Shown: one piece after another, positions 1-43,911 of the stretch | Layout of the letters: every line of letters starts with the position of its first letter | Position numbering within the stretch: the stretch's first letter is position 1 | DNA from: a virus | DNA: 43,911 nt | IMG/VR virus record: IMGVR_UViG_3300029985_000005 | Coordinates: 1 to 43,911 of that record | Strand: one strand, 5' to 3' | Notes under the pieces: generated by a model | The model's database searches: none | What the model was told of the DNA's origin: nothing | Seen by the model: only the letters and a program-made list of their open reading frames with translations | Program-made: the position numbers and the translations under genes

Positions 1-127
1 TGCTCGTTATTTTTACAGCGATGTATAGCGTATTTGTAGCATAAATATCACACTAAACAGCGATAGTTGAACATATTGTACGTTTTTTTAGATTAATATT
101 TTTACAATTGTTCAAAAAATATGATAA
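1..127. repeat. 127-bp exact direct terminal repeat, left copy
   Basis: These 127 bases are identical to 43785-43911. The length equals a common maximum k-mer of de Bruijn assemblers, so the simplest reading is an assembly overlap marking a circular or circularly permuted genome, not a biological terminal repeat. The copy lies inside the gene-free control region upstream of the terminase small subunit. Confidence 0.95.
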
Positions 128-589
128 CCGATGACTTTATACAGTTTTTCAAAAAAAGACAAAAATGAAAGTCTCTGACAGTTGATGTACATGTGTAGTT
201 GTGATAGATTAGGTTATAACATTGATAGACTTAGTATATACGAATGATGCTTCGGTTATGCCTCTAAGCCACGTCTGCCAACGGTCTGTATTGTGCTTAG
301 GCTATGCTGCGGTTATGTGATTGCATGCAGTCAGACGACTATACTTAGTTAGTTAACTTATTGATTAATATTAATATAATAAAGTATAAGATAAACACAG
401 TATATACTAATAGCGGGATAGCGAGATAACCGTACGTTGTTTAGAGCTGGGAGTGTACAACGTATGTATATACTCGTCGTACATGCCGATGTGAAAAAAG
501 TATAAATAACTTCAACTATCGGTTATCTCGCTATAAAACTATACTCATGGTAAATACGGCCTTATTAATCAGTAGGTTACGCATAACCG
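123..589. repeat. cluster of six CGGTTATS octamers, candidate iterons
   Basis: The octamer CGGTTAT(C/G) or its complement occurs at 123-130 (-), 253-260 (+), 310-317 (+), 425-432 (-), 520-527 (+) and 582-589 (-). Extended copies pair into inverted repeats: 252-261 with 581-590 (10 bp) and 418-432 with 520-534 (15 bp). Six hits in under 500 bp is far more than chance for an 8-mer. The stretch has no gene and lies near the primase/helicase gene, so a replication origin or a regulator-binding array is the likely role; which one is not shown by sequence. Confidence 0.7.
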
Positions 590-622
590 ACCCTCTAGCG
601 AGGACAGCACATTGGTATATAC
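234..622. repeat. four copies of the palindrome GTATATAC
   Basis: The self-complementary octamer GTATATAC occurs at 234-241, 400-407, 466-473 and 615-622, interspersed with the CGGTTATS copies. Perfect palindromes of this length suit dimeric protein binding or an easily melted AT element. The last copy sits just upstream of the promoter for the gene at 693. Confidence 0.55.
418..534. repeat. nested inverted repeats, possible cruciform
   Basis: A perfect 15-bp inverted repeat (418-432 and 520-534, arm ATAGCGAGATAACCG) encloses 87 bp. Inside it, directly abutting the left arm, is a second perfect 8-bp inverted repeat (433-440 TACGTTGT and 457-464 ACAACGTA). Both outer arms contain a CGGTTATC octamer. 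No gene is present here. The arrangement suggests an origin structure or a paired-operator loop. Confidence 0.6.
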
Positions 623-624
623 CG

Positions 625-653
625 TTGTGATAAAATGACACAAATTATACAAT
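625..653 (+). promoter_or_regulatory. candidate sigma70-like promoter for the gene at 693
   Basis: A -35-like TTGTGA (625-630) and a -10-like TACAAT (648-653) are separated by exactly 17 bp. The -10 is about 40 bp before the ATG at 693, leaving room for a short leader with a CGGAGAT ribosome-binding site (678-684). This is a motif match only. Confidence 0.4.
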
Positions 654-692
654 TTTTTAGTATTTTTAATAACCAAACGGAGATCAACCAAA

Positions 693-989
693 ATGAGAGT
701 AGTTTTCAGAAGAACAGCGTTACAAGAAGGATTACATAAATATTTCACTGGAGAACCGTGCAAAAACGGTCACGTTGATATGAGATACACTGCGACCGCT
801 TCTTGCGTGAGTTGCCGCCGTGAATATAACCGTGACAAATTCATGGTTAGCCGTTATTTCAAAATTTATCGCGAAGAGGAGGATTTTATTCAAGAGCTGG
901 TAGGATATATAGCGATGTGGCGTAAAGATCTTTCAGGACGTGAAAAAATAGCTTTCTTGAAGTCCTACTTTGAGACTCTTAAGTTATAA
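693..989 (+). CDS. small zinc-finger protein, endonuclease VII-associated type
   Basis: 98 residues. Residues 18-45 carry a KYFTGEPCKNGHVDMRY block followed by SCVSCRREYN, giving Cys and His ligands of a small zinc finger. From memory, this pattern occurs in phage proteins related to recombination endonuclease VII and fused to several phage nucleases. No nuclease catalytic domain follows: the C-terminal half is an unknown, probably helical segment rich in Lys and Glu. It is a lone rightward gene with leader ACGGAGATCAACC, facing the leftward primase gene across a strong hairpin. A DNA-binding or regulatory role is the modest inference. Confidence 0.7.
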   Translation: MRVVFRRTALQEGLHKYFTGEPCKNGHVDMRYTATASCVSCRREYNRDKFMVSRYFKIYREEEDFIQELVGYIAMWRKDLSGREKIAFLKSYFETLKL

Positions 990-995
990 CCTAGC

Positions 996-1040
996 GGAGG
1001 ACTGAGAGAAGTTACGAAAACTAGGTTCTCTCAGTCCTCC
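996..1040. terminator. 15-bp perfect hairpin between convergent genes
   Basis: GGAGGACTGAGAGAA (996-1010) and its exact complement (1026-1040) flank a 15-nt loop. The element lies between the end of the rightward gene at 693-989 and the end of the leftward primase gene at 1069, where a bidirectional terminator is expected. There is no uridine tract on either side, so it is not a textbook Rho-independent terminator; RNA stabilisation or a protein-binding site are alternatives. Confidence 0.6.
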
Positions 1041-1068
1041 TACTGTGCTTAGTAGACTACGTAATCTG

Positions 1069-3381
1069 TTAGCTGCCGTACTGCGCATTCTCGTAATCAC
1101 GGACAGCTTCGCTCGGCGATATGCCCTCTTCCACTTTCTCTCTGTGAATGTAAATTCGGGGTTGCACCGTTTCGTTTTTTGGTATTCTGCTAGCGCGCCC
1201 GTTTGTGAGCGCGGGGTGCAGAACATACCCAATGTCATTTAAAAGTTTCTGTATCCCCTGCGCATGTATATATATGCGTGCTTCTTTCATTAGCGCTAAG
1301 AGATGAGTAGAACTGATGTAACCACCGCGAAAACCTACGCGATTACTTTCGATAGCTTCTATTAGTTCGTCATGACAGGGGGTGCGAACTGATAGATTGA
1401 CAGCTTCGACAGTTGAAGATGTAAAGGGTGCGACGAGACTTTCAACCGCAGGATTGTACTTGTCCGGTATTTCGAGATTTTTAAGATAATGAGTTGTGTA
1501 TTTAAATCCCTTGATTCTAAGCCACATTACTAATTCTCTAAAATATTTCTCATCGAGTCCTGAGCGTATAAGCTGCTCACGAGACTGTTGATGGCTGAAA
1601 AACATAGCGAATCGTCTTGTTTCTTCTGTTTTTCTAATGCCGTCTTTGTGATTAGTTGACAAAATAAAATTAGCGCATACATCCCGTGTGATTTTTTCAC
1701 CCCCCTTCGGCTCTATCTCTAATCTATCACTATCAATCATCGGCTTAACGGCTTCGATAATGTCGGCTTTACTCGAAGGAATGTATACATCATCGATAAT
1801 GACTAGTGTTTTTGCGTATAACCAACCGTTGAATCGTGCTGCAATCTCTTTCGATTGCGCAAAATGCACATAACGCTCGCCGATAGCGTACGCGACGATA
1901 CGAGAGAGCAATGATTTTCCATTGCCTTCAACGCCTTGCAGGACGGGACACCAACGAAATTTAATGCCCTGGTGTTGCACAAGAGCTGCGAAGTAATAGA
2001 GTAATTTTTTTTGATCTTCTTCGTTAGGATAAAGACTTGACAAATGGTTTAAAAACGGGATCACATCTCCCGCTTCGCATTCAATTGTAGGCGGATACCA
2101 AATATTAGCTTGCGAAATTCCGTTTTTATTTTCGATCTCCATGGGTTTTAAAGCAGGCTTAAAGCAGGTTGTATCGGCTTTTGGAAAGTTAAGCAATTGT
2201 GACTCAGTAAAACACTCAAATGCATTACGCGTAGTACGTGAATTTGCAGCATCCATGACGAACGTTTTAGATCCGAAAATTGCTTTGAATCGATCCGCTG
2301 TGAGCAATTGTCCGCCCGGCACTAATATCTTGTGTTCATCCTTGACGTATATGCAATTTTTAAAATGATTTATCTGTTGCTCTGCGCTTAAAAACGCGCT
2401 GTCAGTTCGATATAAAGCTTTTTGTGTACAATCCGTTTCTGATGTGTTACTATTTTCTGTGTGAATTTCCGTTTGATTTAAGTTATTTATTTGCGTCGTG
2501 TAAAACGTAGTTTGTCTCTTTGTTGCGTTCGTGATCGTTATAGAGAGATAATCTACGTTGCCGCGTTTTGAAGTCCATTTTTCTCTTGCTAATTTGGATT
2601 TATACATCAGCTGTCGTATTCTTTGTTCGTCATTCCCTGTCCAAAACGCTAAGTGCTGCGCGAGTGCGGCATCGGCTGACGAATGATTGTATGCGTGCTC
2701 TAATTTCTTGGGCGGATAAGCACGTGATAACGATTCGATATTTCCTTCCCACAGATCTCTAAAACACACTGAATTCGTAAATACTGACTTAGCAGATTTT
2801 GAATTTAATGCACGCTGAATTAATTCTTCATCGCTTTCGCTATTTCCATTGCTGACAATACCTGCGGATTCCCAAACAGTTGAATTATCGTTTTTAAAAA
2901 ATTCGGAAATAACACTGTTTAAAATCACAGTTTTATTTTGGCTTGCATCTCCGCGCGCTTCAAATCCCGTCAATGCTGCAAAACGCCGAGTGTGATATAG
3001 CTCTATATTTAAATCTGCATTTTTACATGCATGCGGATCAATGTGATCATACGTTCCAAAAATGTGAATACCGTTTTTAGATCTCGATACTTCCACTGCT
3101 GCGCCGTCGAACAATGTTATAAGTTTTTCAGCTATCGAATTCATCTTTCCGTTGTCGATGCAATGATCGATATCTAAGAAAAAAAACGGATCGTTATCTG
3201 TGAACACGAATCCTATTTCAAGCGAAGTATGAATTTGCGTTAACATTTCTGCGTGTCGATATTGAAGCCAGTTTTTTGAATCGTGTGGATCGCCAGGTTT
3301 TAACGAAATTGGATCGAGAGGAATTTTATTTCTGTGTAAAATAAATTGAGCATAACTCTCCATCGCTGAAAATACAGCCAT
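1069..3381 (-). CDS. primase-polymerase / SF3-type helicase (NrS-1-like)
   Basis: 770 residues; replication protein expected to prime and unwind DNA. The N-terminal archaeo-eukaryotic primase-like domain shows FFFLDID (Asp70, Asp72) and SKNGIHIFG (about 101-109). Residues about 233-270 (SSADAALAQHLAFW... KLAREKW) resemble the helix-bundle domain of NrS-1-type polymerases. The C-terminal DUF5906/D5-like ATPase has Walker A GVEGNGKS (483-490), Walker B LVIIDD (526-531) and the sensor-like FILSTNH (about 572-578). The start has AAGGAAG upstream. It is the last gene of the leftward helicase operon. The phage also encodes a family A polymerase, so priming rather than bulk synthesis is the likely role here. 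Confidence 0.88.
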   Translation of the reverse strand: MAVFSAMESYAQFILHRNKIPLDPISLKPGDPHDSKNWLQYRHAEMLTQIHTSLEIGFVFTDNDPFFFLDIDHCIDNGKMNSIAEKLITLFDGAAVEVSRSKNGIHIFGTYDHIDPHACKNADLNIELYHTRRFAALTGFEARGDASQNKTVILNSVISEFFKNDNSTVWESAGIVSNGNSESDEELIQRALNSKSAKSVFTNSVCFRDLWEGNIESLSRAYPPKKLEHAYNHSSADAALAQHLAFWTGNDEQRIRQLMYKSKLAREKWTSKRGNVDYLSITITNATKRQTTFYTTQINNLNQTEIHTENSNTSETDCTQKALYRTDSAFLSAEQQINHFKNCIYVKDEHKILVPGGQLLTADRFKAIFGSKTFVMDAANSRTTRNAFECFTESQLLNFPKADTTCFKPALKPMEIENKNGISQANIWYPPTIECEAGDVIPFLNHLSSLYPNEEDQKKLLYYFAALVQHQGIKFRWCPVLQGVEGNGKSLLSRIVAYAIGERYVHFAQSKEIAARFNGWLYAKTLVIIDDVYIPSSKADIIEAVKPMIDSDRLEIEPKGGEKITRDVCANFILSTNHKDGIRKTEETRRFAMFFSHQQSREQLIRSGLDEKYFRELVMWLRIKGFKYTTHYLKNLEIPDKYNPAVESLVAPFTSSTVEAVNLSVRTPCHDELIEAIESNRVGFRGGYISSTHLLALMKEARIYIHAQGIQKLLNDIGYVLHPALTNGRASRIPKNETVQPRIYIHREKVEEGISPSEAVRDYENAQYGS

Positions 3382-3412
3382 ACGTGAACTTCCTTTTGAA
3401 ATTTTTTAAAAT

Positions 3413-3727
3413 CTATTTAGCTAAATGTGTCATTACTTTATCGCGTAAATGCTCAGGTATACATTTAATATCCTTTTGCGCTAGCGCTTGTAAAATTATT
3501 TCAACGCATTCTATTTCAATTGCTTTTTTGATAATTTGTTTTCTTAAATTACCCATCGTTTTAAAATAGTGATGTATCAACGCGCCGGTGCATCTAGCTT
3601 GTTTTGCTATTTCTTCACGCGTGACTTTATCATACCCTTTTGTTTTACTGATATTTACACCGTGATTTAACAACTCATCATATCGAGCTGCTGGGTCGAG
3701 AGATCTTCTTCGTTTTCGTTTTGCCAC
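3413..3727 (-). CDS. TetR-like HTH transcriptional regulator, GTG start
   Basis: 104 residues. After a basic N-terminus (AKRKRRR), residues about 20-65 match a TetR-type DNA-binding domain: KGYDKVTREEIAKQARC then TGALIHHYFKTMGNL. The remaining short C-terminus is far smaller than a standard TetR ligand domain, as in some phage versions. I chose the GTG at 3727 because AGGAGGAGAAAA lies directly before it; an in-frame ATG at 3784 has no such site and would add 19 residues inside the upstream gene. It sits in the leftward replication operon and could bind the palindromic operators at 6063-6100, giving autoregulation; that link is inference. Confidence 0.75.
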   Translation of the reverse strand: MAKRKRRRSLDPAARYDELLNHGVNISKTKGYDKVTREEIAKQARCTGALIHHYFKTMGNLRKQIIKKAIEIECVEIILQALAQKDIKCIPEHLRDKVMTHLAK

Positions 3728-3945
3728 TTTTCTCCTCCTACTGCTGCTAAGCAATTGATAACAACGCTCACGCATTTTCTGCATGCTTTTATATTTGATG
3801 ACGGTATCTGCGCATTAATGACAGCTTGATCAATTGATTTAAAATAAAATTCATGCGTTAACGCATTTCCGCATAAGCTAATCGTTTCTTCATGCACGTG
3901 TTTAATTTCAGCTGCTACAATGTTCCCATTTTTGTCGCAAAGCAT
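3667..3945 (-). CDS. small Cys-containing protein, unknown function
   Basis: 92 residues. It has an N-terminal LCDKNGN segment, a central ACRKCVSVV that could hold zinc with the other Cys residues, and a polar acidic C-terminus. A GGGAGG ribosome-binding site precedes the ATG. Its 3' end overlaps the GTG start of the TetR-like gene by 61 bases, and its start overlaps the VRR-NUC gene end by 31 bases, so it is embedded in a tightly packed operon and probably translationally coupled. I do not recognise the family. Confidence 0.65.
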   Translation of the reverse strand: MLCDKNGNIVAAEIKHVHEETISLCGNALTHEFYFKSIDQAVINAQIPSSNIKACRKCVSVVINCLAAVGGEKWQNENEEDLSTQQLDMMSC

Positions 3946-4391
3946 GCATCGCCTCCCAGGCTCACTATTAAATTAATAAATCTCAATTGCGCTTGCTCTC
4001 TTTCATCGCCTTTAAATACCCAATCGTGTTTTTTTACTTCTCTTGCAACAAATTGCCCAATCACACATCCTATATGTTTTTCTGTGATTAAAACGGGTTT
4101 TAGCCCAATCAAATCTGACGATTTTAACACTTTGTTCAATCGCATGGATTCGTTTGCTATTCCAAAACGAATAAAACTTCCGTCTTTTGTAACTGCTGCC
4201 CCCACGTTATTTCGCCACAGTCGCATTCCCTTTTCTGATGCTTCTAAACGTAGTAGACTCAATAGTTGAGCCTCGGTGTAGTTGTCTTTTTCTTTCTCCG
4301 GTTCGTTATAGACTACGCCCAGGCTCCTCCGTAACTCTGTAAGCGCTTCAACGCTTACGTTCCATTTCTTTGCCCATTCCGACAATACCAT
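3915..4391 (-). CDS. VRR-NUC domain nuclease
   Basis: 158 residues. A short N-terminal helical part (LSEWAKKWNVSVEALTELRRSLG) precedes a VRR-NUC-type PD-(D/E)XK domain: LWRNNVGAAVTKDGSFIRFG, then SSDLIGLKPV, then GQFVAREVKKHDW with the Glu-x-Lys pair, and REQAQLRFINLIVSLGG. Members often accompany phage SF2 helicases and are thought to act as Holliday-junction or flap-type nucleases. The ATG at 4391 is preferred because GTAGGAG lies 8 bases upstream and the gene then sits 16 bases after the helicase; an upstream in-frame ATG at 4418 would overlap the helicase. Confidence 0.85.
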   Translation of the reverse strand: MVLSEWAKKWNVSVEALTELRRSLGVVYNEPEKEKDNYTEAQLLSLLRLEASEKGMRLWRNNVGAAVTKDGSFIRFGIANESMRLNKVLKSSDLIGLKPVLITEKHIGCVIGQFVAREVKKHDWVFKGDEREQAQLRFINLIVSLGGDACFATKMGTL

Positions 4392-4407
4392 CGTTTTGCT
4401 CCTACGG

Positions 4408-6039
4408 TCACAATACACCTTCGTTAACTAACACGTCAATATCTTTTTTTATCTGTAACATTAATTCACTCGCATCTGTCGCATTTAAAAGTTGTGCGTT
4501 TGCAACATCTATCTTGAACTTAAAATAAAAAGAACGATAGATAAATGAATCAGATTTATTTGTATGTTTTAAATATCCCGCCCACTGCGCAATGAGATCA
4601 CGAAGTTCTTGCTGCACTATTTTACGATCGCGATGACGTTTAATCTGCGTCTGTTGCGCAATCGGCGGGATGTGTGGATTGACACGCGGTGGGTCAAGAA
4701 TAGCGGATATCTCACCGCGAAGTTTAGCTAATATCTCACTTGATAATTCGTTTAAGTCTCCGTCTACATACTCAGGAGCCGATCGATTAGTCGGAACAGG
4801 CACATAGTCGCAGAATGGGCACGAACGTAAAACCCGTTTATATACTGAGAAACATTCGACACAAGATATAAGTAATATTTCGTCATTTTGTTTACTACGA
4901 CTACGCTTTTCGCGTCGATCTAAAGTCCAAATTCTAGGCGCATCAGGCAATCCGTGTCTGAGTACGTTACCCACGTGATCAATAATCAACGCATGTTTTT
5001 TACTGTTCTTTGGTCTTAACGCACGACCAAAACTTTGACTATATAATCCATACGATTCTGTAGGCCGTGCCATGCTGACTACTTCAATTGCAGGTACGTC
5101 AACTCCTTCACCTAAAATATCCACGTTTACAATTTGTTTTATTTCTTCGTTTCGAAATCGACGCATGATATTTGCGCGCAGTGTCGCGGGTGTTTTACCC
5201 GTGATTAATTCGGCTTTGATACCTGCGGCACAGAATGCGGTTTTAATTTCAACGGCAGCATCTACATCAACTGCAAACGTCACACCGAGTTTTCCTGGTG
5301 CGATCTTTAAATAGTGTTTAACAATGTCGCCTGTGATTTGTGATTTATGTACTGCTTTGCGCAGCGGATCAAAACTAAAATCGCCGGTTGAACCTACGGG
5401 TACGTTCGATAAATCAAGATCATTCGGGGGTGCGAAAATACGATAATCTGTGAGAAATCCGTCATGTATTAATTGACGCATCGGGATACCGACAATTAAA
5501 TCATCGAGTATGCCGTCTGAATGCCGACCCAACCCGTTACCGTCCGCGCGACATGGCGTTGCGGTCGGGTAGAGCCCGTACGCATTTGAAAATAATTCCG
5601 CGGCTCTTCCCCATTTATTTTTTTTAAGCGGGTGATGCCCCTCATCTTGCACTACTAATGAAATACTTTTAAACCACGGCGTGTCAGCAGATAAACGCAG
5701 AAGCGTGTCAATACCTGCAACGACTATATTAGACGTTGATTTATAAAATGATCGCCCTACCTCATCGTGATGTAACGCAATAATTTCTCTTATCGATTGT
5801 TTTTGCGCGATGATGTTATGCGCGATATTGTAACGTGCGAGTGTGAGCGATATCTGACTGACTAACTCAACACGATGAGCGATTGCGATCGCACCCCCGG
5901 GGTGATGCGCGAGAATGTAACTAAAAATACACGTCTTTCCACCACCCGTGTGCAGTTGAACGCCGACATTTTTATTACCGCGTTGCCATGATTCGTATAT
6001 TTGACGCACAAGGTCTTTCTGATATTCACGTAAAATCAT
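4408..6039 (-). CDS. SF2 DEAD/DEAH-type helicase with C-terminal zinc finger
   Basis: 543 residues. Motif I is HTGGGKT (30-36), motif II QDEGHH (131-136) and motif III TATP (159-162). The C-terminal RecA domain has GEGVDVPAIEVV and the motif VI-like QSFGRALRP. Near residue 390-410 a CVEC...CPFC pair forms a probable zinc ribbon. The family unwinds or remodels duplex DNA in phage replication and recombination. It is the first gene of the leftward replication operon, with GGAGAT upstream, and is transcribed divergently from the early operon across a 81-bp control region. Confidence 0.92.
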   Translation of the reverse strand: MILREYQKDLVRQIYESWQRGNKNVGVQLHTGGGKTCIFSYILAHHPGGAIAIAHRVELVSQISLTLARYNIAHNIIAQKQSIREIIALHHDEVGRSFYKSTSNIVVAGIDTLLRLSADTPWFKSISLVVQDEGHHPLKKNKWGRAAELFSNAYGLYPTATPCRADGNGLGRHSDGILDDLIVGIPMRQLIHDGFLTDYRIFAPPNDLDLSNVPVGSTGDFSFDPLRKAVHKSQITGDIVKHYLKIAPGKLGVTFAVDVDAAVEIKTAFCAAGIKAELITGKTPATLRANIMRRFRNEEIKQIVNVDILGEGVDVPAIEVVSMARPTESYGLYSQSFGRALRPKNSKKHALIIDHVGNVLRHGLPDAPRIWTLDRREKRSRSKQNDEILLISCVECFSVYKRVLRSCPFCDYVPVPTNRSAPEYVDGDLNELSSEILAKLRGEISAILDPPRVNPHIPPIAQQTQIKRHRDRKIVQQELRDLIAQWAGYLKHTNKSDSFIYRSFYFKFKIDVANAQLLNATDASELMLQIKKDIDVLVNEGVL

Positions 6040-6057
6040 TTTTATTTTAAATCTCCA

Positions 6058-6100
6058 TTGACTTACACGTTAACATACGTGTAAATTTACAAAGTGTAAA
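6058..6100. promoter_or_regulatory. divergent promoters overlapped by two palindromic operators
   Basis: Operator 1 is TTACACGT-N6-ACGTGTAA (6063-6084, perfect arms). Operator 2 is TTTACA-AAG-TGTAAA (6086-6100), with similar half-sites. Rightward: TTGACT (6058-6063), 18 bp, TAAATT (6082-6087). Leftward: TTTACA (complement of 6095-6100), 17 bp, TATGTT (complement of 6072-6077). Both operators overlap both promoters, so one bound repressor could switch the helicase operon and the early operon together. The TetR-like protein of the leftward operon is the obvious candidate binder. Confidence 0.65.
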
Positions 6101-6120
6101 GACTAGAGAGATAAAATACT

Positions 6121-6336
6121 ATGAATTTTAGTGAAGCATTTATTCTGTACACGCGCGACACTATTAACAGACAACTAGGAGACATATACATGGGTCAGAT
6201 AATCGAAACAGATAAAGAGATAAGAATAAACGTAGATTGTAAAAATAAAGATGATTGCTGCAATCTTTCAATAATCGACAACGATTGGATACGTGTAGAA
6301 ATTAATGGCCATAAAATAAGGATAATCAGAAAATGA
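6121..6336 (+). CDS. small protein, unknown function
   Basis: 71 residues from the ATG at 6121, first gene of the rightward operon. The C-terminal half has alternating hydrophobic residues (EIRINVD, NDWIRVEI, HKIRIIRK) consistent with a small beta fold. An in-frame ATG at 6190 has a better ribosome-binding site (TAGGAGA, 8 bases upstream) and would give 48 residues; the 6121 start has only GAGAG. The TGA overlaps the next ATG (ATGA). The opening MNFSEA recalls DUF2829 proteins but the rest does not match well enough to call. Confidence 0.6.
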   Translation: MNFSEAFILYTRDTINRQLGDIYMGQIIETDKEIRINVDCKNKDDCCNLSIIDNDWIRVEINGHKIRIIRK

Positions 6337-6647
6337 ATCACTATTTATTTTATTTTTCAGATCCGCGCACAAATAATTTAATTTTTAACATAGAGCTAGA
6401 AGACAATAAATTAATAGTCAATTACGGCGAGGGTGTTACAGTCGATGAAGCAGCTAAAGTTTTCTACGAGTATGCTGCTAAAGTATTTGAAAATACTATC
6501 AATAAGCCCGCAGGGTCTTATCACATTACTAAATGTATCGAATGCCGACAAGTCACGGGATATTTTTTATGTAGCCATTCTGAAAGCTGCGTATTATCTT
6601 ATACCTGCAAGAAATGTCATGATGATAAAAATTCAACGAGGATTTAA
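6333..6647 (+). CDS. Cys-rich zinc-binding-like protein, unknown function
   Basis: 104 residues, start overlapping the previous stop (ATGA). The N-terminus is beta-rich with FSDPRTNNLIFNIELEDN. The C-terminal 40 residues contain KCIECRQVTGYFLC and YTCKKCHDD, two CxxC pairs plus extra Cys and His, typical of a zinc ribbon. Not recognised as a named family. It lies in the early operon among other small Cys proteins. Confidence 0.7.
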   Translation: MNHYLFYFSDPRTNNLIFNIELEDNKLIVNYGEGVTVDEAAKVFYEYAAKVFENTINKPAGSYHITKCIECRQVTGYFLCSHSESCVLSYTCKKCHDDKNSTRI

Positions 6648-6653
6648 TTAAAA

Positions 6654-7247
6654 ATGTTAGCATTTCACAACGATCCAGCGATTAAAGAAGAATACCTAAA
6701 CAAAGATGAAACAATGGAGGATATTTTAGATTTAGGAGAAATAGGGATATCTGATGAAATTTCATATATAGTCGATTATGTTTCTAAATTTTTAAAAGAA
6801 TCAGAATCTATAGAAATATATCGCAGATTTATATCTTCGATCGAAGTAGGAGCGGATTTATCAGAAGTGTGGTTTGACTTTATGACGTGGATATTAGTAG
6901 ATGATAAATACGGTGTTATAAACTACGGAAAAACTGACAAAGAAATATCGTATATACGCGTAGTAGCGAGTGCAGTATTGTCGCACAAAGAAACTACATA
7001 TGAACAATGGTGTAACTTAAACTTCAATAGGCCTTATCATACCAGCGGTGCATCCCGATGTGCAGGTTGGGTGACGTCTTATTTTCTACAGTCAATCGCT
7101 ACCTCTCTGATTTGTGAAACTATCTGCAATTATTCAACAGCGGTTATCAGCGGTGCTGAGTTGCATGATTATGAGAATCAAAAAGAAGCGAAAAAAATTC
7201 AATTTGAAAAACTATTAGAACTAATATCAAAATGTAAAAAAGGATAA
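6654..7247 (+). CDS. hypothetical early protein
   Basis: 197 residues, acidic N-terminal half and mixed helical content. No catalytic motif, signal peptide or membrane segment is visible. A Ser/Gly-rich stretch (HTSGASRCAGWVTSYFLQS) near residues 126-145 precedes a hydrophobic helix. The ribosome-binding site before the ATG is weak, and a downstream Met (MEDILDLGE, residue 21) has AACAATGG context, so the start is uncertain. Confidence 0.65.
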   Translation: MLAFHNDPAIKEEYLNKDETMEDILDLGEIGISDEISYIVDYVSKFLKESESIEIYRRFISSIEVGADLSEVWFDFMTWILVDDKYGVINYGKTDKEISYIRVVASAVLSHKETTYEQWCNLNFNRPYHTSGASRCAGWVTSYFLQSIATSLICETICNYSTAVISGAELHDYENQKEAKKIQFEKLLELISKCKKG

Positions 7248-7252
7248 TTAAA

Positions 7253-7540
7253 ATGAAAATAGCTGTAGGCAGTTTCAAGTTTTACAAAGTGCTATGGAGC
7301 ATTATACGCGTAGATAACACGATTGTACAAATTTGCAGGCCGGCAGATACTTTAGAGAAATTAATTGAATTGAAAAATGCTTTACTTAGAGAAGCTGCTA
7401 GCCGTTGCTGTTCAGCTGTCGATCAATGCCCCCGTTGTTTTTATATTTTCCAGAAATTTGAAAAGTCACAAATAATAGCAAAAGGTCGATTACTCAACAA
7501 GTCTGAATGTCCGTCCTGTTTCGCAGATCTAGAATACTAA
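7253..7540 (+). CDS. small zinc-ribbon protein
   Basis: 95 residues. CPRCFYIFQ (about 60-68) and CPSCF (about 88-92) form a classical two-CxxC zinc ribbon with the intervening helix. The N-terminal half is a beta-helix segment (KFYKVLWSIIRVDN). AAGGAT precedes the start. It ends the first early cluster; a new promoter follows at 7563. A nucleic-acid binding or host-interaction role is a guess. Confidence 0.7.
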   Translation: MKIAVGSFKFYKVLWSIIRVDNTIVQICRPADTLEKLIELKNALLREAASRCCSAVDQCPRCFYIFQKFEKSQIIAKGRLLNKSECPSCFADLEY

Positions 7541-7562
7541 TTAAAATATTTTTTAAATTACT

Positions 7563-7592
7563 ATTGACGTAGACGTCAATAAGTGTTTTAAT
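7563..7592 (+). promoter_or_regulatory. promoter with a perfect palindrome over the -35
   Basis: TTGACG (7564-7569), 17 bp, TTTAAT (7587-7592) form a good sigma70-like promoter. ATTGACGT-AG-ACGTCAAT (7563-7580) is a perfect 8-bp-arm palindrome covering the -35 and early spacer. It differs from the operators at 6063-6100 but shares the TTGAC-N5-CGT arrangement. It would drive the second early cluster starting at 7637. Confidence 0.65.
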
Positions 7593-7636
7593 AGCACTGT
7601 AGACACTAGATAAACAAAAACAACCGGAGATTAAAA

Positions 7637-7876
7637 ATGATCACTAGCACAACTGAAAGAAATTTAAATAATATTTTAAAAGACATAAAAAAAGTTAATG
7701 ATACGCGACTATCGGCTGGCGAAAATACGATATCAGAAGACGATGACAATGGCATACTCCTTACTATTTTTTGCGAATATTTACAAGACGGCGAAGATAG
7801 CGAAGATTTTCTAACCAGAAAATTTGGTCAAGAAGGTTACGAAAAAATCAGGGACGCAGAGCAAGGTAATTACTAA
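7637..7876 (+). CDS. small acidic early protein
   Basis: 79 residues, strongly acidic (EDDDN, DGEDSEDF, EQGNY). It is the first gene after the 7563-7592 promoter and carries the recurrent leader CCGGAGATTAAAAATG. No family recognised. Small acidic proteins in this position in phages often act on host enzymes, but nothing in the sequence assigns a target. Confidence 0.6.
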   Translation: MITSTTERNLNNILKDIKKVNDTRLSAGENTISEDDDNGILLTIFCEYLQDGEDSEDFLTRKFGQEGYEKIRDAEQGNY

Positions 7877-7902
7877 CTAACATTAACAGCCGGAGATTAA
7901 AA

Positions 7903-8382
7903 ATGAGAAATTGTACAGTAAAAAAAATATCTGAAAATAGATGGGAAATTTTCGAGGATGCTTTTTGGTTAAAATCGAAGACAATCGAAGATGAAGACTT
8001 AACAGCTTTGTTTAGATCTGAAAAAGAATGCTTCGATTACATTAAAGAAAATAAAACTAAGTATTACACTGTTTTAACTACTCTCTATTTTTGTGTAAAA
8101 GATGAAGACGGAGAATGGAATATACACACTCGAGCAAACTCAAAAGATTATATGTTTAGAAACTACTTTAATTCTGATGACACAATTTTTAGCATAAATC
8201 AATTGACTACTGATGATTTAATGAATTCAAAAGATATTAATATAACACGAAAAGATTATGATGATGAAGTTGTTTTAGAAGGTTTTTGTTCTGCGACAAA
8301 TCGTCCTCTTTTTTATAAAAATTTTAAAAATTGCTACTATGACTACGAATATGAAGATAAAGTTATTCAGATTTTCAAATAA
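7903..8382 (+). CDS. hypothetical acidic protein
   Basis: 159 residues, rich in Asp, Glu, Lys, Tyr and Phe, with many aromatic residues in short beta-like strands (YYTVLTTLYFCVKDEDGEWNIHTR). No known motif. It has the shared leader GCCGGAGATTAAAAATG. Very AT-rich codon use matches the neighbours. Confidence 0.65.
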   Translation: MRNCTVKKISENRWEIFEDAFWLKSKTIEDEDLTALFRSEKECFDYIKENKTKYYTVLTTLYFCVKDEDGEWNIHTRANSKDYMFRNYFNSDDTIFSINQLTTDDLMNSKDINITRKDYDDEVVLEGFCSATNRPLFYKNFKNCYYDYEYEDKVIQIFK

Positions 8383-8411
8383 GTAACTAAATAAATAGAC
8401 GGAGATAAACA

Positions 8412-8837
8412 ATGGAAAAACAAATAGTAGAAATTAACGGCATCAAATTAGAAATCGACATGCGTCATGCTAGAAAGATAGAAAATTATAAAGTCGGCGA
8501 TTGTGTAAAAGTTTTAATAAAAAAATATTCTGACACTTACGAAACTTATCCAGGCGTTATCATTGACTTTGACGATTTTCAGAATTTACCTACAATCACA
8601 GTTTGCTACGTTGAATTAGGTTATAGCACTGCTGAAATTAAATTTATCGCTATAAATTCTAAATCAAAAGAATATGAGATAGTTCACTTACCTGACCACG
8701 AAAAGCATATCGATAAACAAAGAGCAATAGATTTACTAGACATGCAAGTTTTAAAAAAAGAGGAAGAGCTTTTCGAAATTAAACGGAAACGCGCTTATTT
8801 CATCGAAAAATTTAAACAGAGTTTTGAAAACAAATAA
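8412..8837 (+). CDS. conserved phage protein with beta-barrel-like N-terminus and C-terminal coiled coil
   Basis: 141 residues. The segment YKVGDCVKVLIKKY...YPGVIIDFDDFQNLPTI...CYVELGYSTAEIKFIAIN is a pattern I recall from many large and medium phages, resembling a KOW/SH3-like small beta barrel. Residues about 100-138 form a charged helix (DKQRAIDLLDMQVLKKEEELFEIK) likely to coil. Function is unknown in the family as far as I know. Leader GACGGAGATAAACAATG. Confidence 0.72.
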   Translation: MEKQIVEINGIKLEIDMRHARKIENYKVGDCVKVLIKKYSDTYETYPGVIIDFDDFQNLPTITVCYVELGYSTAEIKFIAINSKSKEYEIVHLPDHEKHIDKQRAIDLLDMQVLKKEEELFEIKRKRAYFIEKFKQSFENK

Positions 8838-8859
8838 ACCCACTTAACGGAGATTAAAA

Positions 8860-9306
8860 ATGAATAACTTACTTGCAATGAATATAGAAGGTTGCCAGAA
8901 ATTTTTACTTGATTCGCTACAAGAAATAGCACTTACAGGTAAGAGTGAAGAAGAAAAAGCAAATTTAGATAATAGTTTATTAGGAGCGCGTATAAAATAC
9001 GCGGTAGAAAAACAATTTTTTACAGGTGTGTACGATAAGCCGTCAATATCTCAAGAAAAAATATTTGCGTTTTTAAATGAACTTGAGAATATCGAAAAAT
9101 TAACTAAAGATCTTGTTGATAAAGTACAATATTTCATATCACATATTTTTACTCATTTGTACGAAAGCACTGATATACAATACTTATCAATACATCGCAC
9201 AACGACAGGTTCAGGATTGTATAAAATAATTATAGCTGTTAACACATTTAGATATAATTTTGATTTTTATTCGAGTTCGGGTATTGCTAAACTTAGAATG
9301 GAATAA
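8860..9306 (+). CDS. hypothetical early protein
   Basis: 148 residues, mostly helical in the first 110 residues, ending in a beta-rich segment (GLYKIIIAVNTFRYNFDFY). No recognised domain, no membrane segment. Leader AACGGAGATTAAAAATG, the same cassette as the preceding genes. Confidence 0.65.
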   Translation: MNNLLAMNIEGCQKFLLDSLQEIALTGKSEEEKANLDNSLLGARIKYAVEKQFFTGVYDKPSISQEKIFAFLNELENIEKLTKDLVDKVQYFISHIFTHLYESTDIQYLSIHRTTTGSGLYKIIIAVNTFRYNFDFYSSSGIAKLRME

Positions 9307-9326
9307 TTAACTAACGGAGTTTCACA

Positions 9327-9554
9327 ATGAAATCATCACGAATGAACGAATTGCAAGAAATTTTTAAAGAAGTACCGGCGTTGAGAATTGTAAATGATGC
9401 TGTTGTCAAAGCATCTAATCTAATTATTAACGCAATGAATAAGCATGATCTCGCAGATCTCGTCATACGGACTTCATATAACACGGAAGGCCGTGAAATT
9501 TTAAACGATTTAAAAACGCTAATCGAACTAAATGAAACTCGAGGTAGCAAATGA
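9327..9554 (+). CDS. small helical protein, unknown function
   Basis: 75 residues, predicted helical throughout by heptad-like hydrophobics (LQEIFKEVPALRIVNDAV, ILNDLKTLIELNE). Leader AACGGAGTTTCACAATG. Its stop overlaps the next start (ATGA), so the pair is translationally coupled. Confidence 0.65.
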   Translation: MKSSRMNELQEIFKEVPALRIVNDAVVKASNLIINAMNKHDLADLVIRTSYNTEGREILNDLKTLIELNETRGSK

Positions 9555-9973
9555 AAATACAAGTAATGCCCTTCGAAGTTAATTTTAAAAAACTTTTTAC
9601 TGAGAAAAAATCTGACGGAGAAATACGCGAGAGATATCAAATAGAAATAATTAATACTATACTTCTGGGTAACACAGATTTATTGTTGGCGCAATACGCT
9701 AATTATATGCGCGATTGGGATGAAAATTTTCCGCAACGTCATTTTACGTTGCATGTAAATTCTTCCCCTGTTTTATTGATCCTAGAAAATATATGTATGT
9801 CTGATTTCGAAGATTCGCCTTTCATAAAAAAGATTTTGGTAAGAGTAAAAAAATTGCATACGTGTATAGACACGGTTTCTAAACTAGAGCAACTGTATCA
9901 TGCACTGTGTGATAACAGCCATAAAATTTATACTTGTTTTTCGCCTGATGCCGATTTAAGAAATAGGGAATAA
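9551..9973 (+). CDS. hypothetical protein
   Basis: 140 residues, coupled to the previous gene by an ATGA overlap. Mixed helix/strand; contains scattered Cys (SPVLLILENICMSDFED, KKLHTCIDTVSK) without a clear metal-binding spacing. No family recognised. Confidence 0.62.
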   Translation: MKIQVMPFEVNFKKLFTEKKSDGEIRERYQIEIINTILLGNTDLLLAQYANYMRDWDENFPQRHFTLHVNSSPVLLILENICMSDFEDSPFIKKILVRVKKLHTCIDTVSKLEQLYHALCDNSHKIYTCFSPDADLRNRE

Positions 9974-9978
9974 ATCGT

Positions 9979-10044
9979 ATGAACGCATTTCAAAAATGGA
10001 AAATAAAACGTATGAACGCATTTCAAAAATGGAAAATAAAACGC
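9979..10044 (+). repeat. 33-bp tandem duplication including a start codon
   Basis: 9979-10011 and 10012-10044 are identical except the last base (T versus C). The unit is in frame, so the duplication lengthens the protein by 11 residues. The near identity implies a recent slippage or duplication event. Confidence 0.9.
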
Positions 10045-10404
10045 TTAGCTAGAGAAGAGTATAAAAAACTTGAAAAAAGTATAGACTGTATACTCAGTGA
10101 TTTCCCGAAAAAACAAGTTCACCCCTTGCTGATAAAAGTTGAAAATTTTTTAAATGATTTTTATAAATTAGAAAGCAGCAAAGGCGTTTTAAATAAAGAT
10201 ATAGAAGTATCGATGGCTTTCGGTACGTTTAGAATCATGTGGCACTCAATGACGAAAACCATCAGAGTGACTGATAGTAGAGTTTGCATACCTGTGGCAA
10301 GCATGTCTATTGAGGATCAAACCGCGATAGTTAAAGATTGTTTAGAGTATTTTATAAAAGAAGTTTACGAAAGATTTACTAATGATAAGGAGCTACACTC
10401 ATGA
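9979..10404 (+). CDS. hypothetical protein with duplicated N-terminal 11-mer
   Basis: 141 residues. The first 11 residues MNAFQKWKIKR are immediately repeated, from a 33-bp direct duplication. The second copy (ATG at 10012) restores what looks like the ancestral start, giving 130 residues. The body is helical (YKKLEKSIDCILSDFPKKQVHPLLIKV) with a central beta segment. Downstream start overlaps its stop (ATGA). No family recognised. Confidence 0.65.
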   Translation: MNAFQKWKIKRMNAFQKWKIKRLAREEYKKLEKSIDCILSDFPKKQVHPLLIKVENFLNDFYKLESSKGVLNKDIEVSMAFGTFRIMWHSMTKTIRVTDSRVCIPVASMSIEDQTAIVKDCLEYFIKEVYERFTNDKELHS

Positions 10405-10865
10405 TCGAAATTAAAATTACAGATCCACAGTTGATAGAAAAAACAGCTTTAAATGGGTTGATTGATTATTTAAAAACTTTTCAAAGTACAGATTTAACCC
10501 CAGAAACACTTGAACATACGTCTAATATGCCTAAAGTTATTGAAGAGAAAATAAAACCTAAACGGTCTAAATCGAAAACAAAAGAACCTACTTTCGTTGC
10601 TGTTGAACCTGCTGTTTTTGCACGTCCAGAAGGCAATTTAATAATACACGAGTCTTTTACTTTTGAAGATGTGATGACGACTGTAACGCTTGGTATAAAA
10701 GAAGATAAACTAAAATCACTTGAAGTATCTGAGATATTAAAAATGTACGGTTTAAAATCGCTGCAAGATTTACGTGTTCAAAACGATTTAATAACCCCCG
10801 TGATTACAGATCTCAAACGAATTATAGACACTCACATATTCACGACTAAGGACTCGTTAAGATGA
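10401..10865 (+). CDS. hypothetical protein upstream of the DUF2800 nuclease
   Basis: 154 residues with three parts: an N-terminal helical segment, a basic low-complexity linker near 52-62 (KIKPKRSKSKTK), and a C-terminal helical domain (FTFEDVMTTVTLG...SEILKMYGLKSLQDLR) of a kind seen near phage recombination genes. Both ends overlap neighbours by ATGA, placing it firmly in the DUF2800/ssDNA-binding cluster. Accessory role in recombination is inference from context. Confidence 0.68.
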   Translation: MIEIKITDPQLIEKTALNGLIDYLKTFQSTDLTPETLEHTSNMPKVIEEKIKPKRSKSKTKEPTFVAVEPAVFARPEGNLIIHESFTFEDVMTTVTLGIKEDKLKSLEVSEILKMYGLKSLQDLRVQNDLITPVITDLKRIIDTHIFTTKDSLR

Positions 10866-11962
10866 CACGGCATTCGGAAATTCCACCCTCTTCGGTACAC
10901 AGGCGAATGCTGTGCCCGGGGTCTAGAGAATTAGAGTCAACAGTTATAGAAGAATTTTCGAACTATGCGCAAGAGGGAACGCTTGCGCATACTGTTGCTG
11001 CATCTCTTCTAGAAGATGAAATTTTACCAGAAAATGCAACAACAGAAATGGTAGAAAACGCGAAAGAATATGTGAAAATTGTACGAGAGAATCACGATGA
11101 AAAAACCTGTAGTCCGATTTTCGTCGAAAATTCAGTAAGCATATGCTTACGTTCTTCTGTTTCTGACTCTGAAATAGTTAATTTCGGAACACCGGATGCC
11201 TTTTATTTCAGTGGTAAGAGAAATATTTTGAGAGTTTTCGATTACAAGTACGGGTACAAAACTGTCGAAGCAAAAATGAATTGGCAAATGATTTACTACG
11301 CGATAGGTATCTTGCAAAGTCATAGAGCTATTTGCTCGCAGGCTATAGAGTTAACTATCGTTCAGCCGAGAATAAATCATGTGAGTACGTGGTCGATTTC
11401 AAGAGAAGAACTAAATTCTTATGAAAATTTACTTTATATTTCTGAATTAACTTCTTTAAAAGAAAATGCACTTTTAAAAGTTAATCACTTGTGTTTCACA
11501 TGCAAAGCTCGATCCATCTGCCCTGCTTTGCGTAAAGCCACTTTAAATACTTTGCATGAAGCAGAGCTACCGATTCGAAACGATTTGAGTAGTCAATCTC
11601 TATCTATCGAGATACAACTGTTAGAGCACATGTTAGATCTTGCAAAATGTCGATTATCAGCGCTCGAACAAGAAGCGTTAAGCAGACTTAATGCCGGGAA
11701 TATAGTACCGAATTACACGATTGAACATACTGCCAGTCGCACGATGTGGAAATATAATTCTGATTTAACAGAGTTAAAAAACTATGCTGAATTATTTGAT
11801 TGCCAAATAGAAAAACCGATTGAATTTATCACACCACTTCAAGCGATTAAAAAAGGATTGCCGGAAGAATTAGTTGATAAATATTCAGAAAGAAAAAGAG
11901 GAGAACCGAAATTAAAATACATTAAAAATACCGCTGATATTTTTAAAAATACTATTGACTAA
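10862..11962 (+). CDS. DUF2800 PD-(D/E)XK nuclease, Cas4/RecB-like with Fe-S cysteines
   Basis: 366 residues. The N-terminal HSEIPPSSVHRRMLCPGS contains the first cluster Cys; TPDAFYF and RVFDYKYG supply the Asp and D-x-K of the PD-(D/E)XK core; MNWQMIYYAIGIL is the family's QxxxY-like helix; CFTCKARSIC near residue 210-220 gives the three C-terminal cysteines. Cas4-like enzymes with this layout hold a 4Fe-4S cluster and act as exonucleases. It overlaps the previous gene and is followed by the ssDNA-binding protein gene, consistent with a recombination/replication unit. Confidence 0.88.
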   Translation: MTRHSEIPPSSVHRRMLCPGSRELESTVIEEFSNYAQEGTLAHTVAASLLEDEILPENATTEMVENAKEYVKIVRENHDEKTCSPIFVENSVSICLRSSVSDSEIVNFGTPDAFYFSGKRNILRVFDYKYGYKTVEAKMNWQMIYYAIGILQSHRAICSQAIELTIVQPRINHVSTWSISREELNSYENLLYISELTSLKENALLKVNHLCFTCKARSICPALRKATLNTLHEAELPIRNDLSSQSLSIEIQLLEHMLDLAKCRLSALEQEALSRLNAGNIVPNYTIEHTASRTMWKYNSDLTELKNYAELFDCQIEKPIEFITPLQAIKKGLPEELVDKYSERKRGEPKLKYIKNTADIFKNTID

Positions 11963-11983
11963 CGCGTAAATAGTATTTAACAT
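11955..11983 (+). promoter_or_regulatory. candidate promoter for the ssDNA-binding protein, with inverted repeat
   Basis: TTGACT (11955-11960), 17 bp, TAACAT (11978-11983). It overlaps a perfect 10-bp inverted repeat (AAATACTATT 11947-11956, AATAGTATTT 11969-11978, 12-nt loop) that spans the stop codon of the DUF2800 gene. The TTGAC-N5-CGT arrangement recurs at 6058 and 7564. Confidence 0.5.
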
Positions 11984-12014
11984 TGAATTTAACTTGAAAA
12001 AAGGAGATACGAAA

Positions 12015-12905
12015 ATGACACACAAGATAGAATTACTCACCCCCGTAGGTAGGTTAGTACAAGGCTCACTCTACGTCGGACGCACTACTGATGCAGAAGG
12101 CAGACCGCTCATTACTAAAAGCGGACAAAATGCGGGAAAGCCTGCGGTTAATTATTTTTTCGCGATTGCAATTGAAAAAAGAGGCGAAACGCATTGGAAC
12201 CAAACCGAATGGGGTGCAAAAATTTGGAAAATCGGGCAGGCAGGATTTCCCAACGGGCAGTATATGTCCCCCGCTTTCGCATGGAAAATAAAAGATGGTG
12301 ATTCAGCAATTCCCAATACCAAGGGTATCGCGCCATGTCAAATGGAAGGGTTTCCAGGTCATTGGATTTTAAATTTTTCAAAAAACAATATTCCGCCAAT
12401 GATTTACACAGATAACGGCGACAGGCAGTTACTAGAACCTGAAGCGGTAAAATTAGGCGACTACATACAATGCTATGGAGACGTTGCAGACAATGAAGCC
12501 GTTCAACAACCCGGCGTATATTTGAATTTTAAGTACGTGTGCTTGATACGTGAAGGCCGTCGAATAGTAGTGGGTTTAGCTGCGAAAGATGTCGGATTTG
12601 GTGGAGAAATGCCGCAAAATATACTTCTACCTGATCCTATGAAAACGGGATTTAATCCAGCCGCTGTTCCTGTCAGTCCTGTACATGCTAATACTGCGTA
12701 TACTAACCCTCCCGCCCACCAACCCTCACCTGTCACGCCGCATTACGGTATTTTAGCAGGTTCTTCTACGCATGTTCCTGTAGCTCCTACACCGATGCGA
12801 ATACAGATACTTCCGAGTGCCAACGGTGTCACTTACGAGCAATTTAGAATGCTTGGAATGACAGATGATCAATTGATCTCAAAAGGTTTAGCGCATTACG
12901 TTTAG
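12015..12905 (+). CDS. ssDNA-binding protein, DUF2815 / T7 gp2.5-like
   Basis: 296 residues from the ATG at 12015, chosen because AAGGAG (12001-12006) lies 8 bases before it. The first about 195 residues form the DUF2815-like OB-fold region: TPVGRLVQGSLYVGRTT, then NYFFAIAIEKRG, ILNFSKNNIPP and YIQCYGDVADN...GVYLNFKYVCLI. A Pro-rich flexible linker (about 215-265) leads to a short C-terminal helix. Unlike most SSBs the last residues are not an acidic tail (it ends GLAHYV). It coats replication intermediates; position next to the DUF2800 nuclease and polymerase fits. Confidence 0.85.
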   Translation: MTHKIELLTPVGRLVQGSLYVGRTTDAEGRPLITKSGQNAGKPAVNYFFAIAIEKRGETHWNQTEWGAKIWKIGQAGFPNGQYMSPAFAWKIKDGDSAIPNTKGIAPCQMEGFPGHWILNFSKNNIPPMIYTDNGDRQLLEPEAVKLGDYIQCYGDVADNEAVQQPGVYLNFKYVCLIREGRRIVVGLAAKDVGFGGEMPQNILLPDPMKTGFNPAAVPVSPVHANTAYTNPPAHQPSPVTPHYGILAGSSTHVPVAPTPMRIQILPSANGVTYEQFRMLGMTDDQLISKGLAHYV

Positions 12906-12915
12906 TGTACCTACC

Positions 12916-12931
12916 GCCCCCGCGAGGGGGC
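12916..12931 (+). promoter_or_regulatory. GC-rich hairpin with GCGA tetraloop
   Basis: GCCCCC-GCGA-GGGGGC is a 6-bp all-GC stem closed by a GNRA tetraloop, in the 47-bp gap after the ssDNA-binding protein gene. There is no following U tract, so it is unlikely to be a simple terminator; it could protect the 3' end of the upstream message or attenuate downstream expression. It is conspicuous in such AT-rich DNA. Confidence 0.6.
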
Positions 12932-12952
12932 ACCCTATCCCAAGGAAATAAA

Positions 12953-13273
12953 ATGAAATATTCTAAAAAAATTCAGAAAATATCCGACGATCTTATCGCT
13001 AATATACTGCAATGTGTCAGCGACAATATGGAACGTAATGAAGATAATATGATAGAAGATTTTGAATCAAACCCAGGAACTTCGCCCTTCGTAGTTTTCC
13101 ACCTATCACCTTCCGCTGTGATAAAAGCGTATTCTCTTCTTTTCGGGTCTATGCTAGATCAAATACCGAAAGAAGGCGCTTTAGAGTTAATACTAAGCAA
13201 TAGAGAAATGTTACTCTCTTTAGCAGAACAATTGCGAAATTTACAAAACAAATACAAAACTAAAGGTCATTGA
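12953..13273 (+). CDS. hypothetical helical protein
   Basis: 106 residues from the ATG at 12953, preceded by CAAGGAAATAAA. A GTG at 12905 in the same frame would read through the GC hairpin and has no ribosome-binding site. The protein is mostly helical and acidic at residues 20-40, with LLLSLAEQLRNLQNKYKT at the end. No family recognised. Confidence 0.62.
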   Translation: MKYSKKIQKISDDLIANILQCVSDNMERNEDNMIEDFESNPGTSPFVVFHLSPSAVIKAYSLLFGSMLDQIPKEGALELILSNREMLLSLAEQLRNLQNKYKTKGH

Positions 13274-13284
13274 GGATAGAAACA

Positions 13285-13611
13285 ATGGGATCAGCTGAAA
13301 ATGTTAAACCTGTTTGCGAGCATTGCGGGGGCAACGGGGAGTTCTATGTTACTAAAGAATCTGAACTGCATATCGTAGAGTGTAAATACTGTAGAGGGGG
13401 AATCATAGATTTTAATATAAGTGTATATGATTCTTTTCAAAATTTATTATCTTTATTGAAGGAAATGGATTTATGTTACCCGGATTCATTTTTTAAAGCG
13501 GACGTTTTTGAAATAAACACAAAGTATTGGGATAATAAAATTTTAATTATCAAAGGTAGACCAGTTGTCCCCACGGTTAAAAAGGTAATTTCTGAAATAG
13601 ATATAGAATAG
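13285..13611 (+). CDS. DnaJ-like zinc-finger small protein
   Basis: 108 residues. CEHCGGNGEF and ECKYCRGGIID near residues 11-42 match the CxxCxGxG-type half repeats of DnaJ zinc fingers. The rest is a helix-rich unknown domain. The ATG at 13285 follows GAGGATAG; an upstream TTG at 13270 is less likely. No J-domain is present, so it is not a co-chaperone in the strict sense. Confidence 0.7.
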   Translation: MGSAENVKPVCEHCGGNGEFYVTKESELHIVECKYCRGGIIDFNISVYDSFQNLLSLLKEMDLCYPDSFFKADVFEINTKYWDNKILIIKGRPVVPTVKKVISEIDIE

Positions 13612-13621
13612 GAGGATCACG

Positions 13622-13930
13622 ATGCTACCGCCCGAAGATAAAGTTTCGAGTACTGGCCAAAAAATTATGGAAAAACTTTTTAAGTTGTTTTGTTCAGAAA
13701 TTGAAATACTAGAAAAAGACGCTAAAATTCCGCGTGACGAGTACTGTAGGATCATCAGGTCTGTTGCGTTTAGCTTTTACGTAGTAACTATGTCTTATTC
13801 TTTTTCGGATGTTCCTCGAGAAGATGCAAAAATTATTATTTCAGAAATGGTAATTGAGGTTCATTCTGGTTTGCATAAAGTGCTAAATACACTGTCTGAA
13901 TTCAAAGATAAAATCACGCTGGAGACATAG
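13622..13930 (+). CDS. hypothetical helical protein
   Basis: 102 residues preceded by a very strong AGGAGG site. All-helical appearance (KIMEKLFKLFCSEIEILEKDAK, SEMVIEVHSGLHKVLNTLSEF). One base separates its stop from the next start. No family recognised. Confidence 0.65.
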   Translation: MLPPEDKVSSTGQKIMEKLFKLFCSEIEILEKDAKIPRDEYCRIIRSVAFSFYVVTMSYSFSDVPREDAKIIISEMVIEVHSGLHKVLNTLSEFKDKITLET

Positions 13931-13931
13931 C

Positions 13932-14330
13932 ATGGATATTAAAGAGCAAGTTTGCAGCTTTGAGCTAGCAAAAAGGTTAAAAGAATTAGGTGTTGTACAG
14001 AATAGATCATACTTTGTCTGGTATAGAATAGTTGGAACTGATAGATTACATACGCGATTACAAGATTTATCGTGGTACCTAGCTTTACTGGGAGAAGGAT
14101 ACGCATGCGATGCATTTAGTGTTGCTGAACTCGGGAAAATTATTTTTGAAATAATTCGAAAGGTGAGCGGAGATTTCGCCGAATCCATAGGATATGAATT
14201 CATCCGGTTAACACGAAAATCAAATGACTTTCAATTAGAATTAGAAGCGAATGTTAGAGCTAAACTTCTTATCTATATTTTAGAAAATTCAATTGCTTCC
14301 GTTGCGGAAATAAACGAGGTGGAATTGTGA
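13932..14330 (+). CDS. hypothetical protein
   Basis: 132 residues. Residues 1-60 (CSFELAKRLKELGVVQNRSYFVWYRI...LSWYLALLGEGYACDAFSVAELGKII) resemble a phage family I have seen with a conserved 'elakrLkelGv.q.s.f.w' opening and a 'aptvaELgemLP' middle, function unknown. Stop overlaps the next GTG (GTGA). Confidence 0.65.
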   Translation: MDIKEQVCSFELAKRLKELGVVQNRSYFVWYRIVGTDRLHTRLQDLSWYLALLGEGYACDAFSVAELGKIIFEIIRKVSGDFAESIGYEFIRLTRKSNDFQLELEANVRAKLLIYILENSIASVAEINEVEL

Positions 14331-14518
14331 AAAATGAATTAATTAAAAAAAATAAACATAAACGAAGTATGATATCTTTAGACGATGTAGCTGTTGCTCA
14401 GCTCAATGATCTTTCTGTTTCTATGCGCTTGACAAAAAGTTTAATCATACGAAAAGCAATTGACGAATTATATTATAGAGAAAAAAATAATGTCAAAAAA
14501 AGTTTACATAGATTTTGA
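14327..14518 (+). CDS. ribbon-helix-helix DNA-binding protein, GTG start
   Basis: 63 residues. After a basic N-terminus, RSMISLDDVAVAQLNDLSVS then TKSLIIRKAIDELYY fits the strand-helix-helix of Arc/CopG-type regulators. GTG start has GAGGTGG close upstream and overlaps the previous stop. Its 3' end overlaps the polymerase start by 29 bases, so it may regulate expression of this cluster; target unknown. Confidence 0.72.
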   Translation: MKNELIKKNKHKRSMISLDDVAVAQLNDLSVSMRLTKSLIIRKAIDELYYREKNNVKKSLHRF

Positions 14519-16607
14519 AACGTATTCAGAAGCCGGTTTCGAATGGGATGAAAATAAGCAATCCTGGAACTCACTTCCTAACTCTTCTAAAAAAGGTCTT
14601 CCTGCAATTGGAATTGCGCCCTACGCTACACATCCTTCAACTGAAATACTGTGCATGGCTTACGCGTTTGACGATGAGCCGAATGTAAACGTGTGGCTGC
14701 CGGGCGACCCTTTCCCCGATAGGTTACAAGAACACGTAGATAATTATGGTCAAATTGAAGCGTGGAATGTGGCTTTTGAAAGATGGATTTGGACATATGT
14801 AGGATGTTGTAGATACGGATTTCCTCTTAACGATTGTATCCAATTTGTATGCACACAATCTAGAGCAAGAGCATTTTGTTTACCGCCCTCTCTCGCTGAA
14901 GCCGGCGAAGTTTTACAGATACAAAATCAAAAAGACAAAGATGGTTGGCGTTTAATTAATAAATTCAGCATGCCGCGAAATCCAACAATTCGTGATAAAC
15001 GAAAACGTATTACGTTTCAAGATGACCCTGTTGATGCGATGCGAATGATAGATTACTGTATACGTGACGTTGTAGCAGAGCGTGAAATTGATAAACAAAT
15101 CCCCCAATTATCTACATTTGAATTTAAATTTTGGAAAATAGATCAAGCTATAAATGAGCGCGGTGTGTCACTTGACTTAAAATCCATTGATAATTTTATA
15201 AATATCGCTGAATCAGCCTATAAAAAATATAACGCCCGTTTATCAGAAATCACGGGTGGTGAAGTAAATTCCGCGACTGAAATATTTAAATTAAAAACAT
15301 GGTTAGCAAAGCGTGGATTATTAGTTGAATCGCTAGATGCAGCGCATTTAGCTGAATTATTAACGCGTCAACTCCCCCTCGACATTTACGAAGCGCTTTC
15401 TATACGCGATAAAATTGGTTCTTCTGCGGTTAAAAAACTTTACGCGATGAAAAATAAACATTTCAAAGGACGCGCTAATGAGCTATTCGTCTATCACGCG
15501 GCACGCACGGGTCGTGCAGCAGGTGCAGGGATACAACCGCAGAATTTACCAAATCACGGTTTAACAGTTTCTATCTGTAAAAACTGTGAAAAAACAACGA
15601 GTCTAAAACAGTTTTGCCCGCGTTGTTTTTCAACGGAATTAGTACGAGATCAAGAGTGGAATTCGAAAGCCACGGAAGACGTAATAGAGTTAACATCATT
15701 AAATGATTTAGAATTTTGCTACGGAGATGCGATCGGTGCGATTTCCGGATGTTTACGCGGAATGTTTGTTTCACGGGAGGGTTATGATTTAATTTGCAGC
15801 GATTATTCAGCCATTGAAGCCGTAGTGTTAGCTGCAATATCTGAAGAAACGTGGCGATTAAGCGTATTTAAAACACACGGGTTTATTTACGAAATGTCAG
15901 CGTCTAAGATAACTGCAATACCTTTAGAAGAATATTTAGAGTATAAATCCAAAAATAAAAAACATCATCCTGATCGTAAAATCGGAAAAGTTGCGGAATT
16001 AGCGAGCGGATTTGGCGGGAGCATAGGCGCGTGGAAACGATTTAAAGCAGACGAATTTTTAACAGATGAGCAGATAATGCAAGCGGTATCTGCGTGGCGC
16101 AAAGCAAGTCCCGGAATCGTGAAACTGTGGTACGGTCTTGAAAAAGCCGCTAAGGATTCTATTTTAAATCCACAAACTGTTTATTCATACGGCGCTATAA
16201 AGTATTTTACGTCAAACGATATACTGCATTGTATTCTACCCTCTTCACGTTTCATCACTTATCATCGACCACGCATAATAGACAATGCGATCACTTTTGA
16301 AGGATATAATTCTAATGAAAATAACGGCGCCCGGGGATGGATGCGCATAGATACTTACGGCGGTAAATTAACTGAAAACTGTGTTCAGGCAATAGCGCGT
16401 GACATTCTCGCAAATGCGATCGTTAATTTAGAAAACGTAGGATATGAAGTAGTTATGCATATTCACGACGAAATCGTAGCCGAAATACCTGAAAAGTGGG
16501 GGTCAATTCAAGAGTTTGAAGAAATAATGTCAACATTGCCTATTTGGGCACACGGTTGGCCATTAAAAGCATCCGGCGGTTGGCGCGGTAAACGTTACAC
16601 TAAGTAG
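14490..16607 (+). CDS. family A DNA polymerase with 3'-5' exonuclease and inserted zinc ribbon
   Basis: 705 residues. Exo I is YIDFETYS (Asp8, Glu10). Polymerase motif A is LICSDYSAIEA (Asp438), motif B RKIGKVAELASGFGG (about 496-510), motif C MHIHDEIV (Asp660). Between the thumb and motif A, CKNC (363-366) and CPRC (376-379) form a zinc ribbon not present in T7-type enzymes. The ATG at 14490 starts a clean exonuclease domain; an upstream TTG at 14460 adds ten residues without a ribosome-binding site. It is the last gene of the rightward operon and converges with the late operon. Confidence 0.93.
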   Translation: MSKKVYIDFETYSEAGFEWDENKQSWNSLPNSSKKGLPAIGIAPYATHPSTEILCMAYAFDDEPNVNVWLPGDPFPDRLQEHVDNYGQIEAWNVAFERWIWTYVGCCRYGFPLNDCIQFVCTQSRARAFCLPPSLAEAGEVLQIQNQKDKDGWRLINKFSMPRNPTIRDKRKRITFQDDPVDAMRMIDYCIRDVVAEREIDKQIPQLSTFEFKFWKIDQAINERGVSLDLKSIDNFINIAESAYKKYNARLSEITGGEVNSATEIFKLKTWLAKRGLLVESLDAAHLAELLTRQLPLDIYEALSIRDKIGSSAVKKLYAMKNKHFKGRANELFVYHAARTGRAAGAGIQPQNLPNHGLTVSICKNCEKTTSLKQFCPRCFSTELVRDQEWNSKATEDVIELTSLNDLEFCYGDAIGAISGCLRGMFVSREGYDLICSDYSAIEAVVLAAISEETWRLSVFKTHGFIYEMSASKITAIPLEEYLEYKSKNKKHHPDRKIGKVAELASGFGGSIGAWKRFKADEFLTDEQIMQAVSAWRKASPGIVKLWYGLEKAAKDSILNPQTVYSYGAIKYFTSNDILHCILPSSRFITYHRPRIIDNAITFEGYNSNENNGARGWMRIDTYGGKLTENCVQAIARDILANAIVNLENVGYEVVMHIHDEIVAEIPEKWGSIQEFEEIMSTLPIWAHGWPLKASGGWRGKRYTK

Positions 16608-17092
16608 ATAATAAGTAACCCGAAAAAATAACTTGAAACCCGGACATTTGGCCATGCGTCTTTTATATGCGCGTCAATCATCTTAAAATTACGTCGAAAC
16701 CTAATCGCGCTTAAAATCAAAACTTTTGGAGCTAATTTTTTAAGATGATTGATAATGACACGTATTTCATATGCTTCGCATTTGTGAAAAACTCGTAATG
16801 CTATGCCTATGTCGAATTCTTTAGACGTATTGCTTATAACCGCTAAACCCCCCGTCAGTGTTTGACGTATCGTTAAACCTTCAACATCGTATTTAGAATC
16901 TTCATGCGTGTAATTTAATTTTAAATGCGGATGTATTAGTCGGCTATACTCCGATATTTCATCGGGTATTTTTTTAAAAATATTAAACGATTTACTCGAT
17001 GCTAGTTCAATTATTTTTATTCTTCGCTTAAATGATTTTAAAATTTCATCTATAAATTTTCTAGTCATTCTAGCGTCAGATAGCACATTCAT
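16595..17092 (-). CDS. hypothetical protein at the end of the late operon
   Basis: 165 residues, basic (many Lys/Arg), with a helical N-terminus and a central FDIGIALRVFHKCEAYEIRVII. GGAG precedes the ATG. It overlaps the polymerase gene tail-to-tail by 13 bases and follows the spanins, so it is the last gene of the leftward transcript. No family recognised. Confidence 0.6.
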   Translation of the reverse strand: MNVLSDARMTRKFIDEILKSFKRRIKIIELASSKSFNIFKKIPDEISEYSRLIHPHLKLNYTHEDSKYDVEGLTIRQTLTGGLAVISNTSKEFDIGIALRVFHKCEAYEIRVIINHLKKLAPKVLILSAIRFRRNFKMIDAHIKDAWPNVRVSSYFFGLLIIYLV

Positions 17093-17094
17093 TT

Positions 17095-17367
17095 TTAAAC
17101 TCCATTTATTTTATCGACTTGATAAACTGTTACATCGTGCCATTGCTTATACCCTTTCGCTCGTGCGACCCAAAATTTAACAACTTGATCGGGGGTTGAA
17201 GATGAAGTTAATTTATCTTTAAAAACGGGAGAAGAAATCAACACAACTTTGGGACAATCATAAACAATAGGCGCAGGTTTAACAGCACACGATACGCAGC
17301 TAAAAGTTAATAGATTGAGTATAGCCCCATGCCACAGCCTTTTTACATGTCTTAGATACTTTTTCAT
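17095..17367 (-). CDS. outer-membrane spanin (Rz1-like lipoprotein)
   Basis: 90 residues. A basic N-terminus and hydrophobic ILNLLTFSCVSC resemble a lipoprotein signal with a non-ideal lipobox (CVS-Cys at about residue 27). The mature part is short, with Pro residues (KPAPIVYDCP). It starts 68 bases inside the preceding i-spanin gene in another frame, the classic overlapping Rz/Rz1 layout. The pair fuses inner and outer membranes at the last step of lysis in Gram-negative hosts. Confidence 0.78.
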   Translation of the reverse strand: MKKYLRHVKRLWHGAILNLLTFSCVSCAVKPAPIVYDCPKVVLISSPVFKDKLTSSSTPDQVVKFWVARAKGYKQWHDVTVYQVDKINGV

Positions 17368-17605
17368 TTTCTATGCTCTCAACATTAGTTTTAATTGACT
17401 GCTCTTGTACGACTACTTCCGAATTTATTTTATCTACTTGTTCTAGTTGTTTCTGTGATTCATCTTTTAATTCTTGTATTTGTGCTATACATCTGTCTGA
17501 TAATTTTTTATAATGGTTTTTCTCTATAAACTCAACACTTAAAAATACCCAAAAAACTATCACAATCACTGATATAGAGATTATTTTAATATTTTCCAAA
17601 TTCAT
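17300..17605 (-). CDS. inner-membrane spanin (Rz-like)
   Basis: 101 residues. One N-terminal membrane segment (IKIISISVIVIVFWVFLSV) followed by a long charged coiled coil (KLSDRCIAQIQELKDESQKQ...). TAGGAG precedes the start. The overlap with the lipoprotein gene and the position after endolysin and holin support the call. Confidence 0.82.
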   Translation of the reverse strand: MNLENIKIISISVIVIVFWVFLSVEFIEKNHYKKLSDRCIAQIQELKDESQKQLEQVDKINSEVVVQEQSIKTNVESIENEKVSKTCKKAVAWGYTQSINF

Positions 17606-17614
17606 TTAACGCTC

Positions 17615-17866
17615 CTATTCTTCTTTTGATTTAGGCTCAGTGTCGCTTTTTAATTTCAAATTAACGCCAAAACCGACCGTCATAGCGCTGATCCCACCGC
17701 CAAAATCTAAGGGACTCCATTCCCGATGTATCATGACACTCCCTAACCCTAAAACAAAATAGATAAAAAAACTTAACAAACATAAAACGCGAGAACTATC
17801 ATACGTTTCGTTGTCACGACCTGTGAGGATATGTTTACACATTTTTCTAAATTCAGTAATAACCAT
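17615..17866 (-). CDS. holin-like small membrane protein
   Basis: 83 residues from the ATG at 17866, which has GGGAGG 8 bases upstream. An alternative ATG at 17884 overlaps the endolysin stop (ATGA) and would add six residues. Two hydrophobic segments (LCLLSFFIYFVLGLGSVMI, and FGGGISAMTVGFGVNL) and a charged tail (SDTEPKSKEE) fit a class II holin. It lies between the endolysin and spanins. Confidence 0.75.
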   Translation of the reverse strand: MVITEFRKMCKHILTGRDNETYDSSRVLCLLSFFIYFVLGLGSVMIHREWSPLDFGGGISAMTVGFGVNLKLKSDTEPKSKEE

Positions 17867-17880
17867 CCGTGGCACCTCCC

Positions 17881-18369
17881 TCATGCTGTGAGTAGTACTC
17901 GTCTAATCCAGCTGCGCAAGTTAGTTAACTGCGAAGTATCACTATCAACTAACGCTAAATAGTACTTGATAGAATTCACGGTTATTCGTTCTCTAACACC
18001 GGGATATTTATTTATTTCTGAAATACTCATAGATCCTAAAATACCGTCGCAATTGACGTTGCAACCTAAATCATTTAAAGATAGCTGCACTATCCTAGCC
18101 GCATGATCGGGATTCATATTGATAAATAGCAACATCACTTGAGCAGAAATGACAAAATCTGCGATAAGATCCAAGCGATATTTATAAAAGAAATTATCAG
18201 AATAAATTTTACAGGCTTCATCCCATGTTAGATTTTTTATATCAACACTAGGGAATGCCCTTGAACTAATCCCGAATTTCGATAAACCACCGTAATCCCC
18301 GACAAGAAGACTTGTTTTTTCGCCTTCGGCTTCTAAGATATATTTTTTAACATCGTCAAAGTTAGCCAT
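17881..18369 (-). CDS. endolysin, glycoside hydrolase 108 type
   Basis: 162 residues. The N-terminal YILEAEGEK holds the likely catalytic Glu, followed by GDYGGLSKFGIS, the usual GH108 GG-x-T/S-xFGI block, then LTWDEACKIYSDNFFYKYRLD and the C-terminal peptidoglycan-binding-like region (AARIVQLSLNDLGCNVNCDGILG). The family cleaves the glycan strand of peptidoglycan. No signal peptide, so it should depend on the adjacent holin. Confidence 0.85.
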   Translation of the reverse strand: MANFDDVKKYILEAEGEKTSLLVGDYGGLSKFGISSRAFPSVDIKNLTWDEACKIYSDNFFYKYRLDLIADFVISAQVMLLFINMNPDHAARIVQLSLNDLGCNVNCDGILGSMSISEINKYPGVRERITVNSIKYYLALVDSDTSQLTNLRSWIRRVLLTA

Positions 18370-18371
18370 TT

Positions 18372-19448
18372 TTATTTATACCTAATGATTTTAGTCACGA
18401 CATTGGAAGGCTGTATGATGTTAAACGCTGTTCCACTTCCCGCCGTTGCAGTCGTATTTTTAAGCGTCCAACCTGCGGTCGAACTCCCTTCTGCGACACC
18501 TCCTGCGCCCCCGCCGCATATGAATCCTGAAACGTCCCCGGTGTTAGCGTGAGCATGCGTACCAACTTCACTACTTGTTTGCGAGTGTCCTTCCTCGCCA
18601 CCGTGTTGACCTGTTACGCTTCCGATTCCGAGCGGATCTGTACTTGCTGTGCCGCCTGAACCAACCGATGTTCTGCGACGATAATCCGGAACGTTAAACG
18701 TGGTAGTGCCGTTCCCATTTCCCCACGAGAAAAATGTCACGGGCACTGTCGCACTTGCAGTCGCAACAGCAGACATAGTGATCGCGGTACCGCTTGTGAT
18801 ACTTGCAACTGTTGCGCCTGTAGGGATACCGGCGCCTTCTAGCGCCATGCCGACATACATGTTAGCGGTAGAACTTAAACTTGTTAGAGTGTTTACAGTG
18901 TTAGTTGTTGTGCCGTTTAACGAAAAAGTAATAGCTGATTGCAACCCCGAATAAGTCGATCGTGAAACAGCACTACCGTCGCATAGTAGATAATCCGCTG
19001 GTGGTGTTACGCCCGCAAAATCTAGCATTACGCCGATAGGCACACCACTCGCATTTCCGCTGGTTATTAACCACGTATTGTCAGTACCCGGCGTTGCAGT
19101 GTTAGAAGCCACTTGATTTTCGTACACTACGCCGTTGTAATACACACGTGCATAAATAGGGTACGGGAAAGCTGACCCCAGATTTTGAGCCGCTAATATG
19201 AATTGCGGAGTACCAAACTGCTGATATTCTTGCAAGTTGTTCGTGATGTCCAACATCAATTGATTGAACTGACTTCGGGGAATAGGTAGAGCCGAAGGAT
19301 TAGTTAATAAATCTTCTTCGTAAAATGGCGTAAAACCCGCATAATAGCTCATTGATCCGTCACCGGCGGCAGGAGTCGGGATAGTTGCAGGTACATCGTC
19401 AGCGTTTAAGCCGAAAGGATACACATAGTAGTAGTACGGACTAGCCAT
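18372..19448 (-). CDS. tail fibre with phage tail-collar domain
   Basis: 358 residues. The collar domain begins at GVPIGVMLDFAG (135-146) with DYLLCDGSAVSRSTYSGLQ, and resumes at WGNGNGTTTFNVPDYRRRT (242-260). Residues about 175-240 are a beta-rich insertion splitting the collar domain, of a type also found in the baseplate J and sheath proteins of this phage. The C-terminus is Gly/His/Ser-rich (GEEGHSQTSSEVGTHAH) as in metal-binding fibre tips. AAGGAG precedes the start. Likely host recognition at the baseplate periphery. Confidence 0.85.
   Translation of the reverse strand: MASPYYYYVYPFGLNADDVPATIPTPAAGDGSMSYYAGFTPFYEEDLLTNPSALPIPRSQFNQLMLDITNNLQEYQQFGTPQFILAAQNLGSAFPYPIYARVYYNGVVYENQVASNTATPGTDNTWLITSGNASGVPIGVMLDFAGVTPPADYLLCDGSAVSRSTYSGLQSAITFSLNGTTTNTVNTLTSLSSTANMYVGMALEGAGIPTGATVASITSGTAITMSAVATASATVPVTFFSWGNGNGTTTFNVPDYRRRTSVGSGGTASTDPLGIGSVTGQHGGEEGHSQTSSEVGTHAHANTGDVSGFICGGGAGGVAEGSSTAGWTLKNTTATAGSGTAFNIIQPSNVVTKIIRYK
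18729..18926 (-). repeat. beta-module copy 1, in the collar fibre
   Basis: Encodes residues about 175-240 with the signature VGMALEGAGIPTGATVAS then TAITMSAVATAS. Similar modules occur at 20259-20453 and 27258-27458. Boundaries are approximate. Confidence 0.65.
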
Positions 19449-19470
19449 TTTTAAAACTCCTTTTTATACA

Positions 19471-20172
19471 TTAAGTGTACAACAAATCAATAAAATTGCC
19501 ATGAGTAAAATTCTGATTGTAAACGCCAAAACCCCAATTGAAGCCGCCGTTGATATAGTATTCAAGTTTCACGCCTGCGGGGCGAGGCAATAGATCTAAG
19601 TCTAAAATAACTTGTAAAAGCTCTTCCGGGAAATCATCTTGAGTAAATATATAGCGCATTGACATGTTTAAACCGTCTAATGCGTACAGTGTGCCCGCGT
19701 ATCCGATGTTCGACGTAGAACATAGATAGTATAGAAACGCGTTAATATCGGGGATGCAACCCCTCGTTGAAAGCTGAAAAAACTTTAAACGCAACAGGAA
19801 TCGTTGTTGATTAACGGTTAACGTAAATACTTCGCCTTTGGTTGAAAAATTAGAACGATTAAAATTAAGGTAACTGTTTTCTAGTCCGACAGTGTTAAAC
19901 CCGAAAATAGGTTTATTATCCGATTCGGGATTTTGGTCTATGTACAGCGGTATATTAAGTATATATGACCACACAGATAGCCCGAACGTATCAGCTGTTT
20001 CTAAATTAAAAACATCGTCGTACCAGTTTTGCCAAAACGCTTCTTGATACTCGTTAAGCCAGTTTTGTTTATTTTGCAAAATAGCAATTAAATTCGTAGC
20101 ATCGTTGTATTGCCACAAAATCGCATTAAGTATGTTAACTGAAAAATCAAATTGTTCGACAGTTTGGCTCAT
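19471..20172 (-). CDS. baseplate protein, DUF2612 / tail protein I-like
   Basis: 233 residues from the ATG at 20172, which overlaps the stop of the J-like gene (ATGA). NAILWQYNDATNLIAILQNKQNW, then DTFGLSVWSYIL and RFLLRLKFFQLSTRGCIPDINAFL are the DUF2612 hallmarks. In P2-like baseplates the equivalent connects the wedge to fibres. Position between J-like protein and fibre agrees. Confidence 0.82.
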   Translation of the reverse strand: MSQTVEQFDFSVNILNAILWQYNDATNLIAILQNKQNWLNEYQEAFWQNWYDDVFNLETADTFGLSVWSYILNIPLYIDQNPESDNKPIFGFNTVGLENSYLNFNRSNFSTKGEVFTLTVNQQRFLLRLKFFQLSTRGCIPDINAFLYYLCSTSNIGYAGTLYALDGLNMSMRYIFTQDDFPEELLQVILDLDLLPRPAGVKLEYYINGGFNWGFGVYNQNFTHGNFIDLLYT

Positions 20173-21584
20173 ACTACATTTACCGTGATACTGGAAGTGT
20201 CGGTCACTGCTTGTTGCCAAACTTGGATCGGTATTTCAGTCGTCTGATAACTCGGTGAAAAACTAAAAGTAAATACACCGCTTCCACTAATCGTCGCATT
20301 CGCAGATAGAACAACTGCGTTACCACCGCTCAAACTAGAAACGGTTGTGCCACCGGGGATTCCGGCACCCGTCACAATCATGCCAACTAGTATGTCTGAG
20401 TTATACGTCAGATTAGATAAAACATTTGTGCTGATCGTAGTAGTTCCGTACTGCGTAAATGATTTTTTTGCAACTTGAACTTCTTGTACAAACAGCCCCG
20501 GCACTAAAATATTTATCGCGCCTGCGAGCTGAAACGGCGATACGGCGCCCCCGACCGGGAAGCCGGATTCGTTTGTTATGCCTCCCGCTGCGTATTGCAA
20601 TATCGCGTTTTGAACAGATGCCACGACATTTGCAACAGAAGTAAACGCGTGCACTGTGACTATAATGTCAATTGCAACAAGTGACGGGGTGTCAAATAGC
20701 ACTGTAATCGCTTGCCCTGAGTACTGATTAGTTACAACTTGAGAAACAGGAATTCCTAAGCCGTTGTTATATGCGCAACCGCCTGATTTTTTATTTGTTA
20801 GAGCCGTAGCGATATTAAGATTAAATGCGGATCCACCAACACACGTGTATAGTGAATGCGAAACCATCGATATGCCGTTTATAACCTGTGTCGTGCTCGT
20901 CACGTTTTCTTGGAAAATTAAACTTGTTACGCCAGGAACTGCATAAAGCACACTCGTAATAGCTTGAGCTAAACCCATTCCTGCTGCTGCTAGCGTATTT
21001 TGTCGGTATAAACGTGCTGAAGAATCTGTTTGCGTAGACGTACCGATCACTGCATCTGATGTATTTGTAACCGTTTCCCAGCCGAGAATATTACTGATTA
21101 TACTAGTAAGTGTGTTAGCCGGCGCTGCAATAGAACCCGTATTCACGGCCTGGAAAGCTACACCTGTAAGCGTCCCACCTGTCGGTATTGTGACTTGCAC
21201 GATGCTTTGAAAAATATCGCCATTTGAATCTGATATTTGTACGCCGGCGGGTATAACCGTATTTTCAACACCTGTCAACGTGCACACAGTGGTTGAGTAC
21301 GTTGCAGTTGTTCTTTGAGATCCGAGCAATGCTAGTAGTGAATCTAAAAAAATACCGCCGGATAAATTAGGGTTAATTTGATTTGCAAGTGCTGCGTTAT
21401 TATCTGCAAGTGCTACACGTGACAATGTTTCAGCCGTGATTAGCATACCTTGAGGCGTGTTAGGAGACGTATTTAAATCTTGCCCGAAAATCGATTTATA
21501 TTCGTTTTGAACTTCGGTATTAATCTCGCCGGTATCCGTTGTGATAACGCCAGTCAACGCTATGTAGTTGTAAACATCAGCCAT
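20169..21584 (-). CDS. baseplate J-like protein
   Basis: 471 residues. GEINTEVQNEYKSIFGQDLN, TPQGMLITAETLSR and TVIPAGVQISDSNGDIFQ are standard baseplate J/Mu gp47 features; RLYRQNTLAAAGMGLAQAIT is the conserved middle. Residues about 378-442 carry a beta-module (VGMIVTGAGIPGGTTVSS) inserted near the C-terminus. Forms the baseplate wedge. Confidence 0.92.
   Translation of the reverse strand: MADVYNYIALTGVITTDTGEINTEVQNEYKSIFGQDLNTSPNTPQGMLITAETLSRVALADNNAALANQINPNLSGGIFLDSLLALLGSQRTTATYSTTVCTLTGVENTVIPAGVQISDSNGDIFQSIVQVTIPTGGTLTGVAFQAVNTGSIAAPANTLTSIISNILGWETVTNTSDAVIGTSTQTDSSARLYRQNTLAAAGMGLAQAITSVLYAVPGVTSLIFQENVTSTTQVINGISMVSHSLYTCVGGSAFNLNIATALTNKKSGGCAYNNGLGIPVSQVVTNQYSGQAITVLFDTPSLVAIDIIVTVHAFTSVANVVASVQNAILQYAAGGITNESGFPVGGAVSPFQLAGAINILVPGLFVQEVQVAKKSFTQYGTTTISTNVLSNLTYNSDILVGMIVTGAGIPGGTTVSSLSGGNAVVLSANATISGSGVFTFSFSPSYQTTEIPIQVWQQAVTDTSSITVNVV
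20259..20453 (-). repeat. beta-module copy 2, in baseplate J
   Basis: Encodes residues about 378-442 with VGMIVTGAGIPGGTTVSS then AVVLSANATISGSG. The closest match to the collar-fibre copy. Confidence 0.65.
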
Positions 21585-21588
21585 GTGG

Positions 21589-21927
21589 TCAAATTACTCC
21601 TGTTCCGAAACTTGTACGTATAGTCGCCGCATAAGAGAGTATATCACTTGAAAACTCGGCGGTTAAAGTCACAACTTCTAAAACATTCGGAACAGATAAA
21701 ATAGCTACGCGAAGCGCTGCGGTAAATTGCTGTAAATTAGGCGTGCCAGTAAAAACATTCTGAAAATACGGAACACCTTGATCAGTATTTAAAACCATTT
21801 CACCGAGCAGCGTTTTAACTGCTTGCTCGCAATTCTGCAACACAGCTGTTAAATCATACGCAATAGCGATATTTCCCTGCGGTGTTAGATAAATATCATT
21901 GCTTGCATTTACTGATAAAGTTTGCAT
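21589..21927 (-). CDS. gp25/W-like baseplate wedge protein
   Basis: 112 residues from the ATG at 21927 (GAGGGA upstream). NDIYLTPQGNIAIAYDLTAVLQNCEQAVKTLLGEMVLNTDQGVPYFQNVF is the typical gp25-like pattern including the conserved Gly-x-Pro-x. Forms the wedge core with the J-like protein. Confidence 0.88.
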   Translation of the reverse strand: MQTLSVNASNDIYLTPQGNIAIAYDLTAVLQNCEQAVKTLLGEMVLNTDQGVPYFQNVFTGTPNLQQFTAALRVAILSVPNVLEVVTLTAEFSSDILSYAATIRTSFGTGVI

Positions 21928-21934
21928 AAATCCC

Positions 21935-22567
21935 TCAAGGTACATCCGGCGTGATAGAACCGGTCGCTGTTATGTTTCCCGTTACTTTTAAAGTACCTGT
22001 TGCGGGGGTGATAAATGATATCGTTCCGCTATTAAAATTATCTATGTTAACGACCGGTGCAGAAATAGTTATCTGTCCTGCTCCCAACGTTATTTTCACA
22101 GTTCCATCTAAATTTTGCAAAACGGCGTTGGAAGCATCTTCCGATGCGATCGTGTAACCCTTCATGGTATCCGGTACGAACACCCCGTCCGCAAAACTTT
22201 TAACACGATTCGTATTTGGCGCGCTATTTGTATAGTTTTGCAAAAATAAAGAAATGTCACGGTCGTTCGCAACAACCCAGCCCAGGTCGCCCGCGTTTAA
22301 GTTGAAATTTAAGAAAAATCCGCCACCTCCGAGTAACAATACCGGAATGCTGGCAATTTGAGGTCTGGTGATTTGCGCACCCCCCGTGGTCATCACAGCT
22401 ATGAGTAACTGGACTTGAACGCGATTTGCAGTGCGGTCATAACTGATAACTTGCGCGGGTAGCATGCCGTCGACATTTTGCAATATTTTAGAAAAAGCAA
22501 ATTGCAAAACGCCTGGGAGACTACCATTATTTGCGGGATCAATATCCGGTACGTTATTAATAGTCAT
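21935..22567 (-). CDS. baseplate spike protein, Gp138/gpV-like
   Basis: 210 residues. LPAQVISYDRTANRVQVQLL is the OB-fold of the Gp138 N-terminal domain; GWVVANDRDISLFLQN follows, then a repetitive beta-helix-like C-terminus (VKITLGAGQITISAPVVNI, GTLKVTGNITATGSI) as in membrane-piercing spikes. Stop/start overlaps with neighbours. Confidence 0.85.
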   Translation of the reverse strand: MTINNVPDIDPANNGSLPGVLQFAFSKILQNVDGMLPAQVISYDRTANRVQVQLLIAVMTTGGAQITRPQIASIPVLLLGGGGFFLNFNLNAGDLGWVVANDRDISLFLQNYTNSAPNTNRVKSFADGVFVPDTMKGYTIASEDASNAVLQNLDGTVKITLGAGQITISAPVVNIDNFNSGTISFITPATGTLKVTGNITATGSITPDVP

Positions 22568-23397
22568 GGGTTATCTCTCAATCTCGCTGCTTCAGCTACA
22601 TAGTAAAACGGTGTTTCCCGTGTAGATATCTGAAAACCTAATTTATAAATAACATATATACCATTCGCCGCCGGATAAAGTTTACTAATTATTTGCAATC
22701 CGCCACCTAGTACCGCACGTGTATCTAACAAAAATTTAACACGTATACCTTGCTCTGTAAATTCGGGTATACCGACCATTCCTGTTTCTGCGCTCACTAC
22801 AACTAACGTATCTTGCAGCGGCACAAATGCATCTTTAACTACTAAAATTTTATCATCTATATAGATATTTATTCCGCCTAAATTACCTACTACTTTAAGC
22901 TGATTCAGGGCGGAACCTGTGAAATTATAATTAGCAATATTTCTTTGTTTGGCTTGAAACTTTAAAAGAGTCGCTGTGTCATCTGCAACTTGCTGCGCTA
23001 TTTGCCCAAGCGTTGCTTGCCCCGGCTGATTGCGTGAAATTACGTTACCTTTAATAAAATTTCCGGTTAGACATTTTAATACTATCCCAATATCCGGCGG
23101 TTGCGTCACAACAGATGTAACAATGTTACCTTCATAAATTGTTGAAACTCCATAAGATTCCCTACCCGCTTCTACAATAATTGATTTTGGCCTCGGATCA
23201 GGATTGTACGGCGATGAAGCCGTGACTAAATAATCACGTGTGTCTTTATCTAGGTTACCTATGATTATCTCTGCTTCATTTTGCAGAGGATTACCATACT
23301 TAGTTCCGTTAACTGTAATAAAAAAGGGACTCGCATAGGTTTTTATAGTCCCACCTATGTCAAAAGTAACCCTTATTATCCGAAAATCAAATCCCAC
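22564..23397 (-). CDS. baseplate hub protein, gpD/gp27-like
   Basis: 277 residues. N-terminal beta domain with EAEIIIGNLDKDTRDYLVTASSPYN resembles hub proteins of Mu/P2-like and related myophages; the C-terminus has the second barrel (GIPEFTEQGIRVKFLLDTRAVLGGGLQIIS). ATGA-type overlap with the spike gene. Confidence 0.8.
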   Translation of the reverse strand: MGFDFRIIRVTFDIGGTIKTYASPFFITVNGTKYGNPLQNEAEIIIGNLDKDTRDYLVTASSPYNPDPRPKSIIVEAGRESYGVSTIYEGNIVTSVVTQPPDIGIVLKCLTGNFIKGNVISRNQPGQATLGQIAQQVADDTATLLKFQAKQRNIANYNFTGSALNQLKVVGNLGGINIYIDDKILVVKDAFVPLQDTLVVVSAETGMVGIPEFTEQGIRVKFLLDTRAVLGGGLQIISKLYPAANGIYVIYKLGFQISTRETPFYYVAEAARLRDNP

Positions 23398-23713
23398 GCA
23401 GCGTATCCAATTCTACTTGGCTTGCATAAATTAAATTCTGAGTAACACCAAATTGAGTGTAATCCGGGTAATCATCGTTTTGAGTGATTAACGCGAAATT
23501 TCCATTTTCTAGATATGAAAAAGGAATAATCGGAAAACCAGGAACAGCTCTTACACCGGTGACTACTGCATTCCCATTTATCGCAATATCAAACGCCATC
23601 ACTAAATTACCCGAATTATCTTTGCACGCGTGTATACGAATGTCGTATCGATTATTATCTAACGTTAAAGACAGTGATTGATTGGGTGAATTCACAATTG
23701 GAATTTCTTGCAT
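23387..23713 (-). CDS. baseplate plug-family protein
   Basis: 108 residues. SPNQSLSLTLDNNRYDIRIHA, AFDIAINGNAVVTGVRAVPGFPIIPFSYLENGNFALIT is typical of small baseplate plug proteins (DUF6983-like) that sit beside the hub in short-operon myophages. Overlaps the hub gene by 11 bases. Confidence 0.75.
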   Translation of the reverse strand: MQEIPIVNSPNQSLSLTLDNNRYDIRIHACKDNSGNLVMAFDIAINGNAVVTGVRAVPGFPIIPFSYLENGNFALITQNDDYPDYTQFGVTQNLIYASQVELDTLRGI

Positions 23714-23716
23714 AAT

Positions 23717-24280
23717 CTATCCCACCTTTAAATTATTAAACGAAGACAATGCGGAATTAACTTCAGTATTTGTCGCAGCGGTTCCTTGTTGCGTTCCTCG
23801 ATCAACGGTTGTTGCATCTGTAGGACTTTGAGGAACTATTCCGTACTGCGGTGTAACAAATCGTATTTGTCGCATACTTAACGCAATAGTTATGCCATTG
23901 TAAATATCCGCATCTTCTTGATGCGGTAACGCGGCAATAACTTGATTAGTATATGTTCCGGTACGCGTTTGAACTGTTAACAATGTTGCATTTGCGTAAT
24001 ATTGTTTTATCGCTTTGTATACATCAGGGTAATCGACGGACGTGACTAGTATAGAAATATCGATATCGATCGGCAGTATTATCCTATGATCGCTAATAAT
24101 AGTTCCGGTTTCTGTCGGATGTTCCATGACTTTTGCTTGTTCACGCACTAAAACTTTTAACGGTCTCGCGTTCTTGAAAAGCTGGGTACCGCCCGATGTG
24201 AATATAGCGACAGTATCTACAGTCGTTGTCGGCAACAGCGCCTGTATAGTTGCGAGCGGGTTAAAATTAACGATAGCCAT
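23717..24280 (-). CDS. Dit-like/tail-hub adaptor protein
   Basis: 187 residues. ARPLKVLVREQAKVMEHPTETG then SDHRIILPIDIDISILVTS and YKAIKQYYANATLLTVQTRTGTYTNQVIAALPH match Dit-like N-terminal domains of myophages. A Thr/Asn-rich C-terminal tail follows. It lies directly after the tape measure gene, as expected. Confidence 0.78.
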   Translation of the reverse strand: MAIVNFNPLATIQALLPTTTVDTVAIFTSGGTQLFKNARPLKVLVREQAKVMEHPTETGTIISDHRIILPIDIDISILVTSVDYPDVYKAIKQYYANATLLTVQTRTGTYTNQVIAALPHQEDADIYNGITIALSMRQIRFVTPQYGIVPQSPTDATTVDRGTQQGTAATNTEVNSALSSFNNLKVG

Positions 24281-25623
24281 TAATTGTGTCTTCCGTCTGA
24301 GAAATAATTAACTACTTTCCACAATTCAGATTCTATTGATTTGCCTATCGCTTTTGAAACCCCTTGTGCATCCGTTGCCTGTGTTTGTACCTGAATTGAA
24401 TCTACATTCACATGCACATTGCGGTTAAATGCTGAATTATTTAAAACACTGTTATTAGTTTGTGAATTTAACGGGGATGTCTCCGCAGCTAGTAAATAGT
24501 TTTTACTTTTTTGCATCATGCCGCGAATGTCATAGCTGTTATCTTGCTCCGGTGATAACAACCCGGACACTGTGCTACCTGCCAATTCTCCGAGTTGTTC
24601 GCTCGCAGCGCCCAATGGCGAAAGTAACGCAAATAAATATTTAGCCCATTTTTTTAAGATATCTGTAACTGTGTTATCACCTTTTTTCCACGCTTCGACA
24701 AATGAGTTAAAAAATTCTATATTATCTTCAACTACGTCATGTATTTTTTGGAACACTTCACCGAATGCAACTCCCAATACTAAAATCTCACCCCCGATAA
24801 GTATTATCGGCGAAGCCAGCGCACCTAAACTTATAGCTAATGCAGTCGCAGCCAGCGTCATTCCTGCAAATGCGCCAATCACGAAACTAGTGTGCTGCTG
24901 TAAATATTGAACGAACGGCACTATGCCTTTATTTAATAGCCACGTAAATGCTGGTAATAATTCTGTGTTTAAACGCGTGTATAAATTTCTAAAAGATTGA
25001 CTTAAGTCTAAAGTCGCAGTGTCAAATCTACGTGCTATTTCTGCGTCTTTTTCTGTTGTTAATCCGAATTTCCCAAGTGATTCTAAAAGCTCATCGAGTC
25101 CTGCTTTACCTTTTTGTAAAAGTAAAATAGTAGGGTCTGTTATGCCGAGTGAACGCCCGTACATGAACGCTTGAACACGATTCATGCGCTGAAACGCATC
25201 TGCTAAAAGCGGTAAAGTACGTAAAGCAATTTCAGGTGTAGTGCCGAGATGTTGCGCCAATCCCATCAACGAATTTTTAAAATCATCCGTTGTGCCGCCG
25301 ACTCGTTTTACCGCTTCACCCCACCTGTCAATTTCTTCAGAACTTACACCTAATACTTGAGATGCTTTACTAAGAGACGTGGAATATTGTTCTGCTTCTT
25401 TGAAATTCATTAAAATTTCATGCGCAGACCAAACGGATGCAACTAAACTTGCGAACGATGTAGCTAATCCTAAGAATTTTTGTCCAACGTTTAAAACATT
25501 TCTATCAACTGCATTAAGCGACTTTTGCAACTTTTCAGTTGTTTTCTCTGCTTCTTCGGTGCCTTTTTTTAAATCTGAGGTATCAGATTTAAATAGCAAA
25601 TAAAACGTTTCAAAAACAGACAT
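24280..25623 (-). CDS. tail tape measure protein
   Basis: 447 residues. N-terminal coiled coil (SDLKKGTEEAEKTTEKLQKSL), SSEEIDRWGEAVKRVGGTTDDF in the middle, and hydrophobic helices at about 245-285 (IGAFAGMTLAATALAISLG, IILIGGEILVLGVAFG) typical of tape measures. By the usual relation of length to tail size this implies a short contractile tail. Located right after the chaperone frameshift region. Confidence 0.88.
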   Translation of the reverse strand: MSVFETFYLLFKSDTSDLKKGTEEAEKTTEKLQKSLNAVDRNVLNVGQKFLGLATSFASLVASVWSAHEILMNFKEAEQYSTSLSKASQVLGVSSEEIDRWGEAVKRVGGTTDDFKNSLMGLAQHLGTTPEIALRTLPLLADAFQRMNRVQAFMYGRSLGITDPTILLLQKGKAGLDELLESLGKFGLTTEKDAEIARRFDTATLDLSQSFRNLYTRLNTELLPAFTWLLNKGIVPFVQYLQQHTSFVIGAFAGMTLAATALAISLGALASPIILIGGEILVLGVAFGEVFQKIHDVVEDNIEFFNSFVEAWKKGDNTVTDILKKWAKYLFALLSPLGAASEQLGELAGSTVSGLLSPEQDNSYDIRGMMQKSKNYLLAAETSPLNSQTNNSVLNNSAFNRNVHVNVDSIQVQTQATDAQGVSKAIGKSIESELWKVVNYFSDGRHN

Positions 25624-25628
25624 AGCAA

Positions 25629-25880
25629 TTACCTGCGCTCTTGTGATTTTTTACCATGTTCTATCGCTAAATATTCGTTGTATTTAGTAACCGCTATTAT
25701 TTCCCACAAATCAAATGCTTCTTCTAATGTGTAAATAGTTTTTAATTCGTTAAGGGTGGCTTTTCCGGAACTGACGATTGCGCCGATGAAGCCGTCAACG
25801 TTTTTAAAATCCACTGTTGGACTCTCAGGGCGAAATCGTCGAATAAATTCGAGAGGCGCCCGTTTTGCAAAAAACTGCAA
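25629..25880 (-). CDS. tail assembly chaperone, frameshift extension (T part)
   Basis: Open reading frame in the -1 frame relative to the 25742-26170 gene. Apart from a TTG at 25880 immediately after an in-frame stop, there is no good start or ribosome-binding site, so it should be translated only as a -1 fusion. [32 protein letters not shown] resembles the distal part of GT-type chaperones. The predicted fusion is 180 residues whichever of two slippery sites is used. Confidence 0.8.
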   Translation of the reverse strand: MQFFAKRAPLEFIRRFRPESPTVDFKNVDGFIGAIVSSGKATLNELKTIYTLEEAFDLWEIIAVTKYNEYLAIEHGKKSQERR

Positions 25881-26170
25881 TTATACTCCAACACTTCAGA
25901 TTCTAATTTCATTAAAATTTCCCAGTCAGGCACATGGTTTTTAATTAATTCTTTTGTCGTTAGTCTAAAAGGCGCATCATTTATTTTAACTGCAACAAAA
26001 GACATTAACTCAAGCATAATCGCTTCGTTATCAGAGTACGTATTAATCTTCGGTACGGCTGTCATCGGATACTGCGTTACTATCTTACGACCTGATATAG
26101 CGTCAAATTTAGAAATAATATAAGTGCTATCTTTTATCATTATCTCTTTCGGATCTAGTAAGGGAATCAT
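25742..26170 (-). CDS. tail assembly chaperone (G part)
   Basis: 142 residues. Lies between tail tube and tape measure, the invariant chaperone position. [27 protein letters not shown] and [16 protein letters not shown] are helical. The start overlaps the tube gene stop (ATGA). Its 3' part overlaps the -1 frame T extension by 139 bases and contains two canonical slippery heptamers. Confidence 0.85.
25802..25874 (-). promoter_or_regulatory. candidate programmed -1 frameshift sites
   Basis: In the zero frame of the G gene, T_TTT_TTG lies at 25874-25868 and T_TTA_AAA at 25808-25802, both XXXYYYZ heptamers. Four bases after the second lies a possible stem TGACG/CGTCA (25797-25793 with 25776-25772, 16-nt loop). 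The downstream site is closer to the classical strong sequence. Confidence 0.75.
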
Positions 26171-26613
26171 AATCCACCTACCCTATTTTCAAAGCTAAAG
26201 CTATAGGGTTTAGTTTTCAAACGTCCAGCACTTGCGACTGAACTTGCAGGCATACCGTCCGTTAAAAACCCATTTTCTAAAACAACAATGTTTCCTGAGG
26301 GATATATGCCCGTCATCGTAATCACGTCTCTTGCGCTTGATTTATTTTTACCTGTGCGATTCGCTTCTAATAGAATTGCTAAGTTGATATCCGAAAAACT
26401 ACCTGGAATAACATTCAACGTGACTTTAATCGGATTCGGTTTTTGCCACACAACTAAATCGCCGTTGAGCCCCATCCCACTATCGCCAATTTGCAAAACT
26501 GGGAAATCGAACGGATCAGAATCGTCTGCAAAATCTGATATAAGTAGTCCCACCGGGAAACTATTCGATGCTAAAATGCTAACGACTAGTCCAAAACCTG
26601 AAATATTTTCCAT
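26167..26613 (-). CDS. tail tube protein
   Basis: 148 residues, DUF3277-like: [47 protein letters not shown] and [17 protein letters not shown] are typical of myophage inner tube subunits. It lies immediately after the sheath gene. It forms the rigid channel through which DNA passes. Confidence 0.85.
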
Positions 26614-26624
26614 GTTCTAATCCT

Positions 26625-28388
26625 TTAAATTAGGGTATGTACGCCATTAACTTTTCTAATAACATCGTCTTTGCTGTAAACTAAAGTATATGTCGCTTGA
26701 TACACAATCGGGTTTGAGCCAACAGGCGTGATCACGACGCCTAACCAATACCCACTGTTTTGCACTTGATACCAAGCTTGCGGATCACCCGTGATTGATG
26801 TGATATACAACTGCTGCACTGTGTTAAGAGTTTTACCGACGCTGATCGTTCCATTGTTTATTGCTTGCGAAATAACACTTTGCAATATTGTTCGTATTAA
26901 TCCAACCCCTTGTGAGTTTGCCGGAACTTGACCGAGACTCAACAGCAACGACATGATTTGCGCGCCCGCTGCATCTTTCAGCCAAATTTCATTCGCATAA
27001 ACATTCATATCAGCTGGATCAGTTGCCAGACCCATCAACACGCCGGTTTGATAAAACGCAATCAACTGTCCCGCAGTTTGTGTAACACCGTAATAATTAA
27101 TCCGTAACGCATCATATGCATTAGCATCTACATCATCTGCAACACTCGGCGTTAATCCTGCCACTTGTTGAAACTCATAATTTTGCACGGAATTAAAAGC
27201 GCTATAATTAGTTGCAGCCATGATCATTTCGGGAAACATTTCAGGAAATTGCAAACTGCTAAACGTTAGAAGTTCCGTAGAAGTTCCAGACGAATTATTA
27301 GATAGCGTTAATCCTGTGGTGCCTATCAATCCCGTTACGATTGTTCCTGCTGGCAAATCACTCGCTGCATCAGCAATAGGCATGCCAACTGTGACATTAG
27401 CGTTAGATGTTAAATTAGTAACTTGATTAGAGCTTGATGTTAAAGTACCGGTCAGTTGAAAAGTAATTGACGGAGATAAAGTCAATCCCACGCCGCCGAT
27501 CGACGCAAGTGCAGTTGCCCACGCGCTCGCATTAGCAACCGATACTGCTTGCGAATACATGTATAGCACATTCTGACTTTTGTTCCAGTTTGCCGCATCA
27601 ATAACATTTTGCTCTGTGACATTTAAATTTGTTAAGAAACCAAATGAACCAAAATTATTAGATGCAGTTGCTGAATTTGTTAAAGTCTGCGTAACACTCT
27701 CAACAGCAGATCCATTAGCCCAAATCGCGCCTCCGCTAATATACGATCCATCCACTCCGGTTTGTTCAGGCAGCCAACCCAAAAAGCCAGAACCAGTAAT
27801 GTCAGTCCCGCCACCGCCGGATAATACGTTAATAACTGCTGCACCTGCTGCACCCCCTACTAGGTCAAATCCGCCACGCACTGAATCATACGTAACAGTC
27901 GCACTTGTCCACAACGCGCCACCGCCCGTTTCTGCTTGTATTGCAGTTTGAATCACAGTTGCAACCGCTGCCAGACTTGCTGCTGCTGAAAAATTTAAAG
28001 CCGAAAGCGTAAAGGTAAAACCGCCCATAGTTAAAACAAACGAACCCGAGGTTACGGCTGTCCAATTTGCTAAAACTTGAGTAACTCCTGCGATCGCATA
28101 GATTCGCGGAGCACACGCAACATTTACCCATCTTGCGAATTGAATCGATTGTGGCGTTGTAGTGTTTTTACTAATCCACGAAAAATAAAACAACGATCTT
28201 TGGTATTCTTCTGATTGAAATCCAAAATAGCTCGCCACTTCAGCAGCAGTGGTAAATGAAATGAAAGACTGTGGAGGTAAAAGCGGGTTATTTGTAAATA
28301 GACGTGCAACTAATTCTCTTTGCGCAACCGTGACGCCTGCGCCGATCCCTGACACGATATTCACATATCGATTAAACGATATAGTCAT
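26625..28388 (-). CDS. tail sheath protein, DUF3383
   Basis: 587 residues. N-terminal FNRYVNIVSGIGAGV..., SFISFTTAAEVASYFGFQSEEYQRSLFYFSW is the DUF3383 signature; C-terminal NNGTISVGKTLNTVQQLYITSITGDPQAWYQVQNSGYWLGV is also standard. Residues about 311-377 form an extra beta-module (VGMPIADAASDLPAGTIVTG) inserted in the middle. Establishes contractile-tail morphology. Confidence 0.92.
   Translation of the reverse strand: MTISFNRYVNIVSGIGAGVTVAQRELVARLFTNNPLLPPQSFISFTTAAEVASYFGFQSEEYQRSLFYFSWISKNTTTPQSIQFARWVNVACAPRIYAIAGVTQVLANWTAVTSGSFVLTMGGFTFTLSALNFSAAASLAAVATVIQTAIQAETGGGALWTSATVTYDSVRGGFDLVGGAAGAAVINVLSGGGGTDITGSGFLGWLPEQTGVDGSYISGGAIWANGSAVESVTQTLTNSATASNNFGSFGFLTNLNVTEQNVIDAANWNKSQNVLYMYSQAVSVANASAWATALASIGGVGLTLSPSITFQLTGTLTSSSNQVTNLTSNANVTVGMPIADAASDLPAGTIVTGLIGTTGLTLSNNSSGTSTELLTFSSLQFPEMFPEMIMAATNYSAFNSVQNYEFQQVAGLTPSVADDVDANAYDALRINYYGVTQTAGQLIAFYQTGVLMGLATDPADMNVYANEIWLKDAAGAQIMSLLLSLGQVPANSQGVGLIRTILQSVISQAINNGTISVGKTLNTVQQLYITSITGDPQAWYQVQNSGYWLGVVITPVGSNPIVYQATYTLVYSKDDVIRKVNGVHTLI
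27258..27458 (-). repeat. beta-module copy 3, in the tail sheath
   Basis: Encodes residues about 311-377: STSS-type strand, then VGMPIADAASDLPAGTIVTG and LTLSNNSSGTS. More diverged than copies 1 and 2. Boundaries approximate. Confidence 0.55.
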
Positions 28389-28390
28389 TC

Positions 28391-28939
28391 TTAAACTCCT
28401 TCAATGTCTACTACATAAGTATTTACAATCGGCACGCTGTTAACACGTGTGTTTAGATATGTTAGTGTAAATTCAAACGAAGGTATCGCTTCAAAATTAT
28501 CTTTGTCGTCTGTAAAATACGAATTAACAATATCCTTAATTCTTAAAATTCCAATTCCTGATGCATTGAGTATATCGCGAGTATTATCACTTTGCATTAT
28601 GCTTGACACTTCCTTTATCAAATCAGCGGCTGTATAGTTAGATATGACGTTCGGATATTGAAGTACTAAGCCTGAAATTCGATACGTTGTCTCATAATAC
28701 TGAGTTTCCGTATGCGTTATCGTACTCGCTATTTCGTCATATACGTTTAATCGTCCTAAAAATCCGTACCTTTTATCTGCAAGTTTAGTGATAAACACGG
28801 TAGGAGAATTAGGAACGCCTTGTTGTGTCGGCTGATTAGCTTGCTTTACTAAAACGTTTTTGAATCCATCCGCTACCAGTCCATTATTTATAATCGGCAA
28901 AATAATTTGATATAGCTGATTATCTGTTTTAACGGCCAT
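28391..28939 (-). CDS. neck/tail terminator protein
   Basis: 182 residues. NVLVKQANQPTQQGVPNSPTVFITKLADKRYGFLG and YYETTYRISGLVLQYP resemble neck terminator (gp12-like) proteins of myophages. It lies just before the sheath gene, where the terminator capping the tail tube belongs. Confidence 0.75.
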   Translation of the reverse strand: MAVKTDNQLYQIILPIINNGLVADGFKNVLVKQANQPTQQGVPNSPTVFITKLADKRYGFLGRLNVYDEIASTITHTETQYYETTYRISGLVLQYPNVISNYTAADLIKEVSSIMQSDNTRDILNASGIGILRIKDIVNSYFTDDKDNFEAIPSFEFTLTYLNTRVNSVPIVNTYVVDIEGV

Positions 28940-29385
28940 TAAGTTTCCGCCGATGCAAACGCACCGTTACCGAAATTCTGGTTATTAGCTGAGAAACCGA
29001 ATATAGATTTATTACCGGTGTCTTGACCTAGGAACACACATAAAACACCTTTCCAACCGTCAATGCTAAACCAATCCGTATTCGATTCGCATTGAAAACG
29101 TTGTCCGTTATATGCGATTTGATCGGCTGAAACTTTTCTTTCAACATCTAAAATCGGATTGGATGTATAGAATGTATAGTACGATTTTTGAAAATCTAGT
29201 CCGTACTGCGCGTATAATCTTTTAGGCACGGGTTGAAAACTGCCAACAATTACAAACGGGCTGGAATACGTTGTCACGTCTTGCCCTACAGCGTTAAGCG
29301 ATCGACCCGCGAATTTATAGTATAAAACTGTTTGTTTCGCTATAACACTGAGTGCCATTTTTAAAATGTTTTGACCAGGTATCAT
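28939..29385 (-). CDS. head-tail connector/collar protein
   Basis: 148 residues. SSPFVIVGSFQPVPKRLYAQYGLDFQKSYYTFYTS... is a pattern found in small neck proteins of DUF3383-sheath phages. ATGA overlap with the preceding gene; the stop overlaps the terminator gene start. A second Met at 29358 lacks a ribosome-binding site. Confidence 0.65.
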   Translation of the reverse strand: MIPGQNILKMALSVIAKQTVLYYKFAGRSLNAVGQDVTTYSSPFVIVGSFQPVPKRLYAQYGLDFQKSYYTFYTSNPILDVERKVSADQIAYNGQRFQCESNTDWFSIDGWKGVLCVFLGQDTGNKSIFGFSANNQNFGNGAFASAET

Positions 29386-29879
29386 ACTGATTCTACCTTG
29401 CTCGTCAGAGCACCTAACATTACACCCGTGTCTACTAGTGGCTTGTCTAGCGCCCCTATCGTTTTTTTATTATTTTTTCGATGCAAACGATTGTAAATAG
29501 TGACCGGGCTTAACGGCGGTTCGTATATTTCCGCTATTTTTTTACGTATATCCCCCGCTGCGATTAAACCTATTCTTTCTAGCGAATTTTCAATTGTCAT
29601 CTGACCGTGAATAATATTTATCGCGTCTTTTTCTAGTTGAGAACGCCACACATTCTCTTGCTCTACGATCGTTGTGCGCATAAATGATCGCGCAGGAATA
29701 TGCTTAAAAGGGTTGCCGTATTCATTAGTTGCTGCCGCTTCTGCTATTGTTACATTCGTATCCGCGTATGTTGCTTTATTTATCCAACCTACTTTCACCG
29801 CTTTATCCGATATGTTTTTAACGGAATTTAATATAGTCCGTTTTATGACACTTTCTATGCGTTTTAATTCGACGGCCAT
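29382..29879 (-). CDS. neck protein, HK97 gp10/virion morphogenesis-like
   Basis: 165 residues. IPARSFMRTTIVEQENVW and KPLVDTGVMLGALTSKVE are the conserved landmarks of gp10/gpS-type tail-completion proteins. Located in the neck gene block between DUF4054 adaptor and collar protein. Confidence 0.78.
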   Translation of the reverse strand: MAVELKRIESVIKRTILNSVKNISDKAVKVGWINKATYADTNVTIAEAAATNEYGNPFKHIPARSFMRTTIVEQENVWRSQLEKDAINIIHGQMTIENSLERIGLIAAGDIRKKIAEIYEPPLSPVTIYNRLHRKNNKKTIGALDKPLVDTGVMLGALTSKVESV

Positions 29880-30313
29880 AGCGAGCCACCTTGATATCCA
29901 AATGCTGCGCGAGGCGCGCTGCCCCCTATATAAAACCCACCTGCTGAATTAACTTGTAACAATGCTAGCAACTGTTGCCCGTAAGGACTGGTTGATAGCC
30001 ACCACTGCCATTGGTTTTTCAAAGGCGGGGGTGTTAATCCCACGGTTATTTTATCAATTGTCGAGTTTTGCACAAGATACGGTATCGTTCCCGAAGCTAT
30101 CAAATCGGAAATATACGTTAAATGCGCAGTCATCAAATTGATTGCATAATCTCGAGTATCACCTTGAACATTTCCACACCCATCAATATCCGACACGTAA
30201 TTTATCGCACTGTTCCAAAACGCTTGCAAAGTATTTTGTGAATACTTCGCTGCGTTAGAGTACGCTGGAAACAATGCGATAAACGTAGAATAGTTAAAAA
30301 CTATCGTCGTCAT
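29864..30313 (-). CDS. head-tail adaptor, DUF4054
   Basis: 149 residues. FIALFPAYSNAAKYSQNTLQAFWNSAINYV then YAINLMTAHLTYISDLIASG and SPYGQQLLALLQVNSAGGFYIGG are the DUF4054 pattern. It docks beneath the portal. Starts 4 bases inside the preceding gene. Confidence 0.88.
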   Translation of the reverse strand: MTTIVFNYSTFIALFPAYSNAAKYSQNTLQAFWNSAINYVSDIDGCGNVQGDTRDYAINLMTAHLTYISDLIASGTIPYLVQNSTIDKITVGLTPPPLKNQWQWWLSTSPYGQQLLALLQVNSAGGFYIGGSAPRAAFGYQGGSLWPSN

Positions 30314-30711
30314 ACTATCTTGATTCTTTTAAGTGTTGGCGTTTCATCTTCTGAATAGTCCCCTCTTGCATAATCGCTCATAGTGTAGGGAGCCGATCGA
30401 TCTTTCGGGTTCATATCTTCCGTAAGTTTATCTTCAGACTTTTGTTTTTTAGAAAAGGTGATAAAACCTTTTTTAACGTGTCGCATAAAAGTTTCATTTT
30501 GTTGTAAAAACGCCATGTCTTCATCGCTTACAGCCGTAGTCACGCCATTCGGAGTCCAAATACCTACATTATCTGCATTTTTCGCGACACCGTGACCACC
30601 ATTGATCAACACTCTTTTTTGAATGCGATTAAGACCTTGACCTTTTTCGGTCGGGTAATACATGCAATAGTAAGTACTGTTAGTTGCGGTTGAACACACG
30701 TAGTATGTCAT
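30310..30711 (-). CDS. small virion-region protein, paralogue A
   Basis: 133 residues. MTYYVCSTATNSTYYCMYYP, KRVLINGGHGVA and VSDEDMAFLQQNETFMRHVKKGFITFSKK align directly with the next gene's product, with two insertions. A polar C-terminal extension (about 95-133) is unique to this copy. Function unknown; position between capsid and neck genes suggests a minor virion or assembly role. Confidence 0.7.
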   Translation of the reverse strand: MTYYVCSTATNSTYYCMYYPTEKGQGLNRIQKRVLINGGHGVAKNADNVGIWTPNGVTTAVSDEDMAFLQQNETFMRHVKKGFITFSKKQKSEDKLTEDMNPKDRSAPYTMSDYARGDYSEDETPTLKRIKIV

Positions 30712-30956
30712 AATTCTTTCTCCGGACTCTCTTTAGAATAAGTGATAAAACCGTTCTCAACATGTCGCATAAAAGATTTATTGTCTTTTAAAATTACCAT
30801 GTCTTCATCACTGACAATCGTTAAGACGCCTTCTTTATATCTTTTTTTATCTACGTCGAAGCCTGCTTTGATCAATACCTTTTTCTCGATACGATCTTTA
30901 GCATACTTACAATAGTATGAATCACTATCCGCTTTCGAATAAACATAGAATGTCAT
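30708..30956 (-). CDS. small virion-region protein, paralogue B
   Basis: 82 residues. MTFYVYSKADSDSYYCKYA, KKVLIKAGFDV and VSDEDMVILKDNKSFMRHVENGFITYSKE match paralogue A along its length. The two genes overlap by ATGA and clearly arose by tandem duplication. No named family recognised. Confidence 0.7.
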   Translation of the reverse strand: MTFYVYSKADSDSYYCKYAKDRIEKKVLIKAGFDVDKKRYKEGVLTIVSDEDMVILKDNKSFMRHVENGFITYSKESPEKEL

Positions 30957-30971
30957 CTAGCACCTCATGTT

Positions 30972-32075
30972 TTAGATATCAAAGTATCTAACCATAGCGT
31001 ACGGACGTTTACACATTACGCCTGAAGTCGCATTTGAGTAATCTTCTTCGTATCCCTTAGCAAGTTGCTGCACACCTAAAACTTGAAACTTGGTAGGCAC
31101 AACTTGTAAAAAGGTTCGGCCGCCATCTGTGGACATGTCGTTAATCTGCTCTGCGTAAAGATAAAAAACATTATCCGAAGAATGCGCAGCATTAAGCTGA
31201 GGTGCAGATTCAACACGGCAACGCGGATACGCGTTTGTCAACCAGTCTCTAACAGAAATACCAAAGTCAGTAACAGTCGTTAAATAGTCAACAGAACCTG
31301 TTGCAACTGCTAAAGTTAAATCGACATTTTCCGGATCAATCGTATCTTGTGAATTGTTACGTAATGTTTGAATCGCAGTACGAATGTCGTTACAAATTTC
31401 TAAGAACGATTTAACAGACCAAGTAAAACCATTAGCGCCTGTCGCAACTTGCACATACGCGGGTTCATTCGGATCATTTAAAAATCCGTATGTCAAGTTA
31501 TTACCGCCGTTAAAACCGTTAAAACCGGTGTTATTACGCATGATTTCTAAAGACAGTGCAGCTGCTTCACGTTTCATGCCTGCATCGTCTACTAACTGAC
31601 GTGCTGCACGTGCTGCTTCTAAATTCCCTACTTTTAAACCTTCTTCGAATCGCACAACGGATCGATACACGTAATTTACGTTCCAGCTGCCCATGGGCAC
31701 ATTGGTTGTGTCACCGTAAGGTACCGCAGAACCCGTGCGCTCCATAACGCCTTGGACTACTTGTTCATCTTCCCAAGAACCGCTTATCATCATCCCGACT
31801 AAGTTATCTATTTTTCGCGCAGCAGTCACAATAAATACAAAACCAGGAAGCCAATTTTGTAAAAATTGCACTGGTGTGCCGATGCTTCCAACTGTGACAG
31901 TTGGTTGCAAAGTATCCGCTGCATACTTGTGTCTTTCCATCAGCTGTCTAACTGACCCATCAGTTAAATTAATACCGAGTTTTTTTAAACCTCGATATTC
32001 TTTAACATCAAAATCGTCATATGCATGGATTTTTCGGGGAGAAATGTAGTGCCCCTCTTCGCGTCTATTTAACAT
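30972..32075 (-). CDS. major capsid protein, DUF2184
   Basis: 367 residues. SIGTPVQFLQNWLPGFVFIVTAARKIDNLVG, SWEDEQVVQGVMERTGSAVPYGD and SWNVNYVYRSVVRFEEGLKVGNLEAARAA match DUF2184 capsid proteins. AAGGATG precedes the start. Follows cement and protease genes as expected. Confidence 0.93.
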   Translation of the reverse strand: MLNRREEGHYISPRKIHAYDDFDVKEYRGLKKLGINLTDGSVRQLMERHKYAADTLQPTVTVGSIGTPVQFLQNWLPGFVFIVTAARKIDNLVGMMISGSWEDEQVVQGVMERTGSAVPYGDTTNVPMGSWNVNYVYRSVVRFEEGLKVGNLEAARAARQLVDDAGMKREAAALSLEIMRNNTGFNGFNGGNNLTYGFLNDPNEPAYVQVATGANGFTWSVKSFLEICNDIRTAIQTLRNNSQDTIDPENVDLTLAVATGSVDYLTTVTDFGISVRDWLTNAYPRCRVESAPQLNAAHSSDNVFYLYAEQINDMSTDGGRTFLQVVPTKFQVLGVQQLAKGYEEDYSNATSGVMCKRPYAMVRYFDI

Positions 32076-32096
32076 ATTTTTTCATCCTTAAAATGA

Positions 32097-32621
32097 TTAG
32101 GTCGGAACGCCAATGCCTGGGTTTAGAGTAAGAACTGCTAACGCAACTCCGCTCGCGGCAGTCACTGTAAAGTTATCAACTACTGCATATGCCCACGATT
32201 TACCGCCTGGAAGAGAAGTAGTCGGCGCAACAGTTGAAAGCGCACCTGTGGTGTTATCGAATATGACCCAGTCGCCGATGCTTGCAGACGCAGGCAAAGT
32301 TGCAATTATCTGACCCATCGTCATACATTCAATTTGTGTAAAATTGGGAACAGTCAAAGTAGGAGATAAAGGCGAACCGCTCGTACCGAACAACGCAACT
32401 TCTTTCGGCGCTGCAAGAATACCTGCATAGCCTAGCGTGCCGCCGCTACCGGCTTGGCAAACACCTTGTGATGTCACTGTACATGCTGTCGCACCGATTA
32501 TATTGTAAGCGGCACTCGCTGAGTTGATAGAGAAACTCTGTGCTCTCCATGGACTGTCGCTGAATTGTTCGCCGGGAACGCCGAAGCCTTGCACTAAACT
32601 CACAGTTGATTGAAAACCCAT
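32097..32621 (-). CDS. capsid cement/decoration protein
   Basis: 174 residues, Ala/Gly/Thr/Ser-rich beta protein (GVPGEQFSDSPWRAQSFSINS...GYAGILAAPKEVALFG). Proteins of this pattern between the protease and DUF2184 capsid are structural cement proteins. No catalytic motif. Confidence 0.78.
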   Translation of the reverse strand: MGFQSTVSLVQGFGVPGEQFSDSPWRAQSFSINSASAAYNIIGATACTVTSQGVCQAGSGGTLGYAGILAAPKEVALFGTSGSPLSPTLTVPNFTQIECMTMGQIIATLPASASIGDWVIFDNTTGALSTVAPTTSLPGGKSWAYAVVDNFTVTAASGVALAVLTLNPGIGVPT

Positions 32622-32623
32622 CG

Positions 32624-33922
32624 TTATTTACTCCTTTTCAAATACGCGTCAACACCTGACGATGCAATTTTCTCATCAGTTGCGTGCAACGGAACTACTT
32701 TAGCGTTAGTTGCTGCGACTAAATACCCTTCAAGCATTGCAGACTCTTGGCCTTTTTTGCAATTTAATCCTAATTTTCGAATCCCATACTTAGCTACTTC
32801 GCTATATGTCAAATCCGCGTGATCAAACGTTCCGATATGCCGCGACAAACGATCAGCTAAATTATTTCGTAATGAGATTTCGCGAAGCAAACTTTTAGTG
32901 TCCATGCCGCGACCTTTCTTATCTTCTTGTGACATTTCTTCTTCACGAGAAGTGTCTTCATCGCCCTCAATATTTGCTTTAGTCACAAAATCTTTTCGGC
33001 TATTACTTTCTTCTGCATCACCTTCGTGTGCGGCTTTCTCTGAAAGCTCTTCGTTCTCATCGTCTTTTGCACTCATCATGCCTTCGACTTTTTTAGCAAG
33101 TTCCTTAACCATGTTCACGCATTCAGAAAGAGACATTTCCTCGTCTTGAATTTCTTCTTGCTTATCTAAATCTTTTTCGTACTCTTTATCTGCCATGTTC
33201 TTAAGCTCCTTTGAATCTAGCGTAAATTTAAAATGATCCAGTACTGCAACATCTTTCCCCGAACGTCCCTCTGGAACTGACGCTAAGTGATTTCCACGAA
33301 TTTCTTTTTGTATAGCATCGTATCTTTCGCCATTGTACACCCCTGGTCGTAATTCATACAAGCACCTATAGCCGATAGATAGCTCTTTTTTTTCACTGTC
33401 TATCAGTTTCGCTAATTTTTCTGAAAATACTTTTAGGTTCGCTTTTAAATATCCGTCTTCAAAATACACGTCTTGTCCGATCACACCATGTATACCTTTT
33501 TTCTCAGCGGGCATTAATCCGTCTGATTCTTTGCCCAGCATTTCGTGTTCGTCAGTCCACGGAACTAATTTAAATGAGTCAATCGTTTCAGGGTTTGATA
33601 ATTCGCTTTCGGGACGATATACGTTGTAAATTTTATCGGGATCAAGAGAAGGATCAATTTGATGCCCCATATACGGAAATACGCCGACTTTACTAATAGG
33701 ATTTCCTTGTATTTCAATCCAACCGTTTATATCTTCTTCGCGTGCGCTCATGGTATTTTCTCGATCATATATTTTAAAAGTTTTACCGTTATCACCGTCT
33801 TTAGATTCGCGTTGCTCTGAATACGCTATTGCAGCGGCTTGTTTTTCTGAATAACCGCTTCTAACAAGCTCAGCGATATTGTCCGAGCGTGTCTTGTCAC
33901 TTTTCCCTTTTTTAAGCGGCAT
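32624..33922 (-). CDS. prohead protease (DUF2213) fused to scaffold-like region
   Basis: 432 residues. An N-terminal small domain [24 protein letters not shown] (about 14-37) is a widespread phage add-on. The DUF2213 protease domain follows, with ...WTDEHEML (His126), [13 protein letters not shown] (Ser182) and [12 protein letters not shown]. Residues about 235-345 are highly charged and acidic, scaffold-like, and the C-terminus is helical. Catalytic assignment by analogy with S78-type proteases. An internal ATG near residue 263 (MSLSECVN) could yield a separate scaffold. Confidence 0.83.
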
Positions 33923-33926
33923 ATCT

Positions 33927-35768
33927 TTACTCCGTAAAATCTAAAACTGGCCGTAGAGTGCACCTACAATTCTTGCTTATTATTTCTGTAGATGCTACGT
34001 TGTACCATCCGTTATTACTTTCAAGAGTATAAACATGTCCCGAAAATTCACTGATGATTTTCTTATCTACGCGAAAAAATGTTTGAATGGGGGAATGACA
34101 ATACGCACTTTCTGCGATAACACGCGTACAAGCCCCAATCATCTCGCAAGAGCACTTAAGCACCGATTTAATTATGTCTGCCCCGCAACCCAAAAGCAAC
34201 GAGTGATTAATTCCTTCTCCCAGGATATTTGCGATAGTTATAGTCGCGGGACAAGCTGCCAAAAGTTGGCGAAAGATTGGGATACTAGCAGACAAGTTAT
34301 TTACCGTATTTTGAGCGAAAACGGTATTCTTCTCAGAAATGCAAGTAAAGCAAATATCATTCGTATGTCGAAGCTCACTGCTGATCAACGGATCGCTTTG
34401 TCTAAATCTGCACGTGCAGCTAGACTCGAAAATCTCGGGATCAAAGCTAAAACCGCTCGGATATCGTACGACATTGGTCAAGGCGAAAACCAGATTTTCG
34501 AGCTGTTGAATACCAGTGGTTTCGAACCTGTTCGACAAACTACCTGCGGGGACTATTCTATCGACATTGTCTTCGGGAATGTCGCCGTGGAAGTTAAATT
34601 TAGCCGAAAGTTCAACACTTCTTACCCCTTCGATAGAATCAAATATCTCATTAAAAGTGGGTATATTGTTTGTTTCTTTGTTTTCAATTCTATTGATGTT
34701 TTCAAATTTGCTGCTAACGAGATAATCACCTTCCTTAATTTCATCCGCTCTCAACCACCCTCGCTGCGTGAGTATTGGGTGATTAATTGTAGAAGTGAAA
34801 CTCCTGATGCCGCCTATATAGAAAGTAATAATTTTTCCGACATGCTTATACCGCCACACATTAGCACAACCGTTAGCAAGCGATACTTGAGTTGATCCGG
34901 TAAAACAATTTATCGGATGCCCCGGAATTCCACGATCTGCTTCCGGCACACCTAATTTTGCTTGCTCTTCTTCTAAATTTGCAAAACTAAAAATCTCGCC
35001 ATTTATTTTCTTGTGCGATTCGCGCGGGAACTGTCCACCCCCGCTGTGTATCCATTCAAATTTTTTAAAACCCGCGTTTATCATTCGGATTTTATTCACA
35101 GTATTATACGCTTTTCGTGTTTGATCAAGCGCCATTAGTTTTGCACGATTTAAACTTATCTCGCTATACTTGCTAAGATCCTCTGTGAGTGACTTGACGC
35201 CTTCGCCGGTCGTAATCGATCTCATTACCGATCCAGTGATATCATTGAAATATTTTTGCGGAAGTGATTCTATTAGTGCTACGTTCTCAGCAATTCCCGC
35301 TTTTACAATATCTTCCATGCCTTCCGGCACTGCGCCCGTATTTATAGATAAGCCGCCGCTCAATTCTTTTAAACTCATGTGCAAATTAGATTTACTTAAC
35401 TTAACAGTATTCGATAGCATCGATTGAGCTAAAGGTTTAGCTTTCAATGAGAATAGTTTTGAGAATTTTTCAGTTAAATAATTCGTTAGTATCTTTGCCC
35501 GACTTGCTAAACTCGCATCTTGTGCCATTTTCTTTTGTTTCATAAAAAATTCTTTTGATAAATCACTTTTAAACAGATTAGTAATCTCATGTTTTGTTTC
35601 AAGAACCATCTGACGAACTAATTTTAAAATAGCCGCTTTATACTTCATTTGCAGTGAAGCATTATACTGAAGCGTATGCCCGCGAAGAACAACTGACCTA
35701 TTCGCGACCCACTTTGCTTTCGTTTTCGTTAGTTTCGTTTTCTGCTTCTGTCGTTTCGATGATGTCAT
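33927..35768 (-). CDS. MuF-like minor head protein interrupted by an intein
   Basis: 613-residue precursor. Exteins: residues 1-287 and 601-613 (300 residues after splicing). MuF features: [43 protein letters not shown], then [19 protein letters not shown]. The intein (288-600) splits this last motif. The MuF protein is injected or stabilises the portal region. The start at 35768 overlaps the portal gene by 71 bases with only a weak ribosome-binding site; the next Met is residue 41 (35648), so the true start is uncertain. Confidence 0.88.
33969..34907 (-). mobile_element. intein in MuF, 313 residues, with antisense nuclease gene
   Basis: Intein residues 288-600 of the precursor. Block [14 protein letters not shown]. 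Block [15 protein letters not shown] with T-x-x-H, then [10 protein letters not shown]. Block [19 protein letters not shown]-terminal Asn then +1 Cys (ISKN|CRC). The penultimate residue is Lys instead of the usual His. Between blocks B and F there are about 215 residues with no LAGLIDADG, HNH or GIY-YIG motif. Insertion is at the most conserved codons of MuF, typical of homing. The complementary strand encodes the candidate homing endonuclease. Confidence 0.88.
34035..34895 (+). CDS. candidate homing endonuclease, antisense inside the intein
   Basis: 286 residues, fully contained in the intein on the opposite strand. HTH-like segments: [21 protein letters not shown] (about 22-42) and [20 protein letters not shown] (68-87). 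The nuclease core is [19 protein letters not shown] then [17 protein letters not shown], giving Glu151, Asp177 and Glu186-x-Lys188 of a PD-(D/E)XK (EDxHD/Vsr-like) fold. The start codon is the complement of the His codon in block F (GHVY) and the stop is the complement of the Ser codon in block A. Codons are exactly opposed. AAGAG lies 7 bases before ATG; no clear promoter. It is the only rightward gene in the late region. Confidence 0.8.
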   Translation: MSRKFTDDFLIYAKKCLNGGMTIRTFCDNTRTSPNHLARALKHRFNYVCPATQKQRVINSFSQDICDSYSRGTSCQKLAKDWDTSRQVIYRILSENGILLRNASKANIIRMSKLTADQRIALSKSARAARLENLGIKAKTARISYDIGQGENQIFELLNTSGFEPVRQTTCGDYSIDIVFGNVAVEVKFSRKFNTSYPFDRIKYLIKSGYIVCFFVFNSIDVFKFAANEIITFLNFIRSQPPSLREYWVINCRSETPDAAYIESNNFSDMLIPPHISTTVSKRYLS

Positions 35769-37209
35769 CTTCGTTCATCCCGGTATAACCACTTTCTGGA
35801 TCGAGTATTAATCGTTGTCTTTCGTCATATCCGTCTATCGCACCCGAATTTGTTAGTATTTGCGCTGTTTCTGCTTTCAATTTATTAAGTTCTGCTAATT
35901 CTTTCGAAGTCATCGCGTCCAAGGGTTTCCACATGATTTCAACTTCAAAGGGCTCAATTCCATATTTCGGCGAAATTTCTGATCTCATCAATATTAAGTG
36001 GTGTCTGTTAACGAATTCGGTTAAATTATTTGCTTGCAAGCTTTCTAACATTTCGTGATAACTTGCCTCTTCATATTCGCCCGTTGAGTTGAACCCTTTG
36101 GGGGTGGTTCCGAGTAATTTCACAGCGGGGACGTTCGCAGCTGCTGCAACGAGTTGATACTGTGTCATAATAACTGCGTCTAATTCTGCAAGAGACGTAT
36201 CAAATTGTTCCATCTTTTCATCTAAGCCTAGCACTTTAACGCCGTAATTATCTCTATAGTATGCCCATTTTTCTAAAGTAGATGCGAGTACGGGTTGATT
36301 CGCGACGAACTGCGAAGTATCGATATTGATGACGTCAGTTCGTTTCGTAAGTGCGAGCATCGGCGCTTCGTTCGCTGTGCGTTCTGCTGCAAATACACGT
36401 TCTGCTATTTTTTGTGGAATTGGGATGCCGCCGTAAATGTACGCCGGTTTTAAAATGTCCGCTACTTCATCTGTTTTAAAGATAACTAAGTGCGTTCTGT
36501 GAATCAATTTACCCGCAACATTCCACCAAGTCGGCTCATAAAAATGGACGCTGGATGGGTCGCCAGCGGACGCCGGATCTAATTGCGGGGAAATCCAGTA
36601 AGGGTCAATCTGTGAAATCCCGCGGTATGAATTAGGCGCTATACCATCAGGATTGAACGGTTTGAAATAATATTCTGGATCGTCGGATTCGACTTTAAAC
36701 ATCGCAATTCGAATGCCGAACACACGTCCTAGTTTTATAAATTCTTTCATGTTGGCGTTGAGGCGATACTTTATATCTAATTTTTTTATTTCATCCAGTA
36801 TTTCGGTATCAACTTCTTTGCCATCATTTACTGTGATATCGAATCCGGCTCGAATAGCATCATCTGCGGGCATCGCGCAACACTTATCAACAAGCCAGTG
36901 CTGAGCGATCATCGCGCACAATTGCCATCCTATAAAAGTCTGATTCGCAAACCACAACATTTGCCCTTGCGGAATTACGTTATTGCCGTAAAAGGGTGCT
37001 TTGACATTTACCTGATTGTCCATAGAAAATGAAGTTTTTGAGAGGGGGTGCACGGAATGCTCTAAATTTCTGTCGAAAGCGATTCTTATTTCTTCGGATT
37101 TATCGCTATAGTTGATAGTGTCGGTCGTAAAAATCGGGCGACGAGGCTCGTGTTTCACTTCAACTTTCGGCTCTACTTTTTTAAATCTTTTAAGAAAATC
37201 CTTCAGCAC
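35698..37209 (-). CDS. portal protein, DUF1073
   Basis: 503 residues. [76 protein letters not shown] are DUF1073-type portal features. The C-terminus is acidic ([19 protein letters not shown]). It overlaps TerL by 20 bases upstream. Forms the dodecameric DNA channel of the capsid. Confidence 0.93.
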
Positions 37210-38812
37210 TAAAAAAACCTCTTAATTTTTTTGTAGGTGAAAAAGCTATCATAACAGCGTCCGCTTTGTTTGGCGACTTAGAACCATCTGGCATTTTATT
37301 TATGACAATCTTGCCGACATTGTCTGTGCTGTACGTAGGTTGCGAGAGCTGCACTATTAAATCACCCAATCCCGGTATAGCGCTAGATATCGATATGATA
37401 TCGTTTTCGTCTATTTCCATTTTTTCATATATAGCACGATACGTATTTTGAAATTTACGCCTCAACGCCCACCACGACTGCGATTTATAATTTTTAAATA
37501 GATCTTCGTTAGTGCGTCCCCTGGCCGTTTCTGGCGAATTTGAAAATTTCTGCTTAAACGGATCTCCTTTTGGGTCGACGACTGCGCCTGAGCCGCGAAA
37601 TGGTTCGAATTTTATTTTATGTTTTCGAGATTCGTTTATCACACGTGCATCGCCCCGAATACCTGCTCCGAGGCCATCCGCGTCATACATCACAGATTCG
37701 TAATCGTGTACTTGCGCTATTTCCATTGCTTTTTCTGTCGTTTTGAACAAATCTCCGTTAACTCCCGACCATTCCTCGACTTGCTCTAGTAAAAAACCAT
37801 AACGTCCTGCAACAGCGTTTTTGTCCCGTCCTTCATCCGCCACGTCGAGTGAAAGTATTCTCACACCGGTTGGTTTTAGCGAGAGTTTCAAATGTGCATC
37901 TACTGCTGCTTGTACCCAATGCGCAGGAATAACAATACCTTCGATCGAGGCGCTATAACTTAAATCTATCTCTTGCGCGATGACCACGGGGTCATCAATT
38001 TCGTAACATTTTTTTCGATACCATTCCTCATCTTTGCGCGGATCATCACGCCAGTGAAATGTGAAAACATTTACTTTACCCCCGAAACGTTTACGCGCGA
38101 ACGGATTATTCATGCCGTGCGGTGTTGATACATCTTGCCGACAATTAGTCGTAGCTGAGAGTGACGCTTCGACAAGTTGAGGACGCGGTAAGAATGCAGA
38201 TTCATCTACAAAATAAAATGAGGTTCTATCGCCTCTTCCAATATTGTCCCCTGCTTCTCCCGTAATAACTGAACCCGTTTCAGGGAAAAATATTCGCATG
38301 TACGGTGCATGTTTTCTTTCATCCCATCCACCTTGAAACTCTTTGGGCAAATGTGAAATGAATTGCCGCACTTTGTAGAATAGAGATTTCGGATCACCTC
38401 GACTATCAATGTACTCTTCTTTACGAGATCCGAACCCTACGCTTAAACTATTGTAAAGAAGACACATGACTGCCGATACAGCTACAAATAACCAACTCAG
38501 ACCCATCTCTCTCGATTTTTCAGTAAGTCCCGGTTCTCTACTTTTCCAACGCATTAAAAACCAGTTAACCCACTCTTCTTGTCTAGGGAATAATAAAAAC
38601 GGAATAACAGCGGGAAGACCTATTTCAATATTTCGAGGATCGTGCGTAACACCCCAATCTATAATAAATTGCGCGGGATTTTGTTTATAATACGTCTTAT
38701 ACATTGTGGTTAATTGTGGCGTCCTACGAATTTCTTTTAATCTCGCAAGACGCCATCTGAAAACTTTTGAGTAATCCGGTTTTCTAAAATCGAACTCAAA
38801 AGGTATCGGCAT
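37190..38812 (-). CDS. terL: terminase large subunit
   Basis: 540 residues. Variant Walker A in [11 protein letters not shown] (about 97-107), Walker [11 protein letters not shown], coupling motif STTN-like SATTN. The nuclease domain has [18 protein letters not shown] and [10 protein letters not shown] with the acidic metal ligands. Packages DNA with TerS and portal. Unusually, five small or fibre genes separate it from the small subunit gene. Confidence 0.95.
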
Positions 38813-38818
38813 ACTATT

Positions 38819-39199
38819 TTATTTAATCATAAAATTCAGGTCGGCTAAAATCACAGGTTCTATTTCGACTTGATTTTTATCGTTACTTAGACTTTCTTTA
38901 GCTATAGTATTAATGTCTATATTTATTTCTTTGTCGATTATCGTGTTGATATATTCGTAAAATTCATTTTGCTTTTCAACAGGAGCAAGAGATATATCAA
39001 ATTGTCTTGTCTCTTTATTTTCTACGCCGAGTTCTTTCACTAATTTTATTCTGACTTCTTCATATACTTCTAATTCTTTACGCATTTGTATAATTGCTTT
39101 AGATACTTCGTAAGAAACAAGAACAGGCACTTTCATTTGCGACAGTCTCATCAACGATTGAGATCCTGCGATTAAATCTTTCAGCTTTACAGTTATCAT
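38819..39199 (-). CDS. DUF1617-like protein
   Basis: 126 residues from the ATG at 39199 (GGAG upstream; a Met at 39244 lacks a site). LKDLIAGSQSLMRLSQMKVPVLVSYEVSKAIIQMRKELEVYEEVRIKLVKELG and ...IEPVILADLNFM resemble the small DUF1617-type proteins encoded next to phage terminase or tail genes. Helical, function unknown. Confidence 0.68.
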   Translation of the reverse strand: MITVKLKDLIAGSQSLMRLSQMKVPVLVSYEVSKAIIQMRKELEVYEEVRIKLVKELGVENKETRQFDISLAPVEKQNEFYEYINTIIDKEINIDINTIAKESLSNDKNQVEIEPVILADLNFMIK

Positions 39200-39252
39200 T
39201 TCTTTCTCCAAAAATAATAAAATACGAGTATATATTTTCCACACAGTAAACG

Positions 39253-39498
39253 CTAGCCGTTCAGAGGTGGTATAGCCGGTATACTTTGCAAGCAGGTTTG
39301 GACTGCTGTTTGCACTGTTAATAGAAACGATTGAAAAGCCGCGTAACTATTCGGGTAGAGAGTCGGTAAATTCGGGTTTGCGTATAACGCTTGCCCTTGG
39401 CTCTGCGCTATAACTATCGTTTGTTTTATAAAAGTTAAAGTATTTACAATATTTTGGTATTGGTTTGTAAGTGTTTGCATATCTGAAATTGTAGTCAT
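39253..39498 (-). CDS. small helical protein, unknown function
   Basis: 81 residues, Gln/Thr-rich helices (TLTNQYQNIVNTLTFIKQTIV, YAAFQSFLLTVQTAVQTCL) and a Pro-rich end. No family recognised. Lies downstream of the fibre; possibly a fibre-associated or assembly factor. Confidence 0.6.
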   Translation of the reverse strand: MTTISDMQTLTNQYQNIVNTLTFIKQTIVIAQSQGQALYANPNLPTLYPNSYAAFQSFLLTVQTAVQTCLQSIPAIPPLNG

Positions 39499-39504
39499 TG
39501 TTTT

Positions 39505-39873
39505 TTAAACCTCTGTAATAAACATCGATACTAGATCAACTGGGACGAGGGCATGCATTTCTTCCACGGTTTTACAATTCGAAAAATCTATATCTTTAAA
39601 AGCTCTTAATTTTTTACGATCTTGTAATAACTTATTTTTTAAATCTGAATCACCATCTTCTTCAGCCATTTCAATTTCAGTTGAAATTTTAGATATTTTC
39701 TCATCGATAGCCGAGTTTAATTTATTCTTAAACAAAGTCTGACATTCATCAATTTTATGATAAGCGTGGCTAATCCCGTCGAAATGCACATGGCCGTGAT
39801 ACTCAGGATGTTTTTTATTTAAATCCCAGTATGACTGTAAAAATTCATCTGGTTCTTTCTGTATTATTATCAT
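39505..39873 (-). CDS. hypothetical protein downstream of the tail fibre
   Basis: 122 residues. N-terminus contains PEYHGHVHFDGISHAYHK, a His-rich stretch, followed by a charged helix (KISKISTEIEMAEEDGDSDLKNKLLQDRKKL). ATGA overlap with the fibre gene suggests coupled expression, as for fibre chaperones, but no known chaperone motif is seen. Confidence 0.65.
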   Translation of the reverse strand: MIIIQKEPDEFLQSYWDLNKKHPEYHGHVHFDGISHAYHKIDECQTLFKNKLNSAIDEKISKISTEIEMAEEDGDSDLKNKLLQDRKKLRAFKDIDFSNCKTVEEMHALVPVDLVSMFITEV

Positions 39874-42800
39874 AATCCTAACATCCCGTAGATTGTAAAT
39901 ACCGCGGTGTTAATATTTCCGCTATTAAAAAATACTTTAAAACTATTTATGCCTGCGGTTGCCTGCGTGCAATTCACTAAATATAGAACGCCGCCTTGGG
40001 TGATCGACCCCGAGATTTGAACAGTGCCGTAATTTAAATTTCTAATAAACAAATGTCCCGCAGCGGCTCCCGCATTAGCAAATCCTGCACTCAATATGAT
40101 AGAGGATGTTGAGCTTGAATTGCTCCACGTAGTAGAGCCGCCTCCCGTATTATTACTCGTGACACCGCCTGTATAGCCGCTAGTTAAAAAAGAGCTACCA
40201 AGATTATTAGAAAGTAGGATACCTAACGCATTACCCCCGGAAACAGGCAGTAAATTTTGAAATAAAATTAAAATGGTATTAAATTGAGTAATGGGCAACG
40301 CAGTTGACTGCGTAAAGGTGATTGAAGCTACTGTACCACCCGTTACTGACACCGTTTCTAAAAAAGATAAACCCGCAGTCCCAAGCCATGCAGATCCGTT
40401 ATAAAAATAGGGCAAACCCCATAAGCTATTAAAAACTTCTAATCCGGTAGGGGGACTGCTTATATTAGTATAGGGGGCACTATTTAACGGCATTAAAAAC
40501 CCAGCATTGTTACCGCTTGAAAATAGCGAAAGTACCGCACTGTTCACAAAGGATGTGGAACCAATCGCAACGACATTGCCTGTGCCTCCTTCGCCCTGCA
40601 AAATCAACGGACGACCAACAACGCCATTTTCTACCGCTTGAATCCATGCGTAATTCATCGCAGACGCAGAATAATTGACACCCATAGCTAAGCGCGGAAT
40701 ACCAGGAGCACTTGTCGTAGTACCGCTTAGAAGAATAGACCCGATTTCCCCGCTTGGTACAGATGACGCATCAAACACATGGAATTTAGCCGAAGGAGCA
40801 CTTAGACCGACACCAAATTTACCTGATACCGCGCCTCCGTTGGCCGATGTAACAGTTCCGCTTGCAAAACCGACTTGAAAATTTCCAGGTACAGAAAGAC
40901 TTGTCGCAGGTGAGGGATCACCTATACCCACGTTGCCGCTTGTATTTAAAGTTATTCCTGTTAAAAAACTTATAGCGCTTCCAGCCGTTGTAGATGAATA
41001 ATCTATCTCAAAAAGATTAGACGTTTTTGCAAATCTAAAATTACCATTCGAAGAATTGCTTATGATACTCGTGCCGTTATAATAACAATCCCAAAACATC
41101 TCGAGATTGTCCCGGCCAAAAACTTCAAATATTAGATACGCATTTGAACCTGTTCCGCCTACTGAAAATCCAGTGCTATTAATATTTCCATTCACATCTA
41201 AGAAAGAATTCGCATCAGGTAAACCCGTGTTAATACCTAAAACACCCGGGATATAAACGCCTGCTGTATATCCTATTGTGATTTTTTTAGGAGTTCCTAA
41301 ATCTGTCGAAATGTAATCTATGATCCCCGAATTCGGTTGTATCCTTATCATTCCGTTGGTGCTACTGCTTCCGGTTTGAGTAGAATCTACAATCGCTAAT
41401 TGACGATTACCGGTAGCGTTGTGCGCCATCATTAACGCAATACCATCTGTCGAAGAATTCGCATCCATCGAATTGCCGGACAATACTATATTTGCGTAAC
41501 GTGCGGTTTGTACGCCGACGTTTAAAGAATAATTCGGCGTGGGTTTAGCAGTCGTTGCGATGTCGACACCGCCTTGTTGAAAATAAGCGGTATAACGAGT
41601 GGTACCCGCCGTTTGAATCGAGCAATATAGACCGTACGAAGTGGTTATACTTCCAGATCCGGCGAGTGATCCGGAATCTATCCAATGACCGTACGCTGTT
41701 GTATATGTTTGTCCGCTCGGAGGCGAAAGACGAATAGCAGTGTATTGCCCCGCAACATACGTAACGGAATTGCAATTAAAAATAGGTTCTACATCAAGTC
41801 CGAGTGCGATGGTTCCTGCCGCGCTACTAATCGTCGAAATTACTTGTAATCCAATGTAGGTAAGTATTGAACTACCACCGACTAACAGGCTATTCGTTAT
41901 ATAAACATTCGCAGGGAGACTTACCGTAGCAACGCCCGAAGTCGTCGAAACCGATACTTGATTTGCAGTACCTGAAACTGCCGTTATGCCGCCAATCGTA
42001 CCAGTATTTGAAATCGTAAATGCGCCCGTTGAAGGGTTGAACGATACACCTATTCCCGTCCCCGCGCCTATTGACCCTTTGATTAGATTTGTCGATGAAG
42101 TTTGACCGACGAGTATCTGCCCGTCTGTGTATGTGCTAAATCCCGTTCCGCCGATAGACGAGACGAGGGGTATCGCAGTCCACGTCATCGGCGCGGCTGA
42201 TCCACCACCTGAAGCTAGTAAATATCCGGCTACCCCCGCCGTTACCGGTAAATTAAAATTATAAGTGCCTGCTGTCGCTTGCGGAAGTATCGATATCAAA
42301 CCGCTTGACGAACCGCCTAATTCTAATCCTGCGAACTGGGGCGACGAAGTAGTCGCAATATCTTGTATCGTGTTAATCGCCGCTGCTGTAAATTTTAGAT
42401 TTGTTGTGTTGATCACAGCAGATAAAACATTACCTGTGATTCCGATTCCGTTCCCGGCCATGAAATAATTTGCGCGTGTGAATAGGATTGGGGAAGTTCC
42501 GACAACTATCGTACCGGTTGTCGTCTGATACCACATCGTGCCTGCATTGAGTGTACCCGACTCTATGATCGTGTATGTTCCTGCAGCCATTTCTGCGCTG
42601 GTGTTATAGTCTATCGCGCGTGTCCATACTTCTTGTATTCCCGTCCCGCCGAGGGTAGACACTGTATAGATGCCGTTTTGCAGCTGATTCGCACCTGCTT
42701 GATCTTTCATCAGTACTCGATATCCGAGTACCGTAGTAAAACCATCGATAGTCTGAGAACCTGTCGCTGTAAAAGTGAATGTCGCGCCAACACCGCTCAC

Positions 42801-43055
42801 ACCGTTGACGTATATTCCCGTCAGTGCTCCGGTCGTTGCAAGCGTGCAAGGCGCTTTCGGGCTTAACCCTGATATAACTGCGTTGAGTTGTTGAAATGTA
42901 ACCGCTTGTAACGCTAGCGTTGCGTCTGCGTTGAGTATCAAATTTCCTGTCATCGTGCCGCCGGTCAGTGGCAGATAACCCGGCAGAATTGGCGAACCGC
43001 CGTACGGCACGTTAAAAACTGCTAACCATTTTATAAATTCGCTGGCTGAGATCAT
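39870..43055 (-). CDS. large tail fibre/spike protein
   Basis: 1061 residues from the ATG at 43055, which overlaps the preceding stop (ATGA); a GTG at 43067 would add four. YLPLTGGTMTGNLILN is the fibre N-terminal repeat; VLMKDQAGANQLQNGIYTV...WTRAIDYNTSAEMAAGTYTIIESGT is a common fibre domain; then GGTGFSTYTDGQILVG and several beta repeats such as LNTSGNVGIGDPSPATSLSVPGNF. The C-terminus is Gly/Ser/Asn-rich beta. No chaperone peptidase motif is evident. Host receptor binding is the likely role. Confidence 0.88.
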   Translation of the reverse strand: MISASEFIKWLAVFNVPYGGSPILPGYLPLTGGTMTGNLILNADATLALQAVTFQQLNAVISGLSPKAPCTLATTGALTGIYVNGVSGVGATFTFTATGSQTIDGFTTVLGYRVLMKDQAGANQLQNGIYTVSTLGGTGIQEVWTRAIDYNTSAEMAAGTYTIIESGTLNAGTMWYQTTTGTIVVGTSPILFTRANYFMAGNGIGITGNVLSAVINTTNLKFTAAAINTIQDIATTSSPQFAGLELGGSSSGLISILPQATAGTYNFNLPVTAGVAGYLLASGGGSAAPMTWTAIPLVSSIGGTGFSTYTDGQILVGQTSSTNLIKGSIGAGTGIGVSFNPSTGAFTISNTGTIGGITAVSGTANQVSVSTTSGVATVSLPANVYITNSLLVGGSSILTYIGLQVISTISSAAGTIALGLDVEPIFNCNSVTYVAGQYTAIRLSPPSGQTYTTAYGHWIDSGSLAGSGSITTSYGLYCSIQTAGTTRYTAYFQQGGVDIATTAKPTPNYSLNVGVQTARYANIVLSGNSMDANSSTDGIALMMAHNATGNRQLAIVDSTQTGSSSTNGMIRIQPNSGIIDYISTDLGTPKKITIGYTAGVYIPGVLGINTGLPDANSFLDVNGNINSTGFSVGGTGSNAYLIFEVFGRDNLEMFWDCYYNGTSIISNSSNGNFRFAKTSNLFEIDYSSTTAGSAISFLTGITLNTSGNVGIGDPSPATSLSVPGNFQVGFASGTVTSANGGAVSGKFGVGLSAPSAKFHVFDASSVPSGEIGSILLSGTTTSAPGIPRLAMGVNYSASAMNYAWIQAVENGVVGRPLILQGEGGTGNVVAIGSTSFVNSAVLSLFSSGNNAGFLMPLNSAPYTNISSPPTGLEVFNSLWGLPYFYNGSAWLGTAGLSFLETVSVTGGTVASITFTQSTALPITQFNTILILFQNLLPVSGGNALGILLSNNLGSSFLTSGYTGGVTSNNTGGGSTTWSNSSSTSSIILSAGFANAGAAAGHLFIRNLNYGTVQISGSITQGGVLYLVNCTQATAGINSFKVFFNSGNINTAVFTIYGMLGL

Positions 43056-43234
43056 TGTTTCACCCACCCAGAAATAACGGTTATGTTCGTTCCGTTGTTC
43101 GTAAAGGTCTGTTGATAGGTATTCCCGACATACACGACTTGAATGTATGAGACGAAAGAACCTGAATAAGTTATATTTTGCGTAAGTGCATCCAGTGGCA
43201 GCATGACGCCGTCACTTGCCAAAACCGTCAACAT
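43052..43234 (-). CDS. small protein between TerS and tail fibre
   Basis: 60 residues. AAGGAG lies 9 bases before the ATG, the start overlaps the TerS gene and the stop overlaps the fibre start (ATGA), which together make it a real gene despite its size. Beta-rich sequence (ITYSGSFVSYIQVVYVGNTYQQTFTNN) resembles small fibre-associated proteins. No family recognised. Confidence 0.7.
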   Translation of the reverse strand: MLTVLASDGVMLPLDALTQNITYSGSFVSYIQVVYVGNTYQQTFTNNGTNITVISGWVKQ

Positions 43235-43634
43235 CGAAAAGCTCTCCTTGCATGATTTTTTGGTAAAGTCTGGATGCTTCGTTCGGATCGTTGAGATCGT
43301 TGAAGTTTACAGTTATCCCATTGTATATTTTATTTTTTAATTTTTCATCAGCAGTTTGTAAATCTTCAAATTTACCCACGGTTTTCAAATAGTACATGAT
43401 CGCTTTGAGATCACCGCCTTTAGCACGATCTAACAGTTTTCCTGCCACTTCACTGATCGCTAATGCTCTTCCACGCGCGAATGTGAGCCCGATTTTTGGG
43501 TATTTAGATTTTACGTCTTCCCATTGCTGCATGCTCACTTCGTAGTAGTCAGCGATCTGATTTTCAGTTAATCCACGACCTGCGAGCAATTTCACATCTT
43601 CAAGAAAACTCGGTCTTTCGAAAAATGAAGTCAT
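43212..43634 (-). CDS. terS: terminase small subunit
   Basis: 140 residues from the ATG at 43634 (AAGGACTAAA upstream); an in-frame ATG at 43658 lacks a site. HTH segment: DVKLLAGRGLTENQIADYYEVSMQQWEDVKSKYP, then IGLTFARGRALAISEVAGKLLDRAKGGDLKAIMYYLKT, typical of phage TerS. First gene of the leftward late operon, next to the junction control region where packaging-site recognition would be expected. Confidence 0.82.
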   Translation of the reverse strand: MTSFFERPSFLEDVKLLAGRGLTENQIADYYEVSMQQWEDVKSKYPKIGLTFARGRALAISEVAGKLLDRAKGGDLKAIMYYLKTVGKFEDLQTADEKLKNKIYNGITVNFNDLNDPNEASRLYQKIMQGELFDVDGFGK

Positions 43635-43784
43635 TTTAGTCCTTATCGAACATATCATGCGTAATATTAAAACATATCCACGCTGGAATCGCTATACATA
43701 CAAGATAATAGACCAAAGTGTCGTTTTCTGTTCAAAAGTTGCTGAATTTTTTATGCTCAAAAAAATCATAGCGAGCACTATACA
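43635..43784. promoter_or_regulatory. gene-free leader of the late operon
   Basis: No gene. A weak leftward promoter candidate has TTGAAC (complement of 43730-43735) and TATTAT (complement of 43705-43710) with a long 19-bp spacer. CGCTATACAT (43690-43699) recurs inverted as ATGTATAGCG at 21-30. CGAGCA-N7-TGCTCG (43772-43790) is a small hairpin across the repeat boundary. Confidence 0.4.
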
Positions 43785-43911
43785 TGCTCGTTATTTTTAC
43801 AGCGATGTATAGCGTATTTGTAGCATAAATATCACACTAAACAGCGATAGTTGAACATATTGTACGTTTTTTTAGATTAATATTTTTACAATTGTTCAAA
43901 AAATATGATAA
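43785..43911. repeat. 127-bp exact direct terminal repeat, right copy
   Basis: Identical to positions 1-127. Joining the copies gives a circle of 43,784 bases and unites the TerS leader with the repeat-rich region upstream of the gene at 693. Confidence 0.95.

Follow-up and report, generated by a model that had tools for sequence, protein, structure and literature searches.

What is the function of the gene-free gap next to the terminase small subunit gene (terS) of this phage? The window, by which we mean the whole 43,911-nt stretch analysed here (IMG/VR record IMGVR_UViG_3300029985_000005), had been noted for an origin-like region at this place, read in the original prediction as either an iteron-type replication origin or a multi-operator switch. 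The last 127 bp of the record are identical to its first 127 bp, and a 23.9-kb contig (IMGVR_UViG_3300029911_000146) crosses the join of the record and is 100% identical to it in both of the matching stretches that were compared. The phage genome is circular or circularly permuted, and the record covers its full 43,784-bp unit. The end overlap and the contig across the join further imply that the gap is really about 819 bp long (43659-43784 plus 1-692). It sits between the divergent terS and HNH-like genes (Table 1). The gene for an NrS-1-type primase-polymerase is convergent with the HNH-like gene and ends at 1069, which places the gap downstream of it with a single intervening gene.

Table 1. 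Features of the gap and of its gene neighbourhood, in positions of the record.
Feature	Position	Strand	Remark
Gene-free gap, main part	1-692		rest is 43659-43784
Gene-free gap, other end, adjoining terS	43659-43784		
Terminase small subunit (terS), opens the leftward late/structural operon	43212-43658	-	phrog_309, E 1.5e-14
Small HNH/endonuclease-VII-like gene flanking the gap	693-989	+	phrog_1081, 2e-14; endonuclease VII, 1.4e-5
NrS-1-type primase-polymerase/helicase (AEP, HBD and DUF5906 helicase), proposed initiator	1069-3381	-	
TetR-like protein, possible accessory binder	3413-3784	-	
DEAD/ResIII helicase, replication module	4408-6039	-	
Gp2.5-like ssDNA-binding/annealing protein	11994-12905	+	
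DNA polymerase	14460-16607	+	
CGGTTATC word	123-130	-	
GTATATAC palindrome	234-241		
CGGTTATG word	253-260	+	
CGGTTATG word	310-317	+	
Candidate DNA-unwinding element, A+T-rich	353-412		nearest-neighbour energies
GTATATAC palindrome, edge of AT core	400-407		
15-bp perfect inverted repeat, left arm	418-432		
CGGTTATC word, within left arm of 15-bp inverted repeat	425-432	-	
Inner 8-bp inverted repeat, left arm	433-440		read from sequence
Inner 8-bp inverted repeat, right arm	457-464		read from sequence
GTATATAC palindrome	466-473		
15-bp perfect inverted repeat, right arm	520-534		
CGGTTATC word, within right arm of 15-bp inverted repeat	520-527	+	
CGGTTATG word	582-589	-	
GTATATAC palindrome	615-622		

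Two further features of the neighbourhood were observed. Between the convergent ends of the HNH-like and primase genes lies a 15-bp perfect hairpin (996-1010 and 1026-1040) that looks like a two-way terminator. A gene for a 1065-residue virion-like protein (39870-43067) separates terS from the large subunit gene terL; these genes are also far apart in loci L027 and L076, and in L076 terS is followed by a long gene. No Rfam match to an RNA element was found in the window.

The six CGGTTATS and four GTATATAC octamers of the original prediction were all present where it had placed them, and far above expectation: dinucleotide-preserving shuffling of the 819-nt gap, repeated 5000 times, gave at most two copies of either. 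The best 7-mer with at least three G/C had six copies in the gap, which was matched by one of 2000 shuffles. Elsewhere in the 43,784-bp unit, CGGTTATS occurs only twice (at 7141 and 43078; both strands searched) and GTATATAC once (at 6950). The 15-bp inverted repeat enclosing an 8-bp inverted repeat was likewise confirmed, as was the claim that CGGTTATS copies (425 and 520) lie inside the arms of the former; a perfect inverted repeat of 15 bp was reached in none of 500 shuffles of the gap. Three CGGTTATS copies lie on each strand, at irregular spacings (130, 57, 115, 95 and 62). The copies at 310 and 425 flank an AT core (353-412), which by nearest-neighbour energies has the lowest duplex stability of all 60-bp windows in the 43.8-kb unit. 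These nearest words are 55 and 61 nt from the core centre and point inward.

Short words in both orientations, an AT core among the words and an initiator gene nearby are traits of iteron-type (SaPI-like) origins, and the gap shows all of them, with the primase gene as that of the proposed initiator. A DnaA-type origin was considered and rejected: the 48 terS-upstream regions contain no strict TTATCCACA box, and the window has one TTWTNCACA. GC skew, which the original prediction had offered as a check for an origin, lent it no support. Raw skew tracks gene direction, and third-position skew showed no leading/lagging difference across the gap (0.194 versus 0.194 at four-fold sites).

The proposed initiator is a protein of 770 residues with matches to the NrS-1 polymerase HBD (PF22763, 1.7e-21) and DUF5906 (4.4e-18). 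Its sequence matches in the PDB included the NrS-1 primase (N300), the NrS-1 helicase region (E 2.6e-4) and the SaPI5 primase-helicase. NrS-1 structures were also the top matches of its predicted structure (pLDDT 84.6), both for the N-terminal part (Z about 20.5, 251 aligned) and for the C-terminal part, where the match to the NrS-1 helicase 6k9c (Z 23.8, 371 aligned, rmsd 8.4) revealed the ring-helicase fold of an NrS-1-type enzyme. The SaPI5 primase-helicase (Z 17.3) and poxvirus D5-type helicases ranked after NrS-1, and PriRep1 with dsDNA aligned to the model up to residue 750 (Z 13.3, rmsd 7.8). Past the helicase, residues about 655-770 follow a helix-strand-helix-helix-strand-strand order in the predicted structure and could form a winged helix. 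The AEP D-x-D motif and downstream histidine (D70, D72 and H106) are invariant in all 33 aligned primases; on the basis of the alignment, we take these residues to be equivalent to the catalytic set of NrS-1. In the NrS-1 HBD, R249, K251 and Y261 are needed for priming, and changes to them weaken it (PMC8718748). Their equivalents in the window's primase, R266, K268 and Y278, are invariant in 9/9 and 33/33 aligned sequences.

Primer-free starts of NrS-1 polymerase occur at TTTGGTTA, and it uses a GTG-type site too (PMC8718748). The window's TCGGTTAT agrees with TTTGGTTA at six of eight positions at the best shift, which 2.3% of random 8-mers equal, so that at the sequence level the likeness is suggestive and no more. 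The words of L070, L115 and Agrobacterium phage 7-7-1 have no resemblance to the NrS-1 word.

We compared the gap with the corresponding regions of phages that share the primase. Scanning IMG/VR with the primase alignment gave 80 loci of 265 relatives; among the matches listed, none exceeded 43% identity. A recognisable terS or terL was present in 39 of the 80 loci, and the other 41 were left out of pooled tests. Regions were defined as the 1300 nt before terS or, for loci with terL only, as a stretch whose end lies 500 nt ahead of the terL match; the element of L104 lies just outside its 1300-nt stretch and was found by reading. The pooled word test used 35 non-redundant regions of 48 including the window, 13 having been dropped as redundant. 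In the 34 non-redundant relatives (window excluded), GGGGTA was the top 6-mer (78 copies versus 21 expected) and GTATATA was found 34 times versus 12 expected, while control stretches from the same loci (n = 28) contained 13 copies of GGGGTA versus 10.6 expected.

AT-rich DNA with inverted words was found in all nine phages, including the window, whose terS-upstream stretch was read, and the words differ among them. JD001, LAPP1, PEAT2, AAM22, MSW-3 and Scuro have TACCCCG/CGGGGTA (few copies in some), B2 has CCAAGTAC and the window CGGTTAT. In CP-T1 (L008), the element before terS (17340-17807) has long nested inverted repeats and three direct repeats of the GAGGGGTGTTATAAATTATAT type around an AT core that carries GTATATAC; the reported CP-T1 repeat array (12969-13158) lies away from this element. 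KLEP17-4, a structural relative without the enzyme, has no AT-rich inverted-word element in the stretch before terS, and no comparable element was recognised in Salmonella phage 9NA, whose primase is related over residues 19-297. The Edwardsiella phage MSW-3 (L011) has a second gap inside its structural genes (13619-13917) with four GGGGTA and an AT core, possibly a second origin. In L069, CTTGTAGCGGCTTGTAGCGGTCAATTCCCG-type tandem repeats lie beside TAGTGGTA words and an AT core (8660-8790).

Scanning IMG/VR for the exact pattern of the right inverted-repeat arm returned only the identical contig. The only close relative found is identical where it overlaps; distant relatives retain the arrangement but have other words. 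On the terS-sense strand, C-rich words lie to the left and G-rich words to the right of the AT core in 22 of 30 regions whose core is at least 80% AT, versus 33 of 74 control cores (the L072 and L070 regions were reset by hand after reading). The window departs from this C-to-G skew switch (-0.01). An outward orientation of GGGGTA was rejected as a rule, as 47 outward versus 24 inward words (71 in total) is near the value for random cores. A blind search for matching sequence on either side of AT cores placed the element first in B2, CP-T1, AAM22, L016, L070, L072, L076, L106, L116, L117 and some others; the window's gap was not among its four best, and the scan was noisy elsewhere.

In the primase tree, the window sits on a long branch in a group with L072, L016, L027, L070, L076 and L017 (support 100/99). 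The sister relation of the window and L072 is unsure, because both are long branches that meet. L072 has TGCACGGAT words on either side of an AT core, followed by hairpins and then terS. The words around the core are ATACCGGCC and GGCCGGTAT in L016, to its left and right, respectively, TATACCG.. and ..ACGGTATA in L027, CCGAAC and AGTCC in L076, and ATGACGAGTA in L070. In L016, L027 and L076, their distances from the core centre stay within about 25-75 nt and they are mostly directed outward, the reverse of the window; on reading, the words of L115 and those that come first on the left of the core in L104 appear inward too. That the word changes while the build is kept is as expected for an origin evolving with its initiator. 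Two of these loci have additional repeats. The hairpins of L072 (6440-6610) are two near-identical copies directly before terS, with two perfect DnaA boxes (TTATCCACA) each, and L016 has a tandem array of about 21-bp units between its word cluster and terS (13340-13450), a possible separate packaging site.

Low duplex stability also recurred among the relatives. Of seven complete genomes with the enzyme, six have their weakest 60-mer within 1300 nt before terS, and PEAT2 has rank 2. Under the same definition this was true for none of six controls (ranks none, 20, 2, 3, 21 and 24), which were structural relatives without a full-length NrS-1-type primase, one of them (L127) with a weak AEP match (1e-6). 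Across 43 loci, the weakest 60-mer fell in the candidate region in 30, versus 3.2 expected by length, and elsewhere in 13; six of these regions were set by hand (L050, L069, L070, L072, L104 and L115), and JD001 and Scuro are partial records (14 and 20.5 kb). For 7-7-1, OLIVR4 and Susan, AT content and words had guided the choice of region ahead of ranking, which makes their ranks non-independent.

The closest known systems resemble the locus in different ways. With NrS-1 it shares the AEP, HBD and ring helicase architecture, the HBD priming residues and a G-G-T-T-A word on both strands. However, the NrS-1 genome has two 8-mer copies, one per strand, near its middle, which were suggested as an origin, whereas in the window six words are combined with an inverted repeat and an AT core beside terS; the same source on NrS-1 (PMC7102993) calls the basis of word recognition by its polymerase unclear. 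Moreover, a primer-free start is known for the NrS-1 enzyme, while priming at CGGTTATS is only predicted here. The initiators of SaPIs, themselves helicases, bind iterons that immediately follow the initiator gene, and the related Cch2 of SCCmec uses its C-terminal domain to bind its repeats (PMC7581432). In the window, too, iterons follow a related primase-helicase gene at a short distance, and SaPI5 and PriRep1 are structural neighbours of the model, but this is a tailed-phage genome with other words and an HNH gene between primase and gap, and recognition by the helicase C-terminal domain, known in those elements, is here a possibility. The dwarf myophages compared (Jedunavirus JD001, Peatvirus PEAT2, Yokohamavirus MSW-3, Vibrio CP-T1 and Stenotrophomonas B2) share the replication module and have the same order of helicase, primase, gap, terS and terL, an AT core with inverted words in the gap and, in several, an annotated TetR-like gene. 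They differ in their words (TACCCCG/CGGGGTA, or CCAAGTAC in B2), in the longer inverted repeats of CP-T1 and in their primases, which are 26-41% identical to that of the window.

As the gap abuts terS in most relatives read, packaging must be weighed as an alternative: the gap could be a packaging initiation (pac/cos) site, with the words serving as binding sites for TerS, whose gene starts next to it. The gap adjoins terS in the window and eight named relatives, TerS-binding repeats near terS are usual, and GGGGTA is absent from four relatives in the window's clade that have a window-type TerS (L016, L027, L070 and L076). Still, we consider this explanation unlikely. L104 has a window-type TerS yet GGGGTA words, so the word does not follow TerS type. 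Nor is the element tied to terS across relatives. In 7-7-1, 6.8 kb separate terS from the AT-rich gap before it that carries ATTGAGTC words, and the primase is 19 kb away from this gap; OLIVR4 has a matching gap about 8.6 kb before terS, and Sinorhizobium phage Susan has an AT core with GGGGTA/TACCCC about 4 kb before it. Candidate elements at such distances (4-9 kb) argue against a pure packaging site. A gene that its translation suggests to be ParB-like directly follows the element in L070, L104 and L115 and separates it from terS. Since the regions of these six phages and loci were recognised by AT content and words, they show that element and terS are separable without proving it. Among loci with a window-type TerS, a word score above 5.4 was reached by none of eight without the primase in the slice and by two of eight with it, a weak test for which five of 22 TerS loci were left out as their contigs were already in the set.

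The gap is also flanked by divergent genes, GTATATAC is a perfect palindrome, and several relatives have TetR-like genes beside the primase, all of which would suit a multi-operator region where the TetR-like or another small protein switches the divergent terS and HNH promoters and the AT core is promoter DNA. Yet sigma-70-like sites showed no excess (three found versus 4.6 expected), the terS-upstream promoter DNA of six controls never contained the weakest 60-mer, and a 15-bp inverted repeat with a spacing of about 100 bp is unlike a simple operator, which leaves this switch quite improbable. That the gap is an accident or a remnant, with no dedicated function and with words that arose by chance in AT-rich leader DNA, might be argued from the octamer clusters, which are kept in no relative, and from the window's lack of the commonest word orientation. 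Given the shuffle tests and the same build recurring in distant relatives, we regard this as highly improbable.

Repeated words, the genome's weakest duplex and the same build in relatives sharing the primase together make a replication start the most likely function. We predict that the gap is probably the replication origin of the phage, of an iteron and AT-rich-core type, and is served by the phage's own NrS-1-type primase-polymerase/helicase. The origin half of the original prediction is thereby backed by the comparison with relatives, in position, AT core, inverted words and lowest duplex stability. Its suggested binders were the TetR-like, RHH or zinc-finger protein; homology to the NrS-1 and SaPI enzymes suggests that the primase-helicase is the likelier one, while the GTATATAC palindrome could be a target of the TetR-like protein, whose gene is annotated next to the primase in several of the relatives read. 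Against a replication origin speak the inward words of the window, unlike those of L016, L027 and L076, the lack of skew support and the presence of a second DNA polymerase gene, as well as the missing element of 9NA, the 13 loci with the weakest 60-mer elsewhere and the words of L070, L115 and 7-7-1, which are unlike that of NrS-1.

If the gap is the origin, the initiator would be the primase-helicase or a partner, for example the TetR-like protein; it would bind the words and melt the AT core, where the ring helicase would then load. The HBD may recognise a CGGTTA-type word on the exposed single strand and so give rise to a primer or strand start. Both strands could have starts, as copies of CGGTTATS lie on each strand to the left and right of the core. 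A bolder version, which we put forward tentatively and consider rather doubtful, predicts that the CGGTTATS copies are primer-independent template start sites read by the HBD and that the word of each lineage (CGGTTAT, GCCGGTAT, CGGGGTAT, TGCACGGAT or GTACTTGGGG) is matched to its own enzyme. If this were true, the enzyme would favour a matched TCGGTTATS template over TCGGGGTA, and these phages would hold a large family of mutually orthogonal origin/enzyme pairs whose strands start without RNA or a separate initiator protein.

In the open-access literature, we found no description of this element for Jedunavirus or for NrS-1/primase-polymerase phages. NrS-1 polymerase is a studied self-priming enzyme, and its genomic start sites have only been suggested so far. 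Fast-evolving words beside the weakest DNA in many phages provide a direct panel for testing how such an enzyme finds its start. The finding would also locate the replication origin of a widespread group of small phages that includes phages of Klebsiella, Vibrio, Acinetobacter and others.

Follow-up and report, generated by a model that had tools for sequence, protein, structure and literature searches.

Vsr-like free-standing genes are reportedly found between the halves of split inteins, where, in the account attributed to Dassa et al. in 2009, they occupy the gap and do not overlap the halves. For inteins, the stated arrangement is that the endonuclease is carried as an in-frame fusion, and homing enzymes of the EDxHD type are known (PMC3943268). 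An antisense homing endonuclease, I-DsqI, is encoded in a nuclear rDNA group I intron and has been shown to be active (PMC9548176). A MuF intein has been noted in Salmonella phage UPWr_S and E. coli phage vKMB36, in passages that do not mention an antisense nuclease (PMC8425127, PMC11162368), and the record of phage Snoke also notes a MuF intein. A search of the open-licence literature found no report of an intein with a nuclease on the opposite strand. Here, we analysed a viral stretch of 43,911 nucleotides (IMG/VR record IMGVR_UViG_3300029985_000005, positions 1 to 43,911; hereafter the window), in which a MuF-like head gene is interrupted by an intein and the opposite strand of that intein carries a second long open reading frame with the features of a homing endonuclease gene.

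Results

Layout of the locus

The head gene and its intein run on the minus strand, and the plus-strand ORF is nested wholly within the intein, each of its codons being the reverse complement of a minus-strand codon (Table 1). The junctions in MuF read ...HPIN/CFTGS ... ISKN/CRC (slashes mark the intein boundaries), the insertion preceding the +1 Cys. Pfam searches of the window returned HTH_7 (5.6e-5) on the plus strand, and Phage_Mu_F and Intein_splicing on the minus strand. An earlier note on this DNA had placed the intein at 33969-34907 and a 286-residue antisense protein at 34035-34895, and these coordinates proved exact, with C1 at 34907 and the last Asn at 33969. It had also described the antisense protein as beginning opposite block F and ending opposite block A, and the ATG (34035-34037) is indeed complementary to the His codon of block F, residue 291 of the intein, with the stop codon (34893-34895) facing block A.

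Table 1. Features of the intein-bearing MuF locus on both strands of the window.
Feature	Position	Strand	Evidence
MuF-like minor head protein gene, intein-interrupted	33927-35768	-	Pfam Phage_Mu_F 1.5e-9; PHROG head protein 4.8e-64
MuF exteins	N-extein 34908-35768; C-extein 33930-33968	-	
Intein, 313 aa, 939 bp	33969-34907	-	Pfam Intein_splicing 3.6e-4; profile of relatives; Foldseek
Splicing block A, CFTGSTQV, starts with C1	34884-34907	-	C1 invariant in 41 inteins
Splicing block B, TINHPIL	34770-34790	-	T40 and H43 invariant (41 inteins)
Splicing block F, FSGHVYTLE	34020-34046	-	H291 conserved in >=90%; CAT in 65/65
Splicing block G, IISKN, ends with Asn313	33969-33983	-	N313 invariant in 41 inteins
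+1 Cys after the intein	33966-33968	-	Kept in nearly all loci
Antisense gene, probable homing endonuclease, 286 aa	34035-34895	+	Homologues; AF2 pLDDT 89.4; core dN/dS 0.36
Shine-Dalgarno-like AAGAG, 7 nt 5' of ATG	34023-34027	+	GAG here in 52/62 auto-detected starts
First HTH domain, residues 7-45	34053-34169	+	AF2 helices H7-18, H23-30, H34-45
Second HTH domain, resolvase-like, residues 62-95	34218-34319	+	HTH_7 in 29/54 relatives, best 1.3e-12; AF2 helices
Nuclease domain, residues 148-239	34476-34751	+	Foldseek and profile matches to 3R3P, 3HRL; invariant columns

Elsewhere in the window, the replication part encodes NrS-1-like primase-polymerase domains (1069-3381), a DUF2800 PD-(D/E)XK protein (10862-11962) and a family A DNA polymerase (14460-16607). 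An ORF of 1065 aa at 39870-43067 had no Pfam match at E 0.001.

Conservation of the two-strand arrangement

The two-strand design is conserved in more than 100 phages. A tblastn search with the plus-strand protein matched 90 GenBank phage records, and a scan of IMG/VR with the nuclease yielded 135 related stretches; ten of the former and 80 of the latter were fetched, and 91 loci, comprising IMG/VR stretches, GenBank phages and the window, were examined. In the fetched GenBank records from Vibrio, Aggregatibacter-type, Klebsiella, Salmonella, Gordonia, Edwardsiella and Pantoea phages the match lay antisense to a MuF or head gene, the one exception being from Acinetobacter. The possibility that homologues would never be intact in related inteins, which the earlier note had raised against its own reading, does not describe these loci: the nuclease was nested in a long minus-strand MuF/intein ORF in 90 of 91, always codon-aligned, and was full length in all nested loci but one. 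When 60 of the minus-strand ORFs were scanned with Pfam, Phage_Mu_F was found in 57 and Intein_splicing in 54. Inteins that were found from the intein side and missed by the nuclease search also carried the antisense nuclease (7 of 7 inspected), as did a Chloroflexota plasmid record and a Helicobacter prophage, and a profile search of genome contigs with a narrow alignment gave three loci. Bearers include many laboratory phages, their hosts being Salmonella, E. coli, Klebsiella, Vibrio, Pseudomonas and Gordonia; family sequences are mostly less than 30% identical to the window protein, and the GC content of the loci ranges from 35 to 68%.

Several individual records merit comment. In the near-identical pair L016/L017, the aligned sequences differ only in that the nuclease frame of L017 has a nonsense codon, and the intein is still open, as would be expected of a decaying homing gene or might result from a sequencing error. 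The antisense ORF of Salmonella phage PK1 (L111:895-1704) is recorded as a 269-aa hypothetical protein without comment, and in vB_StyS-sam (L110) only a fragment of it was called. A 1,104-aa protease of Mycobacterium phage Sejanus (L107) showed no clear intein motif on a quick check and was left out of the counts.

Fold and family of the antisense protein

AlphaFold2 modelling on 54 relatives (pLDDT 89.4) gave two HTH domains joined by a linker to a nuclease domain. The best solved match in Foldseek was 3R3P, the catalytic domain of I-Bth0305I (E = 7.1e-4), followed by 3HRL (2.0e-3), and profile searches agreed (3HRL 9e-6, 3R3P 3e-4). Pfam on the single nuclease sequence returned only weak HTH and UPF0102 matches, and the family assignment needed a profile built from relatives, individual members of which match HTH_7, MTES_1575, DUF559 and occasionally NUMOD1. 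Across the 54 relatives M1, R86, E151, Q168, Y174, D177 and E186 are invariant; the nuclease-domain set is thus E, Q, Y, D, E, given as alignment columns rather than as positions superposed on those of EDxHD. The earlier note had proposed HTH regions and a PD-(D/E)XK core, of which the HTH regions, Glu151, Asp177 and Glu186 hold, but not Lys188 of its E-x-K motif, which is not conserved among the relatives. The fold and profile matches and the retained acidic residues place the protein with the EDxHD/DUF559/Vsr-like fold, and the active site appears to be EDxHD/Vsr/DUF559-like and not a classical E-x-K. Structure prediction for the two strands separately gave HINT parts on the minus strand and, on the plus strand, HTH domains with a homing-endonuclease fold.

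Burkholderia phage BcepSaruman encodes a protein annotated as a GIY-YIG homing endonuclease (L109:940-1911) that shares the HTH part of the nuclease family; such sharing suggests that DNA-binding modules may be swapped between classes of homing enzyme.

Insertion sites and mobility

The intein is present or absent at a fixed site in close relatives. The joined exteins of Salmonella phage LSPA1 matched 405 phage records, and those of Gordonia phage Fosterous 95 Gordonia records, >=80% of their length being covered at a single location; among the matches listed these were single uninterrupted pieces, up to 88.5% (LSPA1) and 97.5% (Fosterous) identical. Phage Geodirt has such an empty site, between flanks 97.5% identical to those of Fosterous. 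Between Gordonia phages Fosterous (L005) and Keitabear (L094) the exteins are 93-97% identical, and the inteins, inserted at the same codon, are 50% identical, which is the background level. E. coli phage KMB36 (L098, 1805-3775), one of the seven cases reached from the intein side, carries an intein with an antisense nuclease at another MuF position, TSTT/C ... KN/CRARD, so that inteins of this family occupy two or more sites.

These observations also bear on a different view, that the antisense protein is real but that its main role is regulation through DNA binding, or that it is a nuclease that has been domesticated or has lost its activity, with mobility arising from ordinary recombination. 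The two HTH domains, the E-x-K Lys that relatives lack and the ability of free-standing relatives to persist beside their site (as in Acinetobacter phage IME285) are compatible with this view, but we consider it unlikely given the five invariant nuclease-domain residues in 54 sequences, a nearest fold that is the catalytic domain of a homing endonuclease, I-Bth0305I, and a pattern of precise presence/absence and one-site intein replacement that is what homing gives. The plus-strand protein is probably a homing endonuclease, and the presence/absence and replacement of inteins point to homing-like mobility.

The intein on the minus strand

The intein is an in-frame insertion with C1, the block B T-x-x-H, block F, a terminal Asn and a +1 C/S/T residue. 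Blocks A, B, F and G, which the earlier note had recognised, are all present with key residues conserved across 41 inteins (C1, the T and H of block B, the terminal Asn and, in the loci, the +1 Cys). A profile of these 41 relatives matches PDB inteins (1.3e-9), and Foldseek matched the intein model to the Mtu RecA intein with a probability of 1.0. Pfam found no in-frame endonuclease inside the intein on the minus strand, in keeping with the earlier description of an endonuclease slot holding no nuclease family on that strand; the nuclease is on the plus strand. The model is confident in the HINT parts only, and residues 122-270 mostly have pLDDT <50, a pattern to be expected of a middle part that acts as an open linker and whose sequence is shaped by the opposite strand. 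A conserved intein motif, FHGD (34581-34592 in the window, and in relatives), is the complement of the nuclease motif VAVE and may be a shadow of the nuclease, not a splicing motif.

The minus-strand HINT domain might instead be non-splicing (bacterial-intein-like or dead), with the nuclease gene merely disrupting or extending MuF. Many members have Ser or Lys in place of the penultimate His, and the Intein_splicing score in the window is weak (3.6e-4). Nevertheless, C1, the block B T-x-N-H, the block F His, the terminal Asn and the +1 Cys are kept, and orthologues run uninterrupted across the joined exteins, which marks the intein as an exact insertion. An insert of 313 residues that stayed in place would also probably not be tolerated in a head gene, and together these points make this alternative very improbable. 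Under the favoured reading of an active splicing domain, splicing efficiency may vary within the family, because some inteins end in SN or KN instead of HN.

Expression signals of the antisense gene

Both the start codon and the ribosome site of the nuclease are written into block F (GHVYNLQ). The start was ATG in 60 of 62 auto-detected loci, with a GAG/GGAG ribosome site ahead of it in most; most relatives have GGAGG or GAGG, and the window has a weaker AAG form. The block-F His codon was CAT in 65/65 cases (30.9 expected, sd 3.5, z 9.7) and the Leu codon CTC in 52/64 (10.5 expected, sd 2.7, z 15), z-scores that overstate independence as the loci are related. In Keitabear, block F has an inserted Trp and the antisense ATG is still opposite the His codon.

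In about a third of the loci a consensus sigma-70 promoter, TTGACA-18-TATAAT, overlies block G and the junction, its -10 hexamer starting 34 nt before the ATG. At least 11 of 12 matches to it were found in 20/61 loci and in 0/170 control windows; when the intein was recoded synonymously, the expectation was 2.0 loci (sd 1.3). A search of the window itself found no recognisable promoter (best 8/12 matches). A second promoter-like class has TATAAT 51 nt 5' of the ATG (e.g. L004, L009, L074, L077), formed there by the block G Ile-Ile codons (ATT ATA). Separate timing of nuclease expression is plausible, because many relatives have a promoter of their own for the nuclease.

Selection on the two strands

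In the codon-aligned phase, a stop codon on the minus strand appears on the plus strand as TTA, CTA or TCA, and vice versa. With Leu and Ser codon frequencies taken from this phage, we calculated the chance of encountering none of these in 286 codons as 8e-11 (plus side) and 1e-10 (minus side). In the same antisense phase, the MuF exteins of relatives have a stop every ~31-35 codons (511/15,851; 138/4,766). A count of 0 antisense stops in 17,115 codons was discarded as circular, the overlap itself being defined by the open frame, and the argument from openness rests on ORF lengths and extein stop rates only.

Purifying selection acts on both frames when compared to the extein control, and an overlapping-gene rate comparison of the kind the earlier note had proposed showed where: the nuclease strand is constrained in the middle of the segment, the intein strand at its splicing blocks. 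In the core, dN/dS was 0.36 (0.31-0.42) on the plus strand and 0.70 (0.62-0.80) on the minus strand (13 pairs); opposite blocks A and B the values were 0.48 and 0.39, respectively, and in the MuF extein control 0.80 and 0.15, as for one-strand coding. The core also had a third-position excess on the plus strand (ratio 1.38, 1.27-1.50), the opposite of the extein control, and plus-strand identity exceeded minus-strand identity throughout 34080 to about 34680, a relation that was reversed at 34728-34862.

Acinetobacter phages IME285 (L007:455-1348) and BUCT629 (L102:3001-3894) have a free-standing nuclease, convergent with an intein-less MuF whose 3' end it overlaps by 7 bp, near the intein position of relatives; this copy possibly represents an ancestral or a descendant state. 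Stops break up its antisense strand, and even so its matches to the nested ORFs reach 9e-34. Because this copy matches although its antisense strand is closed, mirror-image similarity is ruled out. That the plus frame is a chance or shadow ORF, with the intein strand the sole gene and the antisense similarity its mirror image, is hardly credible and already refuted unless all tests share an unrecognised bias, since conserved intein motifs do cast shadows in this phase (FHGD against VAVE, NHPI against YWVI) but the free-standing homologue, the reversed codon-position and identity pattern in the core, the synonymous codon choices that keep the ATG, ribosome site and promoter, and a confident AF2 model matching a homing endonuclease all reject it. 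As judged from the sequences, the plus frame is a real second gene and not a chance frame, a conclusion to which its start codon, its ribosome site, the promoter and selection at the amino-acid level all lead.

Discussion

Overall, our reading, to which we assign a probability of roughly 0.87, is that these loci form a widespread two-strand class in which a splicing domain is encoded by one strand of a ~900-bp segment and the homing endonuclease belonging to it by the opposite strand, while blocks F and G also provide the antisense gene with its promoter, ribosome site and start codon. At about the same confidence, these inteins have their homing endonuclease as a separate antisense gene, the segment being one mobile element of two genes.

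In the proposed mechanism, the intein would be translated inside MuF, its HINT blocks would fold, and it would excise itself and join the exteins, so that the insertion would spare MuF. The plus strand would supply an HTH and EDxHD/DUF559-like homing endonuclease, started from the block-F ATG and ribosome site and, in many relatives, transcribed from the block-G sigma-70 promoter, presumably allowing independent expression. This nuclease would cut intein-less MuF alleles of co-infecting phages at the conserved N/C-R-C site, and recombinational repair would copy the whole segment into the cut allele. Labour would be split along the segment, the middle being constrained mainly as nuclease (the intein needing an open linker there) and the ends mainly as splicing domain.

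If this is correct, the endonuclease of an intein can be encoded by a gene of its own on the antisense strand, with almost every base common to the two, an arrangement undescribed in the literature searched. It would separate splicing from homing and explain the mobility of an apparently nuclease-less intein, it would provide a long natural case (~290 codons) of two functional proteins from complementary codons, and it would mean that splicing blocks can host a promoter, a ribosome site and a start codon. Gene callers discard antisense genes that lie entirely within another gene, which is probably why the antisense nuclease was missed, and other inteins are therefore worth re-reading on the opposite strand.

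The MuF inteins of UPWr_S, vKMB36 and Snoke belong to the same family and lie in the same gene as the one described here. With I-Bth0305I and the EDxHD (Vsr-like) and DUF559/MTES_1575 proteins the antisense protein shares its nuclease fold and profile, 3R3P and 3HRL being the nearest solved structures, but 3R3P is labelled a mobile intron protein. I-DsqI is likewise an antisense homing endonuclease within a self-splicing element; unlike the present case, that element is an RNA intron in rDNA, its nuclease is of the His-Cys type and lies inside a non-coding ribozyme, without two overlapping protein frames. (Maxi-)inteins of the PI-SceI type, with LAGLIDADG or HNH nucleases, likewise combine a HINT splicing domain with a homing nuclease encoded inside it and are inserted at a conserved position in the host gene, but there the nuclease is an in-frame fusion (PMC3943268), whereas here it would be a separate protein whose gene lies antisense to nearly the entire intein.
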